In this document: positions 1-64,000 of the stretch, piece by piece | Numbering within the stretch: the first letter of the stretch is position 1 | Layout of the letters: each line of letters begins with the position of its first letter | Source: Alitta virens | Lineage: Eukaryota; Annelida; Polychaeta; Phyllodocida; Nereididae | Length of the DNA stretch: 64,000 nt | NCBI GenBank assembly: GCA_932294295.1 | Contig: OW028585.1 | Coordinates: forward strand, 1,522,001 to 1,586,000 | Reading direction: 5' to 3' | Position numbers and translations under genes: made by a program | The notes under the pieces: generated by a model | What the model was told of the DNA's origin: nothing | The model's database searches: none | What the model saw: only the letters and a program-made list of their open reading frames with translations

Positions 1-403
1 CCAATAATTAGGACATGAGACCCTGGACAAATATATTGGATCTAGATCCTATTCGCTGTAATTCCATCAGTTTAATTACACACAACAGGAAATACACAGA
101 GATCAAAAGACTGTTATATGATCATTTATTGTGAAAGGTCTCAGGTGTGGAGTAATTAAACCAGTGTGCAACGCATTAATAACGTTGCCAGGGGCAACTG
201 TGTGACTGGGGCAAGTGCATGAAACGTCTCGTGAAAATTGTGAATCTCCTGAACGGTGTCAGACAACACTTTCACAAAAAAAATTCCACTTATTTAAGTT
301 GTCAAGTTGTCAAGATGTCAAGAAACTTGCTATTTTGGCAACTGTGATTTTGAAATACCTCTGTACTTGTGGAGTTGTCCGAGTTAATTTAAAGAAACTC
401 AAA
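1..403. other. AT-rich sequence, nothing recognised
   Basis: No repeat array, tRNA-like box or credible coding frame is visible. A 66-codon open frame at 215-415 has no recognisable motif and is typical of chance. Confidence 0.4.
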
Positions 404-653
404 AAATGTTTTTGAAGAACGTATTATTTTTGTCATTGGACTTTTAAAAAGTCAACAAAACTTAAATGATATTAAAAAGTGTATGATAAATGGGTAATTT
501 AAGATATAAAAATTTGGAATTTATTTTGTAAGGAATTAAAAGAAATTCAATGTTTTTGAACGTAATATGTGCCAAAGTCAACAAAATTTACAAATGATAA
601 TAAAAGATATATAATAAAATTGTTATTTAAGATTTTAAAATTTGTGGAGAATT
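404..653. repeat. Imperfect tandem duplication, about 125-bp unit
   Basis: Two diverged copies of an AT-rich block lie side by side. Each runs from a TTTTTGAA-ACGTA start, through GTCAACAAAA (451 and 576), to an ATTTAAGAT-AAAATTTG stretch. The divergence indicates an old local duplication. Confidence 0.5.
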
Positions 654-822
654 TCATATTATCCAAATTAAGTGTGTATTAATCTATGATCCTATGATCC
701 AATTCTTAAATGTATTGTGTGAGTCAGTTTTCCTTATCATGGGCCCCTAGATCTTCACCTGGCTGACTTGACTGTTTAAGTAATTAGGAAAAGCTTTCTC
801 ACAGGTATTATATTTCTTGATC

Positions 823-1079
823 AATGACTATACGTCTGTGACTATACGTCTGTGACTATACATCTGTGACTATACGTCCTTGGCTATACGTCTCTGACTA
901 TACGTCTGTGACTCTGTGACTATACGTCCGTGACTTTACGTCTGTGACTCTGTGACTATACGTCTGTGACTCTGTGACTATACGTCCGTGACTTTACGTC
1001 TGTGACTCTGTGACTATACGTCTGTGACCCTAGTCTGTGACTCTGTGACTATACTTCTGTAACTATACGTCTGTGACTC
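823..1079. repeat. 15-bp minisatellite (GACTATACGTCTGTG)n
   Basis: About 17 units of GACTATACGTCTGTG, with variants (TCCGTG, CTTTACG) and interspersed partial units GACTCTGT. The mix of full and partial units suggests growth by unequal exchange or slippage. Confidence 0.9.
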
Positions 1080-2529
1080 TATCGATATCAAATGTAAAAC
1101 ATAGGCCAACAGACATCACTAAAACTTTAAGACAATTTTCAGCAATTTTAGCATCAGTAAATTTGCATATTCACCTCGTATCGCGGATACAGGATACAGC
1201 TGATGATACGTCGCCATAAGAGGATACTGACAAGATGCTGAGAAGTAAGGTGTGTACCTATTTTTATCCATTATGTATCATAAATCCATAACTTTGAACC
1301 TATCCTATAATTCCATTAAGCAATAATATCATGAAAGATATTATAAGAATGTGTAATCCATCAGATAAAATTGTGTACACAAAAAATATTTCTCAATATT
1401 ATTGTACTTTTTTATTCAATTTAAGGCAAAAAAATTGTATTCAAGATTTTCAATTATAAATGTGTTTTCCCCCATAATATTAAATTTTTCTCAATATGAT
1501 ATTTCATATCTCCATTGTTATACACACATCAACATAAAATATGTAAACATATGTTCAGTAATCACTCCATATGTGTTTATTATATTCAACAGGTATAAAT
1601 ATGATTTATAATATCCAATGTTAAAAATAGACACACCCTGTATGGATGTATAAATAACAGCACTAATATTAAATATTTGACTTTCACATGTTATCCATGA
1701 AAACAAATTTGTGTATGGCAAAACACTTCGATAGAACAGCTTTTCAAACTATATCGTAATAAATACATATAACTTCAAGTTAAAATATAGACATAATATA
1801 GTGTCATCCGCGGTTACATGTCTTCTGTAGCAATTTAACATGTTTCATGTTTTCACATGTAGTATATACAACATGTCTAATTTTTAATATTTCCCATGTA
1901 AACAGTGTCCTTATAACTTAGCCCATTCACAAGTATATCCTTTTGAATATATTTCAATGTATGTTAAATCCACGTAAATTAAATCTCATTGATATAAGCA
2001 TATTGTAACACTACCAGTGTGGTGAACACTACATGATGTTCTCATTTAAACACTATCATGCTAACATTTTGATAACATGGGTCCCTGCACTTGATCACTC
2101 AGGTGAAACTGAGCTACTGATGTCACGAAAACCGAGGTAGATAGATGACCAGTGAGAACTGAATATACATAAACAGTGAGAACTGAATGGGACAGTGAGA
2201 GTTAACTAGTGAGGACATCATATATATGCCAAGTGCCTAGACAGAACTATAATAGAACTATATGACCCTGTGGTGTTTTCATGTGCATAATATTTCATGC
2301 CTATATATCTACTATAATGATGTGCATATGTTTGTTTACATATCCATTAAATATGCATCATGTCTATGACATAATTATAATGTCTTTAATAATAGTCTTA
2401 TTACTGCACTTCCTAGATATGAATATTACGTTTATTATAAATATCGTTGGGAATTTTGAAATTACTAAAAATGTCTTAACTTTTAATTTGTACTCTTATA
2501 ACTGAACTTGAATATATATATATTTTTTT
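1080..2529. other. AT-rich sequence, nothing recognised
   Basis: About 1.45 kb of AT-rich DNA. The only local structure noted is a short repetition of CAGTGAGAACTGAAT around 2150-2200. No credible exon or element end was found. Confidence 0.4.
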
Positions 2530-2837
2530 CTGATTTTATAATTTTATTGCACATTTATTGTTTTTTTAATTTTCACTTATATGAGGGTGTTTGCTTATTA
2601 ATGTATTATATGATTTGGCCCCAAAAGTTATGGTCTATGAGTTTCTTCTACTATTTATTAAATTTCGTTATTTCTTAATAAAAATAATATGCATATTTCT
2701 GTATTTTAATACTACTATAATTAATAATTTCACTGATATATATTGTGTTTTGTTGGATACAAGTAAACCATTCTATTCTATTCTATTCTATTCTATTCTA
2801 TTCTATTCTATTCTATTCTATTCTATTCTATTCTATT
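2530..2837 (+). mobile_element. Possible 3' end of a non-LTR retrotransposon with (TTCTA)n tail
   Basis: An AT-rich 3'UTR-like stretch containing AATAAAAA ends in AAGTAAACCA and runs directly into a pure (TTCTA)n tract at 2771-2837. Many animal LINEs end in a 3'UTR followed by a short tandem tail, so a 5'-truncated LINE end is plausible. No reverse transcriptase coding remains. A plain pentanucleotide microsatellite beside unrelated sequence would look the same. Confidence 0.35.
2771..2837. repeat. (TTCTA)n microsatellite
   Basis: Thirteen nearly perfect pentanucleotide units. Confidence 0.97.
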
Positions 2838-3238
2838 ATTGGTCATCATACATAGATTGGGTTTAAATAGAGGCTGTTTTATCTTTAAATAGTTAAATAA
2901 ACAATTTTATTGATAAGATAACATAAGATCAGATATAAATTTAGAAAAAAAAAGCAATTAACTTGTCAAAACGGATCAGTTCTAGATTAGACTAGTGCTA
3001 ATTAAAATACTTTAATGCTCAATTCTAAAGGTCTCAATAAGCAATTAATTTTTATTCCCAGTTAAGTACAAAGAGTCTGCCACCATATGGTGTAAATAAA
3101 CCAGAATAATTTATGGATTTAAAAAATGCTACATTTTTGGACACCACCTGGTCTAATTATAGCCAAGAATTATAATTACTTTTACTAATTGCAAATTTTT
3201 GAAGAAAAAATAAAAAATAAATAAAAAATATCATATTA
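2838..3238. other. AT-rich sequence, nothing recognised
   Basis: No feature identified. Confidence 0.4.
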
Positions 3239-3367
3239 TCACGTGATACATGAATGAGAAAGTCAACATTATTAATCATAAGAGTTATTAATCATAAATA
3301 TTACTTGATTTATGCCAATATCCACAAGTTCAACACCCTCATAATTCACATTATAAATCGTTGCTAG
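3239..3367 (+). repeat. Interspersed repeat, copy 1 (pair with 4518)
   Basis: The block from TCACGTG to ATCGTTGCTAG recurs in the same orientation at 4518-4653 with point changes and small indels. Shared landmarks are TTATTAATCAT, GATTTATGCCAAT, AAGTTCAACACCCTCATAA and AAATCGTTGCTAG. It is either a segmental duplication or two copies of an unnamed dispersed repeat. No coding potential is seen. Confidence 0.7.
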
Positions 3368-4019
3368 AAATATTCTCAAACGAAGAACAATTGATTCTTG
3401 TATTTATATTATTATTTGCAATCACCATTGTCTTAATCACTCACTGGATAGAGCTTTATGTTACATTAATAACTATAATTATTTCCTATAATTACTGTTC
3501 TTACGATTACATAATCATTTGCTGAGGTCTCTCTGGAACCAGGTGGGCACTCGCTTGGGATACCACGTGTCTTTGTCTGTAACCATGACACCATGTTTGT
3601 TCTGCATTTTGTATGTTTAATGTATGAATAGTGCAAAAGCAGCAAAATAAAATGTCTTGATTCTTGATAATAAAACAAAAATAATCTGAGATTGTCTGAA
3701 TGACAAAAAATGAAGGCCAACTGTTTGCCAGTCATATTTTGCCACAAATGGCTTGAACAAACACAAAATGGACAGAAATGTCAATTCCCAACTTTCTAGC
3801 TGCTAATAAAAACACAAGTTTCCTTCTTCGTGACCTCAAATGGCTACAGGTCTAATGATGAAAAAATAACAAAAATATGTCATTGGAAAGATAATTAATT
3901 TGAAGTAAATTTAAAACAAATTGGTGTTTCTGGTTTAGAACGTTTGGCTTTTTGTTAACATTTATATAAATTTTGTGCTTCTCCTGAAATCAGTGGACAT
4001 ATATTTTGGATTATACTGT
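3368..4019. other. AT-rich sequence, nothing recognised
   Basis: A 93-codon open frame on the minus strand (3466-3747) has no recognisable domain. Nothing else stands out. Confidence 0.4.
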
Positions 4020-4303
4020 GGTCAGCTTGTAAGACCAGTTGCAAGAGGCAGATATAATGATGAGATGATAAGGCTGATGGGAGTCCATGCCATTTTACAT
4101 ATTTACCCCATGGGTGGGGTCTTTTACTTGTCACAGCGTAGACACTGAGAACAAGGCAGTGTTGAAGGTACCTTCAACATCTCATGCGCCCATGCGACTG
4201 ACATCCAGCTGGGATGTAGCTCATGAAGAGTGCCCAGGCTGGGATTTGAACCTAGGACCTTCATTAGAGCTAGCCAACTTCTGATCCACTAGACCAGTCA
4301 AAA
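4020..4303 (-). mobile_element. tRNA-derived SINE (family A), near full length
   Basis: Read on the minus strand this begins with a tRNA-like head. The polymerase III A box resembles TGGTCTAGTGG (minus strand of 4286-4296) and the B box is GGTTCAAATCC (minus strand of 4242-4252). A body follows that includes TCATGAGCTACATCCCAGCT, CCCATGGGGTAAAT and CTTATCATCTCATCATTA, ending near a GACCAGTTGC/CAGCTTGTAAG-type 3' region. The same body recurs at more than ten other places here, on both strands. It is non-coding and would depend on a partner LINE for movement. This is the best-preserved head in the window. Confidence 0.85.
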
Positions 4304-4517
4304 GGGAAAATAATTTTTGTATGTGTATATTCAACTTTGAAAGAAAATAATAAATAAACAAAATTGCACATTATTGGATATGAATAATTTCTACTACACA
4401 ATATTAAAATTGTTGGTACAAAAAAAAATGTTTTGAAAAACTTGTGACAAACACGTGACGAAGTGGTATGGTATAACCACATGTCATTTTGCGGAAGGTT
4501 TGAACATCACATGTTTA

Positions 4518-4653
4518 TCACGTGGTACTGGAATGATAAAGTTAACTTTATTAATCATTAGAGTTATTAATCATAATTATTACTCTTTGATTTATGCCAA
4601 TAACTATCAACAAGTTCAACACCCTCATAATTCACATTATAAATCGTTGCTAG
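4518..4653 (+). repeat. Interspersed repeat, copy 2 (pair with 3239)
   Basis: Direct-orientation relative of 3239-3367. A third short relative of the CACGTGGTxCTxGAATGA start appears near 4772. Confidence 0.7.
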
Positions 4654-5037
4654 GCAACCTGAATATGTAATAAGTTCTATATAAACATATATCAGCCATT
4701 AAGATAGGGAGATATGCTTTATTAAAAAAGTACTTGATTTCCTGTTGCAATTGTTGATTATCACTGGTAATCACGTGGTTCTTGGAATGAGGGGTCAATG
4801 AGTTCTTTATCGTTTCTCGGAACCATTATTTATAATATTCATAATCCTAAGTGCTGAAATATGAGGAAAGGGTTTTATTAATTCTTTGAGAGATTTTATG
4901 AATAACAAAGTACATACATATTTCATTCTGTAGACATTGTTGCAGACGTTTAAATAGTTTGGAAATTGAAATGCTAGAATAGAAAAAATACTTTGAAAAT
5001 TACTCAAAAAACAATTTGCTTTATTTGTGTATTTTGT
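4654..5037. other. AT-rich sequence, nothing recognised
   Basis: No feature identified. Confidence 0.4.
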
Positions 5038-5350
5038 AATAGAGTCTTTTCACTGAGCAGCCCTGAGTTCAGCAAGACATAATTCCTTCCTCTCCTCTTA
5101 TTACTCATTTTGCTTTTAAGACATAGAAGATAATCACTGACTTATTCAATAAATATAACTTTTTCAGAAAAATAACAAACATAAACTAAATGATAAAGTG
5201 TCAAATATAAATTAAAATGCACTAAAAATACTGCTGCTAGGATGCACTTTGCTTCAGCCAATCACAGCCATGGGCGGGTACTTTTTCAGCCAATAGAATT
5301 GCAGTATTCTGTCATAGCCACCTGGTGGAAATATAGAGAACCTTCCGTGA
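5038..5350 (+). repeat. 313-bp interspersed element (family B), copy 1
   Basis: It runs from AGAGTCTTTTCACTGAGCAG to GAGAACCTTCCGTGA and is matched by an inverted copy at 17221-17528 over essentially its whole length. The two copies share CAGCCAATCA, CAATAGAATTGCAGTATT and CCACCTGGTGGAAATATAGA. It has no open frame and no obvious tRNA boxes. The similar ends of the two copies suggest a defined mobile unit of unknown class. The CCAAT-type motifs could be promoter-like, but that is only a possibility. Confidence 0.75.
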
Positions 5351-5480
5351 AAATCCACTATTGGCTTACCAAGAAATTCCTTAAAATTAGGTTATAATAT
5401 CTAAATCCAAGAAGTAATATTTCTACTTAAAAGTTTTAGTAAAAGTATAATAATTACATAGGAGGATGTCATAATGGAAT

Positions 5481-5607
5481 TGACTGACTGGCTGGCTGAC
5501 TGACTGACTGTATGTATGAATGACTGGCTGACTGACTGGCTGAAAGACTGACTGCCTGCCAGAATGACTGACTGACCCACTGACTGACTTGACTGACTAA
5601 CTGACTA
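5481..5607. repeat. Degenerate (TGAC)n tract
   Basis: TGACTGAC/TGGCTGAC tetranucleotides interrupted by substitutions. It is an ageing microsatellite. Confidence 0.9.
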
Positions 5608-5929
5608 TAATAACTGTCAGAATTCAGCAACATACATTTTATAGATAAAACAAATATTATTGCATACTATATTAGGACTTTCATTCTATACATCCAGAAC
5701 AACTGCATACATATAACATATTGTTTGCGAATTGCCAATACTTATGCTTAGGTATACATTGCTAGGTTCTCAGCCCATTGAATGCAAATGCATATTGTGT
5801 GCCAAAAATATGCATGTACTCAACCACAGACATTTCTTGCATGTATCATACTTTTATGAATATGTAAAATGTTCTGTTTCTATTATGCCATGGGAACTAG
5901 CTGTATAGACCACTGATATTGTAGATTTT
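5608..5929. other. AT-rich sequence, nothing recognised
   Basis: No feature identified. Confidence 0.4.
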
Positions 5930-6187
5930 AAGGGTCTTAATAGTGAGGTGGTCTTAATAGGGAGGTGGCCTTAATAGTGAGGTGGTCTTAATAGGGAGGT
6001 GGCCTTAATAGTGAGGTGGTCTTAATATTGAGGTGGTCTTAATATTGAGGTAGTCTTAATAGTGAGGTGGTCTTAATAGTGAGGTGGTCTTAATAGTGAG
6101 GTGGCCTTCTTGTGAGGTGGTCTTAATATTGGGGTGGTCCTAATAGTGAGGTGGTCTTAATAGTGAGGTGGTCTTAACAGTGAGATA
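5930..6187 (+). repeat. 17-bp minisatellite array, GGTGGTCTTAATAGTGA orientation
   Basis: About 15 units of GGTGGTCTTAATAGTGA with variants (GGGAGGTGGCC, ATTGAGG). It faces a second array of the same repeat in the opposite orientation at 7005-7207, so the pair could fold into a long hairpin around about 0.8 kb. Confidence 0.92.
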
Positions 6188-6660
6188 GTTGTCATAATAT
6201 AACCTCCTACTTTATTCCCAAGTGTATTGCATTATGGGAAGGTTAAAGATATTCTTAAGGTAAAATTTTAAGCTGGAATTTGTTCTTTTCATATTCAATA
6301 AAAGTGCATGATGCAGAAAAACAGTTTGAGCATGGGAAAAATATATCTCACATTAGTAATGACATGCATATGAATTACAGGGTGGGTAATTTATGTACAC
6401 ATCCTGACGTACAAATATGTGTTGTAATTATACAATGGGAGTTTATCAATTACAACACAGCTGCATAATTATGCATGTGGAAGCACTGCATGTTTTATGA
6501 ATAATTATCCATTCATTATTTCGTATGGGAAAAGGAATATGTTTAATTTGAATGTTGTAGCAATGTCACAGTGTATTTCATTCTCATGAAGTGTTATAAT
6601 GAAAATGTGTACAATAGAATGTCCACAGTAATAGTAATTAGCCAGCATGTATTTGTGTGT

Positions 6661-6880
6661 GCCATGGTTCAACAGCAAAAGTGTTTGCCTGCTAATCATG
6701 AGGTAGCGGGTTCGAACCCCCACCATGGCATGGAGGAGTTGGGGATCGAGATCCTCCCGCAACCACTGCCTCACCCTACCCAGGTGTAATGGGTACTCAG
6801 GCAACCTCAGTGATGGCACTGGTGTGAGCTCTTGAGCCTCTCTTATTAACCCCATGTTGTTGAAGGCTGAATACTTCACA
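6661..6880 (+). mobile_element. tRNA-headed SINE (family C) or tRNA pseudogene
   Basis: 6661-6729 has tRNA-like ends: a perfect 7-bp acceptor-like pair (GCCATGG with CCATGGC at 6723-6729), a CTGCTAA anticodon-loop-like segment (a GCT anticodon would be serine), and a B box GGTTCGAACCC. Two T-stem pairs and parts of the anticodon stem do not pair, so a working tRNA is unlikely. A body follows with CAGGTGTAATGGGTACTCAG, a style common in tRNA-derived SINEs. The 3' boundary is a guess because I see no tail repeat or target duplication. Confidence 0.6.
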
Positions 6881-7004
6881 GGGAATTGAGAAAGACTCTG
6901 GATTGGCCTGCCAAAGGTGTAATTGTATAAAGTCTGCAGATTGGGTGCATCACATACTGGCAGATTGTAAGCCCAAAACATTTAAAAATCATGACATAAT
7001 TACC

Positions 7005-7207
7005 CATAAGACCCCCTCTCTATTAGGACCACCCACTATTAAGACCACTCACAATTAAGACCATCTCACAATTAAGACCACCTCTCTATTAGGACCACCC
7101 ACTATTAAGACCACCTCACTATTAAGACCACCTCACTATTAAGACCACCTCACCATTAAGACAACTTCACTATTGAGACTACACCACATATTAGACTACC
7201 TCGCCAA
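7005..7207 (-). repeat. 17-bp minisatellite array, inverted relative to 5930-6187
   Basis: About 11 units of TTAAGACCACCTCACTA with variants CCCACTATTA and CTCTATTAGG. It is the same family as 5930-6187 on the opposite strand. Confidence 0.92.
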
Positions 7208-7896
7208 TAAAAACCAAAGAATTGTCTATCAATATAAGTTAAAAACTTCATATTTTCCCCTAACTTTACATTATTACAATAAAACTACCCTATTATTCAT
7301 ATCACTTCCAATTTTAGGTCCAAATTTCCAAATATTGCCTAGATTTTAAGACAACTTACAAGTTTAAATTTGCTCCAAAACGTATATAAACAATGCATTA
7401 GAGAATAAACCACATAAAAACCCAATCTTACCTATATTTACCTATAGTTACACTTACACTATTATATTGCAACACTAACCTGTTTCAAACTGATCCTGTA
7501 GCCTGTGGCAGTAAACAGACCCAGAAATCTCTGTCCACCTCATTTGAATTGTAGAACGTTCGAAAAACACACAATTGAACTATAGTGGGGTAAACGGTAA
7601 CCCTAAACTGGTGCCCAAAACACTGCAGTGGGTAAGTTCCATTCAAATAGGTCTAAATATAGTCACAATAGTCACAGTATAGTGTCATTCCAGTTGTGAA
7701 GAGAGTGACTATAGTGTTGGATTCACAGATAGCATGTGAACACCTAGATACTATAATGTTAAATGCATCCTTGATTTGTGTGATATTAGATAATAATTTC
7801 CTGTTGGTTAACATGCATGTCTATATGAATTTTTAATTATGATTATCATATGAATGATTGCAATACATATTTTAATATTTGGGACATACAGAAACT
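7208..7896. other. AT-rich sequence, nothing recognised
   Basis: No feature identified. Confidence 0.4.
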
Positions 7897-7899
7897 CTA

Positions 7900-7938
<39 letters not shown>

Positions 7939-7954
7939 ATATCTACCTATCTGT

Positions 7955-8020
<66 letters not shown>

Positions 8021-8116
8021 CCCTATCTAAATATCTATCTATCGACCTATCTATCTTTCTAACTATCTCTCTATCTCTATATCTATCTATCAATCAATAA
8101 ATCTATCTATCTATCC
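7897..8116. repeat. (TATC)n microsatellite
   Basis: About 50 tetranucleotide units with scattered substitutions. Frames across it read as YLSI repeats and are not genes. Confidence 0.97.
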
Positions 8117-8517
8117 TCTATCCCAAATATTATACATAATTATAAGCAAATTATATATTTTCACTGAATCCGGTTAATACAAGGAAATGAATGATGTATT
8201 CTAATAACATACATAATATCCATATTTATAGGTATATTAGACTATTATATAATCATTACAACAGCACACAACATAAAAGAACATTAACCCCCCTCTGGCA
8301 CTCCCCTGGAGGGCATTTTGGCAACTAGCCACAGCCATGACCCCTGGGTGTCAAAAGGTGCACTAGACAGGTGCTGAAAACTAAGTATGTATACAGTTGA
8401 CTGTGCTCTAGGTAATATATTTTCTACAAAAGTAATACTTATTATAAAGGTTGTCTATCTGTGTATATATGTAGGTAGATATTGTCTGTCTAGCTGACTG
8501 CTGATGTATGTTGCAAT
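8117..8517. other. Unique sequence between microsatellites
   Basis: No feature identified. Confidence 0.4.
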
Positions 8518-8600
8518 CAGTCAATCAATCAATCAATCAATCAATCTTGAAATCAATCAATCAATCAGTCAGTCAGTCACTCAGTCAGTCAGTCAGGCAG

Positions 8601-8643
<43 letters not shown>

Positions 8644-8672
8644 GTCTATCTAACTATATATCTGTCAATCTA

Positions 8673-8706
<34 letters not shown>

Positions 8707-8790
8707 CCTATCCCTCTGTCCCTCTATCCCTTTATCTAACTATCTACCTATCTACCTATCTACCTATCTATCTATCTATCTATCTAACAC
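8518..8790. repeat. Compound (AATC)n-(AGTC)n-(TATC)n microsatellite
   Basis: Three tetranucleotide motifs follow in series: CAAT/AATC (8518-8570), CAGT/AGTC (8570-8600) and CTAT (8601-8790). Each differs from the next by one base, consistent with point mutation followed by expansion. Confidence 0.95.
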
Positions 8791-9167
8791 TGTCTTCATT
8801 ATATGATGATTTCTTTTCAATAATATTTGTGACTTAACCAAATATACCATAATTATGACATTCATAGCACAATTGGAGCTTAGAGCATGTGCAAATAATT
8901 AATGTACGTAACATACCTAATGTGCACAACAAATAGCCAGTGTTTGCGAGTCTTTTCAAAGTGTGAAGTCACTCAAGTGAATGCTATTGAATATATTTGG
9001 TTTTTAAGAGAGAAAGAAATCTCTGCTTGTTGCCAGTGCAAATCTCCACCGACTATTTATCATTCATAGTTCATGGCTCAAGTGGGACACTCCAGGGCCA
9101 CTGCATAGACACACTGTTTGAGACTCTGCAGGGAAATATTACAGGGACAAATAAGAGGGACAGGGAG
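8791..9167. other. Unique sequence, nothing recognised
   Basis: An 85-codon plus frame at 8997-9254 overlaps SINE sequence at its end and shows no domain. Confidence 0.4.
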
Positions 9168-9394
9168 GAGTATGGTGTGGACTCCAAGCAGCCTTATCAT
9201 CTCGTCATTACGTATGCCTGCAGTTGGCCATATAAGCTGACTAAGCTTCAGTAGTATTGAGAGTATCAGAGACAAATACACTAAAATACACTAAAATACA
9301 CTACACTACACTACACTACACTACACTACACTACACTACACTACACTACACTACAATACAATACAATACAATACAATACAATACAATACAATAC
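9168..9394 (+). mobile_element. SINE family A, 3' part with long pentanucleotide tail
   Basis: GTGTGGACTCCAAGCAGCCT, CTTATCATCTCGTCATTACG and CTGACTAAGCTTCAGTAGTA form the family A 3' body. A tail at 9263-9394 shifts through (ACTAAAATAC), (ACACT)n and (ACAAT)n. The head is missing, as expected for 5' truncation. The tail has expanded much further than in other copies here. Confidence 0.8.
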
Positions 9395-9683
9395 CAAAAA
9401 AAGGAAAGACCACCTCACTATTAAGTCCAGTGAAATTTGCACCAAAGACTCTATTTACTTAGTAAAACGTCAAGAAATACACATGCAAATTCCAATTCCT
9501 AATTTACAAAGTGACCAAGACTGCCCACTGGGCATTTGACCTTATAACAGTGGTGTTTTATGAGTCAGTGGACTAACAGTAGTCATTATGACTACATGAG
9601 CTGCCTGAATTGAATGATAACGGTCCATCAAATGGCCAGTGGCTATAGGTATGTATTGTGGCTTATGATATCTTATCTGATAG

Positions 9684-9881
9684 TATATCACTTTAATATA
9701 ATCATAGATACCAAAATAAGTATTAGGCAGAGGTTATGATGAGATGGTAAGCCTATGAGTCCACACTATGATGATCGTATTTTATATCACTTTAATATTA
9801 TCGTAGTTACCAAAATAAGTATTAGGCAGAGGTTATGATGAGATGGTAAGCCTATGAGTCCACACTATGATGATCATATTT
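9684..9881 (-). repeat. 99-bp tandem duplication carrying a SINE family A fragment
   Basis: Two almost identical 99-bp units (9684-9782 and 9783-9881) each contain TATATCACTTTAATAT, CAAAATAAGTATTAGGCAGA and the SINE-like GATGAGATGGTAAGCC-TGAGTCCACAC. The few differences imply a fairly recent duplication. Confidence 0.8.
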
Positions 9882-10329
9882 TAGACATTTACTCTAGAGG
9901 TGGAACTCCATACCTGCCATGGCACCACATCACAGAGAACCATGGTAATAAATAAACATTTCATCTATAGCTATTCATGGTAGCATTTTATAACATATTT
10001 TCTGCAACACATTTTCAGAGATTTAACATTCCTGAAAGTTAAGTAACTAAACTCCAGCTCAAAGAACGCCTGACATGTTCCAGTTTGCTCTTCACTAAAT
10101 TCCAAACTTTTTACCCCCTTTTAACTTCTTTTTTAGTCTTTTTTGTTCACCCTTTTGAGGGGTAAATTCTTCTCCAGTCACACTCCAGTAAATTTACCCC
10201 AAAGATACCTCAGAATTTGGTTATCTAGGCATAGATAATGTCAGGTACATTTCAGGTCAAAATTTCTACTTTTTACTGATATTTTCAAATACTTTACTAA
10301 AAGACTTGACTTAAATACTGTATTTTCTA
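9882..10329. other. Unique sequence, nothing recognised
   Basis: No feature identified. Confidence 0.4.
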
Positions 10330-10460
10330 GATGCCACTGGTCTGGAGCTTAGGCAGCTTATATGACCAGCTGCAGACGTAATGATGAGATGGCAAGACTG
10401 CTTGGAGTCCACAACATGTTACACATTTACCCCAAAGGTGTTTTTTGTGTCACAAATGAT
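10330..10460 (-). mobile_element. SINE family A fragment (minus strand)
   Basis: CCACTGGTCTGGAGCTTAG, CAGACGTAATGATGAGATGG, GCTTGGAGTCCACAACATG and CATTTACCCCAAAGGTG match the family A 3' half in reverse. The tRNA head is absent. Confidence 0.75.
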
Positions 10461-11221
10461 AACTGGACGTATGAATGAAGATATTCAGTATAATTTTATG
10501 AAATTATGTATTTATGATAAATATCAACTTTAGACACTTTTAAGCATCACATAGTGACAGTATTAGGAGTTTGCCAAGACTTAATACCCGCTTAAAAACG
10601 GCTTAATTTCCTTGAAGTGTGATATCAAGTAATTCAAATGTTATATACAGTGATAAATACCTTTGTTTCAAGTTTCTAGTGGGTCAACTGACAGGTATCC
10701 AGTCCCAATGCTAAAGTTGAAAACTGTTGAAGTTTGTTTGCTGATCTTAACAGCCAGTTGTGTTTTGATCTTTAAGAATCAGATGTCCTCAAAATGGTGT
10801 TATCATTTGGAACATGATTGTCTCAGAAATAATGATTATAATGCCATCCGCATATCGATATCATATATTTGCATGAGATTTTCATGAATCTATGAATTCA
10901 TAAAGTCCAAAAAGTAAATAGAAAATTATCCTTCTAACAGATAGTCAAGTGCACAGTTCACATAGACCCACGCACAATAATGTTCTGCCAGTTATCCTGA
11001 GTGATATATTCTCTAGATTGTGTACATTTCAAGCTATTGTGTATATCCAGTCTCCATAATAGCATACACAATAGCTAGGTTGTGTAATAATGATCTGTTG
11101 TTGTTGCAAATCCAAAAACAATGTGTGTCAAGAGAAAATCTTTTGGCTGGAACAGGTATACTGACCTGAGAGTGAGGGTCACGTGGTCACGGTTCGCTGG
11201 AGCATGACCGATGAAAATACT
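10461..11221. other. Unique sequence, nothing recognised
   Basis: A 74-codon plus frame (10663-10887) has no recognisable domain. AGCTATTGTGTATATCCAG and CATACACAATAGCTA near 11032-11080 make a short inverted repeat. Confidence 0.4.
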
Positions 11222-11280
11222 CCACCCTCCCCCCCCTCCTCCCCCCCCCCTCTTCCCCCAGAAGCCCCCCCCCCCCCCCC
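11222..11280. repeat. Poly-C tract
   Basis: C-runs of up to about 17 broken by T and A. On the minus strand these are G-runs that could form a G-quadruplex. It sits immediately before the 17-bp array. Confidence 0.95.
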
Positions 11281-11329
11281 AATCCAAATTGCGCAGGTAT
11301 TCATTTGCTCAGTATTGATATATACCCTC

Positions 11330-12776
11330 AGATCACCTCACTGTTAAGACCACCTCAATATAAGACCACCTCACTATTATGAACACCTCACTATTAAAAC
11401 CACCTCACTGTTAAGACCACCCCACTATTATGACTACCTCACTATTAAGACCACCTCACTATACAGACTACCTCACTATTAAGATAAGGTAACTATTAAG
11501 ACACTTCACTATTAAGACCACCTCCCTATTAAGACCACCTCCCTATTAAGACCACCTCACTATTAAGACCACCCCACTATTAAGACCCACCTCACTATTA
11601 TGACCACCTCACTATAAAGACTACCTCACTATTGCGACCACCTCACTATTATGACCACCTCACTATACAGACTACCTCACTATTAAGATAAGGTAACTAT
11701 TAAGACACTTCACTATTAAGACCACCTCACTATTAAGACCACCTCCCTATTAAGACCCACTCACTATACAGACCACCTCACTATTAAGACCACCTCAATA
11801 TAAGACCACCTCACTATTTAGACCACCTCACTATCAAGACCACCTCACTGGTAAGACCACCTCAATATAAGAACACCTCACTATTATGACCACCTCACTG
11901 TAAAGACCACCTCACTGTTAAGACCACCTCACTATTAAGACCACCTCACTGTTAAGACCACCTCAATATAAGACCACCTCACTATTAAGACCACCTCATT
12001 ATCAAGACCACCTCACTGTTAAGACCACCTCAATATAAGACCACCTCACTATTATGACCACCTCACTATACAGACTACCTCACTATTAAGATAAGGTAAC
12101 TATTAAGACACTTCACTATTAAGACCACCTCACTATTAAGACCACCTCCCTATTAAGACCCACTCACTATACAGACCACCTCACTATTAAGACCACCTCA
12201 ATATCAGACCACCTCACTATTTAGACCACCTCACTATCAAGACCACCTCACTGGTAAGACCACCTCAATATAAGACCACCTCACTATTATGACCACCTCA
12301 CTGTAAAGACCACCTCACTGTTAAGACCACCTCACTATTAAGACCACCTCACTGTTAAGACCACCTCAATATAAGACCACCTCACTATTAAGACCACCTC
12401 ATTATCAAGACCACCTCACTGTTAAGACCACCTCAATATAAGACCACCTCACTATTATGACCACCTCACTATACAGACTACCTCACTATTAAGATAAGGT
12501 AACTATTAAGACCACCTCACTATTAAGACCACCTCACTATCAAGACCACCTCCCTATTAAGACCACCTCACTATTAAGACCACCTCACTATAAAGACCAC
12601 CTCACTATAAAGACTACCTCACTATTGAGACCACCCCACTATTAAGACCCACCTCACAATTAAGACATCCTCACTATGAAGACCACCCCACTATTAAGAC
12701 CACCTCACTATTAAGACCACCTCACTATTAAGACCACTCCACTATTAAGACCACCTCACTATTAAGACCAAGTCAC
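11330..12776 (-). repeat. Large 17-bp minisatellite array with 403-bp higher-order repeat
   Basis: About 85 units of TTAAGACCACCTCACTA span 1.45 kb. The variant ATACAGACTACCTCACTATT followed by AAGATAAGGTAACTATTAAG occurs at 11461, 11665, 12068 and 12471, giving spacings of 204, 403 and 403. The intervening variants (CAATATAAG, TTTAGACC, CACTGGTAAG) recur in the same order. Blocks of about 24 units have therefore been copied as a whole on top of the basic unit. It has no coding content. Confidence 0.95.
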
Positions 12777-13337
12777 CATTTCGTTTTTTTAAAGCTTTTC
12801 TGTAAAGTACTCACAACCTCACAACAAATTACTGATACAATGCGAAGAAATGATTTATTAATTATGTCAAAGCTCATTTTAAAGAAAAAAACCTATGAAT
12901 AATTTCAGAGAAATGTCCAAATTTTAATATTTAATTTTTACTTCATTAAAAAAAGTTGAAGAATTTGTATGCAAAACTTCTGTACATTAACAATTACACC
13001 CATAAAACAGTTCACCTTATATTTACGCTCTCTGGAAATATTATATATTATTATTTCTATAACCCATTTATTTATTCATATTCCTAAGTAGACCTGATTT
13101 AGTTGTGAAAATAGTCTACCTCCCTTGGACATCAGCATGAACTAACAAATCATGAGCTAACCAAAATATACAAGAAAATAAAGATCCGTAGGGTGCATAG
13201 TAATATATATTAGTAATATATATACCGTATTTACTAAGTTAAAAAACTGTGGCCTTTAATATCTTTAATATTTGCCCAGGCGTCAATTCGAGATATAGGC
13301 CAATAGTGTCTCTATTATTGCTTCTCTATTCAATATA
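12777..13337. other. AT-rich sequence, nothing recognised
   Basis: A TACCGTATTTACTAAG stretch near 13221 faintly resembles the end of the 24.6-kb MITE but has no clear partner end. Confidence 0.35.
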
Positions 13338-13590
13338 TTGTCAGCTTGTATGATCAGCTAGTGGGCAGACGTAAGGATGAGATGATAAGGCTGCTTGGAT
13401 GCCACACGATGTTACACATTTACCCCATGGGTGGGGTCTTTCACTTGTCTCAGCATAGACACAGAGTACAAGGCACCTCCAATTTAACGTCTCATGCGAT
13501 CGACATCCAGCAGCTGGGATGTAGCTCATGAAGAGTGCCTGGATTAAGATTGGAACTCAGGACCTTCAGCTGAGCTGGCTGTTTTATTAT
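13338..13590 (-). mobile_element. SINE family A, long copy
   Basis: The minus strand carries the family A body: TCATGAGCTACATCCCAGCT with a CTG insertion, GGTGCCTTGTACTCTGTGTC, CCCATGGGGTAAATGTGTAA and CTTATCATCTCATCCTTACG. The B-box region reads GAGTTCCAATC, a degraded form, and the A box is not clear. Open frames across both strands at 13341-13531 are by-products of this element. Confidence 0.82.
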
Positions 13591-13700
13591 ATGGTTATGA
13601 TTTAAAATCAATTTTATGCTACTTCTATATATTTTTATAAAGAATTATTCATATTCCTTATTTTTAAACTGCTTTTTACTCTTGTAACCAAATAAAAATA

Positions 13701-13990
13701 TTATTGAGGTGGTCTTAATAGGGAGGTTTTCTATACATGACAATATTTCAGGCTTGAAAAATGTGGGTTTGAATGAGGGGTGTTCATATTATGAGGTGTT
13801 CTTACAGCGACGTTCTATAGTATATACTCTCTTAATTTTTTTCATATATTTTTTTTAAGCAAAAACAGAGGGCTGACTGGAAGTCAGTAGTCTAGGGGAT
13901 TGCTAACACTCAACAAAGATGGACTCAGGTATTACACACAGTGAAACCCCTTCTTAAAGGCCACCTCATTAGCAAGACCACTTATAATGG
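13701..13990. repeat. Inverted pair of single 17-bp-family units
   Basis: GAGGTGGTCTTAATAGGGAG at about 13707 faces GGCCACCTCATTAGCAAGAC at about 13960. These are lone units of the 17-bp family in opposite orientations about 250 bp apart, similar to the arrangement at 5930/7005. Confidence 0.5.
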
Positions 13991-14067
13991 ACCTGAATTA
14001 TCTCTCATGTTCTTGTGCTGATTAAAAACACCCATCTTATACAATACCTCGTTTTACCAATTGGTAT

Positions 14068-14205
14068 TAGCATTGTGTTGTATTGTATTGTATTGTACAA
14101 TCTCAATGCTATTATGTGTATTGTGAAGCTCAGCTTTTATGAAGGGCAGACAGACATAATGATGAGATGATAAGGCGTCTTGGAGTCCACACCATCTCAC
14201 ACGAT
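14068..14205 (-). mobile_element. SINE family A fragment with (TATTG)n tail
   Basis: On the plus strand, (TGTAT/TATTG)n is followed by TCTCAATGCTATTATG and then AATGATGAGATGATAAGG and GGAGTCCACACCAT. This is the reverse complement of the family A 3' end and tail. Confidence 0.7.
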
Positions 14206-14316
14206 GATGTGGTATTATGGCAAGATTGTTATAGAGGTGGTCTTAATATTGTATACACTGTCATAATATGTGCAATCCTTGTTATATGGGAGTGTTCTTA
14301 ATTTGAGATTGCCCTG

Positions 14317-14446
14317 TACATTCCAGGGATGAGCAGATCCGCATCAGGGCTGCTGAAGCAAGGGACGAGGGGTTATCACTGAGATGGGGTGAAGCTGCCA
14401 GGAGGGGTGCAAAAAGGGGGGGGGATGAATGCTTAGTTTGACTTCA
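14317..14446 (+). other. Possible exon or exon relic (unrecognised)
   Basis: After a splice-acceptor-like CATTCCAG, a GC-richer stretch stays open for about 40 codons and reads DEQIRIRAAEARDEGLSLRW followed by more charged residues, which looks like a charged helix. Base composition and codon use differ from the AT-rich surroundings. Potential donors such as GGGGTGAAG lie inside the frame. Single-exon evidence without homology is weak. A retro-copied fragment or chance is possible. Confidence 0.25.
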
Positions 14447-14551
14447 AGGGAGGAGATAGGAAATTTGGGCAGGGGGGTAAATGTTGATGTGTGTATTTGA
14501 ATTGCAGCGGGAAATTACAGATTTAGTTATTACTAATGTACATATGTATAT

Positions 14552-14662
14552 CCCAGGTAACATGCGAGATCGATTCCGCGTCGGAGTATCATCGGGTGAC
14601 ATCGGCTTCAGCATAACACCAGCCCATGGCGGCCAATGTCAAAAGAATGTTGTCCCAATGTA
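14552..14662 (+). other. GC-richer open stretch, possible exon relic
   Basis: The frame reads PGNMRDRFRVGVSSGDIGFS and continues about 15 codons to a TAA at 14660-14662. An AG precedes it at TATATCCCAG, then GTAACATGCGAG follows. I do not recognise the product. It could belong with 14317-14446 as a decayed gene, or be part of a repeat. Confidence 0.2.
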
Positions 14663-14859
14663 ATATGCTATTTGAGAAAGATATGTAATTTAAACTGTTG
14701 TGTTGTCATATACCAGCAGACTCTCTGACCTAGGACCATTTATGATCCCAGCTCTGGCAGCACTGAGAACTATAAATAACTTGGTAGCTTCTTTTATATG
14801 TGGATGTGCGGTGTCATCAAATCCAAGACAGCTGATTGACACTGCACCTGTCATCTTAT

Positions 14860-15240
14860 AAGGATGATATGATTGGCTGGTGATCTCTAACAGATGATCT
14901 GATTGGCTGGTGTCACTAAGACATGGTCTGCTGGTGATCTCTTACAGATGATCTAATTGGCTGTGATCTCTAACATATGATCTGATTGGCTGTTGATCTA
15001 TCTAACGGATGATCTGATTGGCTGGTGATCTCTAACAGATGATCTCTTACAAAAGATCCGATTGGCTGGTGATCTCTATCAGAATGATGTGATTGGCTGG
15101 TGATCTCTTTACAGATGATCTGGTAGTGATCTATAGCAGGTGATCTGATTGGCTGGTGATTTCTAATTGGCTGGTGATCTTTACCAGATGATCTGATTGG
15201 CTGGTGATCTCCAACAGAAGATCTGATTGGCTGTTGTCAC
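14860..15240. repeat. 30-bp minisatellite (GATCTGATTGGCTGGTGATC...)
   Basis: About 12 variable units combine GATCTCTAACAGATGATCTG with ATTGGCTGGT, with internal deletions. Each full unit includes ATTGGCTG, an inverted CCAAT-type motif, which makes the array a dense cluster of that motif by composition. Confidence 0.9.
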
Positions 15241-16130
15241 TAAAAGAGCAATGCCTGATCATTACCACAGTACTGTGTCAGCAGGCAGTTCGATTTTAAA
15301 ATGCACTCAATAACTCTATGTATTGTCAAGCAGTACTAGATCACTAACTGCATTATGCGAACACATATTTTGATTACAATAAAAATAGCATAACTTCAGA
15401 TATATAATGGAAATTAAAAAAATAGAGATAAAAAAAACTTTGCTAATCGTTGAAGGACCCAGCTATCAACATATGAATTACTATGTCAATTATATTTAAT
15501 GCAAACTTTCTGTCTCATTAATGAGGTGGTTTTAAGTTGGGGGGGGGGGGGGCTCTGTTTACTATATACCTACCGCACCCCCTCCCCCTCAAAACAGTCA
15601 GTATATCCGCCCCTGTAACTGTGGCTCTAGTTTTCTAGTTAGTCACTTCAGACGAGCTAAGAAAATGGCTGACTCCAACAATTAGGGTCAGCTGCTAGAT
15701 CACATGATTCCCGGCTCTTGTCTTCTTGTTTTGACTCCTATTATGTAAGAAAACGTAAAACTGACTCATATAATGAAGAGCATACACTAGTGTTGTACAA
15801 TATTAATATATGCAACAGAGTTTGTTTACATCACAGGAAAATATAGTAACCTAAGTTAGCAATTACTGATATTTTTTTGCATTAGGTTTTTATTTTCTAT
15901 TTTCATTAAAATTGTGTATAAATTAAATAATAAAATTGATTTTGTTGTCTTTCTCACCAGTATACTTGATAACAGTGTAGGCAGACGGAATGATGCAATG
16001 CTACTTGATATCGATAATTAAAATACGATATATCATGATAGGTGCTCATTATATATCAATATTACCAATTGTGTTAATTGTACTAGGTGCTCAAAGATAC
16101 ATATATTTATTATTAGTTCATTACCTGGTG
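15241..16130. other. AT-rich sequence with a G-tract
   Basis: G-run at about 15539-15552, just after ATTAATGAGGTGGTTTTAAG, a lone unit of the 17-bp family. Nothing else recognised. Confidence 0.45.
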
Positions 16131-16324
16131 CTGTATATAGTTATTTATGTTTTATTATAGCGTTTTAGAAAAATTTCATGCCTTTATTATATTTCCTTTA
16201 TTTATATCTATATATTATTATTTTCTTCTCTTCCTTTACTTTATTTTTTAATTTTTTATGACACAAGTATCTGCTCTGATATTGCGTTGTCAATAAAAGA
16301 ATATATATATATATATATATATAT
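16131..16324 (+). mobile_element. Possible LINE 3' tail ending in (AT)n
   Basis: A T-rich stretch ends in TATTGCGTTGTCAATAAAAG and then (AT)n at 16301-16324. AATAAA followed directly by a simple tail is typical of truncated non-LTR retrotransposon 3' ends, but there is no coding remnant to confirm it. Confidence 0.3.
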
Positions 16325-16844
16325 CACTGAAAAATAACTATATTTATCAATAATTTCTACCTAACATAATATCAATTTGCAAACAATGCCAATAACAAAT
16401 CAAGGGAAAACTATACAAATATATACCCAAAAATTCATACGTTTATATTGTAAATAACTCTTGTGTTATTCAGTTAGATTTAAATGCACCCCCATGATAA
16501 CATTGATAAGCCAGGTATAAAGAGCTTCTGTACCCCTTTCTCACCCCTTTCATCATTTTTTTCATGGGGTAAAAATCCAGTAAGACAGAAAAAGAAGAAA
16601 AAATAACATCTAGTCCTAACGGTAAAGATTGCCAAAATGTCTTCACCTGCTGGGACATGTGTTGTGCGTTTGTTTAGTTGGTTAAACTTGAAGCTTCGAA
16701 CGAGAGGAGGTTCGCATTGTACTTGGGAGTTAAATGGGTTATTTTAGTGACTAGATAGCTTCAGCCTCAATTTGGTTATGCGGATGCATTTTAGTGGTAG
16801 TACTGTAGGTTGTAATTGATATTGATTGGTATTCATATGGTGCT

Positions 16845-17105
16845 TGTATTGTATTTTATTGTAATGTATTAAATTATATTATATTATATTGTAATGTATT
16901 GTAATGTATTGTTATGTATTGTTATGTCTCAATGCTACTGGGTCTGAAGCTTAGTCAGCTAATATTATACGACCAGCTTCCAGAGGCAGATGTAGTGATG
17001 AGATCATAAGGCTCCACATCCCTGCATTGTCTTATATTCACTTTTCATGGGAGGTATTTCACTTGCCCCAGCATAGACACCGAGTACAAGGCACCACCAA
17101 TTGGG
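16845..17105 (-). mobile_element. SINE family A copy with (TATTG/TAATG)n tail
   Basis: The plus strand shows a (TGTAT/TAATG)n tail at 16845-16925, then TCTCAATGCTACTGGGTCTG, AAGCTTAGTCAGCT, GATGAGATCATAAGGC and TAGACACCGAGTACAAGGCA. The element lies on the minus strand and stops before the tRNA head. Confidence 0.8.
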
Positions 17106-17107
17106 CA

Positions 17108-17218
17108 ATACCCAGATAGCATTCCAAATCGTTTCAACATCGGCGCGATGTCAGCGATGTTAGTATGATGTTGTTACAACATTGGCCTATATGGAAACGA
17201 TGCTGGGCCAATTTGGAT
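17108..17218 (+). mobile_element. Short inverted-repeat element (MITE-like, family D), copy 1
   Basis: It starts CCCAGATAGCATTCCAAATC and ends GCTGGGCCAATTTGGATTG, which are loosely complementary ends. The whole 110 bp matches the reverse complement of 49310-49430, including CGTTTCAA, CGATGTC, GCGATGT and GTTACAAC. It ends exactly where the family B element begins (17221), so one inserted next to or into the other. Confidence 0.6.
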
Positions 17219-17220
17219 TG

Positions 17221-17528
17221 TCACGGAAGGTTCTCTATATTTCCACCAGGTGGCTATAACATAATACTGCAATTCTATTGGCTGAAAAAGTTCCCGCCCT
17301 TGACTGTGATTGGCTGAAGCAAAGTGCATCCTAGCAGCAGTATTTTTAGTGCATTTTGATAAATTTGACATTTTATCATGTAATGAATTTTTGGTAGTTC
17401 CCTGAGAAAGTTATATTTATTGAACAGGTTTATGATTTTCTATTTCTGAAAAACAAAATGAGTAATAGAGGAGAGGAAAAACTTATGTCTTGCTGAATTC
17501 AGGGCTGCTCAGTGAAAAGACTCTATTT
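17221..17528 (-). repeat. 313-bp interspersed element (family B), copy 2
   Basis: Inverted copy of 5038-5350, from TCACGGAAGGTTCTCTATAT to CAGTGAAAAGACTCTATTTT. Differences are scattered substitutions and small indels. Confidence 0.75.
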
Positions 17529-18055
17529 TGAATGCTATTTTGGAGGAATTTGAACTCAGGACCTTCAGAAGTATTAAATTGTCAGCAACTATCTTTAAGT
17601 CATCTATATTTGTCTTGTTGTCTATTTCTATTTGTCAATGTCTGTCTGTCCTGATGCTATCTTTGGCTGTATATTATATGTCTGATTGCATGCTATTACC
17701 AATAATATGTCTGTATATTCTTCAGTAATCTGTCTATCCATCCATCACGCTACTCTGGTACCTGGTCAATCACTTGTAAGTGGCTGTTTGGACTCAGTGG
17801 TCAACAAATGACCGGTAACTGACCACTGCTGTTGAGGTCACTTGGCCCAGGAGCTATTATAGAAATGGAAAGAGTTTTGGATCAGCCAATCAGCTAGCAT
17901 TTCCACCAAGAGATTTGATCCCAAGAAAGAGATAATTCATTTCAAAAACAGCTTATTTACATATTTGCTAAAGATAAATTAATAACAATTACATTTGTAT
18001 ATATAAATATTTATGAAATGAGGTCCTCCTAATAGTGAGTGGTTTAACTGTTATC
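17529..18055. other. Unique sequence, nothing recognised
   Basis: TTTGAACTCAGGACCTTCAG near 17549 resembles the SINE A head region in reverse, but too little remains to call. Confidence 0.35.
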
Positions 18056-18215
18056 GTAAGGCAGGGGAAAGACACCACCCATGGATAAAATGAAACGTGT
18101 AACATGGTGTGGACTCCAAGCAGCCTTATCATCTCATCATTACGTCCGCCTGCAGCTGGTCATGTAAGCTGACTAAGCTTCTGACCCAGTAGCATTGACA
18201 CAATACAACATGCAC
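18056..18215 (+). mobile_element. SINE family A, 3' half
   Basis: GGCAGGGGAAAGACACCACC, CATGGTGTGGACTCCAAGCA, CTTATCATCTCATCATTACG, CAGCTGGTCATGTAAGCTGA and CCCAGTAGCATTGACACAAT, then a short ACAATACAAC tail. Truncated at the 5' end. Confidence 0.82.
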
Positions 18216-18685
18216 ATGTTCAATAACAAAGAAAATTTTGTAATTTTTTTTTTCTGAACCTGAGTCTATATAATAATTTATTTATTTCTCTTCTCTTATG
18301 ATAAACAGCCTAACGACTCCACACTTGCACTTATCTCTTTAGTCTACAAATCACCCATTACATAATACATATCCCCTATCCATCTTACATATCTCTCACA
18401 TTCGTCTTTCGTATCTTATGCAATTGCTTTTTTTTGAAGCAAAATAAATGGTCTGACAGCTGCTAACTCGTGCTTAAGTATATATTCACTTTCTACTCCA
18501 AAACTTAACAGCTCCAGGTCTAAATAATCATACATTGCAGACACATACTATCTCTTTTTTCTATCCCATTTCTATCCCTTTTTTGCCATCTTTTTTTCTC
18601 CTATGCAAATATACAAATAGCACGTGTTAGCAAGATTTGGTGTCCACACAAAAAAGTTAGGGTTGTGCGTGTATATTATATGGGT
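18216..18685. other. AT-rich sequence, nothing recognised
   Basis: No feature identified. Confidence 0.4.
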
Positions 18686-19028
18686 ATAGATAGATAGATA
18701 GATAGACAGGTAGGTAGGTAGATAGATAGATAGATGGATGGATAGATAGATGGATAGATAGATGGATGGATAGATAGATGGATAGTTAGATAGATGGATA
18801 GTTAGATAGATGGATAGATGGATAGTTAGATAGATAGATAGATAGATAGATAGGTAGGTAGATAGATAGGTAGATAGATGGATAGATGGATAGATGGATA
18901 GATAGAGATGGATAGAGATAGATAGATAGATAGATAGTTATTTAGATAGATGGATAGATGGATGGATAGATAGATAGATAGATAGTTATTTAGATAGATG
19001 GATAGATGGATGGATAGATAGATAGATA
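18686..19028. repeat. (GATA)n/(GATG)n microsatellite
   Basis: About 340 bp of GATA tetranucleotides with GATG and GTTA variants. Some blocks (GATAGATAGTTATTTAGATA) are duplicated, indicating slippage plus larger copying events. Confidence 0.97.
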
Positions 19029-19885
19029 TGGTCACAGCCATGGAATTTTCAATGACTAGTTAATAGTAAATAGTGAATAATTTATTTGCACTAGTGCAAT
19101 CTATGATAAAAAATAAAAATAAAAAACATAGATAAATAGAAGTTAAAAATAGCATCGGAGGGTGAAAATCATACAATTTTGTGAATGGATGACTGTCATT
19201 CTTAACAGAGGTGCTTCAAAATTATGATACAATTCTGTTTCTCATATGGATCTTATACAACTGTATATATTATACTGTATATTCTTTAATTGTTGACAAC
19301 CAGTTTTCAACTTCTTGACTAAATTAGCTTTTCATTTGTGGGAGGAGACGAGTGGCAGATTATCAATCAAATTTAACACAACTGAAAAGCCATCCATCTT
19401 TTGTGTATTTCACTGTTGACAGCCATCTTTCAAAGCATTCTTAAATTTCTTATCTTGCAATCACAAGAAATCAATAACAGGTGAACTGTGTTATAAAGTA
19501 AACATTCAAAAGTAAATCACATTATAAGTTGTTTTGATATTTTAGTGATAGCATCTATCGACTCAATATTAATTTAGTAAGAAATATATGTAGATATGGT
19601 CACATTTAGGCAGTTATTATTATCAATTTGTCCAAAAATAGATTTTTAAGTATATCCCTGTAATTTCTATTTAAATAGCAAGTAATTTGAACACATAAAC
19701 TTTGAGCCAACAAGTAATCTTTTACTAATTGAAAAGTAAATTGATAATAAAAAAAGATTCATGTATAAATAATATATATTTCTTACATATTTTCATTTTA
19801 TCTTTTTGAGGATATCAGGTACATTTTAACTCAATATTTGGACGGATGACATGTATATCTTTCCATCTATCAATCTAGCACCCCT
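19029..19885. other. AT-rich sequence, nothing recognised
   Basis: No feature identified. Confidence 0.4.
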
Positions 19886-19890
19886 CTGAA

Positions 19891-20071
19891 ACCCCCCCCC
19901 CCCCCCTCTAGTAGCCACCCTCATATGAGGCCAATCCATAATCACCCATGCCTCGAACATCTTTCTCACATTCTGTCCATTCCAAGGAATTCCAAGCTAC
20001 ATTCGGTATATATTGCCCCCCCCCCCGGGGTCAGAGTGGTCTAGATTGAGCAGAAATTCCCCCCCCCCCCC
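19891..20071. repeat. Cluster of three poly-C tracts
   Basis: C-runs at 19892-19906, 20015-20026 and 20059-20071 lie within 180 bp, just before a (TCTA)n array. Confidence 0.9.
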
Positions 20072-20189
20072 ACATGCAGAGATATGTCTTGTTCTTGAGG
20101 GGTATTTATAAGCAAAGAGATCAAAGGTCTCTCTCAAAAACGACAGAGATGGATTATCTCAAGCTAAAGAACAAAAAGATAGGAATGCC

Positions 20190-20210
20190 ATCTATCTGTC
20201 TATCTATCTA

Positions 20211-20242
<32 letters not shown>

Positions 20243-20444
20243 TCTGTCTATCTATCTATCTATCTATCTGTCTATCTGTCTATCTATCTGTCTATCTATC
20301 TATCCATATATATATCTGTCTATCTATCCATCTAAGCAACTATCTATCTATCTATCTATCTATCTATATATATCTATCTATCTATCTATCTATCTATCTG
20401 TCTATCTATCTATCAATCTATCTATCTATCTGTCTATCTATCTG

Positions 20445-20495
<51 letters not shown>

Positions 20496-20515
20496 ATCTA
20501 TCTATCCACCTATCC
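20190..20515. repeat. (TCTA)n/(TCTG)n microsatellite
   Basis: About 80 tetranucleotide units. The 165-codon frame across it is a YLSI repeat artefact. Confidence 0.97.
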
Positions 20516-21029
20516 AAAACATTACTTATGTAAATCAGTTGTTTATAACAGATTTAATTGCCAATACATAGAGAGGTTTTGCTACTTTGAAATATTGGTA
20601 TGGAAGTTGTTGTTTTTTTGCAGAACTTTATGCCATGGAGCCACGACAATTTTTCTGGGGTAATTTTCTCTTGTATAATTGTGGACTTTTACTTGAGCAA
20701 ATTTAGCAGTATCCCTGAGTAATTATAAAGGCCCATGTACGTGAATTGACACTACTCAATGATTCAAATGTTAAATGATATTTTTTATGATTCATATAAT
20801 TATATATAGATATTTTTTTTAGGTTTGTAACTTTTAAATATTTAAAAGACACTGCTGAAAAGCAGTTTTACTATATAACTGAACATTTTATCCTTGTAAA
20901 ATATATACATTTGTAATAAATAAAATATATAGTATTGTTGTAGCTATGATGCAATTTCTATCGTGGTAGTATTAAGAAATTTTTATCTTTGTTCCTTTTG
21001 AAGGCACTAACTATTAACTCATCTGAGTC
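20516..21029. other. AT-rich sequence, nothing recognised
   Basis: No feature identified. Confidence 0.4.
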
Positions 21030-21404
21030 TTAACATCTTAATACTTAGACATACTATCTTAATAATTAGACATACTATCTTAATAATTAGACATACTATC
21101 TTAATAATTAGACATACTATCTTAATAATTAGACTTACATACTGTCTTAATACTTAGACTTACATACTATCTTAATAATTAGACTTACGTATTGTTTTAA
21201 TACTTAGACTTACATATTATCTTAATAATTAGACTTACATACTGTCTTAATGCTTAGACTTACATACTGTCTTAATGCTTAGACTTACATACTGTCTTAA
21301 TGCTTAGACTTACATACTGTCTTAATGCTTAGACTTACATACTGTCTTAATGCTTACACTTACATACTGTCTTAATACTTAGACTTAATACTTAGTCCTA
21401 ATAG
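21030..21404. repeat. 21/25-bp minisatellite (CTTAATxxTTAGACTTACATACTGT)
   Basis: The array begins with 21-bp units (TCTTAATAATTAGACATACT) and changes to 25-bp units (CTTAATGCTTAGACTTACAT plus ACTGT). The longer unit is the shorter one with a 4-bp gain, so the array shows a unit-length switch along its length. Confidence 0.92.
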
Positions 21405-22171
21405 CCAAGTAATGCATATGACAGACAACAAAGACCCCGGGGCTTTCTTAACCCCTTTGTATACATGCCCCTAACCCCCTGCAGGTGAGCTACCCTCCGT
21501 ATTTCTGCAATAATAAGCTTGGCAGGACTTTGCACTTTGTTACTTTGACGCTCATCTGAGTCTTTGCCTGGGGACTATCATTTCCCTGATGAAAATCGCC
21601 AGAAGAAAAAAATAATTATGTAAGTTCTAGAATATGCCCCAATTAATATGCATTTAATACGCATATGAACACACACATTTGGTTGAATGATCTGAAATAC
21701 ATTGTGGGGGGGGGGGGGGGGGGGTGTTATGAACTTTCTGATTTCATAATTGTGAATGTTTGAATTTCCTTTTGTCATTGACGCATGTTCATTTAGTCCT
21801 AATTAATCTAATGCTGATCCAAATGGGATGCTTTGTGGATCATACTAAGAAATGTTACAGTCAATTGGTCGATTAAAAACTTGCCTCTCAGACTTAAAAT
21901 TGACCTCCAGAAAGGCTGTTGTAATATAAAAGTTCTCTATTGCACAAGATAACATAATTTCTCTCTGTCCTATTCTGCTGGATGAGAGGTGTGTGATCAA
22001 ATGTCACAGCAATTGGAATAAGGGTAGGAACAATTAAATGACCTCTCATTCCGTTCCTTATTCAGATTCACTTTTATTACATTCGTGGCCCAAGATTGGG
22101 ATTGGGCAATTCTATCGTTAATGAAACAGTTTGTCACAACTGATAAAATCATTCATAACACATGGCTCCTG
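21405..22171. other. Unique sequence with a G-tract
   Basis: A run of about 18 Gs at 21705-21724. Nothing else recognised. Confidence 0.45.
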
Positions 22172-22365
22172 TTGAGTTTGTTGCGATAAAATATTTGTCC
22201 TATGTTTTGTTTATCACAAAGTTTGGCTGAGGAATAATAATCAAATAATCTGCAGAATTTGTTGTGATTTGTCTATGTTTTGTTTATTTTATCTCAATAT
22301 TGGGGCTGAAGAATATGAATAAAATAATCTGCAGCATTTGTTGTGATAAACTATTTGTCTATCGA
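22172..22365. repeat. Imperfect 81-bp tandem repeat, about 2.4 copies
   Basis: TTTGTTG(C/T)GAT begins units at 22177, 22258 and 22338. Shared parts are TTTGTC-TATGTTTTGTTTAT, GGCTGA-GAAT and AAATAATCTGCAG. Confidence 0.7.
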
Positions 22366-23224
22366 TTGGTATCACCGGTGACTTTTCTCACATATCTGGC
22401 CTATTATTGGTTACAAATAACGATATTTTAGTGTAATTTAACATTTCACTGATGTAACCTACATTGAGAACTGAATATCTAAGAATAATATTTATTACAT
22501 AACTTTCAAAACACCAAAATGATATGAAGAAATAAGCAGGTCGACAAGAATTGAGTATTAAGAGGTTGTTATTTTGTTGCATTTCTTTCATGTAGACTTG
22601 TGACCCATTGTGGAAATTATCTTTATGTAACTTCTATGGTTGTTATGCAACTGTGCACGTAAGCAATGTATTTCACCTCCTTCAATTAGGCAACATTTAC
22701 CTGTTATTTATTCATGTTTAGCAGTAAACGTTGGTACTTAATTCTGTGTTATGAACAGACATTGGTAAATACATTTTACAAACATATATCATTATTTCTC
22801 AGTATTCTGAGGGTCGTTGCTGGGCGGTCTATGTTTTTCAAGTTGAGCGACTTGAGGCTCATAGCAATTCGGAACAGACAATTAACAAAGAAACGTAGAG
22901 CTGAGATGTGAGAAACAACGGAGAGCTAAAAATAAACACAACTCACCAGACTTCATTGTGACGTCATAGATGTATATCACAAATAGTATCCCGATTGTGA
23001 CGACATAAATCACGTGGTTTGGAACGAAAGCATTCGATTTTGATGGATAAATTGAGCATGGAGCTGTGAGTGGATGTGTCTTTCCTGGCAACCCTCCCCG
23101 CCCTACTTCTAGGAAGCGAAATAGGTCAGTACCCCTAGGTCTGGCTCAACTGCTGCTGCTGCTGAAGGGGTAACTACCCCCACCCCCCCTTTCTTACACA
23201 CAACCCCTCAAGTACTGCATCTAA
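22366..23224. other. Unique sequence, nothing recognised
   Basis: Short open frames on both strands lack recognisable motifs. (CTG)n of four units near 23152. Confidence 0.4.
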
Positions 23225-23263
23225 CCCCCCCCCCCCCTCCCCCTCCCCTCGACCCCCCCCCCA
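23225..23263. repeat. Poly-C tract
   Basis: C-runs broken by CTCC and CGA. G-quadruplex potential on the minus strand. Confidence 0.93.
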
Positions 23264-24071
23264 ACCCATCAGGTGCTCCAAGTAGCTCAGGTACAAACTG
23301 AAGTGAAGTCATCTATAACTAAAGAGTTATATAAGACCATGAAAATTCGCTATAACCTGGTGTTGTTATCGAAGAATACTGGTTTATATTATGAATATAA
23401 TCTTTGAACTTTTTTATTTGATGTTTGGCACCAAAAATAGTATTAATTTGTTTTAATGGGTTTCTTCGTATTTGTTTACATATATATATATATATTATAG
23501 TCACACACTCATAATTATTTGGACACTGCAGTGATAATTATACTTTAGAAATTCTTGAAAGTCTCTTCTAAATAACTTACAAGTCAGGAATTATATTTAA
23601 TCTAATAAGCGATGAATAATGCGATCGATATAGGTCTATCTAGACGTAATTTTTTTTGTAATTATGCATTTAGCTAAAACTGCAAAATTCGTTGAACTTG
23701 TCGAAAATTAATTTGTTTTTGAAAAGGCTGCAGTGTCCCACTTCCCCTTTGTCTACTTCCCAAGCCTTTGTGTAAGTCCATTGACCCAAGCATTGACCTC
23801 AGGTCAGGCAGTAGCATATCTTGGATAAGAAAGGGAGGAGGGGGTCCAGCAAATTTTGGTTTTGGGTACAATTAGTCTGAACCACTCCTAATAAAATGGA
23901 ATACTTCTAAATTCTAAATGTTATGAAATCGATAAATGGATAGTATATTTCATGTTCTTAGTAGTACAGTTAAATTTTGCTATTATTTTTCTTTCTTAAT
24001 ATATTTTTAGGTTTCATTTTTTGAGGGTAAGGTTGAGCCAGGGGTGTATCTGAACTGAACGATTGAAAAAA
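23264..24071. other. AT-rich sequence, nothing recognised
   Basis: A short (TA)n tract at about 23478-23496. Nothing else identified. Confidence 0.4.
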
Positions 24072-24074
24072 AAA

Positions 24075-24325
24075 AATCATCTTATCTTATCTTATCTTGT
24101 CTTGTTTCTCGTCTTATCTCATCTTATCTTATCAATCTTATTTTATCTTATATTGTGTTGTCATTTCTTTTCCTCTCATCTCATCTCATCTTATCTTATC
24201 GTATCTTATCTCATCTCATCTTATCGTATCTTATCTTATCTTGTCTTGTCCTGTCTTGTGTTATTTTATCTCATCTCATCTCATCTCATCTCATCTCATC
24301 TCATCTCATCTCATCTCATCTTATC
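24075..24325. repeat. (TTATC)n/(TCATC)n pentanucleotide microsatellite
   Basis: About 50 units that change from TTATC through TTGTC to pure TCATC. Three overlapping open frames here reflect the absence of stop codons in the repeat. Confidence 0.96.
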
Positions 24326-24365
24326 AATTTGAAACAAGGTTCCAAACATTGCATTCTACCTCTGT

Positions 24366-24432
24366 ATTAAGACCACCTCACCATTAAGACTTGTAAAATC
24401 TGCACCAAGGGTGATCTTAATGGCGAGGTTTT
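24366..24432. repeat. Short hairpin made of 17-bp-family units
   Basis: ATTAAGACCACCTCACCATT is followed about 30 bp later by its near reverse complement TCTTAATGGCGAGGT. The spacer includes TCTGCACCAAGG, which resembles TTTGCACCAAAG after the lone unit at 9406. It may be the smallest form of a fold-back element. Confidence 0.5.
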
Positions 24433-24599
24433 CTTTATTTTTGTAACTTTTGATAGAAAACTATCCACTCTGATAATACGTCATCTGCCCCCACATCTAA
24501 CATGTATGCACCTAATGTTTGTATTTTTGGCACTGTACATCCAATCATTGTTTGTACTGAGCACAAAATGTGTACATATTACATCATATATACACTTAT

Positions 24600-24780
24600 T
24601 ACCGTATTTTCTCGATTAGAGGCCGGGGTCCCAATTATTAGAGGTCACCTATGGTATTTTAACTAGATGCATTTTTGAGCTATACAAATTACATTAAATT
24701 TACATTTTCATGGACATTGATATTCATTATTAGATCCGGCATCTATTATAGACCCGGCTTGTATTCGAGAAAATACCGTA
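24600..24780. mobile_element. 181-bp MITE with TA-flanked inverted ends
   Basis: TACCGTATTTTCTCGATTAG at the left and ATTCGAGAAAATACCGTA at the right form inverted repeats. The outermost TA at each end would be the target duplication, as in Tc1/mariner-type MITEs. Inside, GAGGCCGGGG and GACCCGGCTT continue the inverted similarity. Non-coding; it would need a transposase from elsewhere. Confidence 0.85.
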
Positions 24781-24949
24781 GCCTGTATATACATATATAT
24801 AAGACTCCTTCTGGTATATATATACAATGTATATGGTGTATACATATGGCTTTCCTATGGTGAAAGAGAGCTCTTACAATTTATAATCTTGAGAATATTT
24901 TGTTTCTAAACATTATCTCGCTTTGCTAATGCTAAGTTTGCTGTGTCAA
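24781..24949. other. AT-rich spacer
   Basis: No feature identified. Confidence 0.4.
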
Positions 24950-25012
24950 GTTACAAGCAGACGTAATGATGAAATGATAAAGCTAGGAGTCCACACCATT
25001 GTTTCACAGTTG
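24950..25012 (-). mobile_element. SINE family A fragment
   Basis: AAGCAGACGTAATGATGAAA and AGGAGTCCACACCATTGTTT match the reverse of the family A 3' body. Confidence 0.6.
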
Positions 25013-25192
25013 GCCAATGTCTTAAGCACTATGGAAATGAACGCTGGAAAAATACCAAATGTTAAACTTAGCCGTTTATTAGTTTTCAATTATCCAAACC
25101 ATACATGAATATTGTATAATATAATTGTATATAGTTTACCAAATATGCACGTATGTGCATCTGGTTGGAATTATTTGAATGTTTAATATCAT

Positions 25193-25247
25193 GTGATCTA
25201 TATAATACTATTTATTTTTAATCCAATAAATGAACTCAAAACAATAT
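25193..25247 (+). mobile_element. LINE-like 3' end, copy 1
   Basis: TGTGATCTATATAATACTAT followed by AATCCAATAAATGAACTCAA recurs at 37540-37601, where it is followed by a (CTCAA)n tail. The AATAAA before a short tandem tail and the fixed 3' end point to a non-LTR retrotransposon, with the 5' portions truncated. Confidence 0.6.
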
Positions 25248-25639
25248 AGGTTGAATTTGACCAAATCAGAATTCCGCAAATATTTGTAATGTTTTTCAGT
25301 TACTGAACCAGCAAAAGAAAGCCAACCTAGAACTATATGTGTACATTGAAAAGGCTCTGGATTTTTAAGGAATCCCAAAAACTATTATAACTGTAGTGCA
25401 GGTGGACCCAGAAATTTCTAAAATTCACGCAAGTGTGAAAAATTCCGTGTCTTTAAAAGGCTTTGTTACCCCACCGACAGTGTAATAATGTCATCTTGAT
25501 ACTTTGAGTGTTTTTTTTCTTTCTGGGCTTGTATCATGTTTTATTTTATTTTATTTGCTCTGTGAGCCCATTATATCTTATATATAATATTATTTATCTT
25601 GTTCACCTTACTTTATGGAGAGTGCAGCCCTCCAAGGCA

Positions 25640-25745
25640 AGATCTTGCCACTATCGAAGGTTGATTGATGAGTTGAGAGAGAGGAGGAGTCCACCCATGT
25701 TACACAGTTACCCCATGGGTGGGATATTCTTTACTTTTTTTGGAA
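25640..25745 (-). mobile_element. Degraded SINE family A fragment
   Basis: GGAGTCCACCCATGTTACAC and AGTTACCCCATGGGTGGGAT match the family A middle region in reverse. The flanking parts are too diverged to place the ends. Confidence 0.55.
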
Positions 25746-25772
25746 AGATTTTTGTTGGAGTCTCTCTGAATT

Positions 25773-27725
25773 CCCCCAGTGGGCAAAAGTTGTCTCATTG
25801 ACGTCATTTTGACATCTCTGCAAGATGTCTCATGACCAGCCCATACTGGTCTCATATGCAAACTTCAATGACATCTTATATGAGACGTCTAAAAGACGTC
25901 ATCAGAGGAGTCTTTTAGACTTATTTAGTTGACCAATATCTGACGTCTGAAATACGTCATCAGACGACGTCTTTTAGACGTATTTAGTCGACCAATATCT
26001 GACGTCTGAAATACGTCATCAGACGACGTCTTTTAGACATATTTAGTTGACCAATATCTGACGTCTGAAATACGTCATCAGAGGAGTCTTTTAGACTTAT
26101 TTAGTTGACCAATATCTGACGTCTGAAATACGTCATCAGACGACTTCTTTTAGACGTATTTAGTCGACCAACATCTGATGTCTGAAATACGTCATCAGAC
26201 GACGTCTTTTAGACGTATTTAGTCGACCAATATCTGACGTCTGAAATACGTCATCAGACGACGTCTTTTAGACGTATTTAGTCGACCAACATCTGACGTC
26301 TGAAATACGTCATCAGACGACGTCTTTTAGACGTATTTAGTCGACCAATATCTGACGTCTGAAATACGTCATCAGACGACGTCTTTTAGACGTATTTAGT
26401 CGACCAATATCTGACGTCTGAAATACGTCATCAGACGACGTCTTTTAGACGTATTTAGTCGACCAATATCTGACGTCTGAAATACGTCATCAGACGACGT
26501 ATTTTAGGCGTATTTAGTCGACCAATATCTGACGTCTGAAATACGTCATCAGACGACGTCTTTTAGACGTATTTAGTCGACCAATATCTGACGTCTGAAA
26601 TATGTCATCAGACGACGTCTTTTAGACGAATTTAGTCGACCAATATCTGACGTCTGAAATACGTCATCAGACGATGTCTTTTAGACGTTTTTAGACATCA
26701 TCTCACGACGTCTTTAAGACAAACTTTGCTTACAATCTTTGGACATATTGAATGTACAGAGAACACACACAAGTTTAAAATTAAGGAAAAAACTTTTTTA
26801 TATTGTGTAAAATAGCATACTTTACATGTATTGGATGCATGCATGCACATATGATGTAAATCTATACATGGACTGCTGCAATTAATCAAGTTTTAAAGAA
26901 ATATATATTTTTATTCATGTATGTCGAATTCTTCAGCCAAGTTGCATCCATAGTTCCATAGATCGCTGAAATGAATTTATATTCAGAAAATAAACTTAAC
27001 ACCAAATCATATATGAATCACCATGCAATGATGTGATAAATGGTATATATCACTCCATAGAAGAATTAATTAAGTTTAAAATCCAACTTCACTAGTATCC
27101 CTCCAAAGTTACTGAATGAATTTCAAATTCTTAATTGACAAGATGTGACCTCTCCTGCAGCTGCTCCAGATTCCTAGGTTTATGATTGGTCAGCCAGTTC
27201 AGATAATGATAGGCACATGGCTATAATATAAGGTGCACTGGGGTCAGGGTGATATTATAAGCCCATTAACCCCAATTGATGAACTTCAGCTTGGTTAGAA
27301 AAGTTGATAAATTTGCTATACAAAGATATATATTCTGAAAAGGAGATCACATTGTATTTTTCTATCCTAAATTAACTATATGAAGTGACATATATATTAA
27401 TTGCTAAAAATGTTAACTTGAAAATTGTATGAGACTTCATGGTTAAAGAATTGGTATGTTAAAGACCACAAGATTACGTTGATAAGACGTAAAAAAATTA
27501 CGTATTCTAGACTTAATTTATCGACGTAATAAAGACGTATAAATTAAGTAAAATAATTACGTCTGCTTGAGCACCAGAATAAGACGTCGATAAGACGTCA
27601 TATTTCCTGGTCATTTTGACGTCTTAAAAATTACGTCTCATTTACGTCTCATATCGGTCACCGACGTCATGACCAGTTTGAGACCAGAAAAAGACGTCAT
27701 TTTTACGACTTGTGCCCACTGGGGG
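25773..27725. mobile_element. 1.95-kb inverted-repeat DNA element carrying a 59-bp satellite
   Basis: The left end CCCCCAGTGGGCAAAAGTTG and the reverse of the right end, CCCCCAGTGGGCACAAGTCG, match in 17 of 20 positions. Further inward, GACGTCATTTT and CATGACCAG elements are mirrored as well. The interior holds a 59-bp satellite next to the left end, about 0.75 kb of AT-rich DNA, and a right side rich in GACGTC/TACGTC motifs. I see no transposase frame, so it would be non-autonomous. No convincing target duplication is visible, so the class is not assigned. Confidence 0.75.
25880..26695. repeat. 59-bp satellite rich in GACGTC palindromes
   Basis: About 14 highly similar units include TAGTCGACCAATATCTGACG, TCTGAAATACGTCATCAGAC and GACGTCTTTTAGACGT. 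Each unit holds several self-complementary hexamers (GACGTC, GTCGAC) and a CRE-like TACGTCA, so each can fold locally. Confidence 0.95.
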
Positions 27726-29475
27726 CCAGGGGGCACCTCAGCAGCGACACACCATATGTCTCGGAGGTGTCCCCTCATATTACATATACAATGAATATAA
27801 TTAGTTCTTGTATAATTAGTTGTATATATTGTTGATCACATTTGGGTATGTTCAACATTTAAACCATAATATTACCCTCATCTCACACATGAAATCGAGG
27901 TATCATGGAAAGCTTGTACAAAATGGTACCAAAAGTCCAGAAATTAATTTAAGACTACTATGTCACAAATATAACAATTTAGTTTTTCTTCTTAAAGTAT
28001 GGTATCACACCTTGCTAGTTTTTCACTCACTTATTACAACGGTCTGTTGCCGAGAAATGTGGTTTTGAATTGTTTTTGAATCTCCATTTTACCGATTCAG
28101 GTGTTGATAACAATTTGTATGATCATTCACCACCAGTGATCCAAAAATAAGTTATTATTTGTCCGACAACTCATTGAATACTTAATTATTAACAGTATCT
28201 TTGGCCAGAATAATGTGATTTTTTTTTAATGTAAAATATTCATGAGAAAAATCAGGAGAGTGAAAATATCATTTCTCATTAAGTCATTTTGATCACATAC
28301 CGGATAGGCCTATTACTTATTTTAACGTATGGTGAAAAGTTCCAAAAAACACCAAATTTGCTAACTTTGTATTACCTAATCAGCTGCTAATTTCAGATGA
28401 CTACATGGTTCTAGAAATTTCATGGTGTGAACATACTCCAATGAGAATTGTGATAACAAGCTTGAATGAACTTGTGATTATATAATTCTATATTTCGCTA
28501 TAGCGATGCCCAGTAACAAAAATCCGATCAGTTTCGCAGTGTAGAATGTTTGCAGCCATGATTAGTCTACGATCGTGTAGTTCTTGAGAAGAGCACCAGA
28601 GGGCAATTTATCTCAGTTACACAGGAGCGCCACCTAGGGAAAAAGGGCAAAACAATTCCTGCTCATGAACCAGATTCTGAATAATATTGCACGTCATAAA
28701 TATAAAAAATAAAAATATATATATCAGTTAACATGATTTACTCATTAATATAATTGACAGCTAAATTAAAACTATAAACATGTGTTAATTTTAATATCGT
28801 ACATTTTGAAAGTAATTAAGTATATAATATATTATAAATGTTTCCCCAAAATATTCCCAAAATATTATGAATCATAAGATGTTGCGCAACAGTTGGTCTA
28901 CTTAAAGAAAAAACAAAGAAAGAAAAGAGTAATGTAGTCGTCTGACTACAAACTATGTAATTATCTAGTCTAGATTTCTGGCGTGCTATTATATTATGAA
29001 TCATTCTGGCAATAAAATCTAAAAAAACTAATTTCAAATATTGTGTTGTTTGCGCATAAACAACCCGAAGAATAAATGATTCACTCATCCTGGTTTTCAA
29101 GCTGGCAAATACGGTAGGCCTAAATAGGCTGATGGGCTAACCCACTTCGGAAATGACTATCGCCCAGTCTGCTCTCGACTTGAAACGAACATGGAGCTGG
29201 GAAGTGAGAGTAACGTAAAATAGAGAAATATGTATCCATGGAAACGTCATATTTGCCAGGTATGTACACAGTAATTGGTATATAGCTATATAGGACACTT
29301 CTGTTTGTTACTACACTATAAATCAATATGTCTTTCTATTTATTTGTTTACTTTTTGGCAATTACCGTTAATTTTAAGATTCAGTGTCAAATTCATTCTG
29401 TATTTATTTTAGTGATGTTAATAGTGAATTAAAATATATGATATAAAGGCATATTAACATGAAGGTAATATATAT

Positions 29476-29477
<2 letters not shown>
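27726..29477. other. AT-rich sequence, nothing recognised
   Basis: Open frames of 82 codons (27820, plus) and 94 codons (28816-29100, minus) have no recognisable domain or splice context. I would not call either a gene. Confidence 0.4.

Positions 29478-29518
<41 letters not shown>
29478..29518. repeat. (AT)n microsatellite
   Basis: About 20 perfect dinucleotide units. Confidence 0.97.
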
Positions 29519-29521
<3 letters not shown>

Positions 29522-29543
29522 GTGACTTATATATACATACTCT

Positions 29544-29812
29544 CAATAGTGAGGTGGTCTTCATAGTGAGGTAGTCGTAAAAGAGAGGTAGTCTTAATAG
29601 TGAGGTGGTCTTAATAGAGGTAGCCTTAATAGAGAGGTGGTCTTAATAGTGAGGTGGTCTTAATAGAGGTAGCCTTAATAGAGAGGTGGTCTTAATAGTG
29701 AGGTGGTCTTTATAGAGAGGTGGGCTTAATAGTGAGGTGGTCTTTATAGTGAGGCAGTCTTAATAATGAGGTGGTCTGTATAGTGAGGTTGTCTTATAAG
29801 TGAGGGTAGGTT
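29544..29812 (+). repeat. 17-bp minisatellite array, GAGGTGGTCTTAATAGT orientation
   Basis: About 16 units of the same family as 5930, 7005 and 11330. Variants include GTAGTCGTAAAAGAG and units shortened to AATAGAGGTAGCC that occur twice in the same context, showing block copying. Confidence 0.93.
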
Positions 29813-30252
29813 TAATTTGATAAAAAAGTATAAATGTAATCCCACAGTATAAAATAAACATTTAGTAAAAAATCTAATTCATACTTATGGCTCTTTGCTG
29901 TTGTTATATGATGCATGTCATACTCATGTATAACGAACATACTTATAACAAAAGGTTACAGTATTCACCACCCGCCTATAACATAACCCGCTTATAGCGA
30001 AGATTTAATGCCCAAAAACAGCATGGGGATTTTAACGACAGTTATAGCCATTCGAAATTCCTGAGCTCAAGGGCGAAAATAGACAAGGTAAACAATTCGT
30101 AGAATCTGTGACTGGCCCACTTCAGGCATTATGCTGATAAACAATAAAAGAAAAAAAAAGAAGGCCGTTCTGAGTAGAAGTGATATGAATACTGGCTCTT
30201 GAAACACTGCATCAGACACTTGAAGTCTTCAGTACGAGATGTTGATTAGATG
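29813..30252. other. Unique sequence, nothing recognised
   Basis: Around 29930-30010, CATACTTATAACAAAAGG, CCGCCTATAACATAACCC and GCTTATAGCGAAG vaguely resemble the 32-bp minisatellite at 52.9 kb in reverse. Confidence 0.35.
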
Positions 30253-30420
30253 GTCAGTCAGTCAGTCAGGCTGTCAGTCAGTCAGTCAGCACGTCAGTCA
30301 GTCAGTCAGTCAGCACGGCTGTCTGTCAGTCAGTCAGTCAGTCAGGCTGTCAGTCAGTCAGTCAGTCAGCACGTCAGCAGCTGTCAGTCAGTCAGTCAGG
30401 CTGGCAGTCAGTCAGTCTAG
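30253..30420. repeat. (CAGT)n with CAGCACGT/GGCTGT interruptions
   Basis: GTCA tetranucleotides interrupted at intervals by GCACG or GGCTG, giving a second-order periodicity. Confidence 0.95.
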
Positions 30421-30435
30421 TAATTATAGATGGAA

Positions 30436-30726
30436 TCTATCTATCTATCTATCTATCTAACTGTCTATCTATCTATCTAACTATCTATCTATCTATCTAT
30501 CTATCCATCCATCTATCTATGTATCTATCTCTATCTATGTATCTATCTTTCTATCTATTATCTATCTATCTACCTACCTACCTACCTATCTATATATCTA
30601 TTTATCTATGTATCTATGTATCTATGTATCTATCTATCTATCTATATCTGTTTCTATCTATGTATCTATCTATCTATGTATCTATCGATCTATCTATCTA
30701 TCTATCTGTTTATCTATCTATCTGTG
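30436..30726. repeat. (TCTA)n/(TGTA)n microsatellite
   Basis: About 70 tetranucleotide units. The open frames here are repeat artefacts. Confidence 0.97.
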
Positions 30727-30736
30727 GTGGGACATA

Positions 30737-30777
30737 ATTATATTCTATTCTATCCTATTACATTCTATTCTATATAT
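30737..30777. repeat. (TATTC)n microsatellite
   Basis: Eight imperfect ATTCT units. Confidence 0.85.
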
Positions 30778-31728
30778 TATCATTATAGCCACCTCGTTAA
30801 AATAGCATTAGTAGTACATATGAGATTTTAACTGGATTCTTTTATTTTGTATAGCCCCACAATCAAGGCCACCCCATAATAAGGACAGTAATTATGTGAT
30901 TACTTGTCATTGGGAGCATGTTCATGTGTGATATTGATCAGTGGTTTGTGGGAACGGATTTTGGGGAAAGGCTAAAATAACACGTGCCAAAAGGAAGGAT
31001 TATTATCAATCAGTGGTCGATCAATTGATTATAATTATAAAGATATGATTACGATAGGCGTATATATATGATTTTATCGAAATATGTGGAAGACTTTAAA
31101 TTTAATGGATTTATCAGACAATGGGTTATTAAGTCAGTCCATTGTAACTCTATCTGTAATGTATCCCTATCTAAAAAAAAAAGTAATATTAGTTAACCAG
31201 TTGCAAACATGATTCATAGCTATACTCCAGAAAGCATAAATATGCAAGGTTGGCTCTGCGTTGGACCAACGTTGGTCAGCTGACGCCAGGTCAACATTGA
31301 CCTACCTATCTGGCTGATATGCCATATTTGGGATGCCCTTTAATATTGATAAGCAAATACATCAATTTCAAATTTGTATGACGTTTATTTCAGAACATAA
31401 ATAAATAACAAATAAATATATGATCAATTTACAATTTTATAGTGTGGTGCTTCACAAATGAGTTCTGCTCACTGCCACTAGAAGTAAAGAAATTTAATGT
31501 TCATAACAATTTGTGAATAAATTTAAATTTCCTCTCGGAGCCACCATTATAGTGGAGGTTCCTTCGATATCTTCAGGTAGTTTATTCCAGAGGCGAGGTG
31601 CAATGAGCTAATTATTGTCATCGCTTCATTGATTGTATCAAGATACAGTAAGACCGATACGATACGTATATACTTTTGCACTGGCTGTTTTTGTTAAAAT
31701 AGCATTGTTCAACTTTTGCATTTACTTA
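30778..31728. other. Unique sequence left of the giant element
   Basis: GACCAACGTTGGTC at about 31264-31277 is a perfect 14-bp palindrome in a GC-richer patch (31250-31330). The last six bases (31723-31728) are the left target duplication of the element that follows. Confidence 0.45.
31723..31728. other. Left target-site duplication of the giant element
   Basis: TACTTA, identical to 49277-49282. Confidence 0.75.
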
Positions 31729-31795
31729 AGTAGTTATAGGGCTACGATAAAACGGTAGCTTCTGGTGGCCTACGACAGGCGGTGCTAGTGGTACC
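31729..31795 (+). repeat. Outer terminal inverted repeat, left
   Basis: 67 bp from AGTAGTTATAGGGCTACG to GGTACC. It matches 49210-49276 in reverse with one visible mismatch. Confidence 0.88.
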
Positions 31796-33134
31796 GGTGA
31801 TGGGTGCCCGAAGGCCTGACTGACGTGCTTAGCGTGACGGATGAGCCTGTGGAAGACCAGGGGCTATAGATTTATTATTGGGGAGTACGGGAGGTGGGTA
31901 CTATGAGGCTTAAGATTAGCATGTTACATAGTGGACATGATGTGCATATCAGTTTGTTGAATAATGATCTGTAGGGTACTTATTGCACTAACGTTAAACG
32001 CCACCCAAAACAGAGGATAGACGGGACTAGTGACCTGATGCTGTATAACAATGTGTAGATTGTTGTTGGGGTTTGTGTATGGAGCTGAAGATGATAAAGA
32101 ATAATATGGTAAGAGCAATATATCAATAGATATGTCTCTCTTAACATACAAGTAAAGGATATAGGTCTTGCAAACCTAGGTGTAGGATGACAGAGAGCCA
32201 TTCTTGTCACATCTGCATGACTGATGATCTCCCAAACACTTAAGGTCATAACACAATGTGTTGTAGTAATGTGTGAATACCAGTATTGATGACAGTTTGA
32301 TTACTATAGAGGATGTGAGATGTGTACCAAGGCTTGGGATTATCGTTTTGATTAATGATCTATCGGGCACTTATTGTACTAGTTTTAACTTCCCAAAGCC
32401 GACAACAGGCGATGCTAGTGGTCTGATGTTATATAGTACGTGATATGTATAACAATGTGTAGAACTATTGTTTTGGTTTGTCTATAAAAAGTTGAAGAAT
32501 GAACTATCTTACACACATGATAAAGAATAATACTGCAAGAGTGATATATTGATGGATATGTCTCTTAACAGAATGCATCATATTAATAGTTGACATACCA
32601 GCAAAAGGAGTAGGTGTCTTGTGAACCTCTGTGTAAAATGACAATACAAATTTTTTTAAATGCAACAGACAATATAGTTTTGACGACTAAGTGAAGGTAT
32701 GCAGACTTGAATGTCACAGGCTATATTATAGTTGATGCGTAATTGTATGTGAGCTGTATAACACAGTTATAATTATTGATCTATCTGGCACTTATTGTAC
32801 TATTTTAAGCTTCCTAAAGCTGACGACAGGCGGTGCTAGTGGTCTGATGTTATACAGTACGTGATAGGTATAACAATGTGTAGAACTATTGTTTTGGTTT
32901 GTATATAAAAGGTTGAAGAATAAACTATCTTACACCCATGATAAAGAATAATACTGCAAGAGTGATATATAGATGGATATGTCTCCTAACAGAATTAAAC
33001 ACATTACAACATATTAATGGCTGATATACCAGCAAAAAGGAGTAGGTGTCTTGTGAACCTCTGTGTAGAATGTCAAAGTTTTCTGTGCCATCATATGAAT
33101 ATATAAGCAGCAAACAACTATTCCAAAATACATT
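31796..33134 (+). repeat. Left subterminal module array (about 410-bp units)
   Basis: Three related units start near 31953, 32357 and 32776. Each carries an AATGATCTxTxGGxxCTTATTG start, a GACAGGCGGTGCTAGTGGTC-like core, ATAACAATGTGTAGAACTAT and ATGATAAAGAATAAT-CT, and a TTGTGAACCTCTGTGTA end. Divergence between units is much greater than between the inner arms. A fourth unit lies at 38722-39010. The right arm has only one or two diverged counterparts (about 48,960-49,200), so the subterminal parts of the two arms are not symmetrical. Confidence 0.75.
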
Positions 33135-33381
33135 TTAAAAAAAATGGAGATACCAATAGAACAACTATGCACAACTTCGCCCAAATCCTTCCTGTTTAAA
33201 ACATAGTAGTAGTAATAAAAAGTTTAATTAAGATGTAGTAACCCAGAACATTATTCACCCAGTAAGAGTGACCAGAAAGTTTGGCATTGAAGAAGTAATT
33301 TATAAAACTGTTCTATGATAACTGTTTTGAGTGGTAAAGACATTGTCCGAAACATTGTACCCTATGTGATGCCTGTGTTTG

Positions 33382-33564
33382 TTACATTTGTTGCAATATA
33401 GTTAAAAAGATGCCTACCTCCAACACATCTAAGCCATTTCTACATGTAAGTTCATCATGTCTGTTGTCACAAGGTGGTTTGTATTGACCAGCTGAATTAC
33501 TCAGAGGACGTCTTGTGAACCTCAGTGCCATCACTTGAAAGTATTTCAGAAAATATAAAATCAA
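33382..33564 (-). other. Repeated 60-73-codon open segment, copy 1
   Basis: The minus strand reads RRPLSNSAGQYKPPCDNRHD and ends in LTILQQM before a stop. Related segments are at 34461-34682 (minus), 40791-41033 (minus), 47242-47445 (plus) and 48345-48527 (plus). All point outward from the element centre. In the copies compared, most base differences change the amino acid, which argues against current purifying selection. I do not recognise a family. It may be an exon relic of a lost gene or chance. Confidence 0.3.
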
Positions 33565-36208
33565 AGTTGGAAAATGAAATATTACATATAAAGAGCTACA
33601 AACTTACCCAAGCTTCCTAGCCATAGTGACTCTCAAGATAATTTCCCATTTATATATGTTGGGGAAAGCATCCCCTATGCACAAGCAGCAATGGGGGTTA
33701 GATACCTGCCTGATCAGAGGGCCAGCAATGGGGGTTATAATTCAGTACCATCATAATCAAAGGGATATATGCCAGTATACTACCCCAATATTAACACAAC
33801 ATGCATCCATTAATTGCTATAGGCATTTCTAAGATGCAATGCAATAATGATTGTGTCTATACAATGTAAAAGAGTTGAGTTTCTTGCATGGAAGGCAGTC
33901 ACGAAAGCCTGCTCCAGGTAGCTCAACCAAGTTAAAAGGTGAGAAGTTAATATACTTCTTAACTAACAATCAGAAATATATTTTCACATTAACTGAAAAT
34001 GTGTAAAGTAAAGATAGCATAACTGAAATATACATAGATTAATTTATCCTACTCAAGAACAACCGAATACAATATAACATTAATTTTTAACAAAAAAAAC
34101 ATAATTATTAAATAATTTTTTTGTAGTTAAAGAGTAAGTCAGTGACTCCAGGGTGGAACAAGTTACAGTAAATGCACTAATGTTGCTATCAAGTTAATTG
34201 GCACAGAGAGGGATTATATCTAATGATACTTTTGAAATATATTGAGAATTAATGAAGAAAGACATTTAAAACAAACATTAATGACTATATAGAATTGTGC
34301 TCTTATAGACTCTTGAAAACAATCTGACAATTAGATAGACAGAAGAACCACACATTGCTGTCAATTTGTAACTCGAATATCCATGTAGTTAATTGGCAAT
34401 TAAAACTTTTGTGGCATTTCAGTGTCCAAAACATTGTACCCTATGTGATGCCTGTGTTTGTTACATTTGTTGCAATATAGTTAAAAAGATGCCCACATCC
34501 AACACATCTAAGTCATTTCTACATTGAAGTTCATCATGTCTATTGTCACAAGGTGGTTTGTATTGACCATCTGAATTACTCAGAGGACGTCTTGTGAACC
34601 TTTGTGTAGAATGACAAAGTTTATAAGCAGCCAATGGTAATTTTGCCATCTTGTCATCGTCATGGCTAATTATTATGTTCACAGGGAAGCAACCGAAATT
34701 AAAATGGAGAATTTAGGCTACAGCAAACTTGAAGTTAGTTGTTTTATATAAGAGATTTTATCTATATTAATGAGCATTTTGGCGACTTCACTGCTGCTTG
34801 TACAATCAGTTTCTACATACTAAAGCTTATTTGGCGATCTACAGTGTTACTGTGAAAACAGAACGATATCCTTTTTAGTATATAATGGTTCTTATCCTTG
34901 CTCAACCTAAATGAAAACAATAATACTGAGCGGGTTCTTCAAAGTTAGGGAAGTAGAGATATTCCGATTGTTTAGCGCCCACCAGATCATTGCATTGTCA
35001 TTCTGGTTATCCTATAGATGTCTTGTATGTTCACAGACTGAGTTTCTCTAGCATGCACCTTCTAACAGGCTAACCAATCATGTCCCCTTGGTAACACAAG
35101 GTCTTTAGAGTCTCACTGACTATAATACTATTGTCGGAAACATGATATATGTCCACTTGTTATATTGCACTTGATATGAAAGGTTTGGAGCAGCACAAAA
35201 TGGACAGAAATATTTCTAACAAGTCAGCTTACTATTTAATCCCTCTCTGTCCCAATTAACTTAATAATTATTACCAATGGTGATTTTTGCTATCTTGTCA
35301 TCATCATGGCTGATTATTATGTTCACAGAGCAGCAACAGAAATTACAATGGAGAATTTAGGCTACAGCAAACATGAAGTTAGTTGTTTTATATTAGTGAT
35401 TTTATCTATATTAATGAGCATTTTGGCGACTTTACTGCTGCTTGTTCAATCACTTTCTACATACTAAAGCTAATAATATGTAGCCATAAGTTATGTTAGT
35501 GTCAGGACCAAGTATGAAATGACAAGCTGTTGTTCACTACCTGTAGACAAATAATATGATGCTCCTTCCTGTACCTGTAAAAACAAATGAAAACACTCGA
35601 ATCCATGTCAATCCAGTCAAACACGACATAGATCTGCACAAAACACATGGAGTGCAAACAATCAAAAACATCACTACTAATGACTCAATGGTAAAAAAAT
35701 ATGATCAAGCGATAGCTTTTTCTTACTAGTAATTACACACATGGTAACAAAACTCAGTATATTACACCTCCTAAAACTGCAAGCAGGAATTCAGACTATA
35801 TTAATAAGAACATTTACCCTTTGATAGAACCAAATGTGCAATACAAATATGTATGTGTGCTTTTATGTACATTTTCCTTTTGTCAACAAAGTATATGACA
35901 CTTTCATGTGCATCTGGTTATTTCAGTCTTCAGAGTACTGATACAAGGTTGATGTATTCATACTGGTATTGTAAATATACAGGTTCTAAGTAAATAATTC
36001 CTTACTATTCAACATCTTGTCTTTATTTCAGGTAAGCATATCCTCTGTAATGTTTATCAACTAATATGTTCTCTTACTCTCCTTGTTGATTGTACATTAT
36101 ATGGTATATGACAATGGAAATCAGCATGTTCATTAATTATAATAATGTCATAGCCTCAGGTATCAATAGATCATTGTTCTACCATAAACCATCTATTGCT
36201 TGTCGTGT

Positions 36209-36215
<7 letters not shown>

Positions 36216-36248
<33 letters not shown>

Positions 36249-36262
36249 TATATATAAATATA
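36216..36262. repeat. (TA)n tract inside the left arm
   Basis: Dinucleotide run with AATATATA interruptions. The mirrored tract at 45644-45689 differs in length, as expected for a mutable repeat. Confidence 0.93.
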
Positions 36263-36270
36263 TCAGCATA

Positions 36271-37363
36271 TCAGCATGTTCATGAATTATAATAATGTCA
36301 TGATACAAGTTCTGTATTTATGGAATAGGTGTAGTATGTGCATGGAAGAAGTGAATCAAAATACCTGAAGACAGCTTTTGACTATGGTCAGTATTGTAAG
36401 AATTTATAAGTTTAATGGATAATTAATTAGAAATGTAAAGATAAGTATATTCTCTCCAATTTCCTTGCCACTTGTAGATACTATCACTTCATGAAAGTAC
36501 TCCTGAGGATACAGACTCAAGATGTGAATTGCAAATCAACATGATCAATAGTTGGATACACATAAAAGCATCTGCCAAAAGGATTTCTCACCCAGGATTA
36601 AGATAAACACCACACACTGTAATTGGCATTAATACCGCTATTACTTAACAACTATATTGTGCAACACAAATGAATATGCTTGAAAACTGATAAATATGTA
36701 TATTCCATGCTTATTGTTGCACAATTGCCCCCCCAATTAGGGGGCGGGTCTTTTGGTCATTAAGCTTTTGGTGATATAGTGATTCTACCTTTGATGTACC
36801 TCAGTGGTAAGATGCTGCAATGGTTTGTGGACCTGTGAATGGAACAATTTGTAATGTAGCACATCTATTGAGCCCTCACAAAACAAACCAAGGTTTGTCT
36901 GTTGAGAGAAGTTAAACAGGTGTATGTTTTGTAAAAGCTGTAATACGTAACTTTAACCGAAAATGACATGAATTGGTTAATGTTTTTATTATTTTTGGTT
37001 TAGTGTTTAACATACAGTAATACCAGTTATGAATTTTGAGCCCCAGCCCAGAGTCAAATCAGTCTTCAAGCTCATACCCAGCCCATTTCAGAATTGATGT
37101 GTTCTGCCTTCTCCACCCAAGCTTCGACTTTAAGGGTAAATACTTTTTTGCAATCTCTTGGAGAATAGTGCTGTGCTGTACTCATAATAAATTGAAAAAC
37201 TACAATGCTGAGAGTACATGTTACTATGTTTTTGTTGTAACTCTGACAATTATTAAATAAATATGAGGCACCACTCACACTAATGAAATATTAGGCTATC
37301 TTACAGAGCTAATGGCAGATGACTTTAATACCTATAAATTACATTAGGTTAAGGACAAGTTGT
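36271..37363 (+). repeat. Direct duplication M1, copy 1 (about 1.1 kb)
   Basis: It matches 37602-38712 in the same orientation from TCAGCATGTTCAT to TTAGGTTAAGGACAAGT, with small deletions either way (for example CAATGGTTTGTGG text is kept in both). It includes a C-run/G-run hairpin around CCCCCCAATTAGGGGGC (about 36729-36745). Confidence 0.85.
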
Positions 37364-37462
37364 TTTACTGAGTACATGTGAATAATTGTTAGCTCAACAG
37401 CAGAAGGGATCTGAACCATACCCTGCAGACACATCTCACCATAAATATTCTTTTTTCTGTTG

Positions 37463-37601
37463 TTTCTAATTTATCTAGTATTATATTCCTCTTGTTCTAA
37501 TATTGGATAAATTCAAGGTAGCCCCTAACACATCCCTGTGATCTATATAATACTATGTATATTGTTTAAATCCAATAAATGAACTCAACTCAACTCAATA
37601 T
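37463..37601 (+). mobile_element. LINE-like 3' end with (CTCAA)n tail, copy 2
   Basis: TGTGATCTATATAATACTAT, AATCCAATAAATGAACTCAA and then CTCAACTCAA. It shares its end with 25193-25247 and ends exactly where duplication M1 copy 2 begins. It is therefore an insertion into the giant element or part of the duplication breakpoint. Confidence 0.65.
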
Positions 37602-38712
37602 CAGCATGTTCATTAATTATAATAATGTCATGATACAAGTTCTGTATTTATGGAATAGGTGCTGTATGTGCATGAAAGAAGTGAAACAAAATACCTGAAG
37701 ACAGCTTTTGACTATGGTCAGTATTGTAAGAATTTATAAGTTTAATGGATAATTAATTCGAAATGTAAAGATAAGTATATTCTTTTCACTTTCCTTACCA
37801 CTTGTAGATACTATCACTTCATGGAAGTACTCCCGAGGATACAGACTCAGTATGTGAATTGCAAATCAACATGATCAATAGTTGGATTAATACCGCTATT
37901 ACTTAACAACTATGCAAGTAAATGAAATCAAATTTACCTGTATTATCCATAAGTATGTATATTGTGCAACACAAATGAATATGCTTGAAAACTGATAAAT
38001 ATGTATATTCCATGCTTTTTGTTGCACAATTGCCCCCCAATTAGGGGCAGGTCTACTGGTCATTAAGCTTTTGGTGAGATAGTGATTCTACCTTTGATGT
38101 ACCTCAGTGTTCTCTCCTGGTCTAATTTATCCAAGGTAAGATGCTGCAATGGTTTGTGGGCCTGTCCTGTTGGATGGGGGGTGCTTACATACAACATGCC
38201 TGTCAGACCTGGGATGTGAATGGAACAATTTGTAATGTAGCACATCTATTGAGAGAAGTTAAACAGGTGTATGATTTGTAAAAGCTCTAATACGTAACTT
38301 TAACCGTAAAAATTTCATGAATTAGTTAATGTTTTTATTATTTTTGGGTTAGTGTTTAACATACAGTAATACCAGTTATGAATTTTGAGCCCAAGCCCCA
38401 AGTCAAATCAGTCTTCAAGCTCATACCAAGCCCATCTCAGAATTGATGTTTTCTGCCTTCTCCACCCAAGCTTCGACTTTAAGGGTAAATACTTTTTTTG
38501 CAATCTCTTGGAGAATAGAGCTGTGCTGTACTCATAAATAAATTGAAAAACTGCATGCTGAGAATACATGTTGCTATGTTTTTTGTTGTAACTCTGACAA
38601 TTATCAAATAAATATGAGGCACCACTCACACTAATGAAATATTAGGCTATCTTACAGAGCTAATGGCAGATGACTTTAATACCTATAAATTACATTAGGT
38701 TAAGGACAAGTA
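37602..38712 (+). repeat. Direct duplication M1, copy 2
   Basis: See 36271-37363. This copy carries an extra segment near 38107-38230 (TCTCTCCTGGTCTAATTTAT onward) absent from copy 1. Confidence 0.85.
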
Positions 38713-40560
38713 ATTTTCTGTTTAAGCTTCCCAAAGCTGATGACAGGCGGTGCTAGTGGTCTGATTTTATGAAGTATGTGATAGGTATATCAATGTGTAG
38801 AACTATTGTTTTGGTTTGTATATAAAAGGTTGAAGAATGAACTATCTTACACCCATGATAAAGAATAATACTGCAAGAGTGATATATAGATGGATATGTC
38901 TCCTTACAGAATTAAACACATTACAACATATTAATGGCTGATATACCAGCAAAAAGGAGTAGATGTCTTGTGAACCTCTGTGTAGAATGTCAAAGTTGCT
39001 GTGCCATCATATGAATATATAAGCAAACAACTATTCCAAAATACATTTAAAAAAAATTGAGATACCAATAGAACAACTATGCACAACTTTGCACAAATCC
39101 TTCCTGTTTTAAACATAGTAGTAGTAATAAAAAGGTTAATTAAGATGTAGTAACACAGAATGTTATTCACCCAGTAAGGCAAAGAGTTTGCAGAAGTTTG
39201 GCATTGAAGAAGTAATTATAAAGCTGTTCTATGATAACTGTTTTGAGTGGTAAAGACCGTTTCTAACACGTTTACCCTATGTGATGCCTGTGTTTGTTAC
39301 ATTTGTTGCAATATAGTTAAAAAGATGACTACCTGCAACACATCTAACCATTTCTACATGAAAGTTCATCATGTCTATTGTCACAAGGTGGTTTTTATTG
39401 ACCATCTGAATTGCTCAGAGGACGTCTTGTGAACCTCTGTGCAGAATGACAAAGTTTCTGTGCCATCATATGAATATATAAGCAGCAAACAACTATTCCA
39501 AAAAATGGAGATACCAATAGAACAACTATGCACAAATCCTTCCTGTTTTATAACGTAGAAGTAGTAATAAAAAGGTTAATCACCCATGAAGACAAAGAGC
39601 GTCCCGAAGTTTGGCATTGAAGAAGTAATTTATATAGCTGTTTTATGATAACTGTTTTGAGATATGCAAGTATGTATAGCTATATATCAACAGCGAGGTG
39701 GGTTACATATATTGAATTATAGTTTTAAAAAAAGGCACCTAATTTTATCTTATGTAATGGAACTCCTTACAGATTGCCCTTAGGCAATCAGTGGCAGTGT
39801 GTTCAATGAGATGCTACTCTCAATTTAATGATGCCTGCAGGTATTTCTTGTCCTGTTCAGCTTAAATAGACCAGAGTACAGCACATACAACACTGTTTCT
39901 TACACACACATGTATATCAATTAAAAATAAGATAACTTTCCATAGGTCTGTGTCATGTAGATCGTAAGCAACATACTTCTGCTTGAAAGTTATTAACTGA
40001 CTGAGCACAGTCTCCATTTTTTTAATTAGTAATGACAGTGACTTTCATTAAATTTCCTTATTTGTAGTATAATATTCAACCTTGTAAGCTGTAATTCATT
40101 ATAAATGGCCTTACTTTCGGTGACATAGGCTTGTTACCAACAATTATTAGGAGGAAGGTTGAAATGACAAGACCGTTGTACAGGTTGATAAGAATGGCTG
40201 ACATAGGATTAACAAGCTGTTTATGAATGATCTGTATAACTGTAAAACCTCAACATTAAGAAGTTGTCTTCTGATTTATTTTGCATTTATGAGAAAACCA
40301 ATCAGATGTACTTGTATGAAACAGAGATTGTGAATGTAGAATTGAATTATTGAGAATTACTGAAGAAAGACATGTTAAATATGTTTTAATTATGAACCTT
40401 TGTGTAGGTTGACATGGAAAAATAAACTGGAAACTATGCGCAACTTTGCACAAATCCTTTCTGTTTTATAACATAGCAGTAATATGATAAGGTTAATTCA
40501 GATGTAGTAACTCAGAACAATTAGTATTACAAAATAATTTGTTGCTATCAGAAAATGTAC
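38713..40560 (+). repeat. Mosaic of left-arm modules plus unmatched sequence
   Basis: 38722-39010 repeats the subterminal module. 39000-39240 and 39430-39660 each repeat the ATGGAGATACCAATAGAACA to GGCATTGAAGAAGTAATT block of the left arm, and 39240-39440 repeats the 65-codon segment region in a frame-broken state. 39660-40380 has no match that I can see elsewhere in the window. Confidence 0.65.
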
Positions 40561-41220
40561 TAATACTGTTGAAAAGATTTGAGAATTACTGAAGAAAGAC
40601 ATTTCAAACAAACATTAATGACTATATGGAATTATGCCCTTATAGACTCTTCAAAACAATCTGATAAGTAGATGGACAGAAGGACCACACATTGCTGTCA
40701 ACTTGGATATCCATGTAGTTAATTGGCAATCAAAGCTTTTGGGGCATTTCAGTGTCCGAAACATTGTACCCAATGTGATGCCTGTGTTTGTTACATTTGT
40801 TGCAATGTAGTTAAAAAGATGCCCACCTCCAACACATCTAAGCCATTTCTACATGAAAGTTCATCATGGTTACTGTCACAAGGTGGTTTGTATTGACCAT
40901 CTGAATTTCTCAGAGGACATTTTGTGAACCTTTGTGTAGAATGAAAAAGTGTCTGTGCCATCCTATGAATATATAAGCAGCCAATGGTGATTTTTGCCAT
41001 CTTGTCATCATCATGGCTGATTATTATGTTCACAGAGAAGCAACAGAAATAACAATGGAGACTTTAGGCTACAGCAAGCTTGAAGTTAGTTGTTATATAT
41101 ACAAGAGATTTTATCTATATTAATGAGCATTTTGGCGACTTCACTGCTGCTTGTACAATTAGTTTCTACATACTAAAGCTAATAATATGCAGCCATAAGT
41201 TATGTTAGTGTCAGGACCAA
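40561..41220 (+). repeat. Direct copy of left-arm segment 34240-35512, internally deleted
   Basis: It follows the left arm from TGAGAATTA-TGAAGAAAGAC through the 65-codon segment (40791-41033) to ATAAGTTATGTTAGTGTCAG, with a gap of several hundred bp relative to the arm. Confidence 0.75.
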
Positions 41221-41251
41221 TTGTTTTACCCGACTACATGTCTATGCATAA

Positions 41252-42337
41252 TTGTTAATGCTGTGGAAAAGGACCTTCTCATTTGCCTTAGACAGATCTC
41301 ACCATACTCATACATCAGTGAAATTTAATGATAGGTATGAAAATGACGTACTACCTGTAGACAATAATATGATGCTCCTACCTGTACCTGTAAATACAAA
41401 AGGAAAGAATCGAGGTTTTCCATGTCAATCCAGCCAAACATTGCACAAAACACATGGAGTGCAAACAATCAAAAACATCACTACTAAATATGATTCAATG
41501 GTAAAAAAATATGATCAAGTGACGGCCTTTTCTTATTAGTAGTTACACTCATGGCAACAAAATTCAGTATATATTCACACCTCCTAAATATGGTAGAACA
41601 AGTATCCATTAATATCTGAGGCTATTACATTATATTATTAATGAATATGCTGATTTCCATTGTCATATACCATATAATGTACAATTAACAAGGAGAGTAA
41701 GAGATATGCTTACTTGAAATATAGACAAGACGTTAAGGAATTATTTACTCAGAACCAGTATATTTACAATACCAGTATGAATACATCAACCTTGTATCAG
41801 TACTCGGAAGACTGAAATTTACCAAATGCACATGAAAGTGTCAAATACTTTGTTGACAAAAAGGAAATGTACATAAAGCACACATACATATTTGTATTGC
41901 ACATTTGGTTCTATCAAAGGGTGAAATGTTCTTATTAATATAGTCTGAATTCCTGAATTGTCACAGTATGGATATCCTCTGTCACTGACTTTGACTTATA
42001 TGATTGAGACTGCTTGCAGTTTTAGGAGTTGTAATATACTGAGTTTTGTTGCCATGTGTATAACTAGTAGTAAGAAAAGACCATCGCTTGATCATATTTT
42101 TACCAGTGATGTTTTTGATTGTTTGCACTCCATTTTTTTTGTGCATATCTATACCATGTTTGACTGGATTGACATAGAATACTCAAGTGTTTCCTTTTGT
42201 ATTTACATCATATTATTTGTCTACAGGTAGTGAACAACAGCTTGTTATTTTCATACTTGTCATTAAATTTCGCTGATGTATGAGTATGGTGAGATCTGTC
42301 TGAGGGAAATGTGTAAGTCCTTTCCCACAGCTTTAAC
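41252..42337. repeat. Local inverted repeat (hairpin) in the centre, copy 1
   Basis: 41252-41545 and 42068-42337 are reverse complements of each other: GACAGATCTCACCATACTCA versus TGAGTATGGTGAGATCTGTC, and GTCTACAGGTAG with its mirror. The spacer is about 0.5 kb. The same hairpin is present again at about 43755-44800. Confidence 0.8.
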
Positions 42338-43089
42338 AATTATGCATAGTGTGACAAGATAGGTTGGTTGATTTTTGTTTTTTGCCGAGAAATGTGCATT
42401 TGATCTTTAAATTATAGGCTTACACTTGTCAAAGATCATGTACCAATATATACTGATTCAGACATCAGATATGATCTCGGGCCTACATTTTAATGACTGC
42501 GGGGCAGGGCAGGCTTGACTGTCAGGCTCTGCAGGGCAGTGCGGGTGTGGACAGGATTCCTCTGATGCTGGGCGGGTGTGGGTGAAAAATTAAAATGAAC
42601 TGCAGTGAGGGGCAGGCTGCAGGCTGCTTATGATGTGGGGCAGTTGTGGGCATTGATTCACTGCCCGTCCTCATCTCTAATACAGACAGCTGATAGAGGT
42701 GTACATCGAGTTTGATATCTGGTGGTTGAAGCATTCCTAATATTAACGAGTTAAAGGAATGAGGGCTAGCAACAACAAAAGTATTTCATGAAAATACATT
42801 TATATTAAATTAAATTGCATTTCTTCTTAGGCCAGTAGTAACAATCACTTTTCAATTTCCTTGCCACTTGTAGATAGAACATAAGCTTGTCAGCATTAAT
42901 CTATCCGAAATAAACCTATTATTATAGATACTGTCTCTTCATGTGAGAACTCGCAAACTGAGGATATAGACTCAGTAACTCGAGAAACCTGGAGGGAACC
43001 CTGTAAAAATTGTCTTAGTGGATTCAGATTTTATAGTAACTAGCAAAACCTTACTTAAATGAAACTTCGATTAATGTTTCTGAATTTCA
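41286..43089 (+). repeat. Direct duplication M2, copy 1 (about 1.8 kb)
   Basis: Nearly identical to 43757-45558 at a constant offset of 2,469 bp. It includes a GC-richer patch at 42500-42735 (GCGGGGCAGGGCAGGC onward) that stands out from the AT-rich interior. The 70-codon minus frame at 42522-42734 is conserved between the copies, but the copies are so alike that this says little. Confidence 0.88.
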
Positions 43090-43756
43090 AAGTGGAATTA
43101 TGAGCATAGCAACAAGGAAGTTGCAAATTATTTTAACCATGAAATAAGCAAGGATGAGATAGATACCTGCTGCTGGAATTGAGATATTTGGATATTGGCA
43201 TCAGCCGGAGAGACTTCAGTGGTAGTGATTACGTCTGAAGACCTTATTTACAGCTTTGCCCTTAAGAATCATTTCCCCTTCCGTAACTGACACTAGGATG
43301 GTGCATGAGGAGTACATGTTCGTCAAATGAATCTTTAGAAGTATAGTAGAGCTGGAATTATTATTAAGATTAGTAACTATATGTTGTTAAGACCACTGGG
43401 AAGTAACAAGTGACATCCTACTCTGGATTTTTGGTAAGTTGCAAGCACAACTTACTTTTAGCTGAAAAAGATAGAGCACACCTTGTGTGACACGCTCAAG
43501 CCAAAGTGGTTTATTTCTTAACAATTGTTAAGACCACTGGGAAGTAATAGTTTTTTCTAGTTTTTGCATGAATCCTACATAAAGCAGAATAGGGGTTGCA
43601 TTTATTTAATAATGCTTTTCCCTGTCAGCTACACTAGGGCGAACAAGTGGCTGTATAACTCAGTGGACACATGATGTTCCATTAAAGGCATAGGAATAAT
43701 TATTAAAACAATTGCTTTCAAATGATATGGCAGCTTTAAATTAGCAAATTTTACAC
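43090..43756. other. Spacer between M2 copies
   Basis: AACAATTGTTAAGACCACTGGGAAGTAA occurs twice in part (about 43385 and 43520), a small direct repeat. Nothing else recognised. Confidence 0.45.
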
Positions 43757-45558
43757 TGCCTTAGACAGATCTCACCATACTCATACATCAGTGAAATTTA
43801 ATGATAGGTATGAAAATGACGACTACCTGTAGACAATAATATGATGCTCCTACCTGTACCTGTAAATACAAAAGGAAAGAATCGAGGTTTTCCATGTCAA
43901 TCCAGCCAAACATTGCACAAAACACATGGAGTGCAAACAATCAAAAACATCACTACTAAATATGATTCAATGGTAAAAAATATGATCAAGTGACGGCCTT
44001 TTCTTATTAGTAGTTACACTCATGGCAACAAAATTCAGTATATATTCACACCTCCTAAATATGGTAGAACAAGTATCCATTGATATCTGAGGCTATTACA
44101 TTAGATATTAATGAATATGCTGATTTCCATTGTCATATACCATATAATGTACAATTAACAAGGAGAGTAAGAGATATGCTTACTTGAAATATAGACAAGA
44201 CGTTAAGGAATTATTTACTCAGAACCAGTATATTTACAATACCAGTATGATACATCAACCTTGTATCAGTACTCGGAAGACTAAAATTTACCAAATGCAC
44301 ATGAAAGTGTCAAATACTTTGTTGACAAAAAGGAAATGTACATAAAGCACACATACATATTTGTATTGCACATTTGGTTCTATCAAAGGGTGAAATGTTC
44401 TTATTAATATAGTCTGAATTCCTGAATTGTCACAGTACGGATATCCTCTGTCACTGACTTTGACTTAAATGATTGAGACTGCTTGCAGTTTTAGGAGTTG
44501 TAATATACTGAGTTTTGTTGCCATGTGTGTAACTACTAGTAAGAAAAGACCATCGCTTGATCATATTTTTTACCAGTGATGTTTTTGATTGTTTGCACTC
44601 CATTTTTTTGTGCATATCTATACCGTGTTTGACTGGATTGACATAGAATACTCAAGTGTTTCCTTTTGTATTTACATCATATTATTTGTCTACAGGTAGT
44701 GAACAACAGCTTGTTATTTTCATACTTGTCATTAAATTTCGCTGATGTATGAGTATGGTGAGATCTGTCTGAGGGAAATGTGTAAGTCCTTTCCCACAGC
44801 TTTAACAATTAAGCATAGTGTGACAAGATAGGTTGGTGGATTTTTGTTTTTAGCCGAGAAATGTGCATTTGATCTTTAAATTATAGGCTTACACTTGTCA
44901 AAGATCATGTACTAATATATACTGATTCAGACATCAGATATGATCTCGGGCCTACATTTTAATGACTGCGGGGCAGGGCAGGCTTGACTGTCAGGCTCTG
45001 CAGGGCAGTGCGGGTGTGGACAGGATTCCTCTGATGCAGGGCGGGTGTGGGCGAAAAATTAAAATGAACTGCAGTGTGGGGCAGGCTGCAGGCTGCTTAT
45101 GATGTGGGGCAGTTGTGGGCATTGATTCACTGCCCGTCCTCATCTCTAATACAAACAGCTGATAGAGGTGTACATCGAGTTTGATATCTGGTGGTTGAAG
45201 CATTCCTAATATTAACGAGTTAAAGGAATGAGGGCTAGCAACAACAAAAGTATTTCATGAAAATACATTTATATTAAATTAAATTGCATTTCTTCTTAGG
45301 CCAGTAGTAACAATCACTTTTCAATTTCCTTGCCACTTGTAGATAGAACATAAGCTTGTCAGCATTAATCTATCCGAAATAAACCTATTATTATAGATAC
45401 TGTCTCTTCATGTGAGAACTCGCAAACTGAGGATATAGACTCAGTAACTCAAGAAACCTGGAGGGAACCCTGTAAAAATTGTCTTAGTGGATTCAGATTT
45501 TATAGTAACTAGCAAAACCTTACTTAAATGAAACTTCGATTAATGTTTCTGAATTTCG
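43757..45558 (+). repeat. Direct duplication M2, copy 2
   Basis: Counterpart of 41286-43089. It ends where the right inner arm starts, at the shared AATGTTTCTGAATTTC. Confidence 0.88.
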
Positions 45559-45640
45559 ATTCACTTCTTCCATGCACATACAACACCTATTCCATATATA
45601 CAGAACTTGTATCATGACATTATTATAATTCATGAACATG

Positions 45641-45694
<54 letters not shown>

Positions 45695-48600
45695 ACATGA
45701 CAAGCAATAAATGGTTTATGGTAGAACAATGATCTATTGATACCTGAGGCTATGACATTATTATAATTAATGAACATGCTGATTTCCATTGTCATATGCC
45801 ATATAATGTACAATCAACAAGGAGAGTAAGAGAACATATCAGTTGATAAACATTACAAAGGATATGCTTACCTGAAATATAGACAAGATGTTGAATAGTA
45901 AGGAATTATTTACTTAGAACCTGTATATTTACAATACCAGTATGAATACATCAACCTTGTATCAGTACTCTGAAGACTGAAAATAACCAGATGCACATGA
46001 AAGTGTCATATACTTTGTTGACAAAAAGGAAAATGTACATAAAAGCACACATACGTATTTGTATTGCACATTTGGTTCTATCAAAGGGTAAATGTTCTTA
46101 TTAATATAGTCTGAATTCCTGCTTGCAGTTTTAGGAGGTGTAATATACTGAGTTTTGTTGCCATGTGTGTAATTACTAGTAAGAAAAGGCTATCGCTTGA
46201 TCATATTTTTTACCATTGAGTCATTAGTAGTGATGTTTTTGATTGTTTGCACTCCATGTGTTTTGTCCAGATCTATGCCATGTTTGACTGGATTGACATG
46301 GATTCGAGTGTTTTCATTTGTTTTTACAGGTACAGGAAGGAGCATCATATTATTTGTCTACAGGTAGTGAACAACAGCTTGTCATTTTCATACTTGGTCC
46401 TGACACTAACATAACTTATGGCTGCATATTATTAGCTTTAGTATGTAGGAAGTGATTGAACAAGCAGCAGTAAAGTCGCCAAAATGCTCATTAATATAGA
46501 TAAAATCACTTATATAAAACAACTAACTTCATGTTTGCTGTAGCCTAAATTCTCCATTGTAATTTCTGTTGCTGCTCTGTGAACATAATAATCAGCCATG
46601 ATGATGACAAGATGGCAAAAATCACCATTGGTAATAATTATTAAGTTAATTGGGACAGAGAGGGATTAAATAGTAAGCTGACTTGTTAGAAATATTTCTG
46701 TCCATTTTGTGCTGCTCCAAACCTTTCATATCAAGTGCAATATAACAAGTGGACATATATCATGTTTCCGACAATAGTATTATAGTCAGTGAGACTCTAA
46801 AGACCTTGTGTTACCAAGGGGACATGATTGGTTAGCCTGTTAGAAGGTGCATGCTAGAGAAACTTAGTCTGTGAACACACAAGACATCTATAGGATAACC
46901 AGAATGACAATGCAATGATCTGGTGGGCGCTAAACAATCGAAATATCTCTACTTCCCTAACTTTGAAGAACCCGCTTAGTATTATTGTTTTCATTTATGT
47001 TAAGCAAGGATAAGAACCATTATCTACTAAAAAGGATATCGTTCTGTTTTCACAGTAACACTGTAGATCGCCAAATAAGCTTTAGTATGTAGAAACTGAT
47101 TGTACAAGCAGCAGTGAAGTCGCCAAAATGCTCATTAATATAGATAAAATCTCTTATATAAAACAACTAACTTCAAGTTTGCTGTAGCCTAAATTCTCCA
47201 TTGTAATTTCGGTTGCTTCCCTGTGAACATAATAATTAGCCATGATGATGACAAGATGGCAAAAATCACCATTGGTTGCTTATAAACTTTGTCATTCTAC
47301 ACAAAGGTTCACAAGACATCCTCTGAGTAATTCAGATGGTCAATACAAACCACCTTGTGACAATAGACATGATGAACTTCAATGTAGAAATGACTTAGAT
47401 GTGTTGGAGGTGGGCATCTTTTTAACTATATTGCAACAAATGTAACAAACACAGGCATTACATAGGGTACAATGTTTTGGACACTGAAATGCCACAAAAG
47501 TTTTGATTGCCAATTAACTACATGGATATTCGAGTTACAAATTGACAGCAATGTGTGGTTATTCTGTCTATCTAATTGTCAGATTGTTTTGAAGAGTCTA
47601 TAAGAGCATAATTCTATATAGTCATTAATGTTTGTTTAAAATGTCTTTCTTCATTAATTCTCAATATATTTCAAAAGTATCATTAGATATAATCCCTCTC
47701 TGTGCCAATTAACTTGATAGCAACATTAGTGCATTTACTGTAACTTGTTCCACCCTGGAGTCACTGACTTACTCTTTAACTACAAAAAAAATTATTTAAT
47801 AATTATGTTTTTTTTTGTTAAAAATTAATGTTATATTGTATTCGGTTGTTCTTGAGTAGGATAAATTAATCTATGTATATTTCAGTTATGCTATCTTTAC
47901 TTTATACATTTTCAGTTAATGTGAAAATATATTTCTGATTGTTAGTTAAGAAGTATATTAACTTCTCACCTTTTAACTTGGTTGAGCTACCTGGAGCAGG
48001 CTTTCGTGACTGCCTTCCATGCAAGAAACTCAACTCTTTTACATTGTATAGACACAATCATTATTGCATTGCATCTTAGAAAATGCCTATAGCAATTAAT
48101 GGATGCATGTTGTGTTAATATTGGGGTAGTATACTGGCATATATCCCTTTGATTATGATGGTACTGAATTATAACCCCCATTGCTGGCCCTCTGATCAGG
48201 CAGGTATCTTACCCCCATTGCTGCTTGTGCATAGGGGATGCTTTCCCCAACATATATAAATGGGAAATTATCTTGAGAGTCACTATGGCTAGGAAGCTTG
48301 GGTAAGTTTGTAGCTCTTTATATGTAATATTTCATTTTCCAACTTTGATTTTATATTTTCTGAAATACTTTCAAGTGATGGCACTGAGGTTCACAAGACG
48401 TCCTCTGAGTAATTCAGCTGGTCAATACAAACCACCTTGTGACAACAGACATGATGAACTTACATGTAGAAATGGCTTAGATGTGTTGGAGGTAGGCATC
48501 TTTTTAACTATATTGCAACAAATGTAACAAACACAGGCATCACATAGGGTACAATGTTTCGGACAATGTCTTTACCAATCAAAACAGTTATCATAGAACA

Positions 48601-48775
48601 GCTTTATAAATTACTTCTTCAATGCCAAACTTTCTGGACACTCTTACTGGGTGAATAATGTTCTGTGTTACTACATCTGAATTAACCTTTTTTATTACTA
48701 CTACTATGTTTTAAACAGGAAGGATTTGGGCGAAGTTGTGCATAGTTGTTCTATTGGTATCTCCATTTTTTTTAA
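45557..48775 (-). repeat. Inner inverted-repeat arm, right (about 3.2 kb)
   Basis: Mirror image of 33135-36355. The 65-codon segments at 47242-47445 and 48345-48527 correspond to those at 34461 and 33382. Confidence 0.9.
45644..45689. repeat. (TA)n tract inside the right arm
   Basis: Mirror of 36216-36262. Confidence 0.93.
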
Positions 48776-49209
48776 CATGATAGTTCTTCAAACATGTAAT
48801 AAGATCTGTAAAGGAGTCGTCACTCCTTGCCACTTCTATGTAATGTTCTTCAGCACACATTAAACAGGGCACAATGTTAAATGCAACCCATGTTAGGCTG
48901 TAGGTCTCTGTTGGTACAAGTTTGCAGTCTCCTAATTAATGTATTTGTAGTAATCAAGCTATAGCCCCTGGCGCTCACACACAACCACTAACTCCGCCTG
49001 TCGTTGACTGCGCAAAGTGTAAATTAGTACAATAAGTGCCTGACAGCTCATTAATCAACAGGATAATTCTACTCTTGATAAACATATCATGTCCTCTAAA
49101 TCCATAGCTTGTAGCTCCTGGCGTTCAACCTGCTCATCCCTCACTCGGAGCACGTCGTTTAGGCCTTCGGGCACCCTTTCGAGGTACGTCGTCCATACAT
49201 ATCGTCGCA
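48776..49209 (-). repeat. Right subterminal region, diverged from the left
   Basis: Contains GCCCGAAGGCCT-type text (mirror of 31805-31820), GACAGGCGGAGTTAGTGG-like and CTTATTGTACTAATTT-like module parts on the minus strand. It shares the module but is shorter than the left side and not collinear with it. Confidence 0.65.
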
Positions 49210-49276
49210 GGTACCACTAGCACCGCCTGTCGTAGGCCGCCAGAAGCTACCGTTTTATCGTAGCCCTATAACTACT
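49210..49276 (-). repeat. Outer terminal inverted repeat, right
   Basis: Mirror of 31729-31795, ending CTATAACTACT. Confidence 0.88.
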
Positions 49277-49282
49277 TACTTA
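49277..49282. other. Right target-site duplication of the giant element
   Basis: TACTTA, identical to 31723-31728. Confidence 0.75.
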
Positions 49283-49309
49283 TTTCTGAAATTTAACTTA
49301 CCACCCAGG

Positions 49310-49430
49310 CAGCATTCCAAATCGGGCCAGCGTAGTTTCTGTATCAGCTGCCGTTGTTACAAAATCGTTTTGACATCGCCGACATCGTTCTGACATTGAA
49401 ACGTGTTGGAATGCTATCTGGCTTGTATTC
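49310..49430 (-). mobile_element. Short inverted-repeat element (MITE-like, family D), copy 2
   Basis: CCCAGGCAGCATTCCAAATC at the left and TTGGAATGCTATCTGGCT at the right are inverted repeats. The reverse complement matches 17108-17218 throughout. It lies only about 30 bp from the end of the giant element. Confidence 0.75.
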
Positions 49431-49552
49431 ATTAAAACATGTTTGAAACAAGCTACTGCATTTGTAGTGTTTAAATTATATTGTATAAATGTGGACTTTT
49501 GCAACAAACTGCTTTTGGGACAAAGGGGTTCAAATACTTTTGATCACAACTG

Positions 49553-49705
49553 TGCATCTCAGCTGGATGTCCATCCCATGATATGTACAGTGTACAATGG
49601 AGGTGCCTATTAGTTGGTGTCTATGCTGGGGCAAGTGAATGACACCACCCATGGGGTTAATGCGTAACATGGTGTGGACTACCCTTTATCGTCTCATCAA
49701 GCAAC
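49553..49705 (+). mobile_element. SINE family A, body only
   Basis: TCTCAGCTGGATGTCCATCC, GGTGTCTATGCTGGGGCAAG, GACACCACCCATGGGGTTAA and GTAACATGGTGTGGACTACC. Head and tail are missing. Confidence 0.75.
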
Positions 49706-50461
49706 CCTAGGGGAGTGCAATATAGGTCAATAAAAATAAAATGAATTATTGACGCACATCCGCAATTTTTTGTTTGTCAAAATATTGTCCTAGATTTTGC
49801 GTGTTCTTCAGTTACAACATTGAAAAACACAATTTTATGAGATAACAGGATACGGACAAAGTAGTTCACTACAAGCTACAAGGGATTATGACAATTTGAA
49901 AAACGCCTGAATTGTGATATACATCATGGTACAATCAGGGCTGTACATCTGTTCTCGATATACCTTTGTACCAGTATTGATAACTGTTATGTAATAATAA
50001 TGATGCAATCAAACATATGTAGAGCTGGGTTCTAGCTAATAGGACACCTGCTACCCAGATTATCAAAATCAATTATCAATTATCAAAATATTTGTACATT
50101 TTTTTATCATATATATATACACCATGAATATCACAATTTCGTCAAAAATAATTGCAGAAATATTCAGATAATCATTCCATTTATCTGACTAGACATCTAA
50201 CAAAAGCATACATCTTTTTAAGCAGACTATGTGCCTTCAAATCGGCAGATCAGCTTTAAATGGTTCACTTACTTTCACCATGGATGCTTTCACACAGCTC
50301 CTTAAACACAGTTTATTTACTTGTCTGTTACATAATTGGTAAACTAAGTACACTAATTAAGGCAGAACCAATACTGACTGTCAAACTTTCCCTTTAATTT
50401 TAAAGGTTTATGTAAACCGTAAAAACCTTAATTCTCAAGGAATTCACATACTTTCGAACAC
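49706..50461. other. AT-rich sequence, nothing recognised
   Basis: No feature identified. Confidence 0.4.
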
Positions 50462-50535
50462 AACTGTAGCTCATGTAGAGTGCCTAGGTCAGGGCTCGAA
50501 CCTGGGATCTTTGGTAGAGATGCCTTTGATATGCA
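50462..50535 (-). mobile_element. SINE family A head fragment
   Basis: TGTAGCTCATGTAGAGTGCC and CTCGAACCTGGGATCTTTGG. The minus strand carries a B box GGTTCGAGCCC. The A box is not clear and the body is absent. Confidence 0.6.
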
Positions 50536-51336
50536 AATATACAAGGAAATACTTTTTACTGTGTTAAACAGCACCTTTAATTTTCGTCCGATTTACAAAA
50601 TTATAAGTTTATTATGTACAAAAATGTATTGATGATTTGATTATGGCTTGATTGGAAACATCTCCGATCTTATTTTTTCATAAAATTACTCTAAAATCTT
50701 AAATCGGCGACTCTTTTCATAACGTTATAATGTCAGTAAGGTAATTTTCCATGCAGACGAATTTGCTTACCAGCTAGGCCACAATATCACGTAAGGCTTG
50801 TTGAAAAATACTTGTAAATGTTCTCGGCATAGTAAGCATGATTTTTATTTGACAAATAAACTAATATACCCTGCCAGGTCAGCTAATTTGGCCGTTGAGT
50901 TGTTGATGACATGGTTAACCCTATGACAAATTAGCATTGATGTTCTTTGGACTTATGCAATTACCAAAAATTCCATTCCTGCCTGTGGCTGTACGCATTC
51001 CTATGGTCATTTAACTTGATCAAATTGGACTTTATCACCATCTGACTTTTTCAGAAACTTCCCATACGTCACACCAAAGTGACAAAATCACCACAAGCTG
51101 TTGTAATTCTTAGAATTATGAGACACATATTTATTATCATATTCTGCACACGTGTGCCAACAACTTCATTTTTTTTATAACATACATGGCGGTTGGGAAT
51201 TTCCAATTGGCAAATAAGACGTGAGATTAGCAATTGTGTGAAATAGTGACTTGTACAATGCAATTATCAATGGAGTCACATCGACATACCTCAGTGATGA
51301 TGTGCTAAGTCTTTGGACTGTCATAAGATGGTCGTT
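50536..51336. other. Unique sequence, nothing recognised
   Basis: No feature identified. Confidence 0.4.
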
Positions 51337-51436
51337 ATAACGTTTGGTTATACTGATTGTTATACGGGGGTGTAAAAGACAGGCATGTTATAAGTGTGCT
51401 CATTATAGGCAGACTTTTGTTATAGGCATGCTATTA
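51337..51436 (+). repeat. 32-bp minisatellite, left remnant
   Basis: GTTATAAGTGTGCTCATTAT and AGACTTTTGTTATAGGCATG match the array at 52906-53113. The Tc1-like element separates the two parts. Confidence 0.75.
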
Positions 51437-51508
51437 TACAGTGGGTTGCAACATTCATTATACAGTGGGTTGCAAAAATCATTATACAGTGGGTTGCAAC
51501 AATGACCA
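51437..51508 (+). repeat. Triplicated 24-bp left terminal repeat of the Tc1-like element
   Basis: TACAGTGGGTTGCAACATTC-type units at exactly 24-bp spacing. The right end has only one. Confidence 0.88.
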
Positions 51509-51849
51509 TACCCATTGGGTACATATGATTTTTTTCTGTTTAGTAACAGCAACTGGTGTCACTGCTGTGCTATCAGTGCAGACATGCTGTGCGTTCATTG
51601 GGACAAACCTCTATAGGTGCAGATGATAATTTATGTTGGTATCATGGAAACTATCAGATAATGTTCAAGAATTAGGTATTGCAAAAGTGTTCACATCCTG
51701 GCGAATAAGGTGACACTGTACTCAAGACACAACATACTGCGTGTTGGTTTTTCATTGTTTGTTTTGAGTAAGTTTGGAAGAACTGTTTCAAACTATTTCT
51801 CAATCTCTATAACCCTTTGATCCAGTAGTCCTATTCCGTGGTTATTTAG

Positions 51850-52039
51850 TGTTGTACCCAGGTGGTGGTGGTGGAGGATTAGGGCTTTACGTCCTGTATT
51901 TCTGCACCTGATGGGCTAATTAGGACAGGTAGGGACCATGGCAATGAGACGAAGGATGAAACAGCCATCCAACATAGGCTTGACAGGGAATTGAACCCAG
52001 GACCCAGTGGTTGGAAGCCACCCCTGTGTTGTACCCAGG
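51850..52039 (-). mobile_element. SINE (family E) nested in the Tc1-like element, 13-bp target duplication
   Basis: TGTTGTACCCAGG stands at 51850-51862 and again at 52027-52039. Between them, the minus strand has a B box GGTTCAATTCC in a tRNA-like context (CCTGGGTTCAATTCCCTGTC), a short body, and a (CCA)n tail at the other end. This is a classic reverse-transcribed insertion. No A box is visible, so the 5' end is probably truncated. It is not family A. Confidence 0.82.
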
Positions 52040-52119
52040 AAAAAACCCCAAGATTGTATACTTGCAATATTTGATTATGAAGAGGTGGGAACTAATCAAA
52101 CACATGCGTAATTGTGTAA

Positions 52120-52663
52120 TTCAGAAGCCCAAGCACGTGGATGGTTATGATCACAAGAAGATTTAAAAGGTTCTTGAAATTCCTGTGCCTACAGGGACAT
52201 TGATGCAAGAAAACTTGTGTGGCGAGCATCAGCTAGTGACATTAAGTGACCTGAAGAAGGAAACTGTGGCAAGAGACATTTACGTCCATAGGAGCAACAT
52301 TTTTTGACCTGGTGCTCTCGTTTCAGTAGAGGGTATCATGAATAGTGTCAATATCATATAAATTTTGGGTAAAAACCTTAGGAAATTTGCCACTTGGTTG
52401 AGAATAGGATGTAGTTTTGAACAAGACAATTACCCAAAATATTAGTCTTGCTATGGCCCAGCCAGAGCCTTGATCTTAACCCACAAACTATTTGCAGACA
52501 ATTGCAAACTGGCATCGCCCAAATATTCACCAACAAATTTGATGCAATTAAAGGAGTATTGTCTACATTTATGGTCCAAATTAAGTCCAAAAATGTGTAC
52601 AAAGACTATCCAGAGCATGTCCAGGTGCTAATGGATGCAAAATTCACCGCTATGAAATATTAA
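52120..52663 (+). pseudogene. Tc1/mariner transposase C-terminal remnant
   Basis: Tc1-type transposases cut and paste through a DD34E triad. Here GIMNSV (about 52330-52350) is a match to the segment before the second catalytic block. FEQDNYPK (52416-52439) resembles FQQDNDPKH and holds the second catalytic Asp (52425-52427). WPSQSLDLNP (52454-52483) corresponds to the WPSQSPDLNPIE motif. A TAG stop follows KY, and the second and third motifs lie in different frames, so a frameshift separates them. The glutamate expected after DLNP is replaced (NPQT). The N-terminal DNA-binding region is not recognisable. It is clearly inactive. Confidence 0.82.
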
Positions 52664-52905
52664 CACCAACATGTCACAGCCCATAAGACAGGGTATGATG
52701 ACATTTGCAATGCATAGTGTGAATTATTTTATATTTTTGGCTCTATTTACTGGATATTTCTATATTATCAAATTGGAAACAATACTGTCATAATGTAAAC
52801 TTATAAAATAGATCAATGATTCATCCTTTGCGATGTTTGTTTCTCTGTATTTCTAGAAAATATCAGTTCTACATTGGGGTTTGATAACTTTTGCAACCCA
52901 CTGTA

Positions 52906-53113
52906 AGTGTGCTTGTTATAAATAGACTTTTGTTATAAGTGTGCTCATTATAAATAGACTTTTGTCATAAGTGTGCTCATTATAAATATACTTTTGTTAT
53001 AAGTGTGCTCATTATAAAAGGACTTTTGTTATAAATGTACTCATTATAAACAGACTCGTTATACGTGTAGTGTACTCGTTATAAACTGACTGTTGTTATA
53101 AGTGCTCATTATA
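52906..53113 (+). repeat. 32-bp minisatellite, right part
   Basis: Six to seven units of CATTATAAATAGACTTTTGT followed by TATAAGTGTGCT. It continues the array begun at 51337, confirming that the Tc1-like element inserted into a pre-existing minisatellite. Confidence 0.9.
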
Positions 53114-53503
53114 GACGGGTTGTAATATACTCCAACAGTAAAAAAAATAATAGGTAAGTTATAAGGAAAGAAATAGAAATATAGATGCACGAATGTAGAG
53201 TTAGATGTGTTTTCTAGTATGGGAATTCCTGAGGTTATAAATAGGTAGCTACCAAAAAATAAAAAATGGGCCAGAAAAAAGTGGCTGAGCAAGGTGTACT
53301 AAAGAATCGAATTTCAAAAAAAAAGTATGGATTGGCTAGCATACAATACCTACCAAAGGTTTCCCAGAATACCTTAAAACACGTCACTTCTGAGAAAATA
53401 TGCTGAACTATGAAAATTCTGACAAATTTTTGTCATGTCTGGAATTCTCTGTTGGTGAGAAAAGTTTATTCAGACACTTCTGACGTTTTGATTAATAACC
53501 CTG
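53114..53503. other. AT-rich sequence, nothing recognised
   Basis: No feature identified. Confidence 0.4.
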
Positions 53504-53763
53504 CATAACTTGTAAACTACATTGGCAAATGCATTGCAATCACAGCCACTGACAGCTGTTGACATACACATGAGAATGATAACATAGAATCCAATGCCAC
53601 CTTAAGCTAAATCACTTCTACTACAGTAACCTTTCATAACTTGTAAACTACATTGGCAAATGCATTGCAATCACAGCCACTGACAGCTGTTGACATACAT
53701 GAGAATGATAACATAGAATCCAATGCCACAGTGAGCTAAATCACTTAAACTACAGTTGAAATT
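53504..53763. repeat. 131-bp tandem duplication
   Basis: CATAACTTGTAAACTACATT starts units at 53504 and 53635. About 100 bp of each are almost identical (a 2-base indel in ATACACATGAG/ATACATGAG), followed by more diverged ends. Confidence 0.88.
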
Positions 53764-55224
53764 TAACTTTGAAAGTGAAGATTTTTTGGTGTGACTGTAG
53801 AAAACAAGGATTCTTAATTGAACATTGAAAAATCAAAAATGGAAAATAAGGTGTCGACAATGTGCGAAATATCAAAGACGAGATTTTGTGTAATCGATTT
53901 AAACCAACAGGTTCTGTAAACAAGGTCATGTAATTTACATTTTAGAAATGTGGTGAGCTTTTCCAAAACTTATTATCAACTCTCAAGCAGTTTTTTCCCT
54001 GAACCCCTCAGTGAATTTTAGTTTACCTCAGAGAGCATTGACAAGAAATGACCTCCTCAAGGATGAATTAATGCCTTACATTGCCAAAGACAACAAACTA
54101 TTAAATACTAAAAGATCAATGAAGTTGGCCAAAGTGGATTGGCCAACAATGGGGGTACGTTTTATATTTATTGTTTTTGAAAATTATATTCTTTTTATGA
54201 CCTTCAGTTTATTGAGAATGTTGTTGATCATTGGAGTAAACTTGTACATTCTTCAAGACATATGTAAAAAAAAACCTCAAAAAGGAGTTATCCAATCAAT
54301 ACGTTTTTTTAAAAATTAAGCGAGGAATATTCAAGAAGATACTTTTAGAATGATATTGCTAAATTTGTTACAAATTATTGCTTTAATAATATAACATTGA
54401 CTGTGAATAAGATAAACAATTCAATAAATTGCTGCACTCAATCAATAGTCATTCAATCCTATTGTTTATGGTCCTCCCTTAATTGCTTCAGGTTAATTAA
54501 GTGCAGTCTAGACAAAGTGGGCAGCCTAGCCAATATTCCGCCAGCCACATTCCTGTAATAATAATTGGCTTACATGTCGAAGCAGTTTGCTATTAAATGA
54601 AACATTATATTAGGAAAAATAAAGATTAAGATAAAAGATTACTTTATTCAAAGCTCATGGTAACTATAAGTGGTACAATATCATCGCTCAAATTTTGAAC
54701 AAACGCCAATAGTATTTACTGCAGCTTTGGCTGCATTTACCACAGCAATTAAGAAATGTAAATACTCAAATATCATTTGTAAAATCCTATTCAAAATCAC
54801 GTTTCAATCATTATTAGCATTATATATATATTTTATTTTTTTGTCTTTTTATTGAAAAATGGTGTTTATTTTTCATTTTTCTCGTTTTCTTGTTGTCTTG
54901 TATAAGATATTCTGTATTTTTGATTGATTAAACATTTTTCTTTTACTGGGGGGCATCCACCCTATGGGTTACTGTATATTGTTATACTCGGGTGTACCCC
55001 CATTACCAGTCAGTTTTGTGATATTCCTGTGGTATGTAACACTAGGTTGTAAAATTGTATTTGCGGAGATTGGTGAAAATAAATCAACTCTAAAATCTAC
55101 GTTAATATTCATGGAACCGAAGTTATAGTAATATTGTTAATGGTAAAGTTCACCAAATCTGCTCTTTGTGTGGTTCACAACGAATCCTATAAATTGGTTT
55201 GATTAATTCACACGACCATTGTAA
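53764..55224. other. AT-rich sequence, nothing recognised
   Basis: The 102-codon plus frame at 54011-54319 begins at a non-ATG codon and has no recognisable domain. GGCTGCATTTACCACAGCAA at 54729 is unremarkable. No gene called. Confidence 0.4.
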
Positions 55225-55535
55225 AATGTGGTTCAGGCATCTACCATTTTGCCAGCTCTGTTGAAGGTACTGGGTTAGAATCCCCAGCCCGGGCACTCTT
55301 CATGAGCTACATCCCAGCTGCTGGATGTCCATCGCATGAGACGTTAAATTGGAGGTGCCTTGTACTCGGTGTCTATGCTGAGGCAAGTGAAAGACACCAC
55401 CCTTGGGGTAAATGTCTAACATGGTGTGAACTCCAAGCAGCCTTATTATCTCATTATTACGTCTGCCTCTGACAGTTGGTCATATATGCTGACTAAGCTT
55501 CAGACCCAGTATCATTGAGACATTAGAAATTACTA
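55225..55535 (+). mobile_element. SINE family A, near full length
   Basis: The B box GGTTAGAATCC (about 55271) sits in a CTGGGTTAGAATCCCCAG context and the upstream TGGTTCAGGCATC may be the A box. The complete body follows: CGGGCACTCTTCATGAGCTA, GGTGCCTTGTACTCGGTGTC, CACCCTTGGGGTAAATG, CTTATTATCTCATTATTACG and CTGACTAAGCTTCAGACCCA. It ends at CATTGAGACATTAG without a long tail. Confidence 0.85.
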
Positions 55536-56172
55536 TTCAATTTATGTCCAAGTTCTTAATGCATCTTTCATGCCCCTTAGTAGTCAATGTGTAGGTGTAC
55601 AAATAAAAAACAAAGCAAGTGCAAAAACTCATCTTGCACCTTGTTACATATATCTCATCTCACTGACAATGCAGAGATATCGATAACAGCCATAAAGGTG
55701 ATATGAAATTCATTGAAACAAAAAAATAAAAAAATAATATACAATACGATATAAAACGAGTGCATAAATATTTTAACTAGTTCACTATGTTATCTGAACT
55801 AAAATCGGTTTGAGAAGAGTCAAAGCAATTAACTTTCGACATTTACCTTTCACAGCCAAATTAATGGACTTAGAAATACCAGAAGACGTCATGCGAATCC
55901 AGGACTCCTATTGGTTAATGGGAGTGGATTCACATGACTATGTACATAGTATAGTTCTCACTGTTATCATTAATGACATAGAAAAAAATTACATATTTTT
56001 GGACATCCACTGAAGCTGAGTTTCTACCATATACTATATAATGTATACAATAACATTTATATATATTTATATATATTTTATTGATGTATATTTATGTATA
56101 TTTATATATATTTATAATATATACTATATTGGTAATGTGTAGAATGATGCTGATGAAGTAAAGGAGACTAAC
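55536..56172. other. AT-rich sequence with a dispersed 36-bp motif
   Basis: 55881-55916 (AGAAGACGTCATGCGAATCC onward) resembles 56841-56876. The 67-codon frame at 55810-56013 spans it and is not recognised. Confidence 0.4.
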
Positions 56173-56253
56173 GTGTTATGTAAGCTAACTTGTTATGTAA
56201 GCTAACTTTGTTATGTAAGCTGACTTTGTTATGTAAGCTAACTTGTTATGTAA
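56173..56253 (+). repeat. 17-18-bp minisatellite (GTTATGTAAGCTAACTTT)
   Basis: Five units alternating between 17 and 18 bp. Confidence 0.9.
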
Positions 56254-56304
56254 AGAGACATTTTGGACATCGCTAATAGCTAAAACCTTGGTGAGGAACT
56301 ACAT

Positions 56305-56438
56305 GGCAAAGTGTGCCACGTGCGTTTTCCATGAGAAGGATAAACGCATGGAAAACGCATGGTTTTTGCCTAATTAAAATGAGGTGAAAACCATGTGTTT
56401 GGATAAACGCATGGAAAACGCACCCAGCACATTTGGCC
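56305..56438. mobile_element. 134-bp fold-back element (MITE-like)
   Basis: GGCAAAGTGTGCCACGTGCG with TTTTCCATG at the left is mirrored by the right end (minus strand GGCCAAATGTGCTGGGTGCG with TTTTCCATG). ACGCATGGAAAACGC is repeated inside, so several hairpins can form. No target duplication is evident. Confidence 0.6.
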
Positions 56439-57254
56439 ATATATGGGTGCAACAAGTCAAGAGGTCTAATCTTTAACTATTATCAAAAAGAGCAAACTTA
56501 ATATGTCAGTCTCCGAGAATAGGCTCATAGAATTGTGCAATTCCTTTTTTTTTTAATTCACAATGACCACTCAGTACTCAACTATTTTGATTGATAAGAT
56601 TATATAATAGGTCTATATAACACTTGAAATCACTTAAAATGTTGATGTCATTAATGATAACAGTGACAATCGGTACATACCCATTTGTCATACATCGGTA
56701 TGCTAAATGATCTTCTGATCAGAAGTTTGAATAAATAATTTATTATTAAATAAGTAATTTATAATTGAGATGTGGAAGATTGGCATGAGTTGGTACTGTT
56801 AAGATTTACACCCAATTTCATAGATTTGGTAATTAACCTCAGAGGACGTCATGTGAATCCAGGACTCCCATTGGTCCAGAAAGTCCCTCAGATTTCTGGA
56901 TTCACACGGTTGTCAGTGATTGGGTTTCAATGGGTTCCCCAGTCAGTGAAGTTTAAACCGAAGTTAAGTAAGCAATTAGTATATGATTTTCTTCATATTA
57001 TTAAGTCGGGCTGGTCAATAGATAACAACCACATAAATAAGGAAAGTCCGTTATAACGAGGTTATCGTCCATGATTGGATTTTTATTACAGGCGTATTAT
57101 ACATGGAGGAGCTAAGTAGCCTAAAGTGAAATCCATCTCTTTCACGTGGGGTTTTGCCACCAAAATATGTGATTTACCCCAAAAGTTGAGACCAATTATC
57201 CGCCATATTTCCATCAGGGTATGTTCACCAAATCCTCCAAATCTATACCAAGCT
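56439..57254. other. Unique sequence with a hairpin
   Basis: Around 56850-56910, GTGAATCCAGGA and TTTCTGGATTCAC form a hairpin within a copy of the 36-bp motif also at 55881. The 94-codon frame at 56772-57056 crosses it and is not recognised. Confidence 0.4.
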
Positions 57255-57430
57255 CTTCTTGAGGTCCCAGGCCCGCGCACTCTTCATGAGCTACATCTCA
57301 GCTGGATGTTGATCGCATGAGACGTTAAATTGGAGGTGCCTTGTACTCTGTGTCTATGCTGAGGCAAGTAAAAACCCTACCCATGGGGTAAAAGTGTCAT
57401 ATAAGCTGACTAAGCTTCAGACATAAAATC
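57255..57430 (+). mobile_element. SINE family A, internally deleted
   Basis: GCGCACTCTTCATGAGCTAC, GGTGCCTTGTACTCTGTGTC and CTACCCATGGGGTAAAAGTG run directly into CATATAAGCTGACTAAGCTT, so the middle of the 3' half is deleted. Confidence 0.8.
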
Positions 57431-57487
57431 CACGTGGTATACCCAGGAGATGAGTCTCTGCTTACACAGCGCATTTCAAAATCGGCC

Positions 57488-57555
57488 CTTACGACTGTTC
57501 GTACACTTACGACTGTTCGTACACTTACGACTGTTCGTACACTTACGACTGTTCA
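57488..57555 (+). repeat. 18-bp minisatellite (CTTACGACTGTTCGTACA)
   Basis: Four units at 57488, 57506, 57524 and 57542 with exact 18-bp spacing. Confidence 0.93.
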
Positions 57556-58254
57556 TAATCAATCAACTTTGGTACTTGGACGAGTGTAATTTTGCTTGGT
57601 AATATATTTTTTTATTTTTCAAGAGGATGAGATCAGCCTTTTTAGAATTTACTTCCTTCTACCCAAGTAAAAATCTTTCTTGTAGCCATGTTCTGAATTT
57701 TTTAGTGTGGTGTTGATGTTTTGTTTGAAGGAACTTAACAGTTACCTTTCTCTTATCAACTCAGGTTCTGGAAAAAGTTTTTTTTTGTTCCTCCTGTTTG
57801 CAGGTCTTCCAACACACCCTACCTAAAAATATCGGATGCTTTCTAGGAACAGAAATTAAACAAAAAAGGAATTAGGAGCATACAGGAAGTTGTTTGTGAT
57901 TTTATAAGATAAGATGAGAGACTCAATTAATAGGTGATTAAGTTTCCAGGAAGAAAATTTAGGGGGTAAAATAGCTGAGCCAATCAGACTGCCCCGTTTA
58001 AATCATCCAGCATTATATCTATAAAAGATAATGCTGCTGAATGGTGACTTAGTTGAGGAGTGCAACATGCAGTTTTGTGGGATGAGGAATAAGCTTACCG
58101 CATTCTTCAAAAACACAATAATCTGTTATGAAAATATTAAAGGAATCATCATGAAATAATATGAAAATGGGAAAGTTATTTGAAAACTAGAAAAAACATA
58201 AACTAAGGGTAATAATGCATGATGATATTAGGAATATAGTCAATGAAATTCAAC
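57556..58254. other. AT-rich sequence, nothing recognised
   Basis: No feature identified. Confidence 0.4.
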
Positions 58255-58345
58255 ATGGCTTCCAAGTCTCATCTTATCATTACGTCTGCCTCCAGCTGGT
58301 CATATAAGCTGATTAGGTCTCAGAACAGTAGCATTGAGAAAATGC
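58255..58345 (+). mobile_element. SINE family A 3' end at the head of the 30-bp satellite
   Basis: TCTCATCTTATCATTACGTC, CCAGCTGGTCATATAAGCTG and CAGTAGCATTGAGAAAATGC are the family A 3' end. The expected CAATA-type tail has become CAATGCAATGC and continues into the satellite unit. Confidence 0.78.
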
Positions 58346-60092
58346 AATGCAATGCTAAATCTAAAAATGAAACACTCCTCAATGCCAAATCAAAACATGA
58401 AACATTCCTCAATGCCAAATCAAAACATGAAACACTTCTCAATGCCAAATCAATACATGAAACACTCCTCAATGCCAAATCTAAAAATGAAACACTCCTC
58501 AATGCCTAATCAAAAAAAGAAACACTCCTCAATGCCTAATCAAAAAATGAAACACTCCTCCATGCCAAATCAAAAAATTAAACACTCCTTAATGCCAAAT
58601 CTAAAAATGAAACACTCCTCAATGCCAAATCAAAAAAACGAAACACTCCTCAATGCCAAATCTAAAAATGAAACACTCCTCAATGCCAAATCAAAAAATG
58701 AAACTCCTCAATGCCAAATCTAAAAATGAAACACTCCTCAATGCCAAATCAAAAAATGAAACACTCCTCAATGCCAAATCAAAAAATTAAACACTCCTTA
58801 ATGCCAAATCTAAAAATGAAACACTCCTCAATGCCAAATCAAAAAAATGAAACACTCCTCAATGCCAAATCTAAAAATGAAACACTCCTCAATGCCAAAT
58901 CAAAAAATGAAACACTCCTCAATGCCAAATCAAAAAATGAAACACTCCTCAATGCCAAATCTAAAAATGAAACACTCCTCAATGCCAAATCAAAAAATTA
59001 AACACTCCTTAATGCCAAATCTAAAAATGAAACACTCCTCAATGCCAAATCAAATAAATGAAACACTCCTCAATGCCAAATCAAAAAATGAAACACTCCT
59101 CAATGCCAAATCTAAAAATGAAACACTCCTCAATGCCAAATCAAAAAATGAAACACTCCTCAATGCCAAATCAAAAAATGAAACACTCCTCAATGCCAAA
59201 TCAAAAAATGAAACACTCCTCAATGCCAAATCTAAAAATGAAACACTCCTCAATGCCAAATCAAAAAATGAAACACTTCTCAATGCCAAATCTAAAAATG
59301 AAACACTCCTCAATGCCAAATCTAAAAATGAAACACTCCTCAATGCCAAATCAAAAAATGAAACACTCCTCAATGCCTAATCAAAAAATGAAACACTCCT
59401 CAATGCGAAATCAAAAAATGAAACACTCCTCAATGCCAAATCAAAAAATGAAACACTCCTCAATGCCAAATCTAAAAATGAAACACTCCTCAATGCCAAA
59501 TCTAAAAATGAAACACTCCTCAATGCCAAATCAAAAAATGAAACGCTCCTCAATGCCAAATCAAAAAATGAAATGCTCCTCAATGCCAAATCTAAAAATG
59601 AAACACTCCTCAATGCCAAATCAAAAAATGAAACACTCCTCAATGCCAAATCAAAAAATGAAACGCTCCTCAATGCCAAATCTAAAAATGAAACACTCCT
59701 CAATGCCAAATCAAAAAATGAAACGCTCCTCAATGCCAAATCTAAAAATGAAACACTCCTCAATGCCAAATCAAAACATGAAACACTCCTCAATGCCAAA
59801 TCTAAAAATGAAACACTCCTCAATGCCAAATCTAAAAATGAAACACTCCTCAATGCCAAATCTAAAAATGAAACACTCCTCAATGCCAAATCAAAAAATA
59901 AAACACTCCTCAATGCCAAATCAAAAAATGAAACACTCCTCAATGCCAAATCAAAAAATGAAACACTCCTCAATGCCAAATCTAAAAATGAAACACTCCT
60001 CAATGCCAAATCAAAAAATAAAACACTCCTCAATGCCAAATCTAAAAATGAAACACTCCTCAATGCCAAATCTAAAAATGAAACACTCCTTA
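58340..60092 (+). repeat. 30-bp satellite (AATGCCAAATCxAAAAATGA AACACTCCTC), about 58 units
   Basis: Tandem 30-bp units dominated by two variants, AAATCAAAAAATGA and AAATCTAAAAATGA, with indels near the left edge and perfect register later. Because 30 is divisible by three and the unit has few stops, long frames appear on both strands: up to 346 codons reading KMKHSSMPNQ decapeptides, and up to 258 codons on the minus strand. No start context, signal, splice site or flanking coding supports a gene. I treat these as artefacts. Confidence 0.95.
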
Positions 60093-60248
60093 ATATAACT
60101 ATGACTAGAACCATCCAAGAAAAATTATAAGAAATGATATCAAGATCTTTCATATCTCCTGGGTTTTCCCATCAAGGAGATTCAGTCATACAATTAACTA
60201 AAGCATCTCAGTTCTACAGACTGTTATGTCGAACAAACAAGTGTGGAT
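60093..60248. other. Short unique spacer before the LTR element
   Basis: The last four bases (GGAT, 60245-60248) are the left target duplication of the LTR insertion. Confidence 0.5.
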
Positions 60249-60492
60249 TGTAAGGTCCCTCTGATTGACTCAGACCAAGAGCAAGAGTTTAAGTTTCACA
60301 TATTTATTCCTCCTGTCCCAATGTCACATACGTCCCATCTGCCCAATAGCTTAGACCTTACTCAGAGCACAAAGCCCTGCTTAACACCAGCAGCCCCTAT
60401 CACGTGATACCCACGCCATGGCAGTGGAAATACCCCACATTCTAGGTCAACGGCTGCTAGCATTCAAACACAGCAGGATGCAGGTCATCACA
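60249..60492 (-). repeat. 3' LTR (element orientation)
   Basis: TG...CA boundaries with the 4-bp duplication outside. On the minus strand it includes AATAAA (plus-strand TTTATT at 60303-60308), a candidate polyadenylation signal, a CACGTG palindrome, and TGAGTCA near the end. Confidence 0.95.
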
Positions 60493-60506
60493 TCACATCC
60501 TCCCGA
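60493..60506 (-). promoter_or_regulatory. Candidate polypurine tract
   Basis: On the minus strand GGGAGGATGTGA directly precedes the 3' LTR, in the position where a plus-strand primer is expected. It is shorter and less pure than usual. Confidence 0.4.
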
Positions 60507-60509
60507 TGA

Positions 60510-60531
60510 GAAGGCATGTCCTCATGCCTTC
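60510..60531. other. Perfect 9-bp-stem hairpin next to the polypurine tract
   Basis: GAAGGCATG, loop TCCT, CATGCCTTC. It lies in the element just inside the 3' LTR. Its role is unknown. Confidence 0.6.
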
Positions 60532-61917
60532 GGACGAGCGATGGAGACCTTAAGTGCACCCAATACCTGGAGTTAATACAACTTCAACTTTAAAGTATTC
60601 ATAAAACTCCCATACCTTAAAAATCTATCAAATCTAACAGTATGGAGGACGTGTGACTGGCGATCAGGAACACATATAATCAACAAACATTCAAATTACA
60701 ATGACAAAAACAATCCATGAACATTGACAACCAAATGTCATAACCCCAATAATGCAAACATTCAAACAGACAACATTAAACTGACGGACAGACATTATTC
60801 ATTCATTTTCACAACAAACAACTGTAACAGAGTCACTTTGCAGTTCTTTTGCACAAGGCAAGCACGGTGTTCACACTGAACAAAGTTAAGTTCCATTTTA
60901 AAAGTTTCTGTCACATTGACCCCATGACCTGGGCCAGCTGTCACCTGTCAAACTGACAGCTACACTTTTAAATGTTAAAATCCATGATTTTGGGCTATTT
61001 TTTCTCGAGTCCAACGTTCACTAAATGGTGTATAAGCCCCTCCAGGGGCGTATTCCAATTGATAGTTCAATGGTAAGTGAAAAGAACACCCAAGTGTCTA
61101 TTTGTCACATCCGTCCTTGACCAATGTTGCAGATGGGGGGCTATCTGGGTTGTCATCATGTTTTCCGGGGCAGGAGACTGGGAAGGCCCCAGGTTCAGCC
61201 AGCTGGAGAACCTAGTTCAGGGGGCCTCTCTCCTTGCACATCTCTTCCGTGGGCAGCCTCTGGACCTCCTGGAGAAAAGGGCATCCACCTGGCACTCTGC
61301 TCCAGCACTTCCTGGCGGCCTTGAGGTCCCAATCAATGATGCCAGCACTTAATAACTTCACATTTTTTCTGATAACTTCATTCCTCTATGAATCAAAGTT
61401 ACACACCAACCGCATGTTTTAGCAATTACTTTTGCATTTCCCCAATAGTTGGACATACTATTATTCTCGGACGAGTGAACCTAAACCTACAAAATGACCT
61501 ATGGTCACAATAGCATCATTTTTAGTATTTCCCCACAATAGGTACATGCTTGGCCACTTCTATATATATTCACATACAAATATAAGAGACCAGTTCACTC
61601 CTTTCTATCACTTCGCGAATTACACAGCCTTTAAAGGAAACAACTTTACTGCAATAAATTAATACGACAGCAAAGAGAGGGTGCCCTGTTTCCTAAAAAT
61701 ACTGCAGTCCTACTTTTTACTCAAAGTACCATCTTATTTTAATTAAAAAAATAGACGAATTTGGGTTATAATCGCACCCAACTTGTGACCATATCGCTCT
61801 GGAGGCTGCCTATGCCTGGTTGGGACAAAAGAAACAGCCTCAGGATCCAATGATAAGTGCTTGAACTTTGGTTCCTGTCCCCTCTAGCTTTCCATTGCTA
61901 GCAGGGGCTCCATCCTC
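60532..61917 (-). other. Internal non-coding region of the LTR element
   Basis: About 1.4 kb between the integrase remnant and the 3' LTR. 61060-61360 is GC-richer and open in several frames on the plus strand, but none matches a protein I know. The rest is AT-rich with many stops. It could be an untranslated region or captured sequence. Confidence 0.45.
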
Positions 61918-62111
61918 TCACACCACGTGGCCTGGGGACTCCTCAACCCCTTCCAGCTCCACGTGGCCTGTTGGGACCACATTTGGCTCCCCAGCATCAG
62001 GAGGCATGGCCTGTGGCATTCCGCACCTCAGCGTCAGGGGCGGATTCTTCACAGCCAGGCGAGGGGGCTGCCTGGTCACCACCACTATACAGTGAAGGGT
62101 CAGTGTAAGGG

Positions 62112-62321
62112 TCACTTTCCAGAGGCTGGGGACTCAATTTCGTAATTGACCTCCCCTATCCTACGCACCACCCTATAAGGACCCCAAAAATATGTCATCC
62201 TTCTCATCCCTATTGCCCTCTGAGGTCCCAGTGTCAAGGGACTCATCAGAAGTGGGAAAAAGGTGTGGTCACAGCAATGATCATTGCTGTACTCCATCCC
62301 CACCTCGGCCTGCCAAGACAT
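62112..62321 (-). pseudogene. Integrase C-terminal remnant of the LTR element
   Basis: The minus-strand frame contains FWGPYRVVRRIGEVNYEIE, which resembles the SH3-like C-terminal domain of Ty3/gypsy integrases (WxGPYxVxxxxxxxxYxI). The frame overlaps the end of Gag in another register and has no catalytic DDE core, so most of pol was removed by a deletion joining the Gag end to the integrase tail. After GK the frame stops. An acidic open stretch continues in a shifted frame towards 61980, suggesting a later frameshift. Integrase normally inserts the element DNA into chromosomes; this fragment cannot. Confidence 0.65.
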
Positions 62322-63417
62322 CCTGCATAAGGGAATAGAAAATTTCTCTCACCTGGGCTTCGGTGACTGGGGCCTCAGACGGGGGTCCAGTCACCTGGGG
62401 AAGGGGGAATGGCTTGGGCTCATCTGCTTGCACCATGGCCACAGCCCTTGGGGGCCCAATGTCGGGCTTATGGGGCTTGGCAGCTTGGTAAGCAGATTCA
62501 TACTGAGTGGCCAGGTCAATGGCATCCTGAAGTGTGGCTGGTTTAAGGACCCCCAACCAAAACCTCAGATCTGTGGACCCAGAGGTATCCATGAACCTCT
62601 CTTTTGCAAACCTCTCTTGTTCCTCCCCAGTGGACACAGGATTGGCCTTACGAGACAGGTCTAACAGGAACAGGCCATATGACTCCAAATCCATATCTGG
62701 GTCCCTCCTAGCATTTAACCACTTATTTCTATAAGCATCAAGGGCCCTAGTGGAACAGAACAGAGACCTTAATTGGTCTACCATCCGGCTCCACGATTTT
62801 TCGTAGGGCAAGGACACCATTTTCAAACGGGCTGGACCATCTATGCTGGTCCACATATGAAAGCAACGTTCCTCATCAGTCCACCCATTAAAGTCAGCCA
62901 CCCTCCCAAACTCCAACATATAATCAGTAAAAGCAACTCCCTGACCATCATACAAAGGAGGAAGGGCCTCTCGATGTCTCCTACGTCTTCTGGGGTGGGC
63001 ACGAGCACTTGGGGCAGCATTGCCAGCCATTACAGCTCCAGCAGCTCCGCTTGCACCTATTGGCTCTCTCCCAATTCTAGTCCTATATTCAGGGGAGGAT
63101 GGGGGAGTGGATGCTGAGGAGTCATCAGATGACTCCTTGTCAGTTAAATCTAACACTCTTCGTTCACTACTAGCCCGGGGCCTAACCTGGGACTTCGTTT
63201 TCTTACCAGGGCCCTTGTTATGGGAGGGCCCTGGCAGAGGTGAGTCCCTATTACGGTCAGCCCCTATATCAGATATTCTGGGAGTGGCCTCCCCAGCCAC
63301 CATCCTGCCTGACTGGGAGCCACGTGGGGTGTCAGTCAGCTGGCCAGCCATGAGGCTGTCAACTGGCTGATGCAACACCCCATTAGGCCTGGGTCTTAAA
63401 CTCGAAGTACCTGGCAT
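62281..63417 (-). CDS. gag: Gag-like protein of the LTR retrotransposon (378 codons)
   Basis: Retrotransposon Gag forms the particle that packages element RNA. The open frame extends 34 codons upstream, but its first codon is GTG. The first ATG (63415-63417, MPGTSS) is the likely start. Residues 1-150 are low-complexity, proline-, serine- and arginine-rich (including ARAHPRRRRRH). About 155-330 matches the Ty3/gypsy Gag fold by motif: LPPLYDGQG, WTDEERCFHMWTSIDGPARL, LRSLFCSTRALDAYRNKWLN, DLESYGLFLLDLSRKANP, FAKERFMD and LQDAIDLATQYESA. No CCHC zinc knuckle is seen before the stop, so either the knuckle went with the pol deletion or this lineage lacks it. The frame is uninterrupted. It is probably expressed from the 5' LTR at 63686-63929. 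Confidence 0.88.
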   Translation of the reverse strand: MPGTSSLRPRPNGVLHQPVDSLMAGQLTDTPRGSQSGRMVAGEATPRISDIGADRNRDSPLPGPSHNKGPGKKTKSQVRPRASSERRVLDLTDKESSDDSSASTPPSSPEYRTRIGREPIGASGAAGAVMAGNAAPSARAHPRRRRRHREALPPLYDGQGVAFTDYMLEFGRVADFNGWTDEERCFHMWTSIDGPARLKMVSLPYEKSWSRMVDQLRSLFCSTRALDAYRNKWLNARRDPDMDLESYGLFLLDLSRKANPVSTGEEQERFAKERFMDTSGSTDLRFWLGVLKPATLQDAIDLATQYESAYQAAKPHKPDIGPPRAVAMVQADEPKPFPLPQVTGPPSEAPVTEAQVREIFYSLMQDVLAGRGGDGVQQ

Positions 63418-63665
63418 CTTTTCAAACCAGACAAATTTCAAACAAGACAAACAAGAAATTGTCAAAAAGATCAACAATGTGACTGGGGCAATAACTAACA
63501 CCAAAGAAAGTGAAACCACTTAATGGCCTCCACTGCAGTGAGTAATGCAGGAGGAATTCCTATGTGCCAAAGTCAGTGTCAAAGATAATCCTTATGTCAA
63601 AGATAATCCTTTCTCAATGCGAGGTTAATCCTTGTAGCACAGAAGCTCTCCTTGGACTGAGTCAA

Positions 63666-63683
63666 GTCCCACATCGGGCGCCA
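63666..63683 (-). promoter_or_regulatory. Primer binding site, tRNA-Lys-like
   Basis: On the minus strand TGGCGCCCGATGTGGGAC begins two bases inside the 5' LTR. TGGCGCCC is the complement of a tRNA 3' end ...GGGCGCCA as in animal lysine tRNAs. The inner bases differ from the forms I know, so the exact isoacceptor is uncertain. Confidence 0.85.
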
Positions 63684-63685
63684 AT

Positions 63686-63929
63686 TGTAAGGTCCCTCTG
63701 ATTGACTCAGACCAAGAGCAAGAGTTTAAGTTTCACATATTTATTCCACCTGTCCCAATGTCACATACATCCCATCTGCCCAATAGCTTAGACCTTACTC
63801 AGAGCACAACGCCCTGCTTAACACCAGCAGCCCCTATCACGTGATACCCACGCCATGGCAGTGGAAATACCCCACATTCTAGGTCAACGGCTGCTAGCAT
63901 TCAAACACAGCAGGATGCAGGTCATCACA
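63686..63929 (-). repeat. 5' LTR (element orientation)
   Basis: Same 244 bp as 60249-60492 apart from three substitutions. It would hold the promoter for the minus-strand transcript. Confidence 0.95.
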
Positions 63930-64000
63930 GGATTTACACCAATTTCATTTGTTTTCAGTTACTGATGATTACGGTGTTGCTGGGTTCCATGGCTGCAGTG
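63930..64000. other. Right flank of the LTR insertion
   Basis: Begins with the GGAT target duplication (63930-63933). Nothing else identified. Confidence 0.5.

Follow-up and report, generated by a model that had tools for sequence, protein, structure and literature searches.

How does a DNA element come to have the ends and the length of a Polinton, or Maverick, when no Polinton gene can be found in it? The question is raised by an element of 17,548 bp, at positions 31729-49276, in the window, by which we mean the whole 64-kb stretch of Alitta virens DNA analysed here. The left end of the element begins AGTAGTTATAGGGC at 31729 and the right end finishes GCCCTATAACTACT at 49276. The outer 67 bp form terminal inverted repeats (TIRs; left, 31729-31795, forward strand; right, 49210-49276, reverse strand) that are identical at 66 of 67 positions in inverted orientation. 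The outermost 6 bases are AGTAGT on the left and ACTACT on the right, that is (AGT)2 and (ACT)2, the former being a published Maverick end motif (PMC8097293). Exactly at this AGTAGT/ACTACT boundary there is a perfect 6-bp target-site duplication, TACTTA, with its left copy at 31723-31728 and its right copy at 49277-49282.

The pairing of these ends stands out from the rest of the window. AGTAGT is present 20 times and ACTACT 11 times in the 64 kb, which gives 122 pairs spaced 0.5-40 kb apart, and a single one of the 122 has identical 6-bp flanks: the element's own ends. Shuffled controls (200 first-order Markov shuffles) contained a mean of 0.075 pairs with matching flanks, the 67-bp inverted repeat not being required. 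Looking through the window for further inverted pairs whose flanks match over 5-8 bp gave 13 rows, of which 7 are simple repeats and 6 lie within the element. The joined flanks match no uninterrupted copy, or empty site, within the window, where the nearest repeat starts 30 bp from the site. The element is a single insertion, and its 6-bp target duplication is perfect.

Both the ends and the length can be compared with those of Mavericks. According to PMC8097293, the target duplications of intact vertebrate Mavericks are 6 bp long, and (AGT)2//(ACT)2 is the motif most often seen at their ends; the other motif is (AG)3//(CT)3, and a third type is found in one eel. The same source connects these end repeats with the way in which protein-primed replication begins in adenoviruses and tectiviruses, by jumping back. 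It gives a size of 16,862 +/- 1,678 bp and TIRs of 46-1,447 bp, with a mean of 402 +/- 276, for intact vertebrate Mavericks, and other sources describe Polintons of about 15-25 kb with TIRs of hundreds of bases. At 17,548 bp the element is 0.41 SD above the vertebrate mean and within the 15-25 kb Polinton range, while its 67-bp TIRs are inside the vertebrate range but short (-1.2 SD). The chance that an end hexamer fits one of the two published 6-bp motifs is 2/4096, or 2/256 with AG taken as already chosen, the reference set for these motifs being vertebrate Mavericks. The initial annotation had described AG...CT inverted ends with a nearly identical outer 67 bp, TACTTA on both outer sides, and a single insertion with Polinton-type ends and Polinton size; all of this holds on closer analysis, with AGTAGT...ACTACT as the fuller motif.

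Beyond the ends, does the element encode anything? The longest stop-to-stop frame measures 106 aa; in 100 shuffles the longest averages 119.6 aa. Frames of 60 aa or more are commoner than in the shuffles (42, compared with a mean of 32.3), which we attribute to internal repetition. The six frames of the element were compared with Pfam in 18 pieces, with X at stops, and 15 of the 18 returned no row at all. Each of the remaining three returned one unrelated row (PDE8 in one case and VHL in two, with E of 0.083-0.14, none reaching the cut-off). Neither protein-primed DNA polymerase B nor retroviral-type integrase was matched in any of the 18 six-frame pieces, and these gave no Pfam match to capsid, protease or ATPase genes, some of which may lack good Pfam models. 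As a positive control, the same X-coded procedure applied to three frames of the LTR element in the window recovered a 23-residue integrase remnant in one of the three (E 2.4e-6); the intact 411-aa gag-like frame of that LTR element went unrecognised, so genes without a good model may escape. Among 10 ORFs outside the element, only the integrase remnant in the LTR element was a real Pfam match, and two others had sub-threshold rows. The window also carries a 17-bp minisatellite.

The element contains several copies of its own sequence, and the differences between these copies bear on coding as well. The alignments of seven pairs of internal copies contain 47 gaps, 33 of them single-base and 4 multiples of three. 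Mismatches fall evenly over the codon phases in four of the seven pairs (P 0.2-0.94) and somewhat unevenly in the other three (P 0.046-0.059), without a consistent pattern. We read these gap lengths and mismatch phases as those of non-coding DNA. The possibility that the element codes for short or spliced genes was considered and rejected on ORF lengths, the six-frame Pfam comparison and gap lengths. As no remnant of a Polinton gene was found, it is through its end motif, its size and the length of its target duplication that the element is linked to the family. We therefore do not file the element as a Polinton; what we infer is a non-autonomous element working with Polinton-type ends.

Duplications of 6 bp are also usual in IS3EU/GingerRoot-type elements (PMC10045372), and an element of that type would explain this feature of the locus. 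The termini described for them in PMC10045372 are TA..TA, occasionally TG..CA, whereas those found here are AG..CT. If the end is shifted to the nearest TA (TAGTTATAGGG), the flanks become CTTAAG and CTTACT, which match at only 4 of 6 positions, and the six-frame Pfam comparison of the element shows no remnant of a transposase. We give this explanation very little credence.

What, then, fills 17.5 kb? The greater part of the element matches itself: 15,829 of its 17,548 bases (90%) match another place inside it, compared with 22-32% in control stretches of the window (four stretches, three overlapping). Once this redundancy is removed, 7,016 bp of sequence remain at the loosest setting, or 9,172 bp when only matches of at least 80% are counted. 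Judged from these matches, about half or more of the length is the product of duplication. Several modules are involved. A subterminal unit of some 0.4 kb is present four times (one weak) and the left half of the element three times (one partial, one inverted); there are also two direct duplications, and the core is an old palindrome.

The modules can be followed from left to right. The left subterminal array (31957-33076, forward strand) holds a weak unit at 31957-32146 and two further units at 32348-32769 and 32772-33076; the units are unequal in number between left and right. It is followed by the left inner inverted arm (33131-36362, forward strand), whose partner is the right inner inverted arm (45553-48779, reverse strand). 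These arms, of about 3.2 kb and 9.2 kb apart, are 98.5% identical over aligned bases, with 48 substitutions and 10 gaps spread along their length. Next come direct duplication C (36216-38717, forward strand; copies at 36216-37366 and 37541-38717), which is 4.6% diverged over aligned bases and has several gaps of 26-72 bp, and an incomplete second copy, colinear with the left half (38704-41588, forward strand). The latter resembles parts of 32365-35775, is 6-8% diverged in three measured stretches, and includes a unique stretch at 39662-40347. The old palindromic module (41242-42349) has arms at 41242-41588 and 42021-42349. Direct duplication E, on the forward strand, has its first copy at 41284-43088 and its second at 43757-45557, with 17 differences in 1,800 aligned bases. 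Where duplication E meets the right arm the two alignments overlap by 5 bp (45553-45557), which at this single junction weakly suggests a template switch at short homology.

Uncorrected divergence differs from module to module: 0.9% for E, 1.5% for the arms, 4.6% for C, 6-8% for the second left half, 9.4% for the palindrome and 20% between the first and second subterminal units, with corrected distances of up to 23%. On this evidence the size was not simply retained but owes most to successive duplications, direct and inverted, nested in one another. The initial annotation had described mirrored inner arms of about 3.2 kb, which are present, and had proposed a gene-less element that keeps the size and ends of a Polinton but none of its genes. 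Within the reach of Pfam and ORF length the absence of genes stands, as do the ends; the claim that the size was kept is not supported, the non-redundant content being 7.0-9.2 kb. The complete AGTAGT/ACTACT motif, the 90% internal repetition and a repeated 20-mer, described below, are additions to that annotation.

Assemblies can fail at inverted arms and direct copies that are almost identical, and the inverted arms here could in principle derive from a mis-joined palindrome or from two haplotypes. Against this, the 48 base differences and 10 gaps between the arms are spread along their length, the arms are 9.2 kb apart, and they sit inside the TIRs and the perfect target duplication. An assembly artefact is to us the least credible of the explanations considered. 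A nested pair of insertions, with an inner palindrome in a smaller outer element, was also rejected: by eye, there is no terminal repeat with its own duplication at the arm boundary (33131/48779).

The 20-mer, CGACAGGCGGTGCTAGTGGT, has six occurrences with at most 2 mismatches in the window scanned; all are inside the element and all point inward from the nearer element end. Two are in the TIRs, 45-64 bases from the ends (31773-31792, forward strand; 49213-49232, reverse strand, the latter exact). The others are at 32403-32422 (forward strand, 2 mismatches), 32824-32843 (forward strand, exact, in surroundings that by eye are unlike the TIR), 38741-38760 (forward strand, 1 mismatch, within the second left-half copy) and 48984-49003 (reverse strand, 2 mismatches, inward from the right end). 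The next-best rows in the window have 6 mismatches and are in the LTRs of the retroelement. Three internal copies sit in units that are 8-15% diverged from each other, so their mutual agreement is not independent; the agreement between the TIR and the subterminal units is, and by eye these have nothing in common around the 20-mer. In Galileo the binding site nearest the end is about 70 bp in, with more sites in the arm repeats (PMC3688188). The 20-mer is probably a binding site for an integrase or a replication protein.

Alternatively, the element might be of the Foldback type and belong to another or an unknown DDE transposase superfamily (P, Mutator or other) unrelated to Polintons, its AGTAGT end being coincidental. 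Long, internally repetitive inverted arms, as found here, are typical of Foldback/Galileo and not of Polintons. The subterminal tandem units, unequal left and right, and the repeated candidate site, some 70 bp or less from the end, also match Galileo, whose arm repeats hold transposase-binding sites (PMC3688188, PMC3573991). Foldback-like Mutator elements have been described. For the MuDR/IS256 group PMC10045372 gives duplications of 4-10 bp, a range that includes 6, so the duplication length alone leaves a Mutator relative possible; the six-frame Pfam comparison gave no transposase remnant. Yet Galileo duplications are of 7 bp (PMC3573991), not 6, and the ends here are of Maverick type. A Foldback origin would moreover need the end-motif coincidence (2/4096, or 2/256 given AG) on top of the size. 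We consider it possible, but unlikely.

Were the genes lost where the element now stands? An autonomous Polinton might have inserted here and then lost all of its genes in place by deletions and duplications, which would account for the same ends and the same size class. If so, the divergence of the TIRs should equal or exceed that of the internal copies. The internal non-coding duplicates are up to 20% diverged, whereas the TIRs differ at 1 of 67 positions and the two TACTTA copies are identical. Just inside the TIRs, left and right differ at 31 of 119 aligned bases. The probability of at most 1 difference in 67 is 0.18 at the 4.6% divergence of C, and uninformative there, 0.07 at 6.3% and 0.03 at 7.8% (two stretches of the second left half), 0.011 at 9.4% (the palindrome) and 6e-6 at 20% (the oldest subterminal pair); at the divergence of the DNA just inside the TIRs it is 4e-8. 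The 95% upper bound on TIR divergence is 6.9%. Two conditions underlie this argument from age, TIRs without differences at the time of insertion and uniform mutation rates, and it has little force against the younger copies. Because the TIRs are far more alike (1/67) than the sequence just inside them (31/119), loss of the genes in place after insertion is unlikely, and the element would have moved while already gene-less. As an account of the whole locus, decay of an autonomous Polinton in place appears highly improbable.

The explanation that we prefer, with a probability of about 0.6, is that the element is a non-autonomous relative of Polintons/Mavericks that was moved in trans and whose interior was re-expanded in the manner of Foldback elements. 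An autonomous Polinton elsewhere in the genome would supply the polymerase, with its terminal protein, and the integrase in trans. The protein-primed polymerase would copy the element from its ends, with the repeated AGT triplet meeting the need of a jumping-back start, and the retroviral-type integrase would join the ends to the target with a 6-bp stagger. The 20-mer inward of both ends may bind one of these proteins. Between moves the interior would grow by template switching or replication errors and by unequal exchange, as in Foldback/Galileo, and this growth would go on until the size band of complete Polintons was reached. Selection for rebuilding the length would fit such a history; unconstrained, neutral duplication also would.

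A non-autonomous element of this kind shares features with several known systems. Like vertebrate Mavericks it has (AGT)2//(ACT)2 ends, a perfect 6-bp duplication, TIRs of a length within their range and a size within one SD. Unlike Polintons, it has no polymerase, integrase, ATPase, protease or capsid gene that could be found, its TIRs are short and its interior is mostly made of copies of itself. As in MITEs and internally deleted transposons, there are ends only and no coding capacity, but non-autonomous DNA transposons are generally described as shorter than their coding partners (PMC8969392), and the element has the length of a full Polinton. LARDs are also long, non-coding and moved in trans; these, however, are LTR elements, rarely exceed 10 kb (PMC6431247) and have no inverted ends.

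In the literature searched (titles and abstract openings) we found no non-autonomous Polintons by name, though Repbase or Dfam may hold such elements. Exact TIR or 20-mer patterns were found at 0 loci in viral and prokaryotic contig collections, and a distant search of phages with 31729-48900 gave no match; both results say little on animals. Defective-interfering virus genomes with reiterated ends are gene-less, carry reiterated cis sequences and are near full genome length. The element has the same gene-less, reiterated and near full-length character, but shows no sign of virions, a helper or packaging. A literature search for defective adenovirus genomes found no paper.

What may the size mean? 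Maverick particles have not been observed according to PMC8097293, where sizes that vary by some 10% around 17 kb are taken as a sign that Maverick genome size is constrained. Coding needs cannot explain a length of 17 kb in an element without genes. It might be a full-length Polinton satellite, equipped with the replication start and the integration ends of a Polinton and selected to rebuild itself by repeated duplication to the genome length accepted by a helper capsid, like defective-interfering genomes; we think this quite unlikely. If it were true, the length of the element would be indirect evidence for the packaging of Polinton DNA in particles in this host, at a time when Polinton virus particles of animals are still argued from genes and selection. 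The selection of length would have to be given up if the lengths of such a family scatter. If instead they cluster at about 17 kb with varied interiors, length itself would be under selection, and packaging would become testable by sequence alone.

The two longest stretches of the gene-less element with Polinton-type ends that have no second internal copy lie at 39662-40347 (686 bp) and 43089-43750 (662 bp). Neither stretch has a Pfam match, and it is possible that both are leftovers of older unique sequence. Each of the inner arms, the inverted pair within the element, contains a TA/AT microsatellite (36213-36263 in the left arm and 45644-45690 in the right), the length of which differs between the two arms.

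A segment 30 bp to the right of the element (49313-49421) is 75% similar to 17112-17220, which lies at the edge of one copy of a dispersed repeat. The two copies of this repeat, at 17207-17527 and 5038-5365, are in opposite orientations and share 88% identity.

Farther to the right, on the reverse strand, is an LTR retrotransposon (60247-63929) with paired LTRs of 246 bp each and 98.8% identity. It contains a gag-like frame of 412 aa (62284-63519) and, besides this, only a short C-terminal integrase remnant, Integrase_p58_C, in the frame at 62115-62348. This is apparently a copy without most of pol.

There are also tandem repeats in the window. The 30-bp repeat at 58350-60094 (58 copies, 94% match) has several frames open across hundreds of codons, and the unit of the 59-bp repeat at 25884-26694 (13.8 copies, 95% match) contains GACGTC words. 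A 17-bp minisatellite unit, GGTCTTAATAGTGAGGT, and its reverse complement form separate arrays in four places and in both orientations (5933-6184, 7007-7202, 11330-12770, and 29541-29805), spread as if they had been transported by a mobile element.
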